Of a DNA stretch of 64,000 nt, positions 1 to 64,000 are shown in pieces; the first letter of the stretch is position 1; every line of letters begins with the position of its first letter. The translations under genes were made by a program, and so were the position numbers. The stretch lies in assembly GCA_911728435.2 (NCBI GenBank), contig OU452216.1, forward strand, positions 7,762,342-7,826,341, given 5' to 3'. A model generated the notes under the pieces. The model saw nothing but the letters and a program-made list of their open reading frames with translations. It searched no databases and was not told the origin of the DNA. Origin of the DNA: Apoderus coryli (Eukaryota > Arthropoda > Insecta > Coleoptera > Attelabidae).

Positions 1-275
1 GGGTGTATCGTTAGTTCATTTATTTATTATACATTGTCAAACCTATGTAGAGTACCTAGTAGGTTTTTTAAAAACATTTTTTCGTCGTTACTCACAATTA
101 TTTATTATTATTCGACAATTTATTTCTGTCTCGGTACAACATTTTATTCTGTACGAGGTTTTTTAAATTTTGTTGAAATTGTTGAACATGAAAATGAACA
201 AAATACAGTCAAATAATGATTATGTATTTGCAATTTTATAGGATACGATGACACGCGATCGGGTATTCTAATGTT
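1..275 (-). repeat. Intron fragment of the coil/AT-hook microgene family
   Basis: This block recurs almost unchanged at about 61800-62065 (same orientation) and 26150-26430 (opposite orientation). In both of those loci it lies in the intron between the coiled-coil first exon and the second exon of microgenes D and C. It is therefore a third copy of that intron. Its downstream exons would lie beyond the left edge, and its first exon is missing because similarity stops near 275. The 60-codon open frame inside it is intronic and not a gene. Confidence 0.75.
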
Positions 276-411
276 CATAATACTGACTCTCGAATCTCGA
301 AAACAAATGAACCTAGAGAATTATTTTTATATCTTGTCGGAAACAAATTATTATTCTTCTAATTTAGGATTGATTAGTTATAAATTAAAAATTATTAGAT
401 CATATAACTAC

Positions 412-519
412 CTGTAGTTGAAGATCCACTCCTGGTCCTGGTGAAGTGGATCCGGGCGGGTGAGGAGGAATTTTGCACCACCCTCTCACCTCCTCTCCGC
501 CCTTTTAAGATCCACTTAC
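412..519 (-). other. Putative 108-bp microexon with an AG|GTAAGT acceptor/donor junction
   Basis: On the minus strand a pyrimidine-rich tract ends in TTTTCAG at 522-520 and is followed at once by GTAAGT (519-514). The segment then runs to CTACAG|GTAGTT at 412/411. It is 108 bp long, a multiple of three, and recurs with the same length at 5334-5441 and 43330-43437. One frame that begins inside the segment is open to its end. The acceptor directly followed by a donor resembles a zero-length ratchet exon used in recursive splicing. Whether it is an exon, a ratchet point or chance cannot be settled without RNA. Confidence 0.4.
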
Positions 520-599
520 CTGAAAACAAGAAAAAGGAAATACAGGATAGTGAAAATAACACAATAAAAGTGTACTTAAAACATGGTAAAATATAAAAA

Positions 600-1077
600 A
601 TATCTTTATATAAATGTTCAAATTAGTGAAACATGTTTCGGAACTACAGTTCCATCTTCAGTGGCACTAATACCTAGTCACTTACGTTGAAAATTGTATA
701 AATTAATTCATGGTTTAATTTTTGCCGTATACATGGATTTTAGAAACATGAACACTAGAATATACAAAAGAAAAAATAATTAATTTTTAAGTTTTCTAAA
801 TTTTATCAATTGATTTGATTTATTGTTTTTATATTATTGAATATTTTTCACAAAATGCTAAGTGGTTTTGTTAGCATTGTATAACTGCTTGACTCTGATT
901 TTTCTTTTGTATATTTTTAGTATTCACGTTTCGAAAATCCATGTATACGGCTTAGACACTAGGTAAGATTTTAGTATAGCTTATTAATGCCACTGATGAT
1001 GGAACAGTGAGTTCCGAAACATGTTTGGCTAACAGAACATCAATATAAAACATTTTCTAGAGTAGACGTCTTTGTTT
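600..1077. repeat. Foldback element with hammerhead-like ends, copy 1
   Basis: Two arms face each other. The left arm holds a hairpin with GTTCC and GGAAC arms and a GAAAC motif (minus strand, 628-667). The right arm holds the same kind of motif on the plus strand (989-1029). Between them, 726-779 and 898-951 are near-perfect inverted repeats. A second copy is at 5540-6000, and truncated left ends are at about 43540-43650 and 44380-44480. Such paired motifs are known from the terminal regions of Penelope-like elements; no reverse transcriptase of that class is present here. Confidence 0.6.
989..1029 (+). ncRNA. Hammerhead-like motif (Penelope type)
   Basis: The order is GCCA, CTGATGA, one extra T, a 5-bp stem GGAAC/GTTCC with a 5-nt loop, GAAAC, then ATGTT and TGGC. 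GCCA pairs with TGGC as stem I. Stem III would be only two base pairs, as in the minimal hammerheads reported in Penelope-like elements. The extra T after CTGATGA departs from the canonical core, so activity is doubtful. The counterpart at 5910-5950 has CTGATAA and is probably dead. Confidence 0.45.
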
Positions 1078-1248
1078 TGTAAATACATCCCGCTCCTCGT
1101 CGTAATGGATTATTTCAGAAAATAATTGTGATTTATTTAAAATATTAAATTTTTATTTTTATTTACGTAATATTATGTACTTTAAACATTTTTACCTTTT
1201 AACTTAATGGCTTTCACTTTTTTCGGGCGGCCCCTTTTTCTTTGTGTT

Positions 1249-3101
1249 TTAACCCGCATTGAATGATTTAAACGGGGCCGCCCCCGTCCCCGACAAACCA
1301 CCGTAGTCATCGAACTCCTCCTTGGTTTTTCTGAAAGAAATATAACATATTATTATTAGGAATGGGCTTGTTTAACAAAACAAGACTTAAAATCCGAGAG
1401 TTTGTCTGTCAACCACTATACTTTCACCAGACGGCCGTTTCGTCGATCCACGACTCATCAGTGGTGATCGGTCAGTAGTTGACAGCCAAACTCTCGCAAA
1501 TAATGTGGTATATACCACAAACGGTACAGAGATGTAAAAGGATGTGTTTGGCGACATCTAGTTTTATTGTTGGTAGTACGCAGAGTGAACACAGTTACTT
1601 TATGGGGTCAGAGACCTCCCAGGCAGTCGATATAGGAACTGTGTTCACTCGGTGTACTACCAACAATAAAACTAGATGTCGCCAAACACATCCTTTTACA
1701 TATTATTATTAGGTATATATAGGTAAGTTTAAAAAGTATGATTTTTTAAATTTTTGAACCCATTTTTCAACCCCTTTCCTAAGCTCAATATTTCCTAAAA
1801 GCTAATGAGCACCTACACAACATATCCTGTAGTGTTTATGTACCAAATTTGCTAAAATATTATATTAATAAAAATTAAATCCAACGACTGCGATTTAAAA
1901 AAAAAGGCTGAATGTACAAGTTTCAATTTGGATGCCGAAAGAGAAGTGATTTTTTAGTATACGATAATTATATTATTCTTAGAGAATAGTCGAATATAGC
2001 AAAAAGCTGTTGTACCTACTGAACGGATTAAATTCAATTATTTGCATTGTTATCGGGTTTTATTTGAATTTACTGTTATTATCCTTACCTTACTACACCT
2101 CTACCCCCATCCAGGGGCACCATTTTTGTTCTTCTGTATATGGGCTTTTTATCTTTCTGAAAAATAAATATCAAAATCACGTTATTCAAATGATACAACA
2201 AATAGAAATAAAGGATGGAATGATATAGGTACCTAAATTTAACCGTTATCGAGAATTTTACGAATGAATATAACAAAATCGATATTATTATTACAAATTA
2301 AGAAAGTTCCTATAAACATAGTTCTGCAAACGCATTGTAACCGAGATACAGGGCGTTCAAAATTAGCCCCTGATGATGGTTTTTTGTTAATATTAACCTA
2401 CCTATTTGATTTTTAATTCTTATAATACCTATTATATATTATAATTATATCAAAATACAAGAAAACCATTTTTAGGCAAATTACAATTACTTTTATTAAT
2501 GTATACCACCTATTTTTGAATTGAAAATGACTTTAAATTTAAAAATAAAAAAATCCAGAGCCGTATTTCATAAAACCAAGTTGATGATGGTATTTAAAAA
2601 ACAAAACGTCGTAGTGAAAACATTTGTAAACGCTATGTTATTCTCCCCAACAAAAAAGAATGAGTTGCTATTAACAATTGGGAATTTAGAGAATATTATT
2701 TACAACTACTATAACTACATTTAAATACATATACACTGTGGCACAAGAATAATGGCCGCCACAGTTTAAAACAAAGTACTATTTTTGTTAAATGTGTTGA
2801 GTGTATCGTTTTTTAAACTTGTTAAAAGAATTACATAATGTTTAACGTATCGTATTTTGCGAGTTACATAAAAATAAATGTAATTTCAGTCGTACACCTT
2901 CGAAATAAAAAAAATAAAGGAAATAATTTTCATCTTACTTGAAAGAACGGGAATAAGTCTCTGATGATTTATGGCTATTACTTAAGATTTGAATATGATA
3001 GAGACTTCCGAATACTTTCTTAAAGCAAAGCTAAGTTGTATCTAATAACTAAACTAAAGTACTTACTTTGTTGTCAACAGACATTTTGGAGGAGTTGTGA
3101 T
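1249..3101 (-). CDS. Microgene A: three-exon, 55-residue basic/acidic protein, unknown function
   Basis: Coding parts are 3067-3084, 2089-2156 and 1249-1330 (18+68+82 nt, 56 codons with stop). Exon 1 spans 3067-3101, with an acceptor TTATTTCAG and 17 nt before the ATG. Donors are GTAAGT and GTAAGG; acceptors end TTTTTCAG and TTTCTTTCAG. Phases 0 and 2 join without a stop. The protein starts MSVDNKKDK, carries a core KMVPLDGGRG, then KTKEEFDDYGG, and ends in FNAG. There is no signal peptide or membrane segment. The last exon is also open in another frame, which spells two AT-hook cores (RGRP). The family is not recognised. A 338-bp ribozyme-bearing insertion sits in intron 2 near the acceptor, so splicing could be affected. 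Assignment rests on splice sites, frame and the paralogue at 46-48 kb. Confidence 0.6.
1361..1698 (-). mobile_element. 338-bp hairpin-chain insertion with hammerhead ribozyme, copy 1
   Basis: The insert is flanked by a perfect 15-bp direct repeat, CATATTATTATTAGG (1346-1360 and 1699-1713), the signature of target-primed retrotransposition or a staggered insertion. Almost all of the insert folds into successive hairpins: about 1368-1386, 1398-1495 (containing the ribozyme), 1504-1519 and a long one from about 1532 to 1701. It has no open frame of note. It lies in intron 2 of microgene A, close to the splice acceptor. The same insert with the same flanks is at 46476-46813, so insertion predates the segmental duplication. 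Confidence 0.75.
1424..1467 (-). ncRNA. Hammerhead ribozyme (type I, short stem III)
   Basis: On the minus strand the order is TCACCA, CTGATGA, stem II GTCG/CGAC with a TGGAT loop, GAAA, then CGGCCGTC and TGGTGA. Stem I (TCACCA with TGGTGA) has six perfect pairs and stem II four. Stem III is the short palindrome ACGG/CCGT. The predicted cleavage site follows GTC. All conserved core bases CUGAUGA and GAAA are present. The layout matches the short-stem-III hammerheads of satellite, retrozyme and Penelope-type elements. An outer stem (GAGAGTTTG with CAAACTCTC) encloses it. Confidence 0.85.
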
Positions 3102-3299
3102 CTGAAATAAGTATATTGCTTTTATTTAATAATAATAATAAAGGTCTTTTATTGCATATTTAACAAACAAGTAAATTAATTTTTTATATACGCAATTGGG
3201 CGAGATTCAGTACGTCTGTTCAATTGATAAATATTAAGATCCGAATATTAATTGAACATTAGTAGCAAACGGTTCAAGATACAATCTAAAATAACCGCC

Positions 3300-3540
3300 T
3301 ACAATTTAGATACAGGGTAATTCAAGGCTTTTAATTTTTTAATATTTTCGGTATATACAGAGGTCTTTTTGGGTGTTGTAGTAATATACACAGGGTGACC
3401 ACAGTTCACTTTTGAATGTGTTATTTATTATGTACAGGCTTTTAAATAATTTACTTGTATACAGGGTAATCCCAATGCACTTTGAAGTGAATTATTTATC
3501 ATGTTCAAAACAATATATACAGGGTGATGCAAAAAATATA
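3300..3540. other. Cluster of ACAGGGT-type transposon ends
   Basis: The motif ACAGGGT(G/A)A recurs near 3314, 3391, 3462 and 3519, usually preceded by TATA or TA. The same opening heads the DD41D transposon at 56085. The cluster may be nested ends of Tc1/mariner-related elements or MITEs. No transposase frame is visible between them. The 85-codon frame across this region is not convincing. Confidence 0.35.
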
Positions 3541-3621
3541 TTAATTTTACCACACGTAAATTTTTTAGAGCAAAACGAAAATGTGAGAAACTTTTTTAGT
3601 TTGCTAGAATGGTTTCATACA

Positions 3622-3673
3622 TTTTTAGCTCTCCATATCATATATGTAATATATGATATGGAGAGCTAAAAAT
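3622..3673. repeat. Near-perfect palindrome, single-hairpin version
   Basis: Arms of about 25 bp read TAGCTCTCCATATCATATAT and its reverse complement around a 3-nt spacer. The equivalent site in the duplicated segment (48713-48787) has gained an extra internal unit. Part of the arm recurs near 3730 and, inverted, near 52850. Confidence 0.9.
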
Positions 3674-4673
3674 ATATATAAATTTTAGATAAATGACAAA
3701 AAGGTCTTAAAATTATTACTTTTACACTTAAATATGGAGAGCTATTCGTGCCTCGAGGGCAACAGTTTATTAAGATTACGGAATAACTTTGGCCTCTGAA
3801 ATTCTTTTATAAAAAAATTAAATTTCTTTTTGCAAATGTTGACGGTCTTGAATCATATCCCAACTAGCAATTCGACATTCTTAAAGAACTAATATATTTT
3901 ATAATTATTTTATTGCCGCTTAGTTAAAACTTTTTTGTTCTTTAAAGTTTCGTTTCGTGATTAAACTGCTGTGTTAAACTTTTCTGTGACAAAAATTGTT
4001 TTAAGAACGTTTTTACAGCAAAATAATAAAATAGTTATAAAATATGATATTGTAACAATTTTATAAACGCTTATAAAATACTTTTTGTAGGACGAATTTG
4101 TTTCGAATGATAATTGGTTTTGAAAGCATTTTGTAAAAGTACTAGTCTGGATTAACTTGTTCCTTTAAAAACAATTATAAAATTATTCTGTTAAAGTACA
4201 TTTCGTAATAATAAAATAGTTTTTTTATTGTCGTTATTAAGAGCGATTTGTTATCTGCAGCAAATTGGTGCGCAAATTAATAATTACAAAATTGTTTTTT
4301 AGTTATTTTATTAAAAACAATAAAAAAATAAATATGTTGCCAATACATATTTTATAAAATTAAAATGTTGTCATAAACATTACCTAGAACTAATATATAA
4401 CATAGTCTTCTTTATTTTCAACTGATATTTATTGTTATATCATACACAGGTTTAAAATGTTGTCCAAACAAAAAGCAGTTGTGCATTTAATAGAAAATTA
4501 ATTACAATATTATAAATTAGCAAAGGCAAAACATTAGTGACTATAATAAAGAGTAGCAAACTGTAATGGAATCTAATCAAATTAATGACAATTTATAAGA
4601 CACCAAATATTTTGAAGACTGATAAATTCTCAGGAGGAATTATTACTAGATGGTGAGCGGGTAGCCTAAATAG

Positions 4674-5228
4674 TCCGGAGGCCTAATTGGGCCATTTTTC
4701 TTCGAAAATGAGCAAGGATTGGCCGTTACAGTCAATGGCGATCGTTATCGGGCCATGTTGAACGAATTTTTATTCAGAAAAATTGAAGAGGAGGATATTG
4801 GGAACATTTAGTTTCAACAGGACGGCGCTACGTGCAACACAGCCGAAGCTACACTCGATGTTTTGCGCCCTGTTTTTGAAGATCGCATTATCAGCCGCAG
4901 AGCTGATGTCGTTTGGCCACCTCGGAGCTGCGATTTGACACCGTTGGACTATTATTTGTGGGGTGCCGTCGTCAAATATAAGTGTTACGTCGACAAGCCA
5001 GAGACAATTGACGCTTTAAAGAACAATATTCGTGAAGCCATTGGTGAAATACAGCTGCACACAATCGATAATGTGCTTAAAAATTGGACCGATCGTGTAG
5101 AGGCTACTGCATGGCCAGCCGAGGCAGCCATTTGAATGAAATTATTTGTCATTTCTGGCAGACCCAATATTTACATAAAGTTTACATTTTTAAAAAATAC
5201 AAACTTTATGTAAATATCTCGAAAACAA
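4674..5228 (+). pseudogene. Degenerate DD41D Tc1/mariner-type transposase, 3' part
   Basis: The translated remnant begins GPFFFENEQGLAVTVNGDRY and reaches a stop codon where a tryptophan is expected just before FQQDGA. It continues to CDLTPLDYYLWG, and the spacing between the second and third catalytic aspartates is 41 residues. A frameshift near 5095 separates KNWTDRV from the conserved C-terminal frame GYCMASRGSHLNEII. The 3' end carries a hairpin with TTTACATAAAGTTT arms (about 5171-5215), also present without the gene at 43221-43265. The 5' half and first catalytic aspartate are absent. It joins the segmental duplication at 4671-4674. Confidence 0.85.
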
Positions 5229-6000
5229 ATGAACCTAGAGAATTATTTTTATATCTTGTCGGAAACAAATTATTATTCTTCTAATTTAGGATTGATTAGT
5301 TATAAATTAAAAATTATTAAATCATATAACTACCTGTAGTTGAAGATCCACTCCTGGTCCTGGTGAAGTGGATCCGGGCGGGTGAGGAGGAATTTTGCAC
5401 CCCCCTCTCACCTCCTCTCCGCCCTTTTAAGATCCACTTACCTGAAAACAAGAAAAAGGAAATACAGGATAGTGAAAATAACACAATAAAAGTGTACTTA
5501 AAACATGGTAAAATATAAAAAATATCTTTATATAAATATTCAAATTAGTGAAACATGTTTCGGAACTACAGTTCCATCTTCAGTGGCACTAATACCTAGT
5601 CACTTACGTTGAAAATTGTATAAATTAATTTATGGTTTAATTTTTGCCGAATACATGAATTTTAGAAACATGAACACTAGAATATACAAAAGAAAAAATA
5701 ATTAATTTTTAAGTTTTCTAAATTTTATCAATTGATTTCATTTATTGTTTTTATATTATTGAATATTTTTCACAAAATGCTAAGTGGTTTTGTTAGCATT
5801 GTATAACTGCTTGACTCTGATTTTTCTTTTGTATATTTTAGTATTCATGTTTAGAAAATCCATGTATACAGCTTAGACACTAGGTAAGATTTTTGTAAAG
5901 TTTATTAACGCCACTGATAATGGAACAGTGAGTTCCGAAACATGTTTGGCTAAGTGAAAATCAATATAAAACATTTTGTGGAGTAGACGTCTTTGTTTTG
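5217..6000 (+). repeat. Copy 2 of the 293-1077 block (microexon plus foldback)
   Basis: This block repeats 293-1077 in the same order, including the 108-bp putative microexon (minus strand, 5334-5441) and the foldback with hammerhead-like ends. The right-hand motif at 5910-5950 has a mutated core (CTGATAA). The copy starts right after the DD41D remnant, so the two may have been duplicated or mobilised together. Confidence 0.8.
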
Positions 6001-6004
6001 TAAA

Positions 6005-6080
6005 AATACGTAAGGAAGTTCATATCCACTTCCGGCATAACCGGAAGTGCAGTCATATTGAAAATATTTGTAAAAAGAAA
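6005..6080. repeat. Short block with CACTTCCGG hairpin, inverted partner at 27950-28018
   Basis: The stretch holds a 9-bp perfect stem, CACTTCCGG paired with CCGGAAGTG across a 5-nt loop. About 70 bp around it match 27950-28018 in inverted orientation. The partner lies next to a degenerate hammerhead-like motif, so this may be another ribozyme-bearing element end. Confidence 0.6.
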
Positions 6081-6150
6081 CTATTTCCTTCTTATATTTA
6101 TGTTTTCTCCTAAAACTTCTAATGTAAGGCGTATATAATATCATTGTAAC

Positions 6151-6445
6151 ATGAAATTATCTGCTTCCACGCTTTCTAACAATTCAATTCAATATTTAGA
6201 AAACTCCACAAAGAATCACCACATCGTCCTACGTAATTATTTCAAGTTGCACCTACCTTGTTCAAGTTGCTCCAGTGCTTCCAGTCAAGTTACCCAAGTA
6301 TGGGTGATATATTTAGACTCTCTGCATCTTCTGATCCACCTTCTCCTCCATATATACATATAATACAAAAAAAAAAAAAAACCCAACTATAATACAAAAA
6401 AAAAAAAAAAAAAACTTGACATTCTGGTCCATTCATCCTGCAATA
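6151..6445 (-). pseudogene. Family exon with poly-T/TATAATAC expansion, fused to coil-exon end
   Basis: On the minus strand an acceptor TTATTGCAG leads into a short exon start (DEWTRMSS). The exon is then swollen by long T runs and GTATTATAG repeats, and resumes as SEDAESLNISP, a motif shared with the 19-26 kb array and the 44 kb exon. A few bases later comes LEALEQLEQ ending in G|GTAGGT, the same donor and downstream intron as the coiled-coil exons at 26 kb and 62 kb. It looks like a deletion fusion of two family exons with microsatellite growth inside coding sequence. The flank 6100-6260 matches 62130-62310. Confidence 0.5.
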
Positions 6446-6839
6446 AAAAAAAGAATAACATTACACTCACACTAAAATTAATGAAAATCAGTATTGAAAT
6501 GGTCTCCAAAAACCCATTTTTTTTGAAAACAAATCATTTATTCTTTCTAACAAAATTTTTACAACACATTTTGAGTCCTCTAAACAGTGCTAAAAACACT
6601 GGTACCCAGGATACAACTAATAATGCCATACGCTACGAACTTCATAAGAAAAACAATAATGTAATTTAATCCTTACAATAGAAACACAAACCGAAAGTTG
6701 GGACAAAATATAGAATAGAATATGGTTCTAGACTCTAAGGTGAACCCAGCTCAAGGTACATCTCAACATATTTTTCTTTAAATTTAGCTTTACTAGGAGC
6801 CATTAAGTAAATATTCAAGTAATTGTAAAGTGCTAATTA

Positions 6840-7400
6840 CTGAAAAAAAAAAATGGTATGCCACTGTTTTTTTTTAAGTAAAAATTATTTCTGGAATCCT
6901 TGTTCAATTTACAACAAAAAAACACTCCTCACTTTTTTTCGTTTGACACATCGTTTGCCAGTAAAAAATTAAAATTCTTTAAGCAAACTGCAATTCAACC
7001 AATACTTACTTTCGAGTTAAAATTTTCGTTTCTGATTAATTTGTTTTCAGAAATCAGTATGAGAAAATTTTAATTTTTTATTACCAAATGGCAGGTCAAA
7101 CGAAAAAAAATAAAAAGACTTTTTTGGTGTAAATTGAACAAAGATTCCTGAAATAATGTTTACTAAAAAAAATTTGCCCAAAGATGTGTGCGTACAAACT
7201 CCACTGGTGGAATTGAAATAAAAATTTTTACATAAAATGATGTAGGTATCTAAATTATCTTGCAAACGTTGCAAATTTATTATTATATTATTTCAATTCC
7301 AGCAGTGGAGTCCGTTCAGACAAATCTTTGAACAAATTTAGTGAAAAAAAAATGGTATGCCACTGTTTCTTTTGTTCAATTTACAACAAAAAGGTTTAGT
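6840..7400. repeat. Diverged copies of the 323-bp repeat family, both orientations
   Basis: Recognisable pieces include TTGTTCAATTTACAACAAAA (inverted) near 6900, and its forward form with a CACTGGTGG core near 7120-7230. The dispersed family is tandemly arrayed at 34570-36560. No coding frame is supported; the 75-codon frame here is repeat sequence. Confidence 0.5.
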
Positions 7401-8124
7401 TGATATAATTAAGATGCTATTAATTATTATGTATTATTATTGTTAACAATTATTTCATTTAAAGGGCAAAACATTTCTTATTTTATGCAAAATAATTCTA
7501 TTCTACTTAGACTAAATAAGTAGGTAGTAGTAAATAAACATTATTTTTAAATTCTATCAGATTTTGCTATTGTAGTAAAAAAGTTGTCTTATTCTTATCA
7601 CCCCTCACCTACAATTCAATTAGTTTAATGATAAATAAGCACCATTTTTACTCTAATATAAGTACTGCAAATCTTCATATTTATTAAATTTTCTATTTTT
7701 AAATGTCACAAAAAATAATATAATATTCACTTTAAAGCTATGACCTTCTGAAGGTCAGCAGGATTCAACTACTGCAAACAAAATAATTTTTCAGTTCTAT
7801 AATGATAAATTTAAAAACTTACATTTTTGAAATTTAATCCAACTTATTACACAATACATGTAATTGTTATATTTACACTGCACCGGTAATACACAATGCA
7901 CAAACAATACACAAATTTTTGAATTTTTAAATAAAACGTTGCTAAATAGATACTTCGCGTACCCGTTTTCACAAATAAATGGCGGAGAGTTAACTGTTGA
8001 CAGCATACGCGAATTTCCTTTTGTGCCGAGCCAATGCGAATCCTCGTGCGCGCGTCTGCTTGTTGCAGGCCGGGTTTATACAGCATAATCATAAATACAT
8101 CGTACGTATCATTGTGTTTATTAT
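7400..8124. other. AT-rich stretch without a recognisable gene
   Basis: About 7621-7740 resembles part of the 51717-52137 repeat in diverged form. From 7950 to 8100 the composition becomes CpG-richer, with GCG-rich words. That could mark a promoter or unmethylated island, but no TATA box or initiator can be tied to a transcript. The overlapping short frames are not supported as genes. Confidence 0.3.
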
Positions 8125-8564
8125 AGCTTTATTCGGGTTCGTCCAAGAACTGTTCTAGAACTGTGCGTAGTTCAAATTGATTTAGAATGGTTCTAGAACC
8201 AGCAGATTGCTGTTCGGGTTTGCAATAAAAAAGTCCGAAAACGGTTCTAGAACTGTCAGAATCGATTCCTGCTGTTGGGCAAGAACCGATCTCTGTTTTT
8301 GGATTATTTGCTACACATGCGCATATCAATAAACGTGTTATTTATGTTTTTGTAGGTTAAAATTCTACTAAAAACATAAATAACACATTTATTGATATGC
8401 GCATGTGTAGGAAATAATCCAAAAACAGTCCGAGATCAGTACTTGTCCAATAGCAGGGATCAATTCTAACAGTTCTAGAACCCAAAACGGTTCAACAAAA
8501 CGCGAACGTGTATATTTATATTGCGCATGCTCCTGACAGTTCTTGTACGAACCCGAATAAAGCT
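8125..8564. mobile_element. Foldback MITE, 440 bp
   Basis: Both ends read AGCTTTATTCGGGTTCGT inward, followed by a related CAAGAACTG. The similarity continues as imperfect inverted arms to a centre near 8355. The inner arms, including ACATGCGCATATCAATAAA, are almost perfect. No open frame of a transposase is present. The target duplication is unclear because both flanks are short AT words. The superfamily is not recognised. Confidence 0.75.
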
Positions 8565-8933
8565 AATAGCTTCGTTCGCGGCCATGATTCTGAATTGGTT
8601 CTAGTTCTCTACGCTTGCGCAGTTTCGATTTCGACGTTCGCGGTGCAAAAATTATCCAACTACTAGCAATTATGGAATCAAAGAATTGTCTTGTAACATT
8701 GAGCGTAGACAAGGGGTTTAAAAGAGGGTTCAAATATTTAAAAAAATCAAATTTCTTAAACTTATCCGAAATACTGCATAATTTTTTACGCATTTAATTG
8801 AATATAACCTAAAATATTGAACATAACCTAAAAAATGTTATATAAATGAACTGGTTCAGACAGGCGTTCGAAATGATGTAAAAAAAGAGTCAAAAACGTA
8901 AAATAAAAATAAGTACTTAGAAAAAACATTTAC
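8565..8933. other. No feature recognised
   Basis: AT-rich sequence between the MITE and the glutamine-rich exon. Two short overlapping frames on opposite strands (8563-8797) mirror each other and have no recognisable content. Confidence 0.3.
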
Positions 8934-9300
8934 CGGGTGTATTTGTTGCATGTTCATCTACATTTGCTGTTGGATCTTGGATCACCGCCAAATTAGATTG
9001 TAACGCTGTGTCAGCGCTCCATTTATTTGCTGCTGAGGCTGCTGTTGCACCTGTTGTTGCGCTGGCGTTATCGGTGTATGGCCGGCTATTTGAATTTGCT
9101 GTTGGGGAATATCCTGGATGGTTTGCACTAGGACATAACAAGGAATATTAATTCTATTTCACAATTGACTGTTCAAACTCTTTCTACTTACTTATCAAGG
9201 GTTTCACTTGGATTTGTTGCTGCTGTTGCCGTTGCTGTTGTAACTGATATTGTTGAAACGCCTGCTGTTGAATGGTTTGTTGTTGCTGCTGTTGATTACG
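8934..9300 (-). pseudogene. Two glutamine-rich exons of a regulatory-type protein, frameshifted
   Basis: Exon a (about 9300-9192) encodes runs of Q ending IQVKPLI and has a donor AA|GTAAGT. A 64-bp intron follows, with an acceptor GTCCTAG at 9130-9128. Exon b (9127-8934) continues in phase as MQTIQDIPQQQIQIAGHTPI and more Q-rich sequence. After QINGALTQ the reading frame changes by one base to LQSNLAVIQDPTANVDEHAT, ending at CCCG|GTAAAT. The amino-acid quality on both sides of the shift suggests a real protein of the Q-rich transcription-factor or coactivator type, but I do not recognise which. No neighbouring exons are found, so this is probably a captured or decayed fragment. Confidence 0.5.
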
Positions 9301-10640
9301 GGTTGAAAATTATCAATCCAAACCATTTTCTAATATGGTCAAAAATGGCACCCAAATGAAAAATAGCCGAAATGCAACAAGAAGGGCGGGAATAGCCGGT
9401 GCATCAGGTGATACCGAAACGGTCAATCAGAAATCAATAATAGGGAGGTACCATTATAGCGAAACAATCGAGTTACATCCACGCATTTTGTAATTATTTT
9501 TGCAATGTATTCACTTACATATTACTTGTTCAGCATTTTCAGCATTTTCTTATCTTAAGTTAAAATATTATAAATGCATGTAGATTTAAGAAGAAAGACA
9601 GTACAATTGTAACCATAAACTTGAATAAAGCTTTTTTAAAAATATTTATACCGAGTGGTCAAATATAACTATCGATAGCGTCACGACAAAGTCGAAACTC
9701 AAATAAAAAAGTCAAAACGCAATCATTACCAAACGTTACGCCACTGGAACAAGTCGCAACATTACTCTCCGCAATACAACACGCGAAATCACGAGTTATG
9801 TAAAGTAAAAACAAGCGAACATATAGTCGTACGCCATAGAATTGCATTACGTGGCAACATCGAAATCGACAAGCACGCATAATCAAACCGGCAACAGGAC
9901 AATATGAAAATCACTAGCCTTGACAGTGCCAAATTGACACTTGACACATATCAATGGCAGTTTATGGTGGTTAGGTACCAGAATAAATAAATAATTAAAA
10001 TATTAATTATTTAACAAATATATACGGAGTAATCAGCCAAAAGTAATGTGGAATCATGAACCAAGTGGACAGAAATAAGGTAAGTATACGATCACATCAT
10101 ATTTACTCATATTTTCAACGTATATCGTATCTCAACAAACAAGTACCGGTTAGGCTTGTTTATATCGCGAATAGATGCAGAATTTTAATATAATTAAACT
10201 TATTTCCAGGGCAATATCGAAAGAGAACAGTAGATAAAAGTACAGCAATGTATCACCAGCATGATCAAACCGATCTATCAATAAATTAAGCCGACAAAGG
10301 GACTTAAACAGTGATGGCACAGCGAAGCACTAAGGTGAACAAAATACTCACAGATAATATGCAGGTAAGGCGTTGAAACAGGTAAAAATGAGTTAATGAA
10401 GTAGTAAACTATTTGTAGAGGTGCAATCGAGATGATCTGTTCAGAGATGGCTGTATAACATAGGCGAAAACACCAAACACAGGCATAGGCAGTGAAATAG
10501 GACTCTAATGACACAATCTTCCCAGCACCGACCATCAGAGAGCAGATAAAAATAAAGAAAACAAGAGATTATCTTCAAATTCTACTCTTTTAGTAAATAA
10601 GAAACTCAAATCAAAAACAAATAAATACAATATAAGTAAA
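9301..10640. other. No gene recognised
   Basis: This holds mixed-composition sequence with a few short open frames (9659-9886 and 10278-10535, minus). Their translations are rich in C, Y and F and show no known motif. Because it lies downstream of the lipase-like exons on the minus strand, it could be their decayed 3' region, but no further lipase motif (such as GHSQG) was found. Confidence 0.3.
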
Positions 10641-10645
10641 TTTAT

Positions 10646-11018
10646 TTACAAAAATAAAAATACTGTCAAAATGAAAATATCCTTGGTTTTTACTTTGTAT
10701 TCAATGAAAGGATAGCCGCTTCCCTTGATGATATCGGGCTGGAAGAAGTATTCTAATAAATTGATATAAAGGCCACACAAACAAACCTTTAAATACGTGT
10801 GTTAGAAAAGGACGTATTCAGAATTGTACTCATTTACTTACCACATGACCTTGAGCAGCGAAATCATACCAACAATGTTTATTCTTCGATATTGTGAGGT
10901 AATCTCTATACGTAGGGCACACGTTGTTTGGTGGCCTTTGCGATTTTACAGCCTTGTCCTTCATTTGATAAAGCAGTATCACAACAAACAACACTTGATT
11001 AATGTTAATTGAGCTCAT
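10646..11018 (-). pseudogene. Lipase-3-like (acid lipase) N-terminal fragment
   Basis: Exon 1 (11018-10842) starts MSSININQVLFVVILLYQ, a weak signal-peptide-like segment, followed by VCPTYRDYLTISKNKHCWY. It ends GHV at a GTAAGT donor. Exon 2 begins at 10738 after a CTTCTTCCAG acceptor and reads PDIIKGSGYPFIEYKVKTKD, then IFILTVF, reaching a stop at 10648-10646. The Cys-containing segment and the GYP...E.KV.T.D.(Y/F)ILT pattern match the N-terminal partial alpha/beta-hydrolase lipase domain of insect lipase 3. The usual DGYIL is DIFIL. The catalytic serine region is absent nearby, so this is a truncated relic unless distant exons exist. The splice phase (0/0) is consistent. Confidence 0.6.
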
Positions 11019-11554
11019 TTTATAACTAATTTCAACTTTTATTACCGATATCGTTAGTGTTATTCGAATCACAATGATTGTTTGAATTATATTAGACTAT
11101 AACGGTAATTTCTCTGGTTACTTTTCACTTTCTGCACTCTCGCGGCGCGGGAAAAATGTTACAGAGTTTAACTTATTTTTTGCCCGGAACTATAGTAAAG
11201 AAAACGATATTATATCATCGAGTATATTATCACAACTTAAATAATACGTTAATGCATTCTATAATGTTGTTTTACAGGTTTTGGTTATTGTGTTTCTATA
11301 ATGGATATTATGAGTAGAGGATTAATTAGGATGGCTTAATATACCTACCAGGGTTTTCCAGATACATTTGCATTTAGTCAAGGACTCGTTTAGACCTATT
11401 AAGAGTTTAGTTTTCTTCGCTTTCCTATTTGAAACTTGTCTAAATATTTATAGAAAGAGCTGCAAACGATCATACTCGTAGGAAATATATGTCACTTCAT
11501 GTCCGTTGCACAATAGGTATACTATTTTATAGGCCAAATTTAAATACATGTAAA

Positions 11555-11629
11555 TTTGGAATAAATAGTTTAATGTTTGTTGGACATAAAATATCAGAAA
11601 ATGGAATAGAACCAAGTGAAGATAAAGAG
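11555..11629 (+). pseudogene. Ty3/gypsy reverse-transcriptase scrap
   Basis: A 25-codon stretch reads FGINSLMFVGHKISENGIEP, then SEDKE. This matches the FLGH.IS..GI.P...K segment near the end of Ty3/gypsy reverse transcriptase domains. It breaks directly into the satellite at about 11630. A more decayed copy of the same stretch, with the same upstream bases, is at about 50905-50990. Confidence 0.65.
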
Positions 11630-14600
11630 GAACGTTAAAAAGATCCTCTAGAATGATTAAATCAAAGTTTATGAAGTGTATTAATCTTTGGTTAAACTGA
11701 ATTTATATATTATAAACCAATAAAACTATAAACTTGTATTCCAAATCAGCTTAGTTCTTGTCTTTTGGTGAAGGCGTCAATTTAAAAAATCAATAATAGC
11801 TTCGGATATCTTATTTCTGTTCTTATTTGTTCCGATACGTGTATTTCAATATTCTTAAAAGTGAAGTATTCGCAAGAATTTAAAGAGAAACTTCTAATAT
11901 AAGCTAATAAACTGATCACAGACTAGAAATTTGCTTTAGAAATATGTTATTCGTGTTGTTTGATGATGTGTTCCTACTTCGACATGTGAACCTTCACAGG
12001 AATGTTAAAAAGATCCTCTAGAATGATTAAATGAAAGATTATGAAGTGTATTAATCTTTGCTTAAACTTAATTTATATATTATAAACCAATATAAAACTA
12101 TAAACTTGTGTTTCAAATCAGCTTAGTTCTTGTCTTTTGGTGAAGGCGTCAATTTAAAAGATCAATAATAGCTTCGGATATTTTATTTCTGTTCTTATTT
12201 GTTCCCATATGTGTATTTCAATAGTCTTAAAAGTGAAGTATTCGCAAGAATTTAAAGAGAAACTTCTAATATAAGTTAATAAACTGATCATAGACTAGAA
12301 ATTTTGCTTTAGAAATATGTTATTCGTGTTGTTTGATGATGTTCTTGCTTTGACATGTGAATCTTCATAGGAATGTTAAATAGATCCTATAAAATTATTA
12401 AATCAAAGATTATGAAGTGTATTAATCTTCGGTTAAACTGAATTTATATATTATAAACCAATAAAACTATAAACTTGTGTTTCAAATCAGCTTAGTTCTT
12501 GTCTTTTGGTGAAGGCGTCAATTTAAAAGATCAATAATAGCTTCGGATATCTTATTTCTTCCGATATGTGTATTTCAATATTCTTAAAAGTGAAGTATTC
12601 ACAAGAATTTAAAGAGAAACTTCTAATATAAGCTAATAAACTGATCACAGACTAGAAATTTGCTTTAGAAATGTTATTCGTGTTGTTTGATGATGTGTTC
12701 CTGCTTCGATATGTGAACCTTCACAGGAATGTTAAAAATATCCTCTAGAATGATTAAATGAAAGATTATGAAGTGTATTAATCTTTGCTTAAACTTAATT
12801 TATATATTATAAACCAATAAAACTATAAACTAGTATTTCAAATCAGCCTAGTTCTTGTCTTTTGGTGAAGGCGTCAATTTAAAAGATCAATAATAGCTTC
12901 GGATATCTTATTTCTGTACTTATTTGTTCCGATATGTGTATTTCAATAGTCTTAAAAGTGAAGTATTCGCAAGAATTTAAAGAGAAACTTCTAATATAAG
13001 CTAATAAACTGATCACAGACTAGAAATTTAACTTTAGAAATATGTTATTCGTGTTGTTTGATGATGTGTTCCTACTTCGACATGTGAACCTTCACAGGAA
13101 TGTTAAAAAGATCCTCTAGAATGATTAAATGAAAGATTATGAAGTGTATTAATCTTTGCTTAAACTTAATTTATATATTATAAACCAATATAAAACTATA
13201 AACTTGTGTTTCAAATCAGCTTAGTTCTTGTCTTTTGGTGAAGGCGTCAATTTAAAAGATCAATAATAGCTTCGGATATTTTATTTCTGTTCTTATTTGT
13301 TCCCATATGTGTATTTCAATAGTCTTAAAAGTGAAGTATTCGCAAGAATTTAAAGAGAAACTTCTAATATAAGTTAATAAACTGATCATAGACTAGAAAT
13401 TTTGCTTTAGAAATATGTTATTCGTGTTGTTTGATGATGTTCTTGCTTTGACATGTGAATCTTCATAGGAATGTTAAATAGATCCTCTAAAATTATTAAA
13501 TCAAAGATTATGAAGTGTATTAATCTTCGGTTAAACTGAATTTATATATTATAAACCAATAAAACTATAAACTTGTGTTTCAAATCAGCTTAGTTCTTGT
13601 CTTTTGGCGAAGGCGTCAATTTAAAAGATCAATAATAGCTTCGGATATCTTATTTCTTCCGATATGTGTATTTCAATATTCTTAAAAGTGAAGTATTCAC
13701 AAGAATTTAAAGAGAAACTTCTAATATAAGCTAATAAACTGATCACAGACTAGAAATTTGCTTTAGAAATGTTATTCGTGTTGTTTGATGATGTGTTCCT
13801 GCTTCGATATGTGAACCTTCACAGGAATGTTGAAAATATCCTCTAGAATGATTAAATGAAAGATTATGAAGTGTATTAATCTTTGCTTAAACTTAATTTA
13901 TATATTATAAACCAATAAAACTATAAACTAGTATTTCAAATCAGCCTAGTTCTTGTCTTTTGGTGAAGGCGTCAATTTAAAAGATCAATAATAGCTTCGG
14001 ATATCTTATTTCTGTACTTATTTGTTTCGATATGTGTATTTCAATAGTCTTAAAAGTGAAGTATTCGCAAGAATTTAAAGAGAAACTTCTAATATAAGCT
14101 AATAAACTGATCACAGACTAGAAATTTAACTTTAGAAATATGTTATTCGTGTTGTTTGATGATGTGTTCCTACTTCGACATGTGAACCTTCACAGGAATG
14201 TTAAAAAGATCCTCTAGAATGATTAAATGAAAGATTATGAAGTGTATTAATCTTTGCTTAAACTTAATTTATATATTATAAACCAATATAAAACTATAAA
14301 CTTGTGTTTCAAATCAGCTTAGTTCTTGTCTTTTGGTGAAGGCGTCAATTTAAAAGATCAATAATAGCTTCGGATATTTTATTTCTGTTCTTATTTGTTC
14401 CCATATGTGTATTTCAATAGTCTTAAAAGTGAAGTATTCGCAAGAATTTAAAGAGAAACTTCTAATATAAGTTAATAAACTGATCATAGACTAGAAATTT
14501 TGCTTTAGAAATATGTTATTCGTGTTGTTTGATGATGTTCTTGCTTTGACATGTGAATCTTCATAGGAATGTTAAATAGATCCTCTAAAATTATTAAATC

Positions 14601-15475
14601 AAAGATTATGAAGTGTATTAATCTTCGGTTAAACTGAATTTATATATTATAAACCAATAAAACTATAAACTTGTGTTTCAAATCAGCTTAGTTCTTGTCT
14701 TTTGGTGAAGGCGTCAATTTAAAAGATCAATAATAGCTTCGGATATCTTATTTCTTCCGATATGTGTATTTCAATATTCTTAAAAGTGAAGTATTCACAA
14801 GAATTTAAAGAGAAACTTCTAATATAAGCTAATAAACTGATCACAGACTAGAAATTTGCTTTAGAAATGTTATTCGTGTTGTTTGATGATGTGTTCCTGC
14901 TTCGATATGTGAACCTTCACAGGAATGTTAAAAATATCCTCTAGAATGATTAAATGAAAGATTATGAAGTGTATTAATCTTTGCTTAAACTTAATTTATA
15001 TATTATAAACCAATAAAACTATAAACTAGTATTTCAAATCAGCCTAGTTCTTGTCTTTTGGTGAAGGCGTCAATTTAAAAGATCAATAATAGCTTCGGAT
15101 ATCTTATTTCTGTACTTATTTGTTCCGATATGTGTATTTCAATAGTCTTAAAAGTGAAGTATTCGCAAGAATTTAAAGAGAAACTTCTAATATAAGCTAA
15201 TAAACTGATCACAGACTAGAAATTTAACTTTAGAAATATGTTATTCGTGTTGTTTGATGATGTATTCCTGCTTGGATATGTGAACCTTCACAGGAATGTT
15301 AAAAAGATCCTCTAGAATGATTAAATGAAAGATTAGGGAGTGTATTACTCTTTGATTAAACTGAATTTATATATTATAAACCAATAAAACTATAAACTTG
15401 TATTTCAAACCATCTTAGTTCTTGTCTTTTGGTGAAGGTGTCAATTTAAAAGATCAATAATATTTCCTGATATCT
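11630..15475 (+). repeat. Satellite array: ~366-bp monomers, 1,098-bp higher-order repeat
   Basis: Monomers begin near GGAATGTTAAA at 11999, 12370, 12726, 13097, 13468, 13825, 14195, 14566, 14922 and 15293. Identical monomer types recur every three, so positions 11999, 13097, 14195 and 15293 are exactly 1,098 bp apart. Each monomer shares AGTTCTTGTCTTTTGGTGAA. The first (about 11630) and last monomers are more diverged edge copies. No open frames are conserved. The same family resumes at 62665 to the window end, with a lone inverted relic at 52545-52740. Confidence 0.95.
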
Positions 15476-16484
15476 TATTTGTTTTACAATACTTAGCTTT
15501 GGCGACTAATATTGCCCAAATTAGGCGTTTTCTCTCATGGAAACCCATTTTTCTGTCGAATATAGCTCAGCACACGTGAATCCTTTCGTTATTCTAAGTA
15601 CACTCAAGGATCAATAATTTCCAAAGTGTTTCGGTTTTTCCCCCAAGATTTGACAAAGAATATTGCTTAGAAGGAAATAAAACACAAATTTTCAAAACTA
15701 ATAACATTTATTCAAAAATATAACAATAAAAACATTAAAATATTAACAATAATTATTTAAATTATAAATAATATAATGAGAGTTAGTAGTAATCAGAATT
15801 TACAATATTTATGACCTCAGAATCAGCCGGATTGTCAGATATTTATATGACAGAGCTTTATAGAGGTTTACTATTGAACTACAATTATTGTAAAATATTT
15901 TATATAAGAAAGATAATAAATAATTACAAATAAAAACAATAATTAAATTGACAATTTGTAAAAGAAAATTCGTAATGAAAAGAAAATAAAGTTGGCCTTT
16001 TCCAACAAAGAGCAAACTCTCGACTGTTTGTTTCAAATTTAGATAAAAAAAACAACAAGCAAAGTGGACCTATTTTACAAAATAATCAGGTGCACCTTAC
16101 TGAAATAAATAAACCAAATAAAATAAAGTTTGGCAAGTTAAAATATTGAAAAAACAACTCCAGAGTTTAGCTCGTTATTAGAAAAAACCCAACTTCCAAA
16201 TTATAATAAATATTTCCATACAAAGTTTAATATTATTATAAATCTGAAGATTTTCGAAACTTGATTGAAAATATAATTAATAATAATGAGACCTCTCGTC
16301 ATAATAGAACAATGTATGCATTAATTGAGAAAGTTTAATTGATTCAGATAAACATTTTTAAAGTTCTTTTGCGTTTCACTCTATACAATACGAATTAATT
16401 CTCAAGAATAATTCAAATATTATCAACAACAAAGGCTAATCATAACTCTCGAGAAACTTCAGCAAATAAAAGAGGAGATCCAAG
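15476..16484. other. AT-rich, no gene recognised
   Basis: Sequence between the satellite and the poly-T/poly-A tract. A 75-codon minus frame (15809-16036) is compositionally AT-driven, with no motif and no splice context. Confidence 0.3.
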
Positions 16485-16935
16485 TTTTTTTTTTGAAATT
16501 TTTTAAGTTTTTTTTGAAAATTTTTTTTTTTAAATTTTTTTTTTTGAAATTTTTTTTTTTGAAATTTTTTTTTTTGAAATTTTAAGTTTTTTTTTTGAAA
16601 GTTTTTCTTTTTTAATTTTTTTTTTAAAGTTTTTTTTTTGAAAAATTTTATTTTTAAAGTTTTTTTTTTGAAATTTTTTTTTTTAAATTTTAAGTACGTT
16701 TTTCTTAAAATTTTTTTTGTTGAAATTTTTTTTTTTTAAATTTTCAACAAAAAAAATTTAAAAAAAAAAATTTTAACAAAAAAAATTTAAAAAAAAAACT
16801 TTTCAAGAAAAAATTTCAAAAAAAAAATATTTTCAAAAAAAAAAATTTTTCAAAAAAAAAAATTTTCAACAAAAAAAATTTCAAAAAAAAACTTTTCAAA
16901 AAAAAAAAATTTTTGAAAATTTTTTTTTTTTGAAA
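16485..16935. repeat. Low-complexity T-rich then A-rich foldback
   Basis: Runs of 7-12 T separated by GAAA or AAA (16485-16740) give way to the mirror-image A-rich form, AAAAATTTTCAAAAAAA (16741-16905), and then T again. The two halves can pair over roughly 150-200 bp. A similar T-rich block is at 44575-44715. Assembly and base-calling in such tracts are unreliable. Confidence 0.85.
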
Positions 16936-17867
16936 TACTACATATACATTTTATTGTTATTAAAATTCGCAAAATCCAATATGCCATAATGTTGGTAATT
17001 AATATTTTTGCTTTAGCATACCTAACAAGAACATTAAGAAACAAGCGCAGGGAAACATTACCTACCAGTCTACCCAGAACAATATGAAAACAAGGGGGGT
17101 GTTTTGTGATTACTGCGTGGAGATTTTAAACAGCAAGTTAACTGATACAATGCCTAAATTTACAACTGGAGGCCAAAAATACACACAGAACAAACATTTA
17201 ATAATTTAAAAATTCGTCAACTGAATAAAAACATTCACGAATAAAAAATTCGTTCAGTTCCAGCTTGAATTTATTTATTTTCATGTTGGCGAATCTACCA
17301 ACTCTTTTGAAATTTTGTTAATACATTTAATGCCTATATATTTAGGGTTTTTCTAACCCTTCGCTAGTCTGGAGAATGGTCTTTTTGTTATTGATTTATG
17401 AAATCATGGCAAGGTAGCATTTTAAAATAGGGTTAAAAAGAGGTTTTATGATTTATTTTAGTCATTGTTTTAATGATTTTTTTTTCTGTTTTATAAAGAT
17501 CCTAATTGCGTCCCCAACCCCTCCCCTATACATCACACCATTGATTTCAACTAAATTGTAAAAACAGTTGAAAATAGGGCGAAGATCTGACAACAAAATT
17601 TTGTGCAAGAGCCAGTATTATGAATATTTCCGTTCACCCCTCCCAACGTAAAGGAATCGAAGTTGTTTAAGATTATTCAAGAAAAATCGCCATAGTTTGG
17701 CACTTATTTTATTATTTTGCAGAATGAAAATTGACGGAGAAGAAAGACAGCAGCATTTTAGAAATGTTTTGTTTTATTTTTATTGTATTTTTTTTGTTAT
17801 TATTATAAATGTTGATTCAGATATACTTTTGTTTTTATTAAACGGCAAAAATAAAAAAAAAAACTTT
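16936..17867. other. No gene; contains a fragment shared with the 26 kb intron
   Basis: Around 17583-17625 the sequence ACAACAAAATTTTGTGCAAG with its flank matches the intron of microgenes C and D (26120-26160; 62060-62100). Nothing else is recognised; the 71-codon frame at 17697-17912 ends inside the tRNA-like sequence and is not supported. Confidence 0.35.
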
Positions 17868-17936
17868 CCGAAACCAGGGATCGAACCAGAGACCTTTAGA
17901 TCTTCAGTTTAACGCTCTTTCAACTGAGCACCCAAC
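17868..17936 (-). tRNA. tRNA-Phe(GAA)-like pseudogene or SINE head
   Basis: The minus strand contains the D arm GCTCAGTTGAAAGAGC, the anticodon arm with loop CTGAAGA (anticodon GAA), a variable loop AAAGGTC, and the T arm CTGGTTCGATCCCTGG. It ends in TTTCGG. D, anticodon and T regions match eukaryotic tRNA-Phe closely. The 5' acceptor strand that should pair with TTTCGG is replaced by unrelated sequence, so a functional cloverleaf is not complete. A T-rich run follows on the same strand. It is best read as a tRNA pseudogene or the head of a tRNA-derived SINE. Confidence 0.75.
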
Positions 17937-18007
17937 CCTACACCATCGCCAATATACATAAGAATGAAAATAGTCCTCCAAGATGGAGGGAGAGAAATAA
18001 GGTAAGG

Positions 18008-18211
18008 ATGTCTGAAAAACAGGCCAACCATCAAGGGGCACAAAGTAAAGGACGGGGACGGCTCCGTATTCACCCCGTGAAGGGGAATACACCAAAGAAA
18101 AAGGGGTGCCCTAAGAAAGATAAAACAAGAAAAACCAAGGAGGAGTTCGATGACCACGGTGGTTTGTCGGGGACGAGGGCGGCCTTGGTTAAACAAATCC
18201 CTGCGGGTTAA
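18008..18211 (+). CDS. Intronless relative of microgene A (67 residues), possible retrocopy
   Basis: The frame starts MSEKQANHQGAQSKGRGRLR, continues through TPKKKGCPKKDK and joins directly to KTKEEFDDHGGLSGTRAAL, ending IPAG. The last part equals exon 3 of microgenes A and B in the same frame. The first five residues resemble their tiny exon 1 (MSVDNK, MDEKK). The exon 2/3 junction (AG|AAAAACC) occupies the same place without an intron. This suggests a reverse-transcribed, spliced copy of a paralogue whose middle exon encodes an AT-hook-like GRGRLR and Lys-rich segment. The start context is not clearly promoter-linked. Two further partial copies follow in tandem. Confidence 0.5.
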   Translation: MSEKQANHQGAQSKGRGRLRIHPVKGNTPKKKGCPKKDKTRKTKEEFDDHGGLSGTRAALVKQIPAG

Positions 18212-18585
18212 AACACCGAGAAAAAGGGGCACAAAGTAAAGGATGTGGACGGCTGCGTATTCACCCCGTGAAGGGGAATACAACAAAGAAAAAGGGGTGC
18301 CCTAAGAAAGATAAAACAAGAAAAACCAAGGAGGAGTTCGATGACCACGGTGGTTTGTCGGGGACGAGGGCGGCCTTGGTTAAACAAATCCCTGCGGGTT
18401 AAAACACCGAGAAAAAGGGGCACAAAGTAAAGGATGTGGACGGCTGCGTATTCACCCCGTGAAGGGGAATACACCAAAGAAAAAGGGGTGCCCTAAGAAA
18501 GATAAAACAAGAAAAACCAAGGAGGAGTTCGATGACCACGGTGGTTTGTCGGGGACGAGGGCGGCCTTGGTTAAACAAACTTTTA
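18034..18585 (+). repeat. Three tandem ~191-bp units containing microgene exon 3
   Basis: Units start at the GGGGCACAAAGTAAAGGA word near 18034, 18226 and 18417; the last is cut at about 18580. They are nearly identical except for a few point changes such as GGACGGGG/GGATGTGG. Each contains the middle-exon-like Lys-rich segment and the exon 3 homologue with its stop, so translation would not read through between units. Confidence 0.85.
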
Positions 18586-19008
18586 ACCTTTAATTTATAT
18601 GTATATGATCTCTTACGGATCCCTAAGTTTGTTAAAGTCAGATACAAATTTAGCAATCGTAATTACAGGTATATCCCATTAAGCGAGTTTTGGCAACATC
18701 GTCTCCTTTAACAACATGATTTTTAAACAACTGAAAAACGAAAACATTCAGTCTTGTTTCTGGAACGTATAGAGAGAAATAGAGAACAGTATAATATAAT
18801 AATAATATATATAATATAAAAAGTAAGTTTTTAAATTTATTTATTTTTTATTTAGAAGAGAAATTGTTTCCAGTAGTTGGTTTCAGCTAATTTTCAGAAA
18901 CATACTTACGAATATATTATTTTTTACTCATAAAAATAGAAAATTGAATAAATATGAAATTTGAAGTACCAATATAGAATAAAAATGGTGCTTCTTTACC
19001 ATTAAATT
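18575..19008 (+). repeat. ~430-bp repeat, inverted partner at 51717-52137
   Basis: The block from AACCTTTAATTTATATGTAT to the edge of the 194-bp array is the reverse complement of 51717-52137 with scattered changes. A diverged part is near 7621-7740. No coding content was recognised. Confidence 0.8.
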
Positions 19009-22000
19009 TGACGTCTGAAAAACAGGACAACCATCCAGGGAGTCTAAATATATCACCAGTCACACTCTTCTGCGTCTTATGGCGTGAATAACACTATCCT
19101 GTATTTTCTAATAAAAATGTTACAAACCGTAGATGAAAGAATCAAATCCATAGAAAGGAGAATTGAAGAACTAGAAAAATGGAAAAAAGGTAGGTGCAAC
19201 TTGAAATAATTTGACGTCTGAAAAAAAGGACAACCATCCAGGGAGTGTAAATATATCACCAGTCACACTCTTCCGCGCCTTATGGCGTGAATAACACTAT
19301 CCTATATTTCCTAATAAAAATGTTACAAACCGTAGATGAAAGAATAAGAGCCATAGAACAACGCTTGCAGCGAATTGAACAAGGTAGGTGCAACTTGAAA
19401 TAATTTGACGTTTGAAAAACAGGACAACCATCCAGGGAGTGTAAATATATCACCAGTCACACTCTTCCGCGTCTTATGGCGTGAATAACACTATCCTATA
19501 TTTCCTAATAAAAATGTTACAAACCGTAGAGGAAAGAATCAGATCCTTGGAGCAGCGGATGGAGCAACTTGAACAAGGTAGGTGCAACTTGAAATAATTT
19601 GACGTCTGAAAAACAGGACAACCATCCAGGGAGTCTAAATATATCACCAGTCACACTCTTCTGCGTCTTATGGCGTGAATAACACTATCCTGTATTTTCT
19701 AATAAAAATGTTACAAACCGTAGATGAAAGAATCAAATCCATAGAAAGGAGAATTGAAGAACTAGAAAAATGGAAAAAAGGTAGGTGCAACTTGAAATAA
19801 TTTGACGTCTGAAAAAAAGGACAACCATCCAGGGAGTGTAAATATATCACCAGTCACACTCTTCCGCGTCTTATGGCGTGAATAACACTATCCTATATTT
19901 CCTAATAAAAATGTTACAAACCGTAGATGAAAGAATAAGAGCCATAGAACAACGCTTGCAGCGAATTGAACAAGGTAGGTGCAACTTGAAATAATTTGAC
20001 GTTTGAAAAACAGGACAACCATCCAGGGAGTGTAAATATATCACCAGTCACACTCTTCCGCGTCTTATGGCGTGAATAACACTATCCTGTATTTCCTAAT
20101 AAAAATGTTACAAACCGTAGATGAAAGAATAAGAGCCATAGAAGAACGCTTGCAGCGAATTGAACAAGGTAGGTGCAACTTGAAATAATTTGACGTTTGA
20201 AAAACAGGACAACCATCCAGGGAGTGTAAATATATCACCAGTCACACTCTTCCGCGTCTTATGGCGTGAATAACACTATCCTGTATTTCCTAATAAAAAT
20301 GTTACAAACCGTAGATGAAAGAATAAGAGCCATAGAAGAACGCTTGCAGCGAATTGAACAAGGTAGGTGCAACTTGAAATAATTTGACGTTTGAAAAACA
20401 GGACAACCATCCAGGGAGTGTAAATATATCACCAGTCACACTCTTCCGCGTCGTATGGCGTAAATAACACTATCCTATATTTCCTAATAAAAATGTTACA
20501 AACCGTAGATGAAAGAATAAGAGCCATAGAAGAACGCTTGCAGCGAATTGAACAAGGTAGGTGCAACTTGAAATAATTTGACGTTTGAAAAACAGGACAA
20601 CCATCCAGGGAGTGTAAATATATCACCAGTCACACTCTTCCGCGTCTTATGGCGTGAATAACACTATCCTATATTTCCTAATAAAAATATTACAAACCGT
20701 AGATGAAAGAATAAGAGCCATAGAAGAACGCTTGCAGCGAATTGAACAAGGTAGGTGCAACTTGAAATAATTTGACGTTTGAAAAACAGGACAACCATCC
20801 AGGGAGTGTAAATATATCACCAGTCACACTCTTCCGCGTCTTATGGCGTGAATAACACTATCCTGTATTTCCTAATAAAAATGTTACAAACCGTAGATGA
20901 AAGAATAAGAGCCATAGAAGAACGCTTGCAGCGAATTGAACAAGGTAGGTGCAACTTGAAATAATTTGACGTTTGAAAAACAGGACAACCATCCAGGGAG
21001 TGTAAATATATCACCAGTCACACTCTTCCGCGTCGTATGGCGTAAATAACACTATCCTATATTTCCTAATAAAAATGTTACAAACCGTAGATGAAAGAAT
21101 AAGAGACATAGAACAACGCTTGCAGCGAATTGAACAAGGTAGGTGCAACTTGAAATAATTTGACGTTTGAAAAACAGGACAACCATCCAGGGAGTGTAAA
21201 TATATCACCAGTCACACTCTTCCGCGTCTTATGGCGTGAATAACACTATCCTATATTTCCTAATAAAAATGTTACAAACCGTAGATGAAAGAATAAGAGC
21301 CATAGAACAACGCTTGCAGCGAATTGAACAAGGTAGGTGCAACTTGAAATAATTTGACGTTTGAAAAACAGGACAACCATCCAGGGAGTCTAAATATATC
21401 ACCAGTCACACTCTTCCGCGTCTTATGGCGTGAATAACACTATCCTATATTTCCTAATAAAAATGTTACAAACCGTAGATGAAAGAATAAGAGACATTGA
21501 AAAACGATTGCAGCGAATTGAACAAGGTAGGTGCAACTTGAAATAATTTGACGTCTGAAAAAAAGGACAACCATCCAGGGAGTCTAAATATATCACCAGT
21601 CACACTCTTCCGCGTCTTATGGCGTGAATAACACTATCCTATATTTCCTAATAAAAATGTTACAAACCGTAGATGAAAGAATAAGAGACATTGAAAAACG
21701 ATTGCAGCGAATTGAACAAGGTAGGTGCAACTTGAAATAATTTGACGTCTGAAAAAAAGGACAACCATCCAGGGAGTGTAAATATATCACCAGTCACACT
21801 CTTCCGCGTCTTATGGCGTGAATAACACTATCCTGTATTTCCTAATAAAAATGTTACAAACCGTAGATGAAAGAATAAGAGCCATAGAAGAACGCTTGCA
21901 GCGAATTGAACAAGGTAGGTGCAACTTGAAATAATTTGACGTTTGAAAAACAGGACAACCATCCAGGGAGTGTAAATATATCACCAGTCACACTCTTCCG

Positions 22001-25000
22001 CGTCGTATGGCGTAAATAACACTATCCTATATTTCCTAATAAAAATGTTACAAACCGTAGATGAAAGAATAAGAGACATAGAACAACGCTTGCAGCGAAT
22101 TGAACAAGGTAGGTGCAACTTGAAATAATTTGACGTTTGAAAAACAGGACAACCATCCAGGGAGTGTAAATATATCACCAGTCACACTCTTCCGCGTCTT
22201 ATGGCGTGAATAACACTATCCTATATTTCCTAATAAAAATGTTACAAACCGTAGATGAAAGAATAAGAGCCATAGAACAACGCTTGCAGCGAATTGAACA
22301 AGGTAGGTGCAACTTGAAATAATTTGACGTTTGAAAAACAGGACAACCATCCAGGGAGTCTAAATATATCACCAGTCACACTCTTCCGCGTCTTATGGCG
22401 TGAATAACACTATCCTATATTTCCTAATAAAAATGTTACAAACCGTAGATGAAAGAATAAGAGACATTGAAAAACGATTGCAGCGAATTGAACAAGGTAG
22501 GTGCAACTTGAAATAATTTGACGTCTGAAAAAAAGGACAACCATCCAGGGAGTCTAAATATATCACCAGTCACACTCTTCCGCGTCTTATGGCGTGAATA
22601 ACACTATCCTATATTTCCTAATAAAAATATTACAAACCGTAGATGAAAGAATAAGAGACATTGAAAAACGATTGCAGCGAATTGAACAAGGTAGGTGCAA
22701 CTTGAAATAATTTGACGTTTGAAAAACAGGACAACCATCCAGGGAGTGTAAATATATCACCAGTCACACTCTTCCGCGTCTTATGGCGTGAATAACACTA
22801 TCCTGTATTTCCTAATAAAAATGTTACAAACCGTAGAGGAAAGAATCAGATCCTTGGAGCAGCGGATGGAGCAACTTGAACAAGGTAGGTGCAACTTGAA
22901 ATAATTTGACGTTTGAAAAACAGGACAACCATCCAGGGAGTGTAAATATATCACCAGTCACACTCTTCCGCGTCTTATGGCGTGAATAACACTATCCTGT
23001 ATTTCCTAATAAAAATGTTACAAACCGTAGAGGAAAGAATAAGAGCCATAGAACAACGCTTGCAGCGAATTGAACAAGGTAGGTGCAACTTGAAATAATT
23101 TGACGTTTGAAAAACAGGACAACCATCCAGGGAGTCTAAATATATCACCAGTCACACTCTTCCGCGTCTTATGGCGTGAATAACACTATCCTATATTTCC
23201 TAATAAAAATGTTACAAACCGTAGATGAAAGAATAAGAGACATTGAAAAACGATTGCAGCGAATTGAACAAGGTAGGTGCAACTTGAAATAATTTGACGT
23301 TTGAAAAACAGGACAACCATCCAGGGAGTCTAAATATATCACCAGTCACACTCTTCCGCGTCTTATGGCGTGAATAACACTATCCTATATTTCCTAATAA
23401 AAATGTTACAAACCGTAGATGAAAGAATAAGAGACATTGAAAAACGATTGCAGCGAATTGAACAAGGTAGGTGCAACTTGAAATAATTTGACGTCTGAAA
23501 AAAAGGACAACCATCCAGGGAGTGTAAATATATCACCAGTCACACTCTTCCGCGTCTTATGGCGTGAATAACACTATCCTGTATTTCCTAATAAAAATGT
23601 TACAAACCGTAGATGAAAGAATAAGAGCCATAGAAGAACGCTTGCAGCGAATTGAACAAGGTAGGTGCAACTTGAAATAATTTGACGTTTGAAAAACAGG
23701 ACAACCATCCAGGGAGTGTAAATATATCACCAGTCACACTCTTCCGCGTCGTATGGCGTAAATAACACTATCCTATATTTCCTAATAAAAATGTTACAAA
23801 CCGTAGATGAAAGAATAAGAGACATAGAACAACGCTTGCAGCGAATTGAACAAGGTAGGTGCAACTTGAAATAATTTGACGTTTGAAAAACAGGACAACC
23901 ATCCAGGGAGTGTAAATATATCACCAGTCACACTCTTCCGCGTCTTATGGCGTGAATAACACTATCCTATATTTCCTAATAAAAATGTTACAAACCGTAG
24001 ATGAAAGAATAAGAGCCATAGAACAACGCTTGCAGCGAATTGAACAAGGTAGGTGCAACTTGAAATAATTTGACGTTTGAAAAACAGGACAACCATCCAG
24101 GGAGTCTAAATATATCACCAGTCACACTCTTCCGCGTCTTATGGCGTGAATAACACTATCCTATATTTCCTAATAAAAATGTTACAAACCGTAGATGAAA
24201 GAATAAGAGACATTGAAAAACGATTGCAGCGAATTGAACAAGGTAGGTGCAACTTGAAATAATTTGACGTCTGAAAAAAAGGACAACCATCCAGGGAGTC
24301 TAAATATATCACCAGTCACACTCTTCCGCGTCTTATGGCGTGAATAACACTATCCTATATTTCCTAATAAAAATATTACAAACCGTAGATGAAAGAATAA
24401 GAGACATTGAAAAACGATTGCAGCGAATTGAACAAGGTAGGTGCAACTTGAAATAATTTGACGTTTGAAAAACAGGACAACCATCCAGGGAGTGTAAATA
24501 TATCACCAGTCACACTCTTCCGCGTCTTATGGCGTGAATAACACTATCCTGTATTTCCTAATAAAAATGTTACAAACCGTAGAGGAAAGAATCAGATCCT
24601 TGGAGCAGCGGATGGAGCAACTTGAACAAGGTAGGTGCAACTTGAAATAATTTGACGTTTGAAAAACAGGACAACCATCCAGGGAGTGTAAATATATCAC
24701 CAGTCACACTCTTCCGCGTCTTATGGCGTGAATAACACTATCCTGTATTTCCTAATAAAAATGTTACAAACCGTAGAGGAAAGAATAAGAGCCATAGAAC
24801 AACGCTTGCAGCGAATTGAACAAGGTAGGTGCAACTTGAAATAATTTGACGTTTGAAAAACAGGACAACCATCCAGGGAGTCTAAATATATCACCAGTCA
24901 CACTCTTCCGCGTCTTATGGCGTGAATAACACTATCCTATATTTCCTAATAAAAATGTTACAAACCGTAGATGAAAGAATAAGAGACATTGAAAAACGAT

Positions 25001-26019
25001 TGCAGCGAATTGAACAAGGTAGGTGCAACTTGAAATAATTTGACGTTTGAAAAACAGGACAACCATCCAGGGAGTCTAAATATATCACCAGTCACACTCT
25101 TCCGCGTCTTATGGCGTGAATAACACTATCCTATATTTCCTAATAAAAATGTTACAAACCGTAGATGAAAGAATAAGAGACATTGAAAAACGATTGCAGC
25201 GAATTGAACAAGGTAGGTGCAACTTGAAATAATTTGACGTCTGAAAAAAAGGACAACCATCCAGGGAGTGTAAATATATCACCAGTCACACTCTTCCGCG
25301 TCTTATGGCGTGAATAACACTATCCTATATTTCCTAATAAAAATGTTACAAACCGTAGATGAAAGAATAAGAGACATTGAAAAACGATTGCAGCGAATTG
25401 AACAAGGTAGGTGCAACTTGAAATAATTTGACGTTTGAAAAACAGGACAACCATCCAGGGAGTCTAAATATATCACCAGTCACACTCTTCCGCGTCTTAT
25501 GGCGTGAATAACACTATCCTATATTTCCTAATAAAAATGTTACAAACCGTAGATGAAAGAATAAGAGACATTGAAAAACGATTGCAGCGAATTGAACAAG
25601 GTAGGTGCAACTTGAAATAATTTGACGTCTGAAAAAAAGGACAACCATCCAGGGAGTGTAAATATATCACCAGTCACACTCTTCCGCGTCGTATGGCGTG
25701 AATAACACTATCCTATATTTCCTAATAAAAATGTTACAAACCGTAGAGGAAAGAATCAGATCCTTGGAGCAGCGGATGGAGCAACTTGAACAAGGTAGGT
25801 GCAACTTGAAATAATTTGACGTCTGAAAAACAGGACAACCATCCAGGGAGTCTAAATATATCACCAGTCACACTCTTCCGCGCCTTAAGGCGTGAATAAC
25901 ACTATCCTGTATTTCCTAATAAAAATGTTACAAACCGTAGATGAAAGAATGACAGAACTGGAAACACGCATGTTAGAAATAGAACAATGGAAACAAGAAT
26001 TAGAACAATGGAAACAAGG
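19006..26019 (+). repeat. 36-unit tandem array of 194-bp units, each a putative first exon with donor
   Basis: Donor words G|GTAGGTGCAA occur at 19190, 19384, 19578, 19781, 19975 and then every 194 bp to 25795, with the last at 26019. Each unit has an invariant leader (AATAACACTATCCT..., TAATAAAAATG), an ATG, an exon of 21 codons plus one base, and the donor. Exon lengths differ only by +9 nt (units 1, 4) or +30 nt (unit 36), always whole codons. Exons fall into a few types: SIERRIEELEKWKK, AIEQRLQRIEQ, AIEERLQ, DIEQRLQ, DIEKRLQ, SLEQRMEQLEQ and the unique unit 36. The predicted peptides have coiled-coil heptads. Units 9, 19 and 28 have ATA for ATG. Nine units (15-23) were duplicated as a block (24-32). 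Further upstream in each unit is SEKQDNHPGS(L/V)NISPV, usually without a start codon. Confidence 0.9.
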
Positions 26020-27195
26020 TAGGTGCAATTTGAAATAATTACGTAGGACGATGTGGTGATTCTTTGTGGAGTTTTGAAGGAAATAGCTTCTTTTTTTTAA
26101 AAAAAAAAAAAACATGAGAGCTGACAACAAAATTTTGTGCAAGAGCCAGTATTATGAACATTCGAATACCCGATCGCGTGTCATCGTATCCTATAAAATT
26201 GCAAATACATAATCATTATTTGACTGTATTTTGTTCATTTTCATGTTCAACAATTTCAACAAAATTTAAAAAACCTCGTACAGAATAAAATGTTGTACCG
26301 AGACAGAAATAAATTGTCGAATAATAATAAATAATTGTGAGTAACGACGAAAAAATGTTTTTAAAAAACCTACTAGGTACTCTACATAGGTTTGACAATG
26401 TATAATAAATAAATGAACTAACGATACACCCAGTAAATCAAAAAGTATATCTTCGTTTACGTGTGGTGTTTTCGATTATTTTAAATTTAAATGAAAATCA
26501 GGAAAAAAACAAATAATTTCCTATATGTACCTATAGGTAATAATAGCATTGTATTATGCATATTTCTAACGCTATAGGTAACTTACAAGTATCTATTAAA
26601 TTCATACGTTACTTCTGTATGATTTTTAAATGCATCATCCTCTATCAAATTGTTAAAGTATTAAGTAAATCATAATTAATTATATAATATGTTATATTTA
26701 TTTCAGAAGTTATGGCGTACAGGCAAACAATAAGAAAAACGCCGAGGAGGCCGAGGGGTCGTCCGAGGAAGAAAAGTAAGTTAAAAGCCAAAAATGTTCA
26801 AAGTACATAATATTACGTAAATAACCTACATCTAATACAGTATTGAATATAATTTTGTTAGGCTATTTTTTTTATTGGCCTCTGCATGTTAGGCCCTGTT
26901 TAGGTTATTTCTCAAGAAACTTTCATAATTCGATTCATGTTGAAAAAATCGTATTTTGTGTTAACTTTGCTCAAGCAAATAGTTTTGCTAGATGCCGCAA
27001 AACACATTCTGTTTCAAATCCTTCATTGTCATTGGTCGCACAGAAAAGATTGTTTTAAGAGAGGGATAACCAACCTTAACTAATGAAACCAAAATTACAA
27101 CTGAATCTGATTATGTCGGACACCAAAATGCTTGACATTCAATGATATTAATTATGTTTTGTTTTTCAGGGGACGATGACGCTGCTGCTCAATAA
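25925..27195 (+). CDS. Microgene C: coiled-coil/AT-hook/acidic 62-residue protein
   Basis: Exons are 25925-26018, 26707-26775 and 27170-27195 (94+69+26 = 189 nt, 63 codons with stop). Donors are GTAGGT and GTAAGT; acceptors are TTATTTCAG and TTTTTCAG. The frame stays open through phases 1 and 1. Residues 1-31 form an E/K/Q-rich heptad segment with two EQWKQ-type repeats. Residues about 44-54 are a canonical AT-hook (RRPRGRPRKK), and the tail is DDDAAAQ. An AT-hook suggests binding in the minor groove of AT-rich DNA, and the coil suggests dimerisation; both are inference. The first exon is unit 36 of the upstream array, so any of 36 alternative first exons could in principle splice to exon 2. 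A relic of polyadenylation-type AATAAA follows. No database family is recognised. Confidence 0.6.
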
Positions 27196-27600
27196 ATTTT
27201 ATTTATTTTTTATTTTTTATTATACCTACTTATATTATTTTTAAAATAAAACAATTAAGATGAACAGAAGAATCTTTTATTATACGTTTAGGTATATACA
27301 ACAATAATCTAACAAGTGAGTAGTAACAACTAATAAGGTGTTGAAATAATTAATTCTGAATGGTGGTAAGTAGTTGATTAAATATTCTGTTTCAATTCCC
27401 TGATGATAATGTTGAGCATACACAAAAAGAAATGCTGGTACTGACTTTCTTCTAACAATAAGTAGGTATACCGAGTAAGCCTTTCTAAAATATCTTCTTT
27501 GTTTCAATACAAATAATATGTACCCAAATTTTGCCACATATCACAGCAATATTTTATTTTAAAGCGATATAATTAGAGATAGTTTACAGAATAAGGTTTC
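27196..27600 (+). repeat. 3' flank of microgene C, shared with the D locus (59110-59412)
   Basis: After the stop codon an AT-rich 3' region contains AAAATAAAACAATTAAG and then about 320 bp matching 59110-59412 in inverted orientation. That is the same position relative to microgene D. The 85- and 78-codon frames present in both copies (27280-27537 and 59186-59422) reflect this shared flank; there is no independent sign that they are coding. Confidence 0.7.
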
Positions 27601-28200
27601 TTTTTTGTACTATATGTATATATATCACATTGAACCGTAATGATTCGTTATTCAAGGATATAATATCTATTGTATATATATATATATCAAATTTCGTAAA
27701 GAACGAGATCCCCAACAAGGAAAAGCCGTGAGGCATCCAGATTCGTTGGACGTTCAAATTTACGATTTGATCTTTCGTCCAATGCTTTTATGCAACGAAA
27801 GAAATACCAGCTTTTGCTTCGTGAAACTCGGCTTTTGTCAAATTCGACTTTTGCTTTGAGAAACACAGCTTTTGCGTTCGGTAAACTAACATTACATAGC
27901 TCTAGGACTTCTTTGTCCTACTGATGAGATCATGAAAGATTATTTTTAAAAATATTTTCAATATGACTGCACTTCCGGTTATGCCGGAAGTGGATATGAA
28001 CTTCCTTACGTATTTTTTCTTAACCTTTCCCTATACCTATCTTCAACTGTTTTTGGGGCCAAAAAAATAGTAACTAGAAAGACTGAATGGGCATATACAA
28101 TGCCTAAATTTACAACTGGAGGCCAAAAATAACGGTGGACAAGGCCATCGTTCATTTCTGCAATTATTCAAGCAAAAAGAGACGAGGAAACTCTTTCCTC
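27601..28200. other. TA-repeat, hammerhead-like remnant and CACTTCCGG hairpin
   Basis: After TATATATA runs comes an imperfect repetition of AGCTTTTGC and CGACTTTTGC words (27800-27870). At 27903-27940 a hairpin TAGGAC/GTCCTA runs directly into CTGATGA and, six bases later, GAAA. Stems II and III are too weak for a working ribozyme. The CACTTCCGG hairpin block (27950-28018) is the inverted partner of 6005-6080. From 28100 TGCCTAAATTTACAACTGGA repeats a piece found near 17150. Confidence 0.4.
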
Positions 28201-28212
28201 TTTCCTGTTTTC

Positions 28213-28291
28213 AGGACAACACTTGTTGCTTCAGAACATAGAAAGACTCTGGAAAGGCTAATGGAAGAACTCCTAGCAGAAATAAAAGGAA
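28213..28291 (+). pseudogene. Lone coiled-coil exon relic of the microgene family
   Basis: An acceptor CTGTTTTCAG leads into an open stretch TTLVASEHRKTLERLMEELL, then AEIKG. It is followed by AAGGTGTAACTTGAAATAATT, which corresponds to the donor and intron start of the array units (GTAGGTGCAACTTG). The downstream flank (GATTCTTTGTAGAGTTTTCT) matches the intron of microgenes C and D. The donor GT has been changed or shifted by three bases. It has an upstream acceptor but no ATG leader, unlike the array units. Confidence 0.5.
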
Positions 28292-28419
28292 GGTGTAACT
28301 TGAAATAATTAGACTATTATGTTTGTGGTGATTCTTTGTAGAGTTTTCTAAATATTTCGCATTTTTTGTTTCAAAGAAGCCTCAACAAAAGTAAAAGTTT
28401 CCCTGCGCCTGACTAAAAC

Positions 28420-29603
28420 ACATGGCATATTTTATTTTACACTTGTTTTGATTCTGCAAAATCCGTGCCCAACCTTAACCTGTTTTCGTTGAAAATTAGA
28501 CTGAAATTGAGGTAATCAATTGATAAATTCTTTTTACAACCAGCAAAGTGACTCAATACACGAAAAATACCAAGTCTTGTCTCGCTAAACTAGGCTACAA
28601 GTTCTATTATGCCGAAGAGGTGAAATACCGCAGAAACAAGGGACGTTCTCTGCTAATCTTAACTCAATAAACCAAATCACAATGTGTTGGCTGAAGGCCG
28701 AATTCAAACTAACATAACAGTTCAAACACTTACAGTTTACAGTATCTCCAACATTACGGCATCGATGAGCCCTGGCAGTGTGGCATGTATATCGGTTAGT
28801 TAACGGTACAGGCACTCGGGATGACGGTTTTCTCCGTGGATACCATAAACCACATAATGATTAAATCCAGCAGGAAGTCGCGTCCATCACTACCATTAGT
28901 TCTTAATCCAGGTTTGATGACTGCCTAAAAGATAAATATTTTTAGTGCTCAAAATAATTGAGTGTATATATAAAAAAACCATTAATTTTTTGTATAACAT
29001 CACACTTTTGTTTAATTTATAATAAGAACAGAACGTTTCGTGCCACTATTTAGCAAAGGCGTATAATATTTTCCATTAAACTTGTATGAAGATGTGCCCG
29101 TACGCACGCCACTGGTGGAAGTAAAATAACAATTTTTACTTAAAAATTTGTATCCAAATTATCTACCCAAACGTGCCAAATTTCATTAAAATATCTAAAG
29201 TAGTTTTAAAAATATTAACAATTTTGGAATTGATTGATATTATTTTGTGGTAGTCTGTCTGCCTCTGTTTTATTTTTTTACTTGCAAACGAAGTGTCAAA
29301 TGCAAAAAAGCAAAGAGCCTTTTTTTGTTGTAAATTGAACAAGGACTCCAGAAATAATTTTCACTTCCAAAAAAATCAGAGGCGAACCATATTTCCATTA
29401 AACTTGTGCGAAGATGTGCCCGTACGCACGCCACTGGTGGAAGTAAAATAACAATTTTTACTTAAAAATTTGTATCCAAATTATCTACCCATACGTGCCA
29501 AATTTCATTAAAATATCTAAAGTAGTTTTAAAATATTAATAATTTTGGAATTGATTGATATTATTTTGTGGTAGTCTGTCTGCCTCTGTTTTATTTTTTT
29601 ACA
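28420..29603 (+). repeat. Segment flanking the jockey element, left copy
   Basis: From ACATGGCATATTTTATTTTA to TTATTTTTTTACA this matches 33912-34807 and its continuation, so the jockey element sits between two direct copies of the same ~0.9-1.2 kb segment. It contains one and a half 323-bp repeat units at its right end. The 76-codon frame at 28585-28815 (minus) recurs at 34077-34289 only because the block is duplicated. Confidence 0.85.
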
Positions 29604-29736
29604 TTTTTTTTTTTTTTATTATGTATATATTTCTTAGCAATCAGAATTCAATATATTCTATAAGCTAGTAGGATGACAGGGAGCTGTGGTAGCTCTCAAA
29701 TGGCGTTACGAAGACTTCTCCAGTGACAAGTCCTCT

Positions 29737-32390
29737 TTAATCCTCTCTCAGATCTGCAGGCCAATTGCGTTTGAGTCTTCTGTCCAAAAAAGGCTCCAGT
29801 AGTGGACGCATGAGGGCATTTGTATGATTTACGAGTTTTTCGTGATGTTTTATGCTTTTCTCCTTTATGACATCTTTAACATAAGGTATTTTTAGGTCTT
29901 CGTGTAGTGTCAGATTGCTAACATACCATGGAGCATCTGTTATCATTCTAAGAATTTTAGACTTGACTTCTCTGGATAATTGATATGTTCGATTTGCTTG
30001 TACATCCCCATAGTTCTATTCCGTAAACCCATATAGGTTTGATGATACTTTTATATATTAAAACTTTATTTTCCAGTGGTAATTTCGATTTTCTACCTAT
30101 TAGCCAGTATAATTCTTTGATTTTCAAATCGATTTGCTTACGCTTTTTGATTATATGCTCCTTCCAAGTCAGTCTTTTGTCAAGATGCAATCCTAAATAT
30201 TTTGTCACAGCTGATGTGGGTATTTGTATGTTGTTTATAAATGCTGGTGGACATTCTTCCTTCCGCAGCGCAAAGTTAACTTGAACAGATTTACTTTCAT
30301 TAATTTTAATTCTCCACTGTCGCAGCCAGTTTTCTATTTGATTTAAATGGTTTTGCAATGTAGTACTTGCCACAGCTGGATCTTCGTGACTTGCTAGAAC
30401 TACCGTGTCGTCAGCAAATGTTCCCATGATTGTGTCTCTGTTTACAGGTAGATCCGCAGTGAATAGTATGTATAGGAGCGGACCTATAGCGCTCCCTTGA
30501 GGTACTCCAGAATTGATATCAAATACTCGTGAAACTTTGTTGTTGACACGGGTTCTGTACTGCCTGTTACTTAGATATGATCTCAGTAGCTCGAAGTAAG
30601 TCGCAGGCAGAAATCTTTTGATTTTAACCAGTAAACCTGTATGCCAGACTTTATCAAATGCTTGGCTTACATCTAAGAACGCAGATGTGGTGTATTGTTT
30701 ACGTTCCAAGACTCGGTTGATTTCGTGGCATATTCGGTGAGTTTGTTGTATTGTTGAATGATTGGTACGGAATCCGAATTGATGTTGTGGTATCCATTCT
30801 TCTGTGTTAGGGTCGCTGTTTATCCTTTGTATTATGAGCCTTTCGAGAATTTTAGATATGACAGGCAGCAAGCTAATTGGACGGTATGACGTGACTTTAG
30901 TTGGATCTTTTCCTGGTTTTGGAATTAGTATTATTTCAGCTATTTTCAATGATTCTGGCCAGTAGTTTTGCTTTATTATGGCATTAAATATGTATATCAA
31001 TAATACTATTCCCTTTCTTGGTAGCTCTCTGATCATTTTCGGTGTTATTTGGTCTATTCCTGGAGATTTTCGAAGATTGAGATGCTTAATTTGATGATCC
31101 ACTTCACCAAATGTAAATTTTTTTATTCTTGGAACATCTAAATTAGTTTCCCGTAATTGTCTTTCGAGTTCAGGATCTCTATCATTATTGTTAGGTGTAA
31201 ACACATTGGCTAAGTGTTTTGCAAACAAGTCGGCCTTATCTTCATCGCTTCTTGCCCATTGTACGTCAGCGTCTACTTCATTACGTATAGGTGATTCATG
31301 GTTTTGTGGTTTTTTCGAGTGTTTTATTGGTTTCCAGATTGTGTTGTCAAACCGACTGAGATTAGATATGTAATCATGGAATGATCTTTCTTTGGATTCT
31401 TTTATTTTTGATTTTAAGTGATTGGTGATTCTGTTCAATATATTTCTGTCTGATGGAGCATGAGTGCGCTGCCATTTTGACCTAACTTTTCTTTTCTGTG
31501 CAATTAGTTGTTTAATTTCGACTGGAATATTATCAACTTTTATTGTTGTTTGTGGAGTGGCTCGTTCTACAGCTTCAATTATAACGTTGTTAAATGTGGA
31601 TATAGCTTGGTTTATATCACCGGAACTTTGAAGATTTATATTCAGGTTTAATGTGTTTACAATATTCGTTCGATATTCATCCCAGTTAGTTTTGATATTA
31701 TGTAGTTTTGGTTTTCCATTTTTGTAAATTATGATGCTACTTAAAGTTGCTATTATAGGAGAGTGGTCTGAAGAAAGATCGTAGCTTGGTTTAACGTCCA
31801 TATATTCTGAAGAGATGCCATTCGTAATGAAGATGTCTAGCAGATCAGGAATTTTATTAGGGTCCGTTGGCCAGTAAGTCGGAGTTCCAGTAGACATGTA
31901 TGAATAATGTTGATCTTGTACAGTACTAAGCAGTTCTTTGCCTTTTGTTGTTGTTAAACGTGAACCAAACATAGTATGTTTGCTGTTGTAATCGCCACCA
32001 GCTATGAATTTGGAACCCAATGTTTGAAAGAACCTGTTAAAATGCTCTCTTTTGATATTATGTCTAGGTGGACAGTAGACAGCAGCAACTACTACCTCAT
32101 ATAACTGCAATTCTATTTTTATGGTTGTTGCTTGCAAATATTCTTCCTCGTATTTTGGTAATTCGTAATGACTAATGGTGTTTTTTATAATGATTGCAGT
32201 ACCAGCATGAGCGGTGTTGTCGGGATGATTTGTATAATAAGTGGTGTAATTTGGTACCTTAAAATACGATCTGTTAGTGAAATGGGTTTCACTTATTAGT
32301 AGAATATCTATTGAGTTGTTTTTGAGAAATATTTCGACTTCATTTTTATGTTGTAGAAGCCCATTGGCATTCCATTCTGCAATTTTGACG
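29737..32390 (-). CDS. ORF2: apurinic-type endonuclease + reverse transcriptase (one frameshift)
   Basis: The open frame extends upstream to about 32390 without an ATG, beginning VKIAEWNANGLLQHKNEVEI next to the ORF1 stop, which implies coupled translation. Endonuclease signatures are AEWNANG, SETHF, YCPPRH, GGDYNSKH, DLLDIFI and SSDHSPI. Reverse transcriptase blocks follow in order: KSPGIDQITPKM, LIPKPGKDP, SYRPISLLPVISKILERLI, FGFRTNHSTI, AFLDVSQAFDKVWH, GVPQGSAIGPLLYILF, the catalytic FADD (a variant of YADD), and LGLHLDKRLTWKEHI. The C terminus (ITDAPWYVSN ...) is reached only after a one-base frameshift near 29956, after IIQRSQ. No RNase H domain was seen. The product would nick the target and reverse-transcribe the element RNA. 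Confidence 0.9.
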
Positions 32391-32393
32391 AAT

Positions 32394-33734
32394 TTAGCGA
32401 ATTTTGTTTATGAGCGTGGATAACATGTTTAAAATCATGCTGTTCTGTTGTACAAGTTGTTGAAACATTGTTCTGAATTCTTCTAAGAACTTACTCATTA
32501 TATTGGTATTATCCTGTGATTCTGTTACGGTTGGTACGCTCTTGGTTGCCTCCGAATAGCTTCTAGTATGTTGCTGATATGGAAATTGGTTATGATTAAC
32601 TTGTGTTGTTGAATTAATTTGAGAAGTTGTTATGTTTTGATTGTTGGGAAGAAATTGTGCTGATTTTGAATTAACGTTGACGTTGGATGTATTAGCTTGT
32701 ATATTTAATCTGTTGTTGGCATTATTGGATTTTAAGAGTTTATGGTAAAATTCACATCCCTTATAGTTTGCTGGATGATCCCCATCGCATAAAGCACATT
32801 TAGCGGGGGTGTCTTTACTTTTTGTACATGCAGTTGTATTATGAGATCCTCCACATTTCACACATACATATGGTCTATTACAGTAAGTTTTTGAATGCCC
32901 GTATTGTTGACATCTCATGCATTGAGTAATTCCTTTGATCTTTCTGGGCGGTTCAATTTGTATGGCTTTGTTTTGTAGAAATTGTATCTTGTAAATATCC
33001 TTATTGTTGTCGGCTGGTTCTAAATCCACGAAGAACAGGTTTAGCGGTTGTTTGGAAATTCTACTCCTGCCGTTGATTATGTTTCGCACTTGGTGTCCCT
33101 TACCTGCTAGTTCATCCTTAATTTCATTGGCGTCCGTTGAGTAATGTAACTGTTTGATTACAATTCTGTAAGCACGTTCTTCTTTTAGTTGATATGTGTG
33201 ATGGATTATATTATTTTCTCGCATATATTTTATTAAATGCCTATATGACTCTGCTGTTTCACAATTTATTTTGACAGTATTGTCAGACAAACATTTTGTT
33301 GTGTATTGACTATCTTTCAGCACTCTTCTAATCTGGGTTACCATTTCTCCATAGTTTGTGACTCCGTATATGAAAATCGGTGGGACTTTAGTTGTTTTAA
33401 CTTGAGATGTAGGATCCTCACTGGGGACGTTAGTTTCACTTAAAACATTAAATCGATTAGTCACTGTTGTTGGCGGTAGTGACTGGTTTTTATTTGAATT
33501 CACTTTTCTTCGTTTGGTGTTTCTGGTTTTAATAACTTGCCAAGAGTTTGGTCTCTCTTCATAGAACCCTAAGACATCTTCATCACTTGTTGATGTCATT
33601 CTGTAATAGGAGGTTTGTTGAAGCGTGTTGTTTGTTGAGTCACCCTGTATCACCGATTTCATTAGTTCATCCTGTATATTACTTGAATTTGCACTGCTAG
33701 TCCCTGGCCCGTTAAAGGCAGGCGTTGAATTCAT
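32394..33734 (-). CDS. ORF1: Gag-like nucleic-acid-binding protein with three zinc knuckles
   Basis: The 446-residue protein has a low-complexity Ser/Asn/Thr-rich N terminus, then a basic region (RNTKRRKVN). A globular part includes KQPLNLFFVDLEP, matching the PRE_C2HC region of jockey-type Gag proteins. Three CCHC knuckles follow: CMRCQQYGHSKTYC, CVKCGGSHNTTAC and CALCDGDHPANYKGC. The C terminus is Asn/Gln-rich with a possible short helix (MSKFLEEFRTMFQQLVQQN). The frame is intact from ATG to stop. It would package element RNA into ribonucleoprotein. The following ORF2 lies in the +1 frame. Confidence 0.9.
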   Translation of the reverse strand: MNSTPAFNGPGTSSANSSNIQDELMKSVIQGDSTNNTLQQTSYYRMTSTSDEDVLGFYEERPNSWQVIKTRNTKRRKVNSNKNQSLPPTTVTNRFNVLSETNVPSEDPTSQVKTTKVPPIFIYGVTNYGEMVTQIRRVLKDSQYTTKCLSDNTVKINCETAESYRHLIKYMRENNIIHHTYQLKEERAYRIVIKQLHYSTDANEIKDELAGKGHQVRNIINGRSRISKQPLNLFFVDLEPADNNKDIYKIQFLQNKAIQIEPPRKIKGITQCMRCQQYGHSKTYCNRPYVCVKCGGSHNTTACTKSKDTPAKCALCDGDHPANYKGCEFYHKLLKSNNANNRLNIQANTSNVNVNSKSAQFLPNNQNITTSQINSTTQVNHNQFPYQQHTRSYSEATKSVPTVTESQDNTNIMSKFLEEFRTMFQQLVQQNSMILNMLSTLINKIR

Positions 33735-33911
33735 TTTATTATTATAATTGTATTATTATTATCTTGCTGATGGTCAGTAGATTTATTTTATTTATCTTTA
33801 ATTGATATGATTTTTTAATCACTGGCTATATCGTATCTGTATACTTATCGTAGTGCGACTGATAACAGAGCGATTAATAATACGTCTGTACACCACGAAT
33901 TCCAAAAGGAT

Positions 33912-34807
33912 ACATGGCATATTTTATTTTACACTTGTTTTGATTCTGCGAAATCCGTGCCCAACCTTAACCTGTTTTCGTTGAAAATTAGACTGAAATT
34001 GAGGTAATCTATTGATAAATTCTTTTTACAACCAGCAAAGTGACTCAGTACACGAAAAATACCAAGTCTTGTCTCGCTAAACTAGGCTACAAGTTCTATT
34101 ATGCCGAAGAGGTGAAATACCGCAGAAACAAGGGACGTTCTCTGCTAATGTTAACTCAATAAACCAAATTACAATGTGTTGGCTGAAGGCCGAATTCAAA
34201 CTAACATAACAGTTCAAACACTTACAATTTACAGTATCTCCAACATTACGGCATCGATTGGGATGAGATGAGCCCTGGCAGTGTGGCATGTATATCGGTC
34301 AGTTGACGGTACAGGCACTCGGGATGACGGTTTTCTCCGTGGATACCATAAACCACATAATGATTAAATCCAGCAGGAAGTCGCGTCCATCACTACCATT
34401 AGTTCTTAATCCAGGTTTGATGACTGCCTAAAAGATAAATATTTTTAGTGCTCAAAATAATTGAGTGTATATGAAACTGTTACTCGTTTTTCTTTACAAA
34501 AACCATTAATTTTTTGTATAACATCACACTTTTGTTTAATTTATAATAAGAACAGAACGTTTCGTGCCACTATTTAGCAAAGGCGTATAATATTTTCCAT
34601 TAAACTTGTATGAAGATGTGCCCGTACGCACGCCACTGGTGGAAGTAAAATAACAATTTTTACTTAAAAATTTGTATCCAAATTATCTACCCAAACGTGC
34701 CAAATTTCATTAAAATATCTAAAGTAGTTTTAAAAATATTAATAATTTTGGAATTGATTGATATTATTTTGTGGTAGTCTGTCTGCCTCTGTTTTATTTT
34801 TTTACAT
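33912..34807 (+). repeat. Segment flanking the jockey element, right copy
   Basis: This repeats 28420-29603 in direct orientation and then runs into the 323-bp array. Differences include a 12-bp insertion near 34255 and a short insert near 34475. The junction with the element's 5' end is at ACATGGCAT. Confidence 0.85.
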
Positions 34808-36560
34808 GCAAACGAAGTCTCAAATGAAAAAAAGCAAAGAGCCTTTTTTTGTTGTAAATTGAACAAGGACTCCAGAAATAATTTTCACTTCCAAAAAAAT
34901 CAGAGGCGTACAATATTTCCCATTAAATTTGTGCGAAGATGTGCCCGTACGCACGCCATTGGTGGAAGTAAAATAACAATTTTTACATAAAAATTTGTAT
35001 CCAAATTATCTACCCAAACGTGCCAAATTTCATTAAAATATCTAAAGTAGTTTTAAAAATATTAACAATTTTGGAATTGATTGATATTATTTTGTGGAAG
35101 TCTGTCTGCCTCTGTTTTATTTTTTTACTTGCAAACGAAGTGTCAAATGCAAAAAAGCAAAGAGCCTTTTTTTGTTGTAAATTGAACAAGGACTCCAGAA
35201 ATAATTTTCACTTCCAAAAAAATCAGAGGCGTACAATATTTCCCATTAAATTTGTGCGAAGATGTGCCCGTACGCACGCCATTGGTGGAAGTAAAATAAC
35301 AATTTTTACTTAAAAATTTGTATCCAAATTATCTACCCATACGTGCCAAATTTCATTAAAATATCTAAAGTAGTTTTAAAAATATTAACAATTTTGGAAT
35401 TGATTGATATTATTTTGTGGTAGTCTGTCTGCCTCTGTTTTATTTTTTTACTTGCAAACGAAGTCTCAAATGAAAAAAAGCAAAGAGCCTTTTTTTGTTG
35501 TAAATTGAACAAGGACTCCAGAAATAATTTTCACTTCCAAAAAAATCAGAGGCGTACAATATTTCCCATTAAATTTGTGCGAAGATGTGCCCGTACGCAC
35601 GCCATTGGTGGAAGTAAAATAACAATTTTTACATAAAAATTTGTATCCAAATTATCTACCCAAACGTGCCAAATTTCATTAAAATATCTAAAGTAGTTTT
35701 AAAAATATTAACAATTTTGGAATTGATTGATATTATTTTGTGGTAGTCTGTCTGCCTCTGTTTTATTTTTTTACTTGCAAACGAAGTCTCAAATGAAAAA
35801 AAGCAAAGAGCCTTTTTTTGTTGTAAATTGAACAAGGACTCCAGAAATAATTTTCACTTCCAAAAAAATCAGAGGCGTACAATATTTCCCATTAAATTTG
35901 TGCGAAGATGTGCCCGTACGCACGCCATTGGTGGAAGTAAAATAACAATTTTTACATAAAAATTTGTATCCAAATTATCTACCCAAACGTGCCAAATTTC
36001 ATTAAAATATCTAAAGTAGTTTTAAAAATATTAACAATTTTGGAATTGATTGATATTATTTTGTGGTAGTCTGTCTGCCTCTGTTTTATTTTTTTACTTG
36101 CAAACGAAGTGTCAAATGCAAAAAAGCAAAGAGCCTTTTTTTGTTGTAAATTGAACAAGGACTCCAGAAATAATTTTCACTTCCAAAAAAATCAGAGGCG
36201 TACAATATTTCCCATTAAATTTGTGCGAAGATGTGCCCGTACGCACGCCATTGGTGGAAGTAAAATAACAATTTTTACTTAAAAATTTGTATCCAAATTA
36301 TCTACCCATACGTGCCAAATTTCATTAAAATATCTAAAGTAGTTTTAAAAATATTAATAATTTTGGAATTGATTGATATTATTTTGTGGTAGTCTGTCTG
36401 CCTGTTTTATTTTTTACATGCAAACGAAGTCTCAAATGAAAAAAAGCAAAGAGCCTTTCTTTGTTGTAAATTGAACAAGGATTCCAGAAATAATTTTCAC
36501 TTCCAAAAAATCAGAGGCGTACCATATTTCCATTAAACTTGTGTGAAGATGTGCCCGTAC
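34570..36560 (+). repeat. Tandem array, 323-bp period, about six units
   Basis: The word CATTAAA(C/T)TTGT recurs at 34598, 34921, 35244, 35567, 35890, 36213 and 36531, giving a 323-bp period (the last 318). Each unit has GTGCCCGTACGCACGCCA and GTAGTCTGTCTGCCTC. Related pieces are at 29070-29603, 36980-37310 and, decayed, 6840-7400. The 97-codon frame in this array (35020-35313) is not conserved between units and is not supported as a gene. Confidence 0.95.
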
Positions 36561-36704
36561 GCACGCCATTGGTTGAAGTAAAATCATAATTTTTTCGTAG
36601 AAAGGTACGTAACCAACAAAATTAATAACTATTGACTTCAAATAATGTTGGATAGTATGATTGGTGCCAAAATTAATATAAAGTAGTGAAATAGAATTAC
36701 TTAC

Positions 36705-36891
36705 CAATTTTTAAGACATACGGATGTACATTGCCTCTTGCACTTGTGTCCTGTACTGTATCAATTTCTCCAAAACCCTCCTTTCCTATTGAATTTCCAA
36801 GTTTCTCCATGGGTTTTTAGTAGAGTCTTCTGACAACGACGGCGATGCATACTGGTAGCCTTTTCTCATGGCAGGCATTTTTAATATTGAT
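36705..36891 (-). other. Putative start-codon exon F1 (30-codon frame), copy 1
   Basis: An acceptor ATATACGCAG precedes the exon at 36891 and a donor GTAAGT follows 36705. Inside, an ATG at 36878 opens MPAMRKGYQYASPSLSEDST, ending ...NLEIQ at a stop (36786). A second frame overlapping the stop reads MEKLGNSIGKEGFGEI onward to the donor in copy 2. Either the exon carries an upstream ORF, or one base was lost and both frames were once one. It sits between the 323-bp repeats and is duplicated 790 bp away. The protein is not recognised. Confidence 0.4.
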
Positions 36892-37495
36892 CTGCGTATA
36901 TGAGAAATACAGTTAAAACCGAAAATTAACTACTAAAACATGGTTTTGATTACGTAGACAGACATAATCGTGAATAGAAAAATCAGTGGCGTACCATATT
37001 TTCCATTAAACTTGTGCGAAGATGTGCCCGCACGCACGCCACTGGTGGAAGTAAAATAACAATTTTTACTTAAAAATTTGTACCCAAATTATCTACCCAA
37101 CCGTGCCAAATTTCATTAAAATATCTAAAGTAGTTTTAAAATATTAATAATTTTGGAATTGATTGATATTATTTTGTGGGAGTCTGTCTGCCTGTTTTAT
37201 TTTTTTACATGCAAACGAAGTGTCAAATGAAAAAAAGCAAAGAGCCTTTTTTTGTTGTAAATTGAACAAGGATTCCAGAAATAATTTTCACTTCCAAAAA
37301 ATCAGAGGCGTACCATATTTCCATTAAACTTGTGTGAAGATGTGCCCGTACGCACGCCATTGGTTGAAGTAAAATCATAATTTTTTCGTAGAAAGGTACG
37401 TAACCAACAAAATTAATAACTATTGACTTCAAATAATGTTGGATAGTATGATTGGTGCCAAAATTAATATAAAGTAGTGAAATAGAATTACTTAC

Positions 37496-37681
37496 CAATT
37501 TGTAAGACATCAGATGTACATTGCCTCGTGCACTTGTGTCCTGAACTGTATCAATTTCTCCAAAACCCTCCTTTCCTATTGAATTTCCAAGTTTCTCCAT
37601 GGGTTTTTAGTAGAGTCTTCTGACAACGACGGTGGTGCATACTGGTAGCCTTTTCTCATGGCAGGCATTTTTAATATTGAT
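37496..37681 (-). other. Putative start-codon exon F2, copy 2
   Basis: This is the second copy of the 36705-36891 exon, with the same acceptor and donor. The ATG at 37668 gives MPAMRKGYQYAPPSLSEDST. The alternative frame starts at MEKLGN and runs GEIDTVQDTSARGNVHLMSY to the GTAAGT donor. The two copies differ at a few bases, including a one-base length change near the 3' end. The duplicated block (about 36400-36900 and 37200-37690) includes 323-bp repeat sequence upstream. Confidence 0.4.
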
Positions 37682-37689
37682 CTGCGTAT

Positions 37690-39090
37690 ATGAGAAATAC
37701 AGGTAAAACCGAAAATTAACTACTAAAACATGGCTTTGATTAGGTAGACAGACATAATCGTGAATCGTGTAACGGTAACTTGGATTTAGCATGAATTATG
37801 AACTCACCACAGATTAACAAATGTCAGCCAAATAAAATTTCACTGAAGCAGGTAAATATAGCTTGAAATTGGACTTTAATTTCAAATAAACCAACACAAG
37901 GTAAAATAAAAAAACTGTGATCTTATCGATGTTGATAGCAAATAGAATAAACATAAATAAATAAATATATTTAAACAAAATAGGTGTATATGTTCTGCGC
38001 TGTCCTCACGGTTTTATCATTTTCATCTACGAAATATTTTTGGCTCGTTTTTTGAGAATTTTATTGATTTCATTTTTCATGGATTCGATAAAAATGAATT
38101 ATGGCTCCTTTCTATACAGGGTGTCCCAAATATAAGAAATGAACCAAAGTACTGATTCAGGCTTGTAGGGATTTAGAAAATATTATTTTTGTCTCTAAAA
38201 CTGTTCGATAAACAAAAATTACTTACTTTGATTTCCACACACTTCTCGACGATTCTTGCAGCTAATACGACTTCGCAGCTTCAGCAAACAGCAACATGAA
38301 GAAATTGACTATACTGTCCTAACATGGAAAACTCCAAATAGTTGAACATCCCCGCTATGAAATGCCTTACACTAACCAGTGCGACCACGCCAGATAATGC
38401 GAAAGATAATTGTAATCGTGAAGAGCGTAATCCAACCACTAATATTCTTATTATTCTATGACCATACAGCAGCGTAACCACCACTATTTACGGATAAAAT
38501 AATACATTTATAAAAAACAATCTTATGGCGTCGTGATATACTTACATGAAGAAATAGCCAAACAGCTTTTCACGGAGATAATAGCCAGAAATACAAAAAT
38601 AATAACACCCACCATAGGTGTATACGTAAAGGTATCAAAATCCATTAAAACAGTCGTGGATTACTCACAATTGAATCAGAAAACAATGAATATCATTTGC
38701 CGGCATTCTCAACGGACGACATATTCAAAAAAGTAAACTAAAACCTGTGCGCTTCCCGAGGACGCAAGATGGGCAAGGTTGCCCGATTTATATCGATCAA
38801 ATCGCGCGGATCGATATACAATCAATATTGAAAATCGTTCATATAGAGAAGAAACAATAAAACCAACATAATCCTTACATATCCATATACAAATACGTTA
38901 TCATTTATACTTTGATCATGACATTTTTTTAATTCAGATCAAAATCGGTACTCTTTCAGTAATCATGAATACGACATAAGTTCACACAGCTGGCAACACG
39001 TTAGTCAGGTGACCAAATACACATGCAGCATTGGTCAAACCTAATTGTAATATCAAGGGCATATTGAATTTTAGCAGGATATTTAGTTTT
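37690..39090. other. No gene recognised; ACAGGGTG end and palindromic words
   Basis: TATACAGGGTGTCCCAAATA near 38114 resembles a Tc1/mariner-type end; a related CAAGATGCCCCAAATATAAG occurs near 62550. The 67-codon plus frame at 38533-38736 has ordinary amino-acid use but no motif and no splice context. From 38780 to 38850 short GATCGATATA/ATCGATC palindromes cluster. Confidence 0.3.
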
Positions 39091-39094
39091 AATC

Positions 39095-40735
39095 ACAGAA
39101 ATCTTATATTATATATATATATACTCTAGAATGATAATCCCATAGTACAAAAATGTAACCAAAAGTGTAGAGCTGTCCATAATGCGCATGATCACCAGTA
39201 ACTTATTTTTCAACAGGGCCGGCTTTGATTAAATGTAATATTACTGTTATAGGTATATTTAAAATTAAATTTTACCATTTGGTAACATTCAAATAAAAAA
39301 ATGGAATAAAGGAATTTAAGAAATAAAAAATTACATTAAATATCTAAATACTTTATTGTCTAACAGGTACAACCCGATAATAATAAATCTAAGCAGAAAC
39401 GAGAAATAAGTAAAAATTCTAATACTGGAAAATATCTTAAGGACTTGAGCATTCTAATTATTTATTTTATTATTATATAATATTTGTTTGTTTACACAAC
39501 CACCTTAGGCGTCTTACCTCTCTATAGCCTTCAAAGAAGGGGTGCAAGAAACAGTGACTTCACAAATATTTTCCGTGTCCATGTAAACCACTTCCATATC
39601 ATCCGTACTACTCGCAATAGTATTTTGTGACAAAACATGATTGGCAGAACTTTTATTCTCAGCAATTTCATGGAGGATTCTATAATTAAGTATATTCCAG
39701 TTTAACAACAGAATTCAAACGAACTTTGTATACCTACACAACGTAGGAAATATATTCTTGACATACATATCATGCATTTTTGACAGACTGCTTTTAAGTA
39801 AACAGTGTCTTGATCTCAAACGATGAAGAATTTAACTTCCACTCTCATTTACATAATCTCTTCTTTTCAACAAAAGTTTGGGAACTGTATCGGGTACGAG
39901 GGTGATCCTCTTGCCGTCTTCTCTACAAATGATATCTTCTGCAGCGAAATGCTTACTGCATATGACATTCCCATCACATACATTTTCTGTACTAGGATCC
40001 CAATGCCCGCATCCAAACATCATGTCTTTTTTTTGTCAAGCTAAAAATGAGTATCATGTCAATGGTATCATATTGACTCAAACTGAGACTGTTAGAAACC
40101 CGAAACAATAACTTACTGAAAATATTTAATACAAGGAATGAGACCTTAATTTTTACACCACAACACTATACACCTCATTGTTTGTTAAATAAACGAACTA
40201 CCAAACCAAAATAACAATTATTAAAAACAATTTTAATCACAAATAGGTATATCTATCAACAATTAAAATATACCACGAATAAAACCATAACTCAATTATA
40301 AAACCTATCTGAATTGTTGTGAAGCCGACTCTGACAGATATTCCCACTACGAGAAATGTCATTTGCGAAAACAGGCGCTGTTGCGAAATCTCCTAAATTT
40401 AATAAGATTTGGAAAAACAATTTTCGTTCATATTGCTGAAAACTAAACAGTATGCAATTTTACCGATAACATTTAATTATTTGATTTTGTCAAGCAGTTT
40501 CGTATGACGCAACATATGGATTTATTTATAAAACAGATATGTCGCATAAATTCTATAAGGCGAACGACAAAATAGTTTTAAATATGGCAGCTCTGTACTG
40601 AAAATAAGTTACTGAGGAGCATGCGTAGTTCGTGAAAACTCTGCATACCCGTTACACTTTTTGGTATTCGGCTGGATGTAATTAGCATTCTAAAGTACAT
40701 ATATAATATAAGATTTCTATGGTTTTAATAATTCA
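39095..40735. mobile_element. THAP relic bounded by imperfect inverted repeats (possible P-like element)
   Basis: About 39095-39220 and 40575-40735 are imperfect inverted repeats sharing AGAAATCTTATATTATATAT, a TAGAATG word, an AAAAGTGTA word and AGTAACTTATTTTC. Between them on the minus strand lies a frameshifted THAP domain. P-element transposases carry an N-terminal THAP domain, so a decayed P-like element is plausible. No catalytic core was found and no target duplication is clear. Confidence 0.4.
39514..40040 (-). pseudogene. THAP domain fragment (C-terminal half), frameshifted
   Basis: After an acceptor CATTTTTAG the exon starting at 40040 reads LTKKRHDVWMRALGS, the mid-THAP W..L segment. 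Then, in the next frame, it reads TENVCDGNVICSKHFAAEDI, with the C..H pair (CSKH) and a LVPDTVPKL-type ending typical of THAP. It stops at 39832. A second open stretch (39708-39514, ILHEIAENKSSANHVLSQ) may be a later exon. The first Cys pair of the zinc site is not found. At least one frameshift makes it a pseudogene. Confidence 0.7.
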
Positions 40736-42299
40736 TTCCCCAGTGCATTTCAATCTACTAATTCAAACCATATTCACATATTGTGTAATGTGAAATAATA
40801 TCATTGTATGTAATCTTAAATAAATAAACAAATCTTCAGGGTATGCAACAAATAACCAGAGATATGAAGAAGGGAGAATTAGCTTCGACGATTGCGCATC
40901 CACTTTGCCGCCATTTTCGAGTCACAAACGTTAAAAATTAATACACTGTTAAACTTGGTGTGATTATGTTCTTATGTTTCATGTGAGTGTCTTTCACTAA
41001 AACAGGGTTTGGCTGCTATTTCTTAATTTTGTGCATTTATTTTGGATATTTGGTTTTTTATTAGTGCAGTTAGGGTTTAGTTTATCGCGTAAAAAAGGAA
41101 ATCCGTTAATTACTGTTAAGTGTAGGTGGCATGCTGTGCTGTTAAAAGCTGTACCAAAATTATAAATTGTGCCGAATTTAATATCTACGCAACCATACCA
41201 CACATTTCATATTTATTGTATGAAAGAAATAGAAAAAATAAAACAAACCAAACACCATTAATATGAAGATTATTATTATAGATTTTTATAGCATAAGGTA
41301 TTCTGGAATTAAGGAGGGTTTTTCTTATGGGCTTTTTCCCCTCATCAATTCCAGGTTAACTTTCTTATTGCTAATTATAAATAAATTAAGAATATTACAA
41401 ATTTCGTGTTTTCTTTTATTCTGCCGTTCTAATTTCCCTAACTTTGCCTATGCCGTGTGTATTCTGGGTAAGTAGTATTGAAAAGGGTGACAATGTTACA
41501 GAACACATAACGTAGATAGCAGTGGAAAAGAAGATACTTATGTAGATTGTTAAACAATCCTGGGTAAGTATGTTATATACTACAATAGATAAAACAAATA
41601 CCGATTTTATTACGTTCATTTAATAAATAATTAATGTAGTAAAGAATGATGAATATAATATCGCATATTTCCATACCATAACATGTACGCCTGAGCTAGA
41701 AGATGGCGGATCCCGTCATTAGAAAATTTGCGCATATTGACTCTCATTCTCCCCACTCTGCAAACATCTTTGAGAGACTTATGTTCGCAGAATACGTATA
41801 TTATAGACAGCTTAATGTAGTATTGACTATATACTGTCGTGATTGTGCGGGGGTCGTGACGTCAACGGCGACCGGAGTTCTGTGGCCACTAGAGTTGCGC
41901 AAATTTAGTCTATCGTTTATTGGTTTTGGGATTGGCGTTTTCGTTACGATAGTGTTGTGAGCTGTTACTGAAAGAATTTTATTATTTATTTTTTTAATTG
42001 ACTTGCCTATGTACTTATTGATGGCGAAATAACTATTTGATTTGATATACTTCCTCGAATAAGAGTTTAGACATTTTGGTGTTTTTGAATACTATCAAAA
42101 ATACTTTATATTTTTTCGATGAGAACGCTTTGAAATGTATTCAACAAAAAAAAAAACACATGAACAAAGTTATTAACTTTATGTATTTAGTAAGTTGGCA
42201 TATCACTGCATTATTACAAATTTATTCAAAATATCAATATACAATAGATATTATATCCTTGAATAACGAATCATTACGCTTCAATATATATACATATAG
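40736..42299. other. No confirmed gene; two CpG-richer, possibly promoter-like spots
   Basis: Near 40885-40930 (GCTTCGACGATTGCGCATCC) and 41690-41960 the composition is less AT-rich. The latter contains an 85-codon frame from an ATG in AAGATGGCGGA (41703-41960). Its sequence (MADPVIRKFAHIDSHSPHSA ...) shows no known domain, and no splice donor clearly ends it. It might be a first exon of a host gene, but nothing else supports that. Confidence 0.25.
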
Positions 42300-42740
42300 T
42301 ACAAAAAAAACCTAATAATACAAAAAAGAAATCTTATATATAATAAAAAAAACCTTATATAATACAATTCTAATACAAAAAAAAAAAAAACAACAACTAT
42401 AATACAAAATAAAAAAACAATTCTAATACAAAAAAAAACAACTATAATACAAAATAAAAAAACAATTCTAATACAAAAAAAAAACAACTATAATACAAAA
42501 TAAAAAAACAATTCTAATACAAAAAAAAACAACTATAATACAAAATAAAAAAACAATTCTAATACAAAAAAACAACAACTATAATACAAAATAAAAAAAC
42601 AATTCTAATACAAAAAAAAACAACTATAATACAAAATAAAAAAACAATTCTAATACAAAAAAAAAAGAACTATAATACAAAAAAAAAAACCTATTAAATA
42701 ACTATCATCTACTTCCATGCTGCCCGTGCTGCTTGATGGA
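42300..42740 (-). repeat. A-rich ~45-bp tandem repeat inside a putative exon
   Basis: The unit alternates ACAATTCTAATAC plus an A run and ACTATAATACAAAATAAAAA, about 45 bp, some seven times. On the minus strand it follows an acceptor GTTTTATAG and a short open exon start PSSSTGSMEVDDSYLIG (42740-42690). The same TATAATAC-plus-A-run expansion interrupts a family exon at 6360-6415. The 68-codon frame in the array is a repeat artefact. Confidence 0.7.
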
Positions 42741-42999
42741 CCTATAAAACAACAAATCTATATTAAAATCAGTTGTAATAGTTAATATGTTCAATTTTTT
42801 TGTTTAAATTAATTTTCGAGCATTATTTTTACAGGGCGTACCGAGAGAAAAGAGGTCGAGTGATACATCATTTTAAAGCATTTTTTATCTGTTTTACAGC
42901 GATAGGTCACTTTTAATATATGCATCATAATTATCGAGAAAATTGCATTTAAAATTCCACCAGTTGGATAGTCTTATAAGAATATATTTGGTAATTGAG
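42741..42999. other. No feature recognised
   Basis: Short AT-rich spacer with GTACCGAGAGAAAAGAGGTC near 42840; nothing assignable. Confidence 0.25.
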
Positions 43000-43046
43000 T
43001 GCTTTAACACAGTGATAGAGCGTGCGCTTCGCATGCGTTTTAGAGA
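43000..43046 (+). tRNA. tRNA-Ala(CGC)-like 5' half (pseudogene or SINE piece)
   Basis: AACACAGTGATAGAGC resembles a D arm. It is followed by GTGCGCTTCGCATGCG, an anticodon stem and a 7-nt loop TTCGCAT with anticodon CGC. No T arm or acceptor stem follows, since the next bases are TTTTAGAGAATTTT. It is therefore half a tRNA at most. Confidence 0.45.
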
Positions 43047-43214
43047 ATTTTATTACAAATGGAAATCTGCTGTAAGATTTGCGTTATATTTTGTGATAAT
43101 GAGGTAAAACCTGTAAACGAATGGTAGTATGGTTTTATGGTTAATACATTATTAGGGCATTTTTATTAGAAGAATTTAATGAACGTAACAATAATTTTCT
43201 AGCTTCATATGTTT

Positions 43215-43290
43215 TCGAGATATTTACATAAAGTTTGCATTTTTAAAAAATACAAACTTTATTTAAATATCTCGAAAACAAACTGATTAG
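43215..43290 (+). mobile_element. DD41D element 3' end hairpin without the gene
   Basis: TTTACATAAAGTTTGCATTT and its inverted partner AAACTTTATTTAAAT match the end of the degenerate transposon at 5171-5225, including the following ATCTCGAAAACAAA. The next sequence is again the 108-bp putative microexon block, as at 5.2 kb. Confidence 0.65.
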
Positions 43291-43329
43291 TTGAATGATG
43301 AATATAAAATTATTAAATCATATAACTAC

Positions 43330-43776
43330 CTGTAGTTGAAGATCCACTCCTGTTCCTGGTGAAGTGGATCCGGGCGGGTGAGGAGGAATTTTGCACCCCC
43401 CTCTCACCTCCTCTCCGCCCTTTTAAGATCCACTTACCTGAAAACAAGAAAAAGGAAATACAGGATAGTGAAAATAACACAATAAAAGTGTACTTGGAAC
43501 ATGGTAAAATATAAAAAATATCTTTATATAAATGTTCAAATTAGTGAAACATGTTTCGGAACTACAGTTCCATCTTCAGTGGCACTAATACCTAGTCACT
43601 TACGTTGAAAATTGTATAAATTAATTCATGGTTTAATTTTTGCCGTATACATGGATTAAATTCAATTATTTGCATTGTTATCGGGTTTTATTTGAATTTA
43701 CTGTTATTATCCTTACCTTAACACGCCTCTGCCACCATCCAAAGGAACCATCTTAGTTTTCTTATACCTTGGGAGT
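43330..43776 (-). pseudogene. Joined fragments: 108-bp microexon and a third KMVPLDGGRG exon
   Basis: The 108-bp segment 43330-43437 is the third copy of the putative microexon with an AG|GTAAGT junction. At 43717-43776 (minus) an acceptor TTTTCAG and donor GTAAGG frame a 60-nt exon. It reads LPRYKKTKMVPLDGGRGVL and is homologous to exon 2 of microgenes A and B (68 nt). The encoded core is conserved while many third positions differ. Its length differs from A and B by eight bases, so the upstream phase does not fit exon 1 of A or B. The two pieces meet at 43650 in a rearranged order. Confidence 0.5.
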
Positions 43777-44028
43777 CTGAAAAATAAATATCAAAATCAC
43801 GTTATTCAAATGATACAACAAATAGAAATAAGGGATGGAATGATATAGGTACCTAAATTTAACCGTTATCGAGAATTTTACGAATGAATATAACAAAATC
43901 AATATTATTATTACAAATTAAGAAAGTTCCTATTAACATAGTTCCGCAAACGCATTGTAACCGAGATCAAAATTATCGTGTTAATTTCGATACTGTTTCA
44001 TGTTGGGTGCCATGTGTGACAGTGTTTG

Positions 44029-44910
44029 AGGAAAAAACAAGAATTAATTTTTCAAAAGATTATATTTTTCAAAAGTTAATGTTCTTATTTAGTCCTTTGG
44101 CCTAGGACAGTCGTTTGGGGGTTAAATTAAGAAGGGCAATAATACAACATACAATTAACAAGTTACTCACATGCACTGGTGATATATTTACACTGCCTGA
44201 ATGGTTCCGGATCTGGGCGAGTGAGGAGGAATTTACAACTCCCTCTCACCTCCTCTTCGCCCTATGATCCATTTATCCTGAAAACAAGAAAAAGAAAATA
44301 CAGGATAATGAAAATAACGCACTAAAAGTGTATTTAAAACATGGTAAAATATAAAAAATATCTTTATATAAATGTTCAAATTAGCGAAACATGTTTCGGA
44401 ACTACAGTTCCATCTTCAGTGGCACTAATACCTAGTCACTTACGTTGAAAATGGTATAAATTAATTAATGGTTTAAATTTTGGAGGAAAATAAGAACATA
44501 ATAAAATAAAATCAAATACAGTTCTTTGCATTTTTGTTTTAAATACGGCCCTGAATTTTTTATTTTTTAAATTTAAAGCCATTTTTTTTTAATTTTTTTT
44601 TTGAAAAATTTTTTTTTTATTTTTTTGAAAATTTTTTTTTTTCAATTTTTTTTAAAAATTTTTTTTTTTAATTTTTTTGTTGAAATTTTTTTTTGAAAAT
44701 TTTTTTTTTTTATTTTTTTCTTGAGGAAAAAGCAAGAATTAATTTTTCAAAAGATTATATTTTTCAAAAGTTAATGTTCTTATTTAGTCCTTTGGCCTAG
44801 GACAGTCGTTTGGGAGTTAAATTAAGAAGGGCAATAATACAACATACAATTAACAAGTTACTCACATGCACTGGTGATATATTTACACTGCCTGAATGGT
44901 TCCGGATTCG
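44029..44910 (-). repeat. Direct duplication 44029-44210 / 44724-44910 around a family exon
   Basis: The block GAATTAATTTTTCAAAAGAT to TGGTTCCGGAT occurs twice. In the first copy a minus-strand exon (44171-44277) is complete. It has a TTTTCAG acceptor, an alternative CATAG acceptor at 44262, and ends CCAGTGCAT|GTGAGT. From the inner acceptor one frame reads GEEEVRGSCKFLLTRPDPEP onward. Another frame contains NHSGSVNISPV, as in the 194-bp array. In the second copy the exon is cut after GGTTCCGGAT. Confidence 0.6.
44575..44715. repeat. T-rich low-complexity tract
   Basis: Runs of T interrupted by GAAA or AAAA, like 16485-16740. It follows AAATACGGCCCTGAATTTTT, which is related to the hairpins at 2521-2570 and 51165-51295. 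Confidence 0.85.
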
Positions 44911-44977
44911 GATTCTTCTGTTCATCTTAATTGTTTTATTTTAAAAATAATATATAATAAAAAATAAAAAATAAAAT

Positions 44978-45539
44978 TCATTCGGCCGCATTGTCATTGT
45001 CCCCTGAAAAACAAAACATAAATAATATCATTGAATGTCAAGCATTTTGGTGTCCGACATAATCAGATTCAGTTGTAATTTTGGTTTCATTAGTTAGGGT
45101 TGGTTATCCCTCTCTTAAAACAATCTTCTCTGTGCGACCAATGACAATGAAGGATTTGAAACAGAATGTGTTTTGCGGCATCTAGCAAAACTATTTGCTT
45201 GAGCAAAGTTAACACAAAATACGATTTTTTCAACATGAATCGAATTATGAAAGTTTCTTGAGAAATAACCTAAACAGGGCCGGGGTAGGTGGTCTATTAA
45301 AAATAACTGGATGATGGGTAAATTGCCTAACATGCAGAGGCCAATAAAAAAAATAGCCTAACAGAATTATATTCAATACTGTATTAGATGTAGGTTATTT
45401 ACGTAATATTATGTACTTTGAACATTTTTGGCTTTTAACTTACTCTTGTTTTTCCTTGGACGCCCCGGGGGCCTCCTCGGCGTTTTTCTTATCATTTTTT
45501 TCTTTTTAGGCCGCCCCGGGGGCCTGTGTGCCATAACTT
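44978..45539 (-). pseudogene. Microgene E: AT-hook exon and terminal exon, first exon missing
   Basis: Exon 2 (45539-45444, 96 nt) follows TTATTTCAG and ends at GTAAGT. In the phase used by microgene C it encodes two AT-hook-like blocks, RPPGRPKKKK and RRPPGRPRKN. Exon 3 (45003-44978) completes RDNDNAAE and a stop. The intron between them is close to those of C and D. Compared with C (69-nt exon 2, one hook), E has gained 27 nt and a second hook. Upstream similarity ends near 45712, so no coiled-coil exon is attached. It may be a fragment or use a distant first exon. Confidence 0.6.
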
Positions 45540-45983
45540 CTGAAATAAATATAACATATTATATAATTAACTATGATTTACTTAATACTTTAACAATTTG
45601 ATAGAGGATGATGCATTTAAAAATCATACAGAAGTAACGTATGAATTTAATAGATACTTGTAAGTTACCTATAGCGTTAGAAATATGCATAATACAATGC
45701 TATTATTACCATTCTCCAGACTAACGAAGGGTCAGAAAAACCTTAAATATACAAGGTTTTTCAAAAAAGCTGGCTCGTTTCGAAAATATTTCAAACAAAT
45801 CGTCCTGAGGCAGTCATCTTTAACACCCTGTATTTTTGTAAATAAGGACTTTTCGACAACTTACAATTTTCGGCCAGCTTTTTTTGAAATACCTTGTATA
45901 GGCATTAAATGTTTTAACAAAATTGTAAGAGTGAGAAAATAATGAGTTTTAGGTCTTTTGTAAAACAAACTAATGTATTTTAA

Positions 45984-46215
45984 GCCAACGTTTCGACAAT
46001 CTTTATTGTCATCCTCAGGGCACAAATCATTGTTTCTTTTTGTCGGTAAGAATTTTTGATATAAACGAGACACGCACAAATAGAACATGTATGTATACTT
46101 ATGTATAAATAAAATAACATAAAAGTATAACAACAATACAATTAGTCGTCTAATCTGGATGGTATTTTATTTAGTGTGTTGTTATACTTTTATGTTATTT
46201 TATTTATACATAAGT
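45984..46215 (-). repeat. Penelope-type terminal hairpin and foldback
   Basis: On the minus strand 46021-45984 reads GCC, CTGAGGA, T, GACAAT/ATTGTC hairpin, GAAAC, GTTGGC. This is the same architecture as the hammerhead-like motif at 989-1029 but with a changed core (CTGAGGA). Beyond it, 46085-46140 and 46150-46208 form inverted arms sharing TATACTTTTATGTTATTTTA. No coding sequence of the element is present. Confidence 0.5.
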
Positions 46216-46363
46216 CGTAATGGATTATTTCAGACAATAATTGTGATTTATTTAAAATATTAAATTTTTATTTTTATTTACGTAATATTATGTACTTTAA
46301 ACATTTTTACCTTTTAACTTAATGGCTTTCACTTTTTTCGGGCGGCCCCTTTTTCTTTGTGTT

Positions 46364-48211
46364 TTAACCCGCATTGATTGATTTAAACGGGGCCGCCCCC
46401 GTCCCCGACAAACCACCGTAGTCATCGAACTCCTCCTTGGTTTTTCTGAAAGAAATATAACATATTATTATTAGGAATGGGCTTGTTTAACAAAACAAGA
46501 CTTAAAATCCGAGAGTTTGTCTGTCAACCACTATACTTTCACCAGACGGCCGTTTCGTCGATCCACGACTCATCAGTGGTGATCGGTCAGTAGTTGACAG
46601 CCAAACTCTCGCAAATAATGTGGTATATACCACAAACGGTACAGAGATGTAAAAGGATGTGTTTGGCGACATCTAGTTTTATTGTTGGTAGTACGCAGAG
46701 TGAACACAGTTACTTTATGGGGTCAGAGACCTCCCAGGCAGTCGATATAGGAACTGTGTTCACTCGGTGTACTACCAACAATAAAACTAGATGTCGCCAA
46801 ACACATCCTTTTACATATTATTATTAGGTATATATAGGTAAGTTTAAAAAGTATGATTTTTTAAATTTTTGAACCCATTTTTCAACCCCTTTCCTAAGCT
46901 CAATATTTCCTAAAAGCTAATGAGCACCTACACAACATATCCTGTAGTGTTTATGTACCAAATTTGCTAAAATATTATATTAATAAAAATTAAATCCAAC
47001 GACTGCGATTTAAAAAAAAAAGGCTGAATGTACAAGTTTCAATTTGGATGCCGAAAGAGAAGTGATTTTTTAGTATACGATAATTATATTATTCTTAGAG
47101 AATAGTCGAATATAGCAAAAAGCTGTTGTACCTACTGAACGGATTAAATTCAATTATTTGCATTGTTATCGGGTTTTATTTGAATTTACTGTTATTATCC
47201 TTACCTTAGTATTCCCCGTCCCCCATCGAGGGGCACCATTTTCGTCCGTTTGTAAATTGGGGCTTTATCTTGCTGAAAAATAAATATCAAAATCACGTTA
47301 TTCAAATGATACAACAAATAGAAATAAAGGATGGAATGATATAGGTACCTAAATTTAACCGTTATCGAGAATTTTACGAATGAATATAACAAAATCGATA
47401 TTATTATTACAAATTAAGAAAGTTCCTATAAACATAGTTCTGCAAACGCATTGTAACCGAGATACAGGGCGTTCAAAATTAGCCCCTGATGATGGTTTTT
47501 TGTTAATATTAACCTACCTATTTGATTTTTAATTCTTATAATACCTATTATATATTATAATTATATCAAAATACAAGAAAACCATTTTTAGGCAAATTAC
47601 AATTACTTTTATTAATGTATACCACCTATTTTTGAATTGAAAATGACTTTAAATTTAAAAATAAAAAAATCCAGAGCCGTATTTCATAAAACCAAGTTGA
47701 TGATGGTATTTAAAAAACAAAACGTCGTAGTGAAAACATTTGTAAACGCTATGTTATTCTCCCCAACAAAAAAGAATGAGTTGCTATTAACAATTGGGAA
47801 TTTAGAGAATATTATTTACAACTACTATAACTACATTTAAATACATATACACTGTGGCACAAGAATAATGGCCGCCACAGTTTAAAACAAAGTACTATTT
47901 TTGTTAAATGTGTTGAGTGTATCGTTTTTTAAACTTGTTAAAAGAATTACATAATGTTTAACGTATCGTATTTTGCGAGTTACATAAAAATAAATGTAAT
48001 TTCAGTCGTACACCTTCGAAATAAAAAAAATAAAGGAAATAATTTTCATCTTACTTGAAAGAACGGGAATAAGTCTCTGATGATTTATGGCTATTACTTA
48101 AGATTTGAATATGATAGAGACTTCCGAATACTTTCTTAAAGCAAAGCTAAGTTGTATCTAATAACTAAACTAAAGTACTTACTTTTTTTTCATCCATTTT
48201 GGAGTTGTGAT
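46364..48211 (-). CDS. Microgene B: three-exon, 54-residue paralogue of A
   Basis: Coding parts are 48183-48197, 47205-47272 and 46364-46445 (15+68+82 nt, 55 codons with stop). Splice sites equal those of A. The protein starts MDEKKQDKAPIYKR, has the core TKMVPLDGGRG, and ends KTKEEFDDYGG...SINAG. Exon 1 is MDEKK against MSVDNK in A. Exon 2 differs from A at roughly a third of its bases, mostly outside or synonymous within KMVPLDGGRG, while the adjoining introns are identical over more than 100 bp each side. Exon 3 differs by one base (SFNAG to SINAG). This pattern argues for selection or exon replacement rather than neutral drift. No function is known. Confidence 0.6.
46476..46813 (-). mobile_element. 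338-bp hairpin-chain insertion with hammerhead ribozyme, copy 2
   Basis: This has the same length and flanks as 1361-1698, with direct repeats CATATTATTATTAGG at 46461-46475 and 46814-46828. Carried along by segmental duplication rather than inserted independently. Confidence 0.75.
46539..46582 (-). ncRNA. Hammerhead ribozyme, copy 2
   Basis: All stems and core bases equal those at 1424-1467: stem I TCACCA/TGGTGA, CTGATGA, stem II GTCG/CGAC, GAAA, short stem III, cleavage after GTC. Confidence 0.85.
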
Positions 48212-48712
48212 CTGAAATAAGTATATTGCTTTTATTTAATAATAATAATAATAAAGGTCTTTTATTGCATATTTAACAAACAAGTAAATTAATTTTTTAT
48301 ATACGCAATTGGGCGAGATTCAGTACGTCTGTTCAATTGATAAATATTAAGATCGGAATATTAATTGAACATTACTAGCAAACGGTTCAAGATACAATCT
48401 AAAATAACCGCCTACAATTTAGATACAGGGTAATTCAAGAATTTGAATTTTTTTATATTTTCGGGGGTTGTTGGGTGACCACAGTTCACTTTTGAATGTG
48501 TTATTTATTATGTACAGGCTTTTAAATAATTTACTTGTATACAGGGTAATCCCAATGCACTTTTAAGTGAATTATTTATCATGTTCAAAACAATATATAC
48601 AGGGTGATGCAAAAAATATATTAATTTTACCACACGTAAATTTTTTAGAGCAAAACGAAAATGTGAGAAACTTTTAATTTTTTTTTTTAGTTTGCTAGAA
48701 TGGTTTCATACA

Positions 48713-48787
48713 TTTTTAGCTCTCCATATCATATATGTAATATATGATATGGATCATATATGTAATATATGATATGGAGAGCTGAAA
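48713..48787. repeat. Expanded palindrome (partner of 3622-3673)
   Basis: The duplicated segment here has the palindrome's inner ATCATATATGTAATATATGA unit twice, joined by TATGG. Copy 1 has it once. The outer arms are retained. Confidence 0.9.
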
Positions 48788-49787
48788 ATATATATAAATT
48801 TTAGATAAATGACAAAAAGGTCATAAAATTATTACTTTTACACTTAAATATGGAGAGCTATTCGTGCCTCGAGGGCAACAGTTTATTAAGATTACGGAAT
48901 AACTTTGGCCTCTGAAATTCTTTTATAAAAAAATTAAATTTCTTTTTGCAAATGTTGACGGTCTTGAATCATATCCCAACTAGCAATTCGACATTCTTAA
49001 AGAACTAATATATTTTATAATTATTTTATTGCCGCTTAGTTAAAACTTTTTTGTTCTTTAAAGTTTCGTTTCGTGATTAAACTGCTGTGTTAAACTTTTC
49101 TGTGACAAAAATTGTTTTAAGAACGTTTTTACAGCAAAATAATAAAATAGTTATAAAATATGATATTGTAACAATTTTATAAACGTTTATAAAATACTTT
49201 TTGTAGGACGAATTTGTTTCGAATGATAATTGGTTTTGAAAGCATTTTGTAAAAGTACTAGTCTGGATTAACTTGTTCCTTTAAAAACAATTATAAAATT
49301 ATTCTGTTAAAGTACATTTCGTAATAATAAAATAGTTTTTTTATTGTCGTTATTAAGAGCGATTTGTTATCTGCAGCAAATTGGTGCGCAAATTAATAAT
49401 TACAAAATTGTTTTTTAGTTATTTTATTAAAAACAATAAAAAAATAAATATGTTGCCAATGCATATTTTATAAAATTAAAATGCTGTCATAAACATTACC
49501 TAGAACTAATATATAACATAGTCTTATTTATTTTCAACTGATATTTATTGTTATATCATACACAGGTTTAAAATGTTGTCCAAACGAAAAGCAGTTGTGC
49601 ATTTAATAGAAAATTAATTACAATATTATAAATTAGCAAAGGCAAAACATTAGTGACTATAATAAAGAGTAGCAAACTGTAATGGAATCTAATCAAATTA
49701 ATGACAATTTATAAGACACCAAATATTTTGAAGACTGATAAATTCTCAGGAGGAATTATTACTAGATGGTGAGCGGGTAGCCGAAAT

Positions 49788-51716
49788 AGAGAATTGGTGA
49801 TCAATATCATGCTTCAAGCACAAGTGAGCTAGAAAAAATGCAAAACTAAGAGAAAACATGCGAACATGGGCATTATCAAATAATGTTCCGCATTTTTCCC
49901 AAAAGAAGCTTTTTGCTATACTCAATAAACACATGCCAAATTTTCTACCTCAAGATCCTCCAACTCTCTTAAAGACACTCAACAAACCGTTTTAATAACG
50001 GCAGTTATAACATACATTAACATAAAAGAGCTCAATTTAGGTTATGTTTAAATTACTCCCGTAAAAGCTAATAAGAGAGTAACTATAAAAGCATTTTGTT
50101 TTATAAGAACACATTAAAAGTTTTTATAAAACATAATATGTTAAAGTTTGTTTTGTAAAACTCTGTTTACTATTTTAATAAGCTCTACAGAATCAGTCAT
50201 TATATAATAAAGGATATCGCAAAAGATTATTTTCAACAATAAGTGACAATAAAAAAAATATTTTATATAATTTATAAAATCTAAATTCATTAATTTACAT
50301 AATTCGCGAGGCGCATTAAAATTTTAATAATAATATACAATATATTTAACAGTAAATTTTGTTTCGCAGCCAAATCTGCTCATGGGTGAATTTTATCTGA
50401 CTTATTTTATTATTCATTATTGGGTATTATAGCGTTTTATATTATTTTTACCTCCATGATTGTTCAGATTTTATTAATGTGTACCAACAACAATGCATAA
50501 TAATTATAAAATAATTTTGTATAAAAATGTATTTTAGAAAAACGTTTTTATCCTTTAACTGTTGCCGCTGATAGCAAAAATGTCGAAATTGAGGCTCTTA
50601 TAAAAGAGTTATAAAATATGTTTATAACAGTTTTATTTGATTTTTATTAAATATTTATTCAAGTTCTAAAAACTATTGTATAATAGCAACAAGCAAAATT
50701 TATAGAGTCGTTAAAGAGTCGATTTGTTTTATAAATCTGCGCCTTTTTCGTGTTTATAAGGCGCGTAAGAACGTTGTGAAAATGTTTATAAAACAATGGG
50801 TGTTTTATAAAATATATTTTATAAATGTTCTTACAGCAATTAAAAAAGTTAAATTGTTAGTTGGGAGTAGATACCAAGAAATAAATTTAAAATTAAGTTT
50901 AAATACCTAAATGTAAATTTGAAACAAATAGTTTAACGTTTGCTGTGTGTATATATATAGAACCAAGTGAAGATAAGGTTTCAGCGATAAATAATAAAAC
51001 CAGTACTTCAATTTTATGATTATAAAAAATGTTTAAAAATTTCTGTGGATTCTTCGAGTAATGCCATTGATCTGTTTATTATGATTGATTCAAAATCATT
51101 AACATCAACTCAAAGAAATTATGCAAGACGGCATAGTCGAATATATACAATCCTTAAATTAAAAATGGCTTTAAATTGAACAATAAAAATCCAGGGGCAT
51201 ATTTAAAGAAACCATCATCAATTTCGGTTCTTTAAATACGCCCGTGGATTTTTATCGTTCGATTTAATGCCATTTTTAATTCAAAAACACGTAATGGTTT
51301 AAACACGTTTTCAGAGTTTGTTGTAATTATGTATTGTAGTGTAAATTTTTTTAAGTACGTACAATTAGTATGGTCCCAATTGATGGTAGAGAAACCTTGT
51401 TGTTTTTTTTTTCTACGAACAAACTGTTGTAATATTCGAATAGCGATCAGCCAATAGTAATTTAATAATGTAAATCACAGAGTGTACTATTAAAAGTAAA
51501 ATCTATAAGATAAATAAGTTAAAATAGTTATTATTTCTTGATAAGAACAATAAATAAATTGTGATCACCCTGTATATCAAAAACGAAGCATTTTATATGT
51601 TCATATGAAAAAAAAAATCTTATTTTTGTTTGTTGAATGTCCCCTTAAATTATTTTAACTTATTATATATTTTAAATACAATTTTTTATTTCAGAAAGCT
51701 TATAGTTTAGGTATAG
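49788..51716. other. No gene; TTATAAAA-dense DNA, a Ty3 scrap and a hairpin
   Basis: From 49990 to 50850 the words TTATAAAA and TTTATAAAAC recur many times, as in the tail of the duplicated segment (3950-4330). At about 50905-50990 is a decayed copy of the Ty3/gypsy scrap seen at 11555. At 51165-51295 two ~55-bp arms pair around a short centre (AATAAAAATCCAGGGGCATA and its partner). No coding frame is supported. Confidence 0.5.
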
Positions 51717-52137
51717 GAACAAATTTAATGGTAAAGAAGCACCATTTTTATTCTATATTGGTACTTCAAATTTCATATGTATTCAATTTTCTATTTTTAT
51801 GAGTAAAAAATAATATATTCGTAAGAATGTTTCTGAAAATTAGCTGAAACCAAGTACTGGAAACAATTTCACTTCTATAATAAAAAAAAAATAAATTTAA
51901 AAACTTACTTTTTGTTTTTTTATTACTATTATTTTATTACTATACTTGCTGCTATGCTAAACAAGACTGAATGTTTTCGTTTTTGAGTTGTTTAAAAATC
52001 ATGTTGTTAAAGGCGACGATGTTGCCAAAACTCGCTTAATGGCATATACCTGTAATTACAATTGCTAAATTTGTATCTGACTTTAACAAACTTAGGGATC
52101 CGTAAGAGATCATATACGTATAAATTAAAGGTTAAAG
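51717..52137 (-). repeat. ~430-bp repeat, inverted partner of 18575-19008
   Basis: Reverse complement of 18575-19008 with scattered changes, including shared AGATCATATAC-type ends and GGCGACGATGTTGCCAAAAC. It shows no coding content. Confidence 0.8.
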
Positions 52138-52544
52138 GTTATTATATTTTAAAACAGGCAAATATTTAAAGTATTAGATTACTTAAGTGAGAAATTATGC
52201 TCTAGCAGTCAAAAATATCCCATATTATTAAAACACTGGCAACAAAGTTGCAGCTAGGTATTTTAAACAGTTCGCATATAAAGTATAAATAAATATAGGT
52301 AAGTTGATGGTAAAACAGGGAGAAAAAAAATAAATTAAATAAAGGTAAATGTAACCATGAGTTTGTATTTAAGTCCCACTTTGAAAAATCATAAAGAACG
52401 TGCATTCTGAATCTATTAGATAAGATCGAGATTGGGTCTAGTAATCCCAGAGTTGGTCATCAAGGAAAATTCTCCACCCTATCAAATATAGAAGTTTGAA
52501 ATGCCAAACCAGGAAAACACTCTTATTAAATGATACGAACTAAA

Positions 52545-52740
52545 CAGGTTTCTAGTCTGGGATTTATATTAATTCAGGTTAAATACGTTAGAAAAGAGTT
52601 TCTTTTTAAATTCTTGTGAATATTTTACACTTTTAAAATATTGAAATACACATACCGTAGAAGAAATGTCATAAAATAGAATATTATTGATTTTTTAAAT
52701 TGTGCCTTCACCAAAAGACAAGTAATAAGATGTTCTTAAA
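52545..52740 (-). repeat. Isolated, inverted satellite monomer relic
   Basis: Read on the minus strand it matches the satellite monomer at diverged level: CTTGTCTTTTGGTGAAGGC, the TGTGTATTTCAATATT region, the AAGAATTTAAA...AAACT region and CTAGAAAC. It lies 37 kb from one array and 10 kb from the other. Confidence 0.7.
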
Positions 52741-54018
52741 CGGTGTAAGAAAAGACGCCGGGCTCTATCTCGAAAACTAATCATGTTACGGTTTTAGGAG
52801 AATGGAAATCACTGGAAAATAGTTCTAGTTTGCTGTTGCCCTCGAGGCACGAATAGCTCTCCATATTTAAGTGTAAAAGTAATAATTTATGACCTTTTTG
52901 TCATTTATCTAAATTTAATAAATTTTTGTTTTGTTTTAGACATCAGCTATTTTTTTTTTTAAGTATTATTATATTTGTGCCTTTTTCTTCTCTTTGGAGG
53001 AACTATTTATACGCAGATATTTTATATTTCAGATCTAGGCCAAGTTCTTGAACGCAAATTAATTGATTTTTTTTAGTTTTATTATAAAATTTATTTTGCC
53101 CCCTTTGCTACTATTTATTATATTTATTATTTATAGTAATTATATGGCCTGAACCTCAGAAAAATAATGTTTATTTTTTTTTGGATGAAGTAACTAGGGG
53201 GGCACAGGAATGTATGGATGAAAACTGATGGTAAAAGGAATCGGAACGTCCATGAAATAATCTATATTCAAGCTGTTTATCTTTTTTTATAGGTTACATT
53301 TTATATTCGTTTTTTAAGCTCGCCTGGGGACCTGCGCACATTACATTGCCATTTGTCGTAATGAATAATCCATAAAAGTTGAAATAATTGAACTTTCAAA
53401 AAAAAACTGTTTTAGTCACTAGGACTCGGCCGTAGTCGTCGGCTTTCGGAAACGTCATTGCGGGAAATTCAAACTACAGCATAATTTTGTTGATAGCAGA
53501 GACATAATATTAATATTTTCAAAGACCTTAATAATACAGGAGACCACATTGTTTACGTTTTCAGGGTTAGCAAACATCGTCCCTTCCTTTATTTATCCTA
53601 ATACAAGCATTGCCAGACTTACAAATGTATTTGGAATATCTTTAAATTTTTGTCACAACAAATAAAAAATGAGCGATGTCAATAATTATTTGTAACTAGG
53701 ATGTTAATAAAAAAATTTATTACTATACTTAGGTTATAAATTAGTTCATTTTAAGATTAAATTGTACAAAACGGGATAATTATTTTATTTTAGGAATTAT
53801 TCTCATAGTAAAATAAAAGCGCACTACGGCAACATCGTTTACAACTTTACGCTTCTTGTACGACAGAACAGGGCGTTATGAATGAAATTATAATTTGCGA
53901 CGTTGACGTTGAGAAACACTCATGTCATTATCGCTTTTCATCGTTTTTTGAAGTATTTTCCTGTTTTGCGATATTCTTGTGTGTGTTTTTTTAAACTTTA
54001 AAGATTTATTGAATAACT
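52741..54018. other. No gene; repeat piece and possible promoter of the THAP gene
   Basis: About 52840-52925 is the reverse complement of 3700-3770 (word CTCGAGGCACGAATAGCTCT). The last 200 bp before 54019 are less AT-rich (GCGACGTTGACGTTGAG) and may have been the promoter and 5' UTR of the THAP gene. No TATA box can be assigned with confidence. Confidence 0.35.
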
Positions 54019-55451
54019 ATGGTTCGTGGTTGTGTAGTTTGTGGAAAAGTGGATAGTTTATTTCCAGATTTAACTTTTCACAGGTAAGTGTGGTTATGTT
54101 TGGAAATTTGTTTGTGTTTGGTGTTAGTTTACACAGTGGCGGGGTTTGTTTGATATGATAAATTTGTTACATTTTGAATTTTTATTTCTATTAAATTATT
54201 AGTAACAAAAGCAAACAGATATTTTTTGAAAATAATGGTGATTCATTTACGCCCAACAATGTAACCGCTTAGTAATTCAAAGCAGCATTAAAGAAGTGGT
54301 AAATCTACGTAGGATATTACCTCCCTAGCTCTGTAGTATAAGGCTGATTATAGCCTTTTTACATTAGGTACTTATATTGTATTTTTTAAATTAGGTTTCC
54401 TCAGGAACCGGAAAAACGAAAACTCTGGTTTTCTTTAGTTGGCATTGCTAAAGGACCACTTTTGCCAAAAAATCCATGGTTATGCTCGGATCATTTTTTC
54501 CCAGAGGATCTGGTAACGAAATCTAAGGGAGCAAGATTCGTTAGAAAGGGTGCAAATCCTCGACGGTGTGAAGGTGTTTTATTTTTGGATGATGCATCCA
54601 CTAGGTAAAAAATATTTATAATTATATATATTATATTATAATAATAATTTATATTCTTCTAGCTCTGACTCAACCACAGATGTTAGGTCTGTGGACTCAT
54701 GTGTTTTTGGAACACCTCCAATACCGAAAGAATATCCTAAGTAAGTTCTGTTATTATTAATTTTTGGATGAAATTAAACTAGCTAAGTAGATATGTGCAT
54801 TAACCGCATTTATATCCATTTTTAGGATTGCTCAGCTATTCTTAGAAAAAACTATTCAACCACTGTTTCAACCGCTAATATGGGGTCCCTAATCAAAAGG
54901 TATCCTTTAGAAAGGCTTTTTAATATTTTGATATATTGAATTAATGCATATTTTAGGTCTGAAAGTATAATTGTTGAATCTATTCCTGGCACCTCCAGAG
55001 CCAGTTTCATTAGAAGCCAACAAGGGTTCAACCAGTTCTGTGACAGAAACTGCATCAGAAGCAGGAGAATCCCATTCTGATATAATTGAAGCCCCTGTAG
55101 CTAGTGGAAAAATTGGAACTAAAAAGAGGTAGGTATTACACCAACATGTTTCAGAAGCGGGTGATATAAAGGGGCTGAAGCTAAATGTTGCTATATTTGG
55201 TACATTATTCAAATTTACATTTTACCGTTATGAAATTTTGATATTTGTTCATAAAAAGCTCTTTTTTTAGTATAATTTACCAGGGGCTTGATACTAAGAG
55301 AAGAAAAAATATAGGAATTTTAAAAAATAAAATAACGTGCCAAAGGAAAAGAATACACACCTTACAAAATCCAGTTAGACGACTTAAAATCCGCGTAAAA
55401 TCATTAAAAGATCTATTGATAGTTTTAAGGAACAAATCACAGATACCGTGA
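54019..55451 (+). pseudogene. THAP-domain gene, six exons, frameshifted and 3' truncated
   Basis: Exons are 54019-54083, 54395-54604, 54663-54740, 54826 to about 54900, 54957-55128 and 55271-55451, all with GT-AG borders and mostly phase 2. The THAP zinc finger is complete: MVRGCVVCGK (C..C), LTFHRFPQEPEKRKLWFSLV, WLCSDHFFPEDL (C..H) and RFVRKGANP. An acidic/Ser-rich linker follows (SVTETASEAGESHSD), then a basic coil (TKRRKNIGILKNKITCQRKR ... RRLKIRVKSLKDLL) as in THAP transposase-like proteins. Exons 4 and 5 each need a one-base shift to stay open. The gene stops at 55451, directly before an unrelated retroelement fragment. THAP binds DNA; this copy is probably dead. Confidence 0.8.
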
Positions 55452-55454
55452 AGC

Positions 55455-55742
55455 TGGCGAAAATATCAGAGGCGATTTTAATGCCAAAGTAGGAAGTACA
55501 CCACGAGAGGATATTACCGGTATATACGGATTAGGTAGAGCAAAGGATAGAGGAGACCGGCTAGTTCAGTTCTGCCAGGAACATGATTTCATTGTCTCAA
55601 ACACCTTTTTTAAACTTCCAAATAGAAGGCTCTATACGTGGACCTCTAGCCCCATACCCCTGAAAGAATTATTCGCAATCAAATAGACTTCATACTTATT
55701 AAAAAGCGATACAGAAACTGCATAAAGTCTGCAAATACATAA
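55455..55742 (+). pseudogene. RTE-type non-LTR endonuclease fragment
   Basis: The frame reads GDFNAKVGSTPREDITGIYG, then LGRAKDRGDRLVQFCQEHDF, VSNTFFKLPNRRLYTWTS and, after a one-base shift, RNQIDFILIKKRYRNCIKSA. GDFNAKVG, RG..L..FC, NT.F and TWTSP...QIDFIL are the endonuclease signatures of RTE-like elements. Reverse transcriptase is absent. It abuts the THAP gene end, suggesting insertion or recombination there. Confidence 0.8.
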
Positions 55743-56084
55743 TTAATTTGTATGTTCATAGTAATTATTATGTATTATCATTGTGTATAATTTAATATAT
55801 GTAGCTAAAAATAAACTATTGAGAATAATGTGCCTTTTTTTATTTCCTGACTTGCTATTTGTAATGCATAAAATGATTTTAAAATTAGATTATGTTCAAA
55901 TTATACATAAATATATTAATTTAAGTATCGTTTTTTCGATATACGAAATGAGGGTACAAAGAAAGATTAACAGATTTTCTTAGCGAATACCAATTAAATA
56001 TCGACTAAATTTCAGTTTCAAAATAAGTTGAATAGCGGTTAAATTCTCGGCACGTTGGCTTTTTAATGTATGGTATTAATTATA
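55743..56084. other. No feature recognised
   Basis: AT-rich spacer before the DD41D transposon. The 66-codon frame at 55783-55983 lacks any motif. Confidence 0.3.
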
Positions 56085-58171
56085 CAGGGTGGTCCAACGA
56101 AAAGTTTGCACCTAGCTTTTCTCTTTTTTTTGTAGTCGAATGCGAAAATGCTCGGACACGTCGATTTTGCTTTTGAGGGGGACACATTTTAAACATATTT
56201 TTCGATCTGCGCCTTTAACCCCCTAGCGGGGGTGAGTAACAACCCTAAAATTTTAAATGGAAAGAGGGGTCTAATGACATATCATTTGAAAGGACACAAA
56301 ATTGTCTTTCTAATGATACCCTATTTGTCGAATTTTACTAAAACAGTTAATACGAAAACGACTTTAAAGACATTAAGCCGATAATTTTGGTATTAATGAG
56401 AAATACAAATAAGTTTTAATTATTACGACTGAAAACAACTACAATCATTTCTAAATTATTTACTTTGAAGAAAAACGGGATTTCAAAAACACTATCTTAT
56501 TTATCAGAACTAAATTCCTCACTAATCGTTTGCGTTTTTTGTTGAAATAAAAACTGCAGATACGTGTAGGAAAAGAATTTAAACCGTTTATTTTAGTCTT
56601 TTCATTGATTCAGTTTGGTTGCTTCTCAAGTTATTTTACTTTTACCGTACAAAATGACTTATTCCATTCTAGAACGAGTTGAAATTGTTAAACTTTATTT
56701 TCAAAATAATAGTAGTGCTAGACTTACGGCTCGCTTATTTAATGAGAGACATCCCGATAAAAATGTGATTGATGTGTACGTTGGCAAGTTAGTTAAAAAG
56801 TTTGTAGATACCGGATCTGTCTGTAATGTAAAACACCAGCCGCAGAAACCGATCAGAAATGAAGCTGTGGAAGTCGCTGTTTTAGGGCATGTTGAAATGG
56901 ATCATAGTCAAAGTACCCGTCAACTAGCTGAAGCCTCAGGTGTCTCCCGTTCGTCCATAATACGAATTTTAAAAGCGTACAAATTTCATCCGTACAAAAT
57001 CAAATTAGTACAGGAACTAAATGAGGATGATCCTGATAGAAGGCTGCAATTTTGTGAAGCAATGAGCCAGCGTTTAATTGAAGATCCGCAATTATTATTT
57101 AACATTTGTTTTTCCGACGAATGCACATTTTATTTGAATGGAGCTGTAAATAGGCACAATTGCCGTTACTGGGATGACAGTAACCCACATTTATTCCGTG
57201 AGGTTCATACCCAGTATCCTCAAAAAATAAACGTCTGGTGTGGCATATTAGGAAATCATATTATAGGACCACTTTTTATTCCTGGAAATTTAACTGGTGA
57301 AGTGTACCTAAACATGCTTGAAGACACAATTGATCCTTTAATAACACAAATAATAGAAGATGACCAAAATCATACTGCTGATCGGCTTTATTTCCAGCAA
57401 GATGGAGCACCTCCGCACTATGTGGCTCCTGTAAGACAGTTCTTAGATGACCGGTTCCCTGGACGGTGGATTGGAAGGAGGGGCCCAATTGAATGGCCTG
57501 CCAGGTCACCGGATTTATCGCCTTTAGACTTTTTTCTTTGGGGGCACTTAAAAAATAAATGTTTTGCCACGAAGCCCGAGTCCATAGAAGATCTTCGCCA
57601 ACGCATTACAGAAGAGTGCAGAAACATAACACCTGATATGCTACAAAATGTTAGAAATAGATTTGAACAAAATCTGTATTATTGTATGGAATCAAATGGG
57701 TCACATTTTCAACATTTGTTAATGTAACGTTTTAATAAATCAATTTAACAGCTTGTTTACTTTTTTTACAAAGCAATGTTAAAACTAACAAACATTGGAA
57801 TGTACTAACGATTGCAGGTGTTTTCACTCGCAATAATTAAAACTTATTTGTATTTCTCATTAATACCAAAATTATCGGCTTAATGTCTTTAAAGTCGTTT
57901 TCGTATTAACTGTTTTAGTAAAATTCGACAAATAGGGTATCATTAGAAAGACAATTTTGTGTCCTTTCAAATGATATGTCATTAGACCCCTCTTTCCATT
58001 TAAAATTTTAGGGTTGTTACTCACCCCCGCTAGGGGGTTAAAGGCGCAGATCGAAAAATATGTTTAAAATGTGTCCCCCTCAAAAGCAAAATCGACGTGT
58101 CCGAGCATTTTCGCATTCGACTACAAAAAAAAGAGAAAAGCTAGGTGCAAACTTTTCGTTGGACCACCCTG
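56085..58171 (+). mobile_element. Full-length DD41D Tc1/mariner-superfamily transposon
   Basis: The ends read CAGGGTGGTCCAACGAAAAG and its reverse complement, each flanked by TATA, consistent with TA target duplication. Terminal inverted repeats are about 360 bp (56085-56446 and 57811-58171) and almost identical, pointing to a recent insertion. A single uninterrupted transposase lies between them. The 41-residue spacing and long terminal repeats recall the rosa-like DD41D group; family membership is by motif, not by alignment. Confidence 0.9.
56654..57727 (+). CDS. DD41D transposase, 357 residues, apparently intact
   Basis: The ATG at 56654 (AAAATGACTT) is preferred over an upstream TTG in the same frame. 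The N terminus (ILERVEIVKLYF, STRQLAEASGVSRSSIIRIL) forms two helix-turn-helix units for terminal-repeat binding. The catalytic triad is D155 in FSDECTF, D250 in QQDGAPPH and D292 in SPDLSPLDFFLWG, with 41 residues between the last two. C-terminal signature is YYCMESNGSHF. Length and domain order fit the superfamily. With uninterrupted coding and near-identical terminal repeats the element may be active. The dead relative at 4674-5228 shares the spacing but is a different subfamily. Confidence 0.95.
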   Translation: MTYSILERVEIVKLYFQNNSSARLTARLFNERHPDKNVIDVYVGKLVKKFVDTGSVCNVKHQPQKPIRNEAVEVAVLGHVEMDHSQSTRQLAEASGVSRSSIIRILKAYKFHPYKIKLVQELNEDDPDRRLQFCEAMSQRLIEDPQLLFNICFSDECTFYLNGAVNRHNCRYWDDSNPHLFREVHTQYPQKINVWCGILGNHIIGPLFIPGNLTGEVYLNMLEDTIDPLITQIIEDDQNHTADRLYFQQDGAPPHYVAPVRQFLDDRFPGRWIGRRGPIEWPARSPDLSPLDFFLWGHLKNKCFATKPESIEDLRQRITEECRNITPDMLQNVRNRFEQNLYYCMESNGSHFQHLLM

Positions 58172-59109
58172 TATATTATGTATTGTATACATAGTTCAAA
58201 AACAGTCAGCGATCAGTACGCCACTGGCTGCAGAACGCATACCGGAGATTACAACGTTGCCAATGAGCAACTTGAAGGCGACAAGGATAAGTCTTTCTCT
58301 CTCTTACACATTACTTGTTTACAAGTAATGTCGGCTCGTGTTTGAAAGCACGTTATCAATGAAATATTTTGTCTCCTGTGTTACTAAGGTCTTTGATATT
58401 TTCATAATTTTATATCATAAAGTTAATGAAATTTCAATTATCATATATCTAATATGCGATTATGTCAATAGTTTGAATTTTCTCGCAATAACATGTTTCC
58501 GAATGCCGACGACTATAGCCGAGGCTGTCGCTATTCTTACTTCACCATTGAAAGTTATGACAATTACAAATCATTACAACTTGTAAACTAAACGTTGTAT
58601 AAACGATACCATTTGCCATAATGTATTTTAACTAGTTGTGCTTGTAACTATAACTATACACTAATCATATTCTTATGCTAAACAACTACATGTACCTGTT
58701 TATACAACGAATAGTGTATAATTCATAATTTTCGTTGATAATGCATAAGGTTGGGAACTTTCAACTTTATGCACTAAATTATGCAAAAAATATCAATACG
58801 CATGCGCCGCATGCCTTACATAACCTCAGTTTACGAAATAAACTAAATAATAATTGATTGAAAATGTGATAATTAACAGAATTTTTAATTTGAAAGCTAT
58901 CAAAACAAAAATAAGTCCAACACAAAGTAATAGCATTGTCTTTAAAGACAATGGTAATAGGTTAACCTGCTGTCTAGTCAATTGTCACTTTTCGCTTTAT
59001 GCATAAAAGTTATGAGTTGTTTAAACATCTATATTTTGTTGTGCATTATCGATTATACACTATGTATTAAGCATTTTTCTTTATCCATTATGCATTATTA
59101 GTTGGCTAA
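58172..59109. other. No gene recognised
   Basis: 58200-58300 is CpG-richer, with overlapping short frames. ACATTACTTGTTTACAAGTAATGT-type palindrome lies near 58305-58330. From 58690 to 59100 TATGCATAA and TTATGCA words recur in both orientations (for example 58740 and 58995), suggesting a decayed inverted-repeat element. Confidence 0.3.
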
Positions 59110-59412
59110 ACCCGCCTAAACGTTCATTATATTCTGTAAACTATCTCTAATTATATCGCTTTAAAATAAAATATTGCTGTGATATGTGGCAAAATTTGGG
59201 TACATATTATTTGTATTGAACCAAAGAAGATATTTTAGAAAGGCTTACTCGGTATACCTACTTATTGTTAGAAGAAAGTCAGTACCAGCATTTCTTTTTG
59301 TGTATGCTCAACATTATCATCAGGGAATTGAAACAGAATATTTAATCAACTACTTACCACCATTCAGAATTAATTATTTAAACACCTTATTAGATGTTAC
59401 TACTCACTTGTT

Positions 59413-59597
59413 AGGGAGTTAAAGTTGTTCATGAGACAAGAACGTATACGTATCTATTGACAGCTAGGCATGCGCAGATGAATTTTTCATAACTTTCACT
59501 CATTTTTGGTCCTAGATTTTTCAATTGACTTATCCTAAATAATTTCCGTTACGTCAATACAGATACGTCTCGTCTCATGTACAACTTTAACTCCCTA
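59413..59597. mobile_element. MITE 1 (185 bp) with AGGGAGTTAA ends
   Basis: The ends read AGGGAGTTAAAGTTGT and its inverse. The insertion is visible by comparison with the empty site in the C locus (27300-27325, inverted), where CACTTGTTA continues into GATTATTGTTG. A TTA/TA target is likely, as in PIF/Harbinger-type elements, but the superfamily is a guess. Confidence 0.7.
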
Positions 59598-59602
59598 TTA
59601 TT

Positions 59603-60181
59603 AGGGAGTTAAGGCAAAACCAAGGACGTATTCGTATCTCCATACGTAAACGTGAGATTTTGGTTATGTTTACACTAGATAAGCAGTCATTCAAAATAGA
59701 GTTAAGGTGCCATCCAATACGTATCGTATATGCGGAAGGTAGAGATAACTCTTTACTTGAGAAAAAGACTTTTAGATTTTTCTATTTCCATTTACTATGT
59801 TGTTAACATGATTGTTTTTTTAATCATTAACCAAATACCTATATATTTTATTATGTATATCTATAAACAATAACAGAAAAATGTTTATAATTGTTACAAA
59901 ATAAACTACTACTACTAATAATAATAAAGTATTTATTGCAAAATAGCTTACGCTAATTTTTAATATAGATCGACAGTTTTTGTTGTTCTATTCCAGATAT
60001 TCGTACAAGTTCATGTAATTCCGACAACAATCGGTTCAATACGTTTAAGTATACGATACGCGTAGAAGTACATATGTTTATGGCCTTCGTATCGTTAAAC
60101 CTATCATAAATTTAGAGAGCGCATGCGTATATGTCAAAAGATACGTTTACGTATACGTCATTGGCGTTGCCTTAACTCCCT
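59603..60181. mobile_element. MITE 2 (579 bp) with the same ends, adjacent to MITE 1
   Basis: It starts AGGGAGTTAAGGCAAAACC and ends GTTGCCTTAACTCCCT, with the same outer 10 bp as MITE 1 but a different interior. It lies five bases from MITE 1, at the same target in the 3' flank of microgene D. It encodes no transposase. Confidence 0.7.
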
Positions 60182-60351
60182 ATTGTTGTATATACCTAAA
60201 CGTATAATAAAAAATTCTTCTGTTCATACCAAATGTTTTATTATTTAATCAAAAAATAAAAAAAATAACATTGAAATTCATACAAAAGTAAAAAAAATAA
60301 AAAAATGATATAATTAATAAAAAATAATAATATAGTAGGTCTGTCTCAGAA

Positions 60352-62407
60352 TCATTGTCGGCTGAAAAACAAAACATAAATAATATCATTGAATGTCAAG
60401 CATTTTGGTGTCAGACATAATCAGATTCAGTTGTAATTTTGGTTTCATTAGTTAAGGTTGGTTATCCCTCTCTTAAAACAATCTTCTCTGTGCGACCAAT
60501 GACAATGAAGGATTTGAAACAGAATGTGTTTTGCGGCATCTAGCAAAACTATTTGCTTGAGCAAAGTTAACACAAAATACGATTTTTTCAACATGAATCG
60601 AATTATGAAAATTTCTTGAGAAATAACCTAAACAGGGCCGGGGCAGGTGGTGTATTAAAAATAACTGGATGATGGGTAAATTGCCTAACATGCAGAGGCC
60701 AAAAAAAAAATAGCCTAACAGAATTATATTCAATACTGTATTAGATGTAGGTTATTTACGTAATATTATTACTTTGAACATTTTTGGCTTTCAACTTACT
60801 TATTTTTTTTATGCTGTCTTATTAGACCTCTCCTTGTGTATTCTGAAATAAATATAACATATTATATAATTAACTATGATTTATTTAATACTTTAACAAT
60901 TTGATAGAGGATGATGCATTTAAAAATCATACAGAAGTAGGTAACGTATGAATTTAATAGATACTTGTAAGTTACCTATAGCGTTAGAAATATGCATAAT
61001 ACAATGCTATTATTACCTATACATATAGGAAATTTAAATATTCTTGAAATAAAAGTCGACCTCCACACAATAAATTTAATAAATATCCTCAACAAATTAC
61101 ATTTGTCACCATACATGTTTCGCATCATCAGTGGTTATATGAGATTCTTACGAAAAGCTATGTTATACTAGTTGGTACATATTATTTTTGGGAATTTATT
61201 TATTAACTCTAGAAGTAAGATTGTATATATTATTTTCAATTGCACCAAAATGATTTTAACTTTTAAACTTACCATTGTGTGAAAAAAATTTTATTCTCTC
61301 AAGTCATAAAATAAATAAAAATAATGTGAGTTTTAGATTTTTTAGTTTTATTTTTAAATGTTTAGTAACACAAACTTAATTTCAAAAAACTTTTTATTTT
61401 ATGACTTGAGAGAATAAAATTTTTTTTTCACACAATGGTAAGTTTAAAATAATATATACAATCTTACATCTAGAGTTAATAAATAAATTCCCAAAAATAA
61501 TATGTACTAACTAGTATAACATAGTTTTTCGTAAGAATCTCATATAACCACTGATGATGCGGCCCGGAACTGCGAAACATGTATGGTGACAAATGTAATT
61601 TGTTGAGGATATTTATTAAATTTATTGTGTGGAGGTCGACTTTTATTTCAAGAATATTTAACTATTCTACTCCACTTCGATATGGACTACTTCTTTCGAA
61701 TATAGGAAATTATTTGTTTTTTTCCTGATTTTCATTTAAATTTAAAATAATCGAAAACACCACACGTAAACGAAGATATACTTTTTGATTTACTGGGTGT
61801 ATCGTTAGTTCATTTATTTATTATACATTGTCAAACCTATGTAGAGTACCTAGTAGGTTTTTTAAAAACATTTTTTCGTCGTTACTCACAATTATTTATT
61901 ATTATTCGACAATTTATTTCTGTCTCGGTACAACATTTTATTCTGTACGAGGTTTTTTAAATTTTGTTGAAATTGTTGAACATGAAAATGAACAAAATAC
62001 AGTCAAATAATGATTATGTATTTGCAATTTTATAGGATACGATGACACGCGATCGGGTATTCGAATGTTCATAATACTGGCTCTTGCACAAAATTTTGTT
62101 GTCAGCTCTCATGTTTTTTTTTTTTTTAAAAAAGAAGCTATTTCCTTCTTATATTTATGTTTTCTCCTAAAACTTCTAATGGAAGGCGTATATAATATCA
62201 TTGTAACATGAAATCACCTGCTTCCACGCTTTCTAACAATTCAATTCAATATTTAGAAAACTCCACAAAGAATTACCACATCGTCCTACGTAATTATTTC
62301 AAATTGCACCTACCTTGTCTCCACTTTTCTAGTTCATGCAAACGCCTTTGCAGTTCATCCAAACGCCTTTCCAGCGATCGAATTCTTTCATCTAGGGTTT
62401 GTAACAT
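60352..62407 (-). CDS. Microgene D: coiled-coil/basic 48-residue protein
   Basis: Exons are 62407-62314, 60842-60800 and 60361-60352 (94+43+10 = 147 nt, 49 codons with stop). Donors are GTAGGT and GTAAGT; acceptors are TTATTTCAG and TTTTTCAG. Exon 1 gives MLQTLDERIRSLERRLDELQ, then RRLHELEKWRQ. This is a regular heptad coil with three near-repeats of seven residues (LERRLDE, LQRRLHE, LEKWRQ). Exon 2 encodes EYTRRGLIRQHKKN and exon 3 only NRQ. Leader, introns and flanks are close to microgene C, but the exons differ strongly and the AT-hook and acidic tail of C are absent. Exon 1 is the same length as array unit 36. Intron 1 is interrupted by a foldback element (61037-61661). Confidence 0.55.
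61037..61661. mobile_element. 625-bp foldback element inside microgene D intron
   Basis: Inverted arms of about 250-290 bp begin AAATATTCTTGAAATAAAAG and meet near 61330. The uninterrupted form of the site is intron 1 of microgene C (about 26515-26530). The right arm carries a hammerhead-like motif; the left arm's copy lacks stem II. No coding frame is present. Confidence 0.85.
61547..61587 (+). ncRNA. Hammerhead-like motif in the foldback
   Basis: ACCA, CTGATGA, extra T, GCGG/CTGC stem with one G-U pair, GAAAC, ATGTA, TGGT. Stem I (ACCA/TGGT) is perfect. Like the motif at 989-1029 it has one extra T after the core and a two-pair stem III, so self-cleavage is uncertain. Confidence 0.4.
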
Positions 62408-62664
62408 TTTTATTAGGAAATACAGGATAGTGTTATTCACGCCATATGACGCGGAAGAGTGTGACTAAACTATTTAATTTCCTAAAAGTTTTATTCATGG
62501 GTTCTATAAGAATGATTTATGGCTACATTTTAAAAATATTGTGAATCTATACAAGATGCCCCAAATATAAGAAATAATAATAATAATTTATTTCCAAAAG
62601 AAAAACAAATACATGGAAGAAAAATGCCTTCATAAATAATACCTAAGGTTGTTACAAAAAAAAA

Positions 62665-64000
62665 AAAAAGTGTATTAATCTTCAGTTAAACTGAATTTAT
62701 ATATTATAAACCAATAAAACTATAAACTAGTATTTCAAATCAGCCTAGTTCTTGTCTTTTGGTGAAGGCGTCAATTTAAAAGATCAATAATAGCTTCGGA
62801 TATCTTATTTCTGTACTTATTTGTTCCGATATGTGTATTTCAATAGTCTTAAAAGTGAAGTATTCGCAAGAATTTACAGAGAAACTTCTAATATAAGTTA
62901 ATAAACTGATCACAGACTAGAAATTTGGCTTTAGAAATGTTATTCGTGTTGTTTGATGATGTGTTCCTGCTTCGACATGTGAACCTTCACAGGAATGTTA
63001 AATAGATCCTCTAGAATGATTAAATCAAAGATTATGAAGTGTATTAATCTTCAGTTAAACTGAATTTATATATTATAAACCAATAAAACTATAAACTAGT
63101 ATTCCAAATCAGCGTAGTTCTTGTCTTTTGGTGAAGGCGTCAATTTAAAAGATCAATAATAGCATCGGATATCTTATTTCTGTACTTATTTGTTCCGATA
63201 TGTGTATTTCAATATTCTTAAAAGTGAAGTATTCGCAAGAATTTAAAGAGAAACTTCTAATATAAGCCAATAAACTGATCACAGACTAGAAATTTGGCTT
63301 TAGAAATATGTTATTCGTGTTGTTTGATGATGTATTCCTGCTTGGATATGTGAACCTTCACAGGAATGTTAAAAAGATCCTCTAGAATGATTAAATCAAA
63401 GATTATGAAGTGTATTAATCTTCAGTTAAACTGAATTTATATATTATAAACCAATAAAACTATAAACTAGTATTTCAAATCAGCCTAGTTCTTGTCTTTT
63501 GGTGAAGGCGTCAATTTAAAAGATCAATAATAGCTTCGGATATTTTATTTATGTTCTTATTTGTTCCGATATGTGTATTTCAATAGTCTTAAAAGTGAAG
63601 TATTCGCAAGAATTTAAAGAGAAACTTCTAATATAAGTTAATAAACTGATCACAGACTAGAAATTTGGCTTTAGAAATGTTATTCGTGTTGTTTGATGAT
63701 GTGTTCCTGCTTCGACATGTGAACCTTCACAGGAATGTTAAATAGATCCTCTAGAATGATTAAATCAAAGATTATGAAGTGTATTAATCTTCAGTTAAAC
63801 TGAATTTATATATTATAAACCAATAAAACTATAAACTAGTATTCCAAATCAGCGTAGTTCTTGTCTTTTGGTGAAGGCGTCAATTTAAAAGATCAATAAT
63901 AGCATCGGATATCTTATTTCTGTACTTATTTGTTCCGATATGTGTATTTTAATATTCTTAAAAGTGAAGTATTCGCAAGAATTTAAAGAGAAACTTCTAA
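62665..64000 (+). repeat. Satellite array 2, running off the right edge
   Basis: Same family and orientation as 11630-15475. GGAATGTTAA words lie at 62992, 63363 and 63732, so monomers are 369-371 bp. Identical types alternate every two (740 bp), a dimeric higher-order form that differs from the trimeric form of array 1. An A run (about 62657) marks the left edge. Confidence 0.95.

Follow-up and report, generated by a model that had tools for sequence, protein, structure and literature searches.

In the 64,000-nucleotide stretch of DNA analysed here (the window), 36 tandem units, each with a coiled-coil coding exon followed by a splice donor, form a real array (locus A), and the reading frame of the unit exons is under coding selection. 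Judged from sequence comparison, the favoured reading is that the units are alternative second exons, of which one would be used per transcript.

Organization of the tandem array

The array occupies 19005..26018 on the forward strand. Each unit consists of 55 nt ending in CAG, a 57-nt open segment, a coiled-coil coding part and the donor GTAGGT. The 36 units of the first-pass annotation were confirmed, with unit starts spanning 19005-25813, and the proposed unit length of 194 bp held as well: the spacing was 194 bp in 33/35 intervals and 203 bp in 2/35, and TRF returned a period of 194, 35.7 copies, 95% matches and a score of 12358. The common donor (GTAGGTGCAA) was present in 36/36 units. An ATG had been claimed for every unit and was found in 33/36, units 9, 19 and 28 having ATA instead. 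Measured from the ATG position, the exon is 64 nt long in 33 units, 73 nt in units 1 and 4 and 94 nt in unit 36, in agreement with the claimed whole-codon changes in length. All 36 exons lack stops and leave in the shared phase 1, and the two downstream exons to which they were said to be joinable, at 26707-26775 and 27170-27195 (with TAA), keep the frame open. Counted from the AG, the exon of unit 1 (19060..19189, forward strand; MLQTVDERIKSIERRIEELEKWKK) measures 130 nt and that of unit 36 (25868..26018, forward strand; MLQTVDERMTELETRMLEIEQWKQELEQWKQ) 151 nt, the latter with a TAA ahead of its ATG.

To speak of 36 alternatives overstates the diversity of these units, because the locus A exons comprise 10 distinct sequences, three units are without ATG, and a block of nine units was duplicated recently (units 15-23 are identical to units 24-32). 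The 10 sequences encode 8 peptides starting with M, and 18 distinct whole units occur among the 36. The statement that the variable bases lie in the exon was partly true: 15/64 exon sites vary in the 33 units of 64 nt versus 10/112 leader sites in all 36 units (Fisher P=0.0125).

The Rfam search gave 0 matches at gathering score, a tRNA scan with the bacterial code gave 0 hits, and RNA folding for the unit 36 region gave a z of -0.60. Matches to viral patterns comprised four stretches with one exact 16-mer apiece. A literature search found no description of the locus A array.

Sister loci

In the genome of 428 Mb, whose repeats appear insect-like, sister loci hold 69, 4, 3 and 1-2 units. Differing exon types adjoin each other in the sister arrays G0 (69 units), G1 (4) and G2 (3). 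In the window, paralogue B on the reverse strand has one unit exon of 151 nt (62314..62464), an AT-hook-position exon at 60842-60800 and a last exon from 60361. Paralogue D (44911..52140, reverse strand) has a first exon from 51970, an AT-hook exon with two hooks at 45539-45444 and a last exon from 45003; no unit was found between its exons. Paralogue C is a degenerate unit remnant at 6239..6327 on the reverse strand. The diverged tail of another unit exon with the start of its intron (E) lies at 28262..28347 on the forward strand, where the unit match is weak (E=0.31) and the intron match amounts to 80.7% over 57 bp.

Over 10-17 kb of upstream flank, A, G1 and G2 are 99.5-99.8% identical; in the downstream flank the figure is 98.1-98.2%. 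Because these near-identical flanks enclose 36, 4 and 3 units, respectively, and because of the block duplication, the locus A array is probably a recent expansion. Many of its units may be passive or redundant.

Coding selection on the unit exons

For the 17 distinct exons with an ATG, pN/pS was 0.43 in frame versus 1.21 and 1.72 out of frame. Changes were in excess at third positions, which took 52 of the 106 counted by parsimony among 23 distinct 63-mers (P=6e-4). The coiled-coil core is protected: 1/31 changes in its a/d codons fell at position 2, versus 20/75 elsewhere (P=0.006). The donor was present in 121/123 units, and both donor-less units have ACG at the start. In all 121 units with a donor the frame stays open beyond the start position, with lengths of only +0, +3 or +10 codons, counts that rest on 23 distinct sequences, the 121 units not being independent. 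ATA stands at the start position in 19/121 units, including 16/69 in G0. These ATA and ACG starts indicate that the start codon is unguarded, in the large arrays at any rate. The frame is also open over the 57 nt that precede the start, where 7/11 distinct changes are synonymous (P=0.008). For the upstream part of the unit, the frame SEKQDN... was discarded, as 0/8 changes were synonymous in it.

Upstream block and downstream exons

A promoter-like block common to the loci lies at 18578..18747 on the forward strand, and its copy in D at 52140-51971 of the window. Over the 182 bp from 18578-18759, locus A is 97% identical to D; the differences number 0 in G1, 0 in G2, 1 in H1 and 6 in D. The proposed non-coding first exon follows at 18748..18822 (forward strand); it starts with the initiator-like TCAGTC, has no ATG, and is followed by the donor GTAAGT at 18823. 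Block, exon and donor end ~240 bp before the first unit exon. The conserved block with its non-coding exon and donor was found at A, G0, G1, G2, H1 and D, and hence upstream of each of the four arrays. ATG was absent from the proposed first exons of A, G1, G2, D and H1 when searched by script, and from the others by eye.

Downstream of the array, the final 171 bp of the intron 26019..26706 match G1 and G2 without substitutions (one gap in each comparison) and differ by 1 substitution from D and by 2 from B. The intron is followed on the forward strand by the AT-hook exon (26707..26775, phase 1-1; EVMAYRQTIRKTPRRPRGRPRKK) and the acidic last coding exon (27170..27195; RDDDAAAQ*). Homologous AT-hook-position exons with a donor are 69-135 nt long and multiples of 3, except for those of B (43), B2 (56) and C24:9000399 (98); three further ones are without a donor under the pattern used. 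Apart from B, B2 and the frameshifted C24:9000399, the translated AT-hook-position exons have a GRP core in a basic setting.

Position of the unit exons in the transcript

The first-pass annotation was right in that the units are one-phase coding exons under selection that can be joined to shared AT-hook and acidic exons. Its placement of them as first exons is not supported: the promoter-like block and non-coding exon lie upstream, and AG directly precedes TCACAC in 121/121 donor-bearing units (52/52, and 69/69 in G0). It is distinctly unlikely that every unit initiates a transcript of its own, perhaps at an end derived from a mobile element, and joins 26707 in a UGT1- or protocadherin-like manner. 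Such starts would suit the unit acceptor, which by eye has a poor pyrimidine tract compared with other introns, the TAAATATAT stretch that precedes the exon unchanged in all 36 units, and the onset of homology at AGTCACAC in six units with other upstream context and in the C10 copy. They would also suit the first stretch of the unit exon, which resembles an inverted-repeat end, its first ~33 nt being similar to one arm of an inverted repeat of ~107 nt; inverted-repeat ends of mobile elements can carry promoters. Due to this likeness the AG may mark the edge of a module and not a splice site, and the argument for an acceptor from the two contexts is weakened. However, the conserved block at the six loci has its own non-coding exon and donor, and the mostly synonymous changes in the open segment before the start are more in keeping with an internal coding exon than with a leader.

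A passive satellite, in which one or few units are used and the others are functionless copies from unequal crossing over, is rather unlikely. The low number of distinct units, the block duplication, the 36 copies compared with 3-4 in very similar segments, the 69 copies in G0 and the ATA starts all point in this direction, and recent copying alone would also keep the frames open. Nevertheless, none of the donor-bearing exons has a stop or frameshift, selection acts on the exon types, and exons that are intact and differ from one another occur even in the arrays of 3 and 4 units. That the units are unspliced mini-genes, each encoding a short peptide whose frame continues through the donor to ...GRCNLK*, is very unlikely; the tail is open in units 36 and 2 (the two that were read) and occurs in E with silent changes, but it overlaps the donor, which explains its conservation. 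Moreover, the matching phase is open in the AT-hook-position exons (with a stop at the end of B2), and in D and B only phase 1 is open (frames read by hand).

The reading that is tentatively preferred is that of alternative coding exons in a fast-evolving family of tiny AT-hook proteins, with a shared promoter and transcripts composed of the non-coding first exon, one unit, the AT-hook exon and the acidic exon. The unit exons of 121, 130 and 151 nt are all 1 mod 3. A transcript with two of them would go out of frame, and the second unit then reads to a TAA (by hand); one unit per transcript would therefore be needed. The shared promoter at ~18578-18747 would start a single transcript near 18748, and the first exon (to 18822), presumably shared among the units, would be spliced to a single unit exon out of the 36. 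The chosen exon would supply the start and a coiled coil of 21-31 residues and would then be joined to the AT-hook exon at 26707 and the acidic exon at 27170. The predicted product is a coiled-coil, AT-hook nuclear protein with a variable pairing end. Copy number probably grew recently through unequal crossing over, starting with a short array of mixed units such as the sister loci with 3-4 units have.

Diverged exons between uniform introns

The sister loci are near-identical in promoter and introns, yet their non-coding first exons and AT-hook exons are ~20% apart. Between A and D, 14/70 first-exon sites differ (counted from 18753) versus 11/362 around it (P=2.7e-6), and 10 variable first-exon islands of this kind were found. 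The AT-hook exons of A and D have a pS of 0.39 and a pN of 0.11, and the exon of F1/F2 a pS of 0.70 and a pN of 0.08. The AT-hook exon of F1/F2 shows just 1 difference; some coding exons are thus not diverged. G0 pairs the first exon of A with the AT-hook exon of G1/G2, a combination that does not fit a single cDNA event swapping all exons of a locus. It would be a long shot to propose that 36- and 69-copy mutually exclusive second exons give a small chromatin protein a variable pairing end, while spliced-RNA-templated or exon-by-exon exchange replaces exons and leaves promoters and introns near-identical.

As described in PMC2955719, the Hessian fly SSSGP-1 cluster consists of small genes in inverted and tandem arrangement. 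Their promoter, intron and UTRs are conserved, they encode a signal peptide, and their diverged coding parts are under positive selection. The loci studied here resemble the cluster so described in their inverted and tandem small genes, conserved promoter and introns and diverged AT-hook exon. They differ from it in that no signal peptide was seen by eye in the predicted protein, the non-coding first exon is diverged, and the pN/pS of the unit exons does not indicate positive selection. Diverged exons between uniform introns, together with purifying selection on the protein, form a puzzle that is directly testable within one 230-kb cluster.

Comparison with known exon arrays

Dscam1-type clusters are characterized, in PMC6071210, as mutually exclusive tandem homologous exons between constant exons that arose by tandem exon duplication. 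Locus A is similar in its tandem homologous exons between shared exons (the upstream one presumably shared), in the frame break upon inclusion of two, which calls for one per mRNA, and in an apparent origin by tandem exon duplication. Unlike in Dscam1, no docking/selector pairing clearly beyond shuffles emerged when one 73-nt unit intron was set against four partners, for which 30, 97, 11 and 126 of 200 shuffles were as strong; the unit exon carries the presumed start codon, the putative nuclear protein is tiny, and many units are identical. The strongest partner in this test was exon1, with 11 of 200 shuffles.

In UGT1 and protocadherin clusters, as here, variable 5' exons stand in tandem before constant exons common to all of them, and each UGT1 first exon is preceded by its own promoter. 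At locus A, in contrast, a promoter-like block and non-coding exon lie upstream of the array and an AG before each unit exon. HMGA-type AT-hook proteins combine PRGRP-type hooks with an acidic tail. Both are found here too, but an N-terminal coiled coil is added, and the Pfam AT_hook profile gave no match at E<=1 to A (two versions) or the D part.

To our knowledge, the alternative-exon arrays known so far serve cell-surface proteins or enzymes. A comparable array in the gene of a very small, putatively DNA-binding protein would mean that the pairing of such proteins can be varied by splicing.

The unit array and its reading frame

The array at locus A consists of 36 head-to-tail units at 19005-26018, mostly of 194 bp, as described in the first-pass annotation. 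The donor GTAGGTGCAA is present in all of them, and the common phase claimed for the units was borne out, as all 36 unit exons are open and leave phase 1, 64, 73 or 94 nt from the ATG position. As had been proposed, the frame is carried on through the AT-hook exon (26707-26775) and the acidic exon (27170-27195), in the order coiled coil, EVMAYRQTIRKTPRRPRGRPRKK and RDDDAAAQ. Three other claims stood in part. An ATG opens 33 of the 36 units, but units 9, 19 and 28 have ATA. The 36 supposed alternatives reduce to 10 distinct exon sequences, among 18 distinct whole units; a block of nine is duplicated, units 15-23 having the same sequence as units 24-32. Variable bases are indeed denser in the exon (15/64 sites in the 33 units with 64 nt), but the leader varies too (10/112 sites in 36 units; P=0.0125).

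Most likely, a single transcript would carry one unit exon, followed by the AT-hook exon and the acidic exon. As every length is 1 mod 3, joining two unit exons would shift the reading frame. Pairing of one unit intron with intron1a, intron1b, exon1 and intron3 was equalled by 30, 97, 11 and 126 of 200 shuffles, respectively.

Substitution pattern of the unit exon

The substitutions bear the mark of coding selection. For 17 distinct ATG-bearing 63-mers, taken without the sister locus G0, pS was 0.42 and pN 0.18 in the reading frame (ratio 0.43), and pN/pS in the two other frames was 1.21 and 1.72. When G0 was included (23 distinct 63-mers), parsimony assigned 52 of 106 changes to the third codon position, an excess with P=6e-4, and 33 and 21 to the first and second, respectively; 101 of the 106 lie in codons 9-21. 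Changes at codon position 2 made up 1/31 at coiled-coil core positions versus 20/75 elsewhere (P=0.006), and in 20 of 21 distinct peptides positions 2, 5, 9, 12, 16 and 19 are solely L, I, V, M or F. As previously stated, exon lengths differ by whole codons only (+0, +3 or +10); +3 and +10 are both 3 mod 7, a shift with which the following valine would stay on the hydrophobic side of the helix. Pairwise diversity, with one unit per distinct exon (19), was 0.335 in codons 9-21 versus 0.028-0.040 in the remaining unit parts.

First or second exon

The upstream block of A and that of its relative D within the window are alike except for an island, which extends from just after TCAGTCTTGTTT to GTAAGT and in which 14/70 sites differ, compared with 11/362 outside (P=2.7e-6). 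Such islands occur at ten places, G0 included; an ATG was found by script in none of the five from A, the sister loci G1 and G2, D and the further copy H1. Judged from its sequence, the conserved block with the island looks like a promoter and a putative non-coding first exon. Each of the four arrays is preceded by a putative first exon of this island type; in a second cluster on C24, the sequence that holds the window, they occur in pairs.

The units had been taken for alternative first exons, and the putative upstream non-coding exon speaks against this. In addition, AG directly precedes TCACAC in all 121 donor-bearing units (52, and 69 of G0), in two contexts, CACCAG in 46 and GTTTAG in 6 of the 52, and CACCAG in 69/69 in G0. 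The 57 nt from AG to the start position are open in the exon frame in 69/69 G0 units and 35/36 A units, and this stretch has 11 distinct changes, 7 of them synonymous when read in the exon frame (P=0.008), compared with 2 and 1 in the other frames. The AG before the exon and the mostly synonymous changes in this open stretch favour an internal exon. On the other hand, the acceptor tract of the units is poor, as judged by eye, and TAA occurs within the 57 nt of unit 36 and of the last unit of G2. The upstream exon lacks an ATG, and joining in phase 0 would place an in-frame stop just ahead of the junction in A and G1. Moreover, together with the GTTTAG context the first ∼33 nt of the unit exon make up an arm of an inverted repeat, the other arm of which (∼107 nt) lies at ∼C24:8997310-8997417, so that the AG boundary may mark the end of a mobile element and the 5' part of the exon may derive from such an end. 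Because of these points, an alternative second exon is rated only moderately above an alternative first exon.

The closest working models are arrays of the Dscam type and of the UGT1/protocadherin type, a likeness rather than an established membership in either. The internal exons of the aphid bicycle genes are mostly of phase 2 (PMC9168663), whereas the unit exons would enter in phase 0 and exit in phase 1; no link to these genes was found.

Divergence between copies

Between A and G1, non-exonic differences were 0/182 in the promoter, 1/170 in intron1a, 0/171 with one gap at the end of intron1b, 0/394 with one gap in intron3 and 0/300 downstream. In contrast, the first exon differed at 7/40 sites with 3 gaps, the AT-hook exon at 15/69 and the last unit exon at 12/64 with 3 gaps; the last exon including the 3'UTR showed only 1/84 differences and 3 gaps. 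With cheaper gaps and longer stretches, 13/230 exonic and 11/3340 other sites differed (P=3e-10). There are contrary cases: A and G2 have an identical last unit exon, the first and AT-hook exons are identical between G1 and G2, the AT-hook exons of the copies F1 and F2 show one difference, and the downstream DNA of A has diverged strongly from that of B (a relative of A in the window) and of D. G0 combines a first exon of the A type with an AT-hook exon of the G1/G2 type, which indicates separate exon histories.

Exon-limited divergence is clearest in the pair F1/F2 (1099-4673 and 46214-49789, minus strand). Another exon of these copies differs at 17/68 sites, mostly synonymous (pS 0.70 and pN 0.08 in an 18-codon part), and the flanking introns show 0/310 and 0/60 differences. 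In the third copy, F3, the 60 bp after the exon are identical and the 310 bp before it differ (34/283, 10 gaps). Positive selection on the protein leaves the divergence at synonymous sites and in the putative non-coding exon unaccounted for. Two explanations remain, that introns are homogenised while exons stay apart, or that exons are replaced via RNA or short exchanges. Homogenisation was proposed for a Hessian fly cluster (PMC2955719).

Family members and probable recent array growth

The window also contains the paralogues B, C and D and a remnant, E. In the 428-Mb genome, the window occupies C24:7762342-7826341. A DNA search of this genome gave at least 70 matches; of those listed, 68 fall on C24 and the remaining 2 on C10. 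The C10 copy has stops and was excluded from counts. At the protein level, the peptide of the unit gave 123 matches, all on C24. The G0 array (C24:7678542-7691952) comprises 69 units, all 69 of which have the donor and the AG, and 16 of which have ATA; it is larger than that of A and was absent among the matches listed by the DNA search. TCACACTCTTY occurs at 123 places in the C24 stretches examined, two of them donor-less, both with ACG at the start position; ATA stands there in 19 of the 121 donor-bearing units.

Several other elements were observed around the cluster. A 191-bp tandem repeat (2.9 copies) lies at 18033-18579, and 103 bp of it are 88-89% similar to the region of the AT-hook exon found at positions 1230-1332 and again at 46345-46447. 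Read by hand, the exon at ∼1197-1330 (minus strand) is open in two frames, one encoding AT-hooks and the other KTKEEFDDYGG.... A satellite of 369-371 bp lies next to cluster genes at 11628-15480 and 62668-64000. LINE-like ORFs with reverse transcriptase lie at 29957-33752 (minus strand), and an ORF resembling a transposase, which matches DDE and HTH profiles, at 56609-57727 (plus strand); the matches of these ORFs were mostly under the curated cut-off.

Upstream, A, G1 and G2 share duplicated DNA that is 99.5-99.8% identical (on C24: 99.58% for 7717001-7734260 against 7763472-7780729, 99.49% for 7723986-7735228 against 7869191-7880412, and 99.77% for 7770450-7780729 against 7869191-7879465). 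Downstream, identity is 98.18% between A and G1 (12 mismatches and 13 gap openings over an alignment length of 2748), 98.17% between A and G2 and 98.07% between G1 and G2. Yet the arrays contain 36, 4 and 3 units, respectively, and the other C24 loci one or two units each. From this comparison of sequences, the high copy number looks to be of recent origin. Since such different unit numbers lie between near-identical surroundings, the arrays of three or four units with mutually different exons may represent the form that works, of which A and G0 would be expansions.
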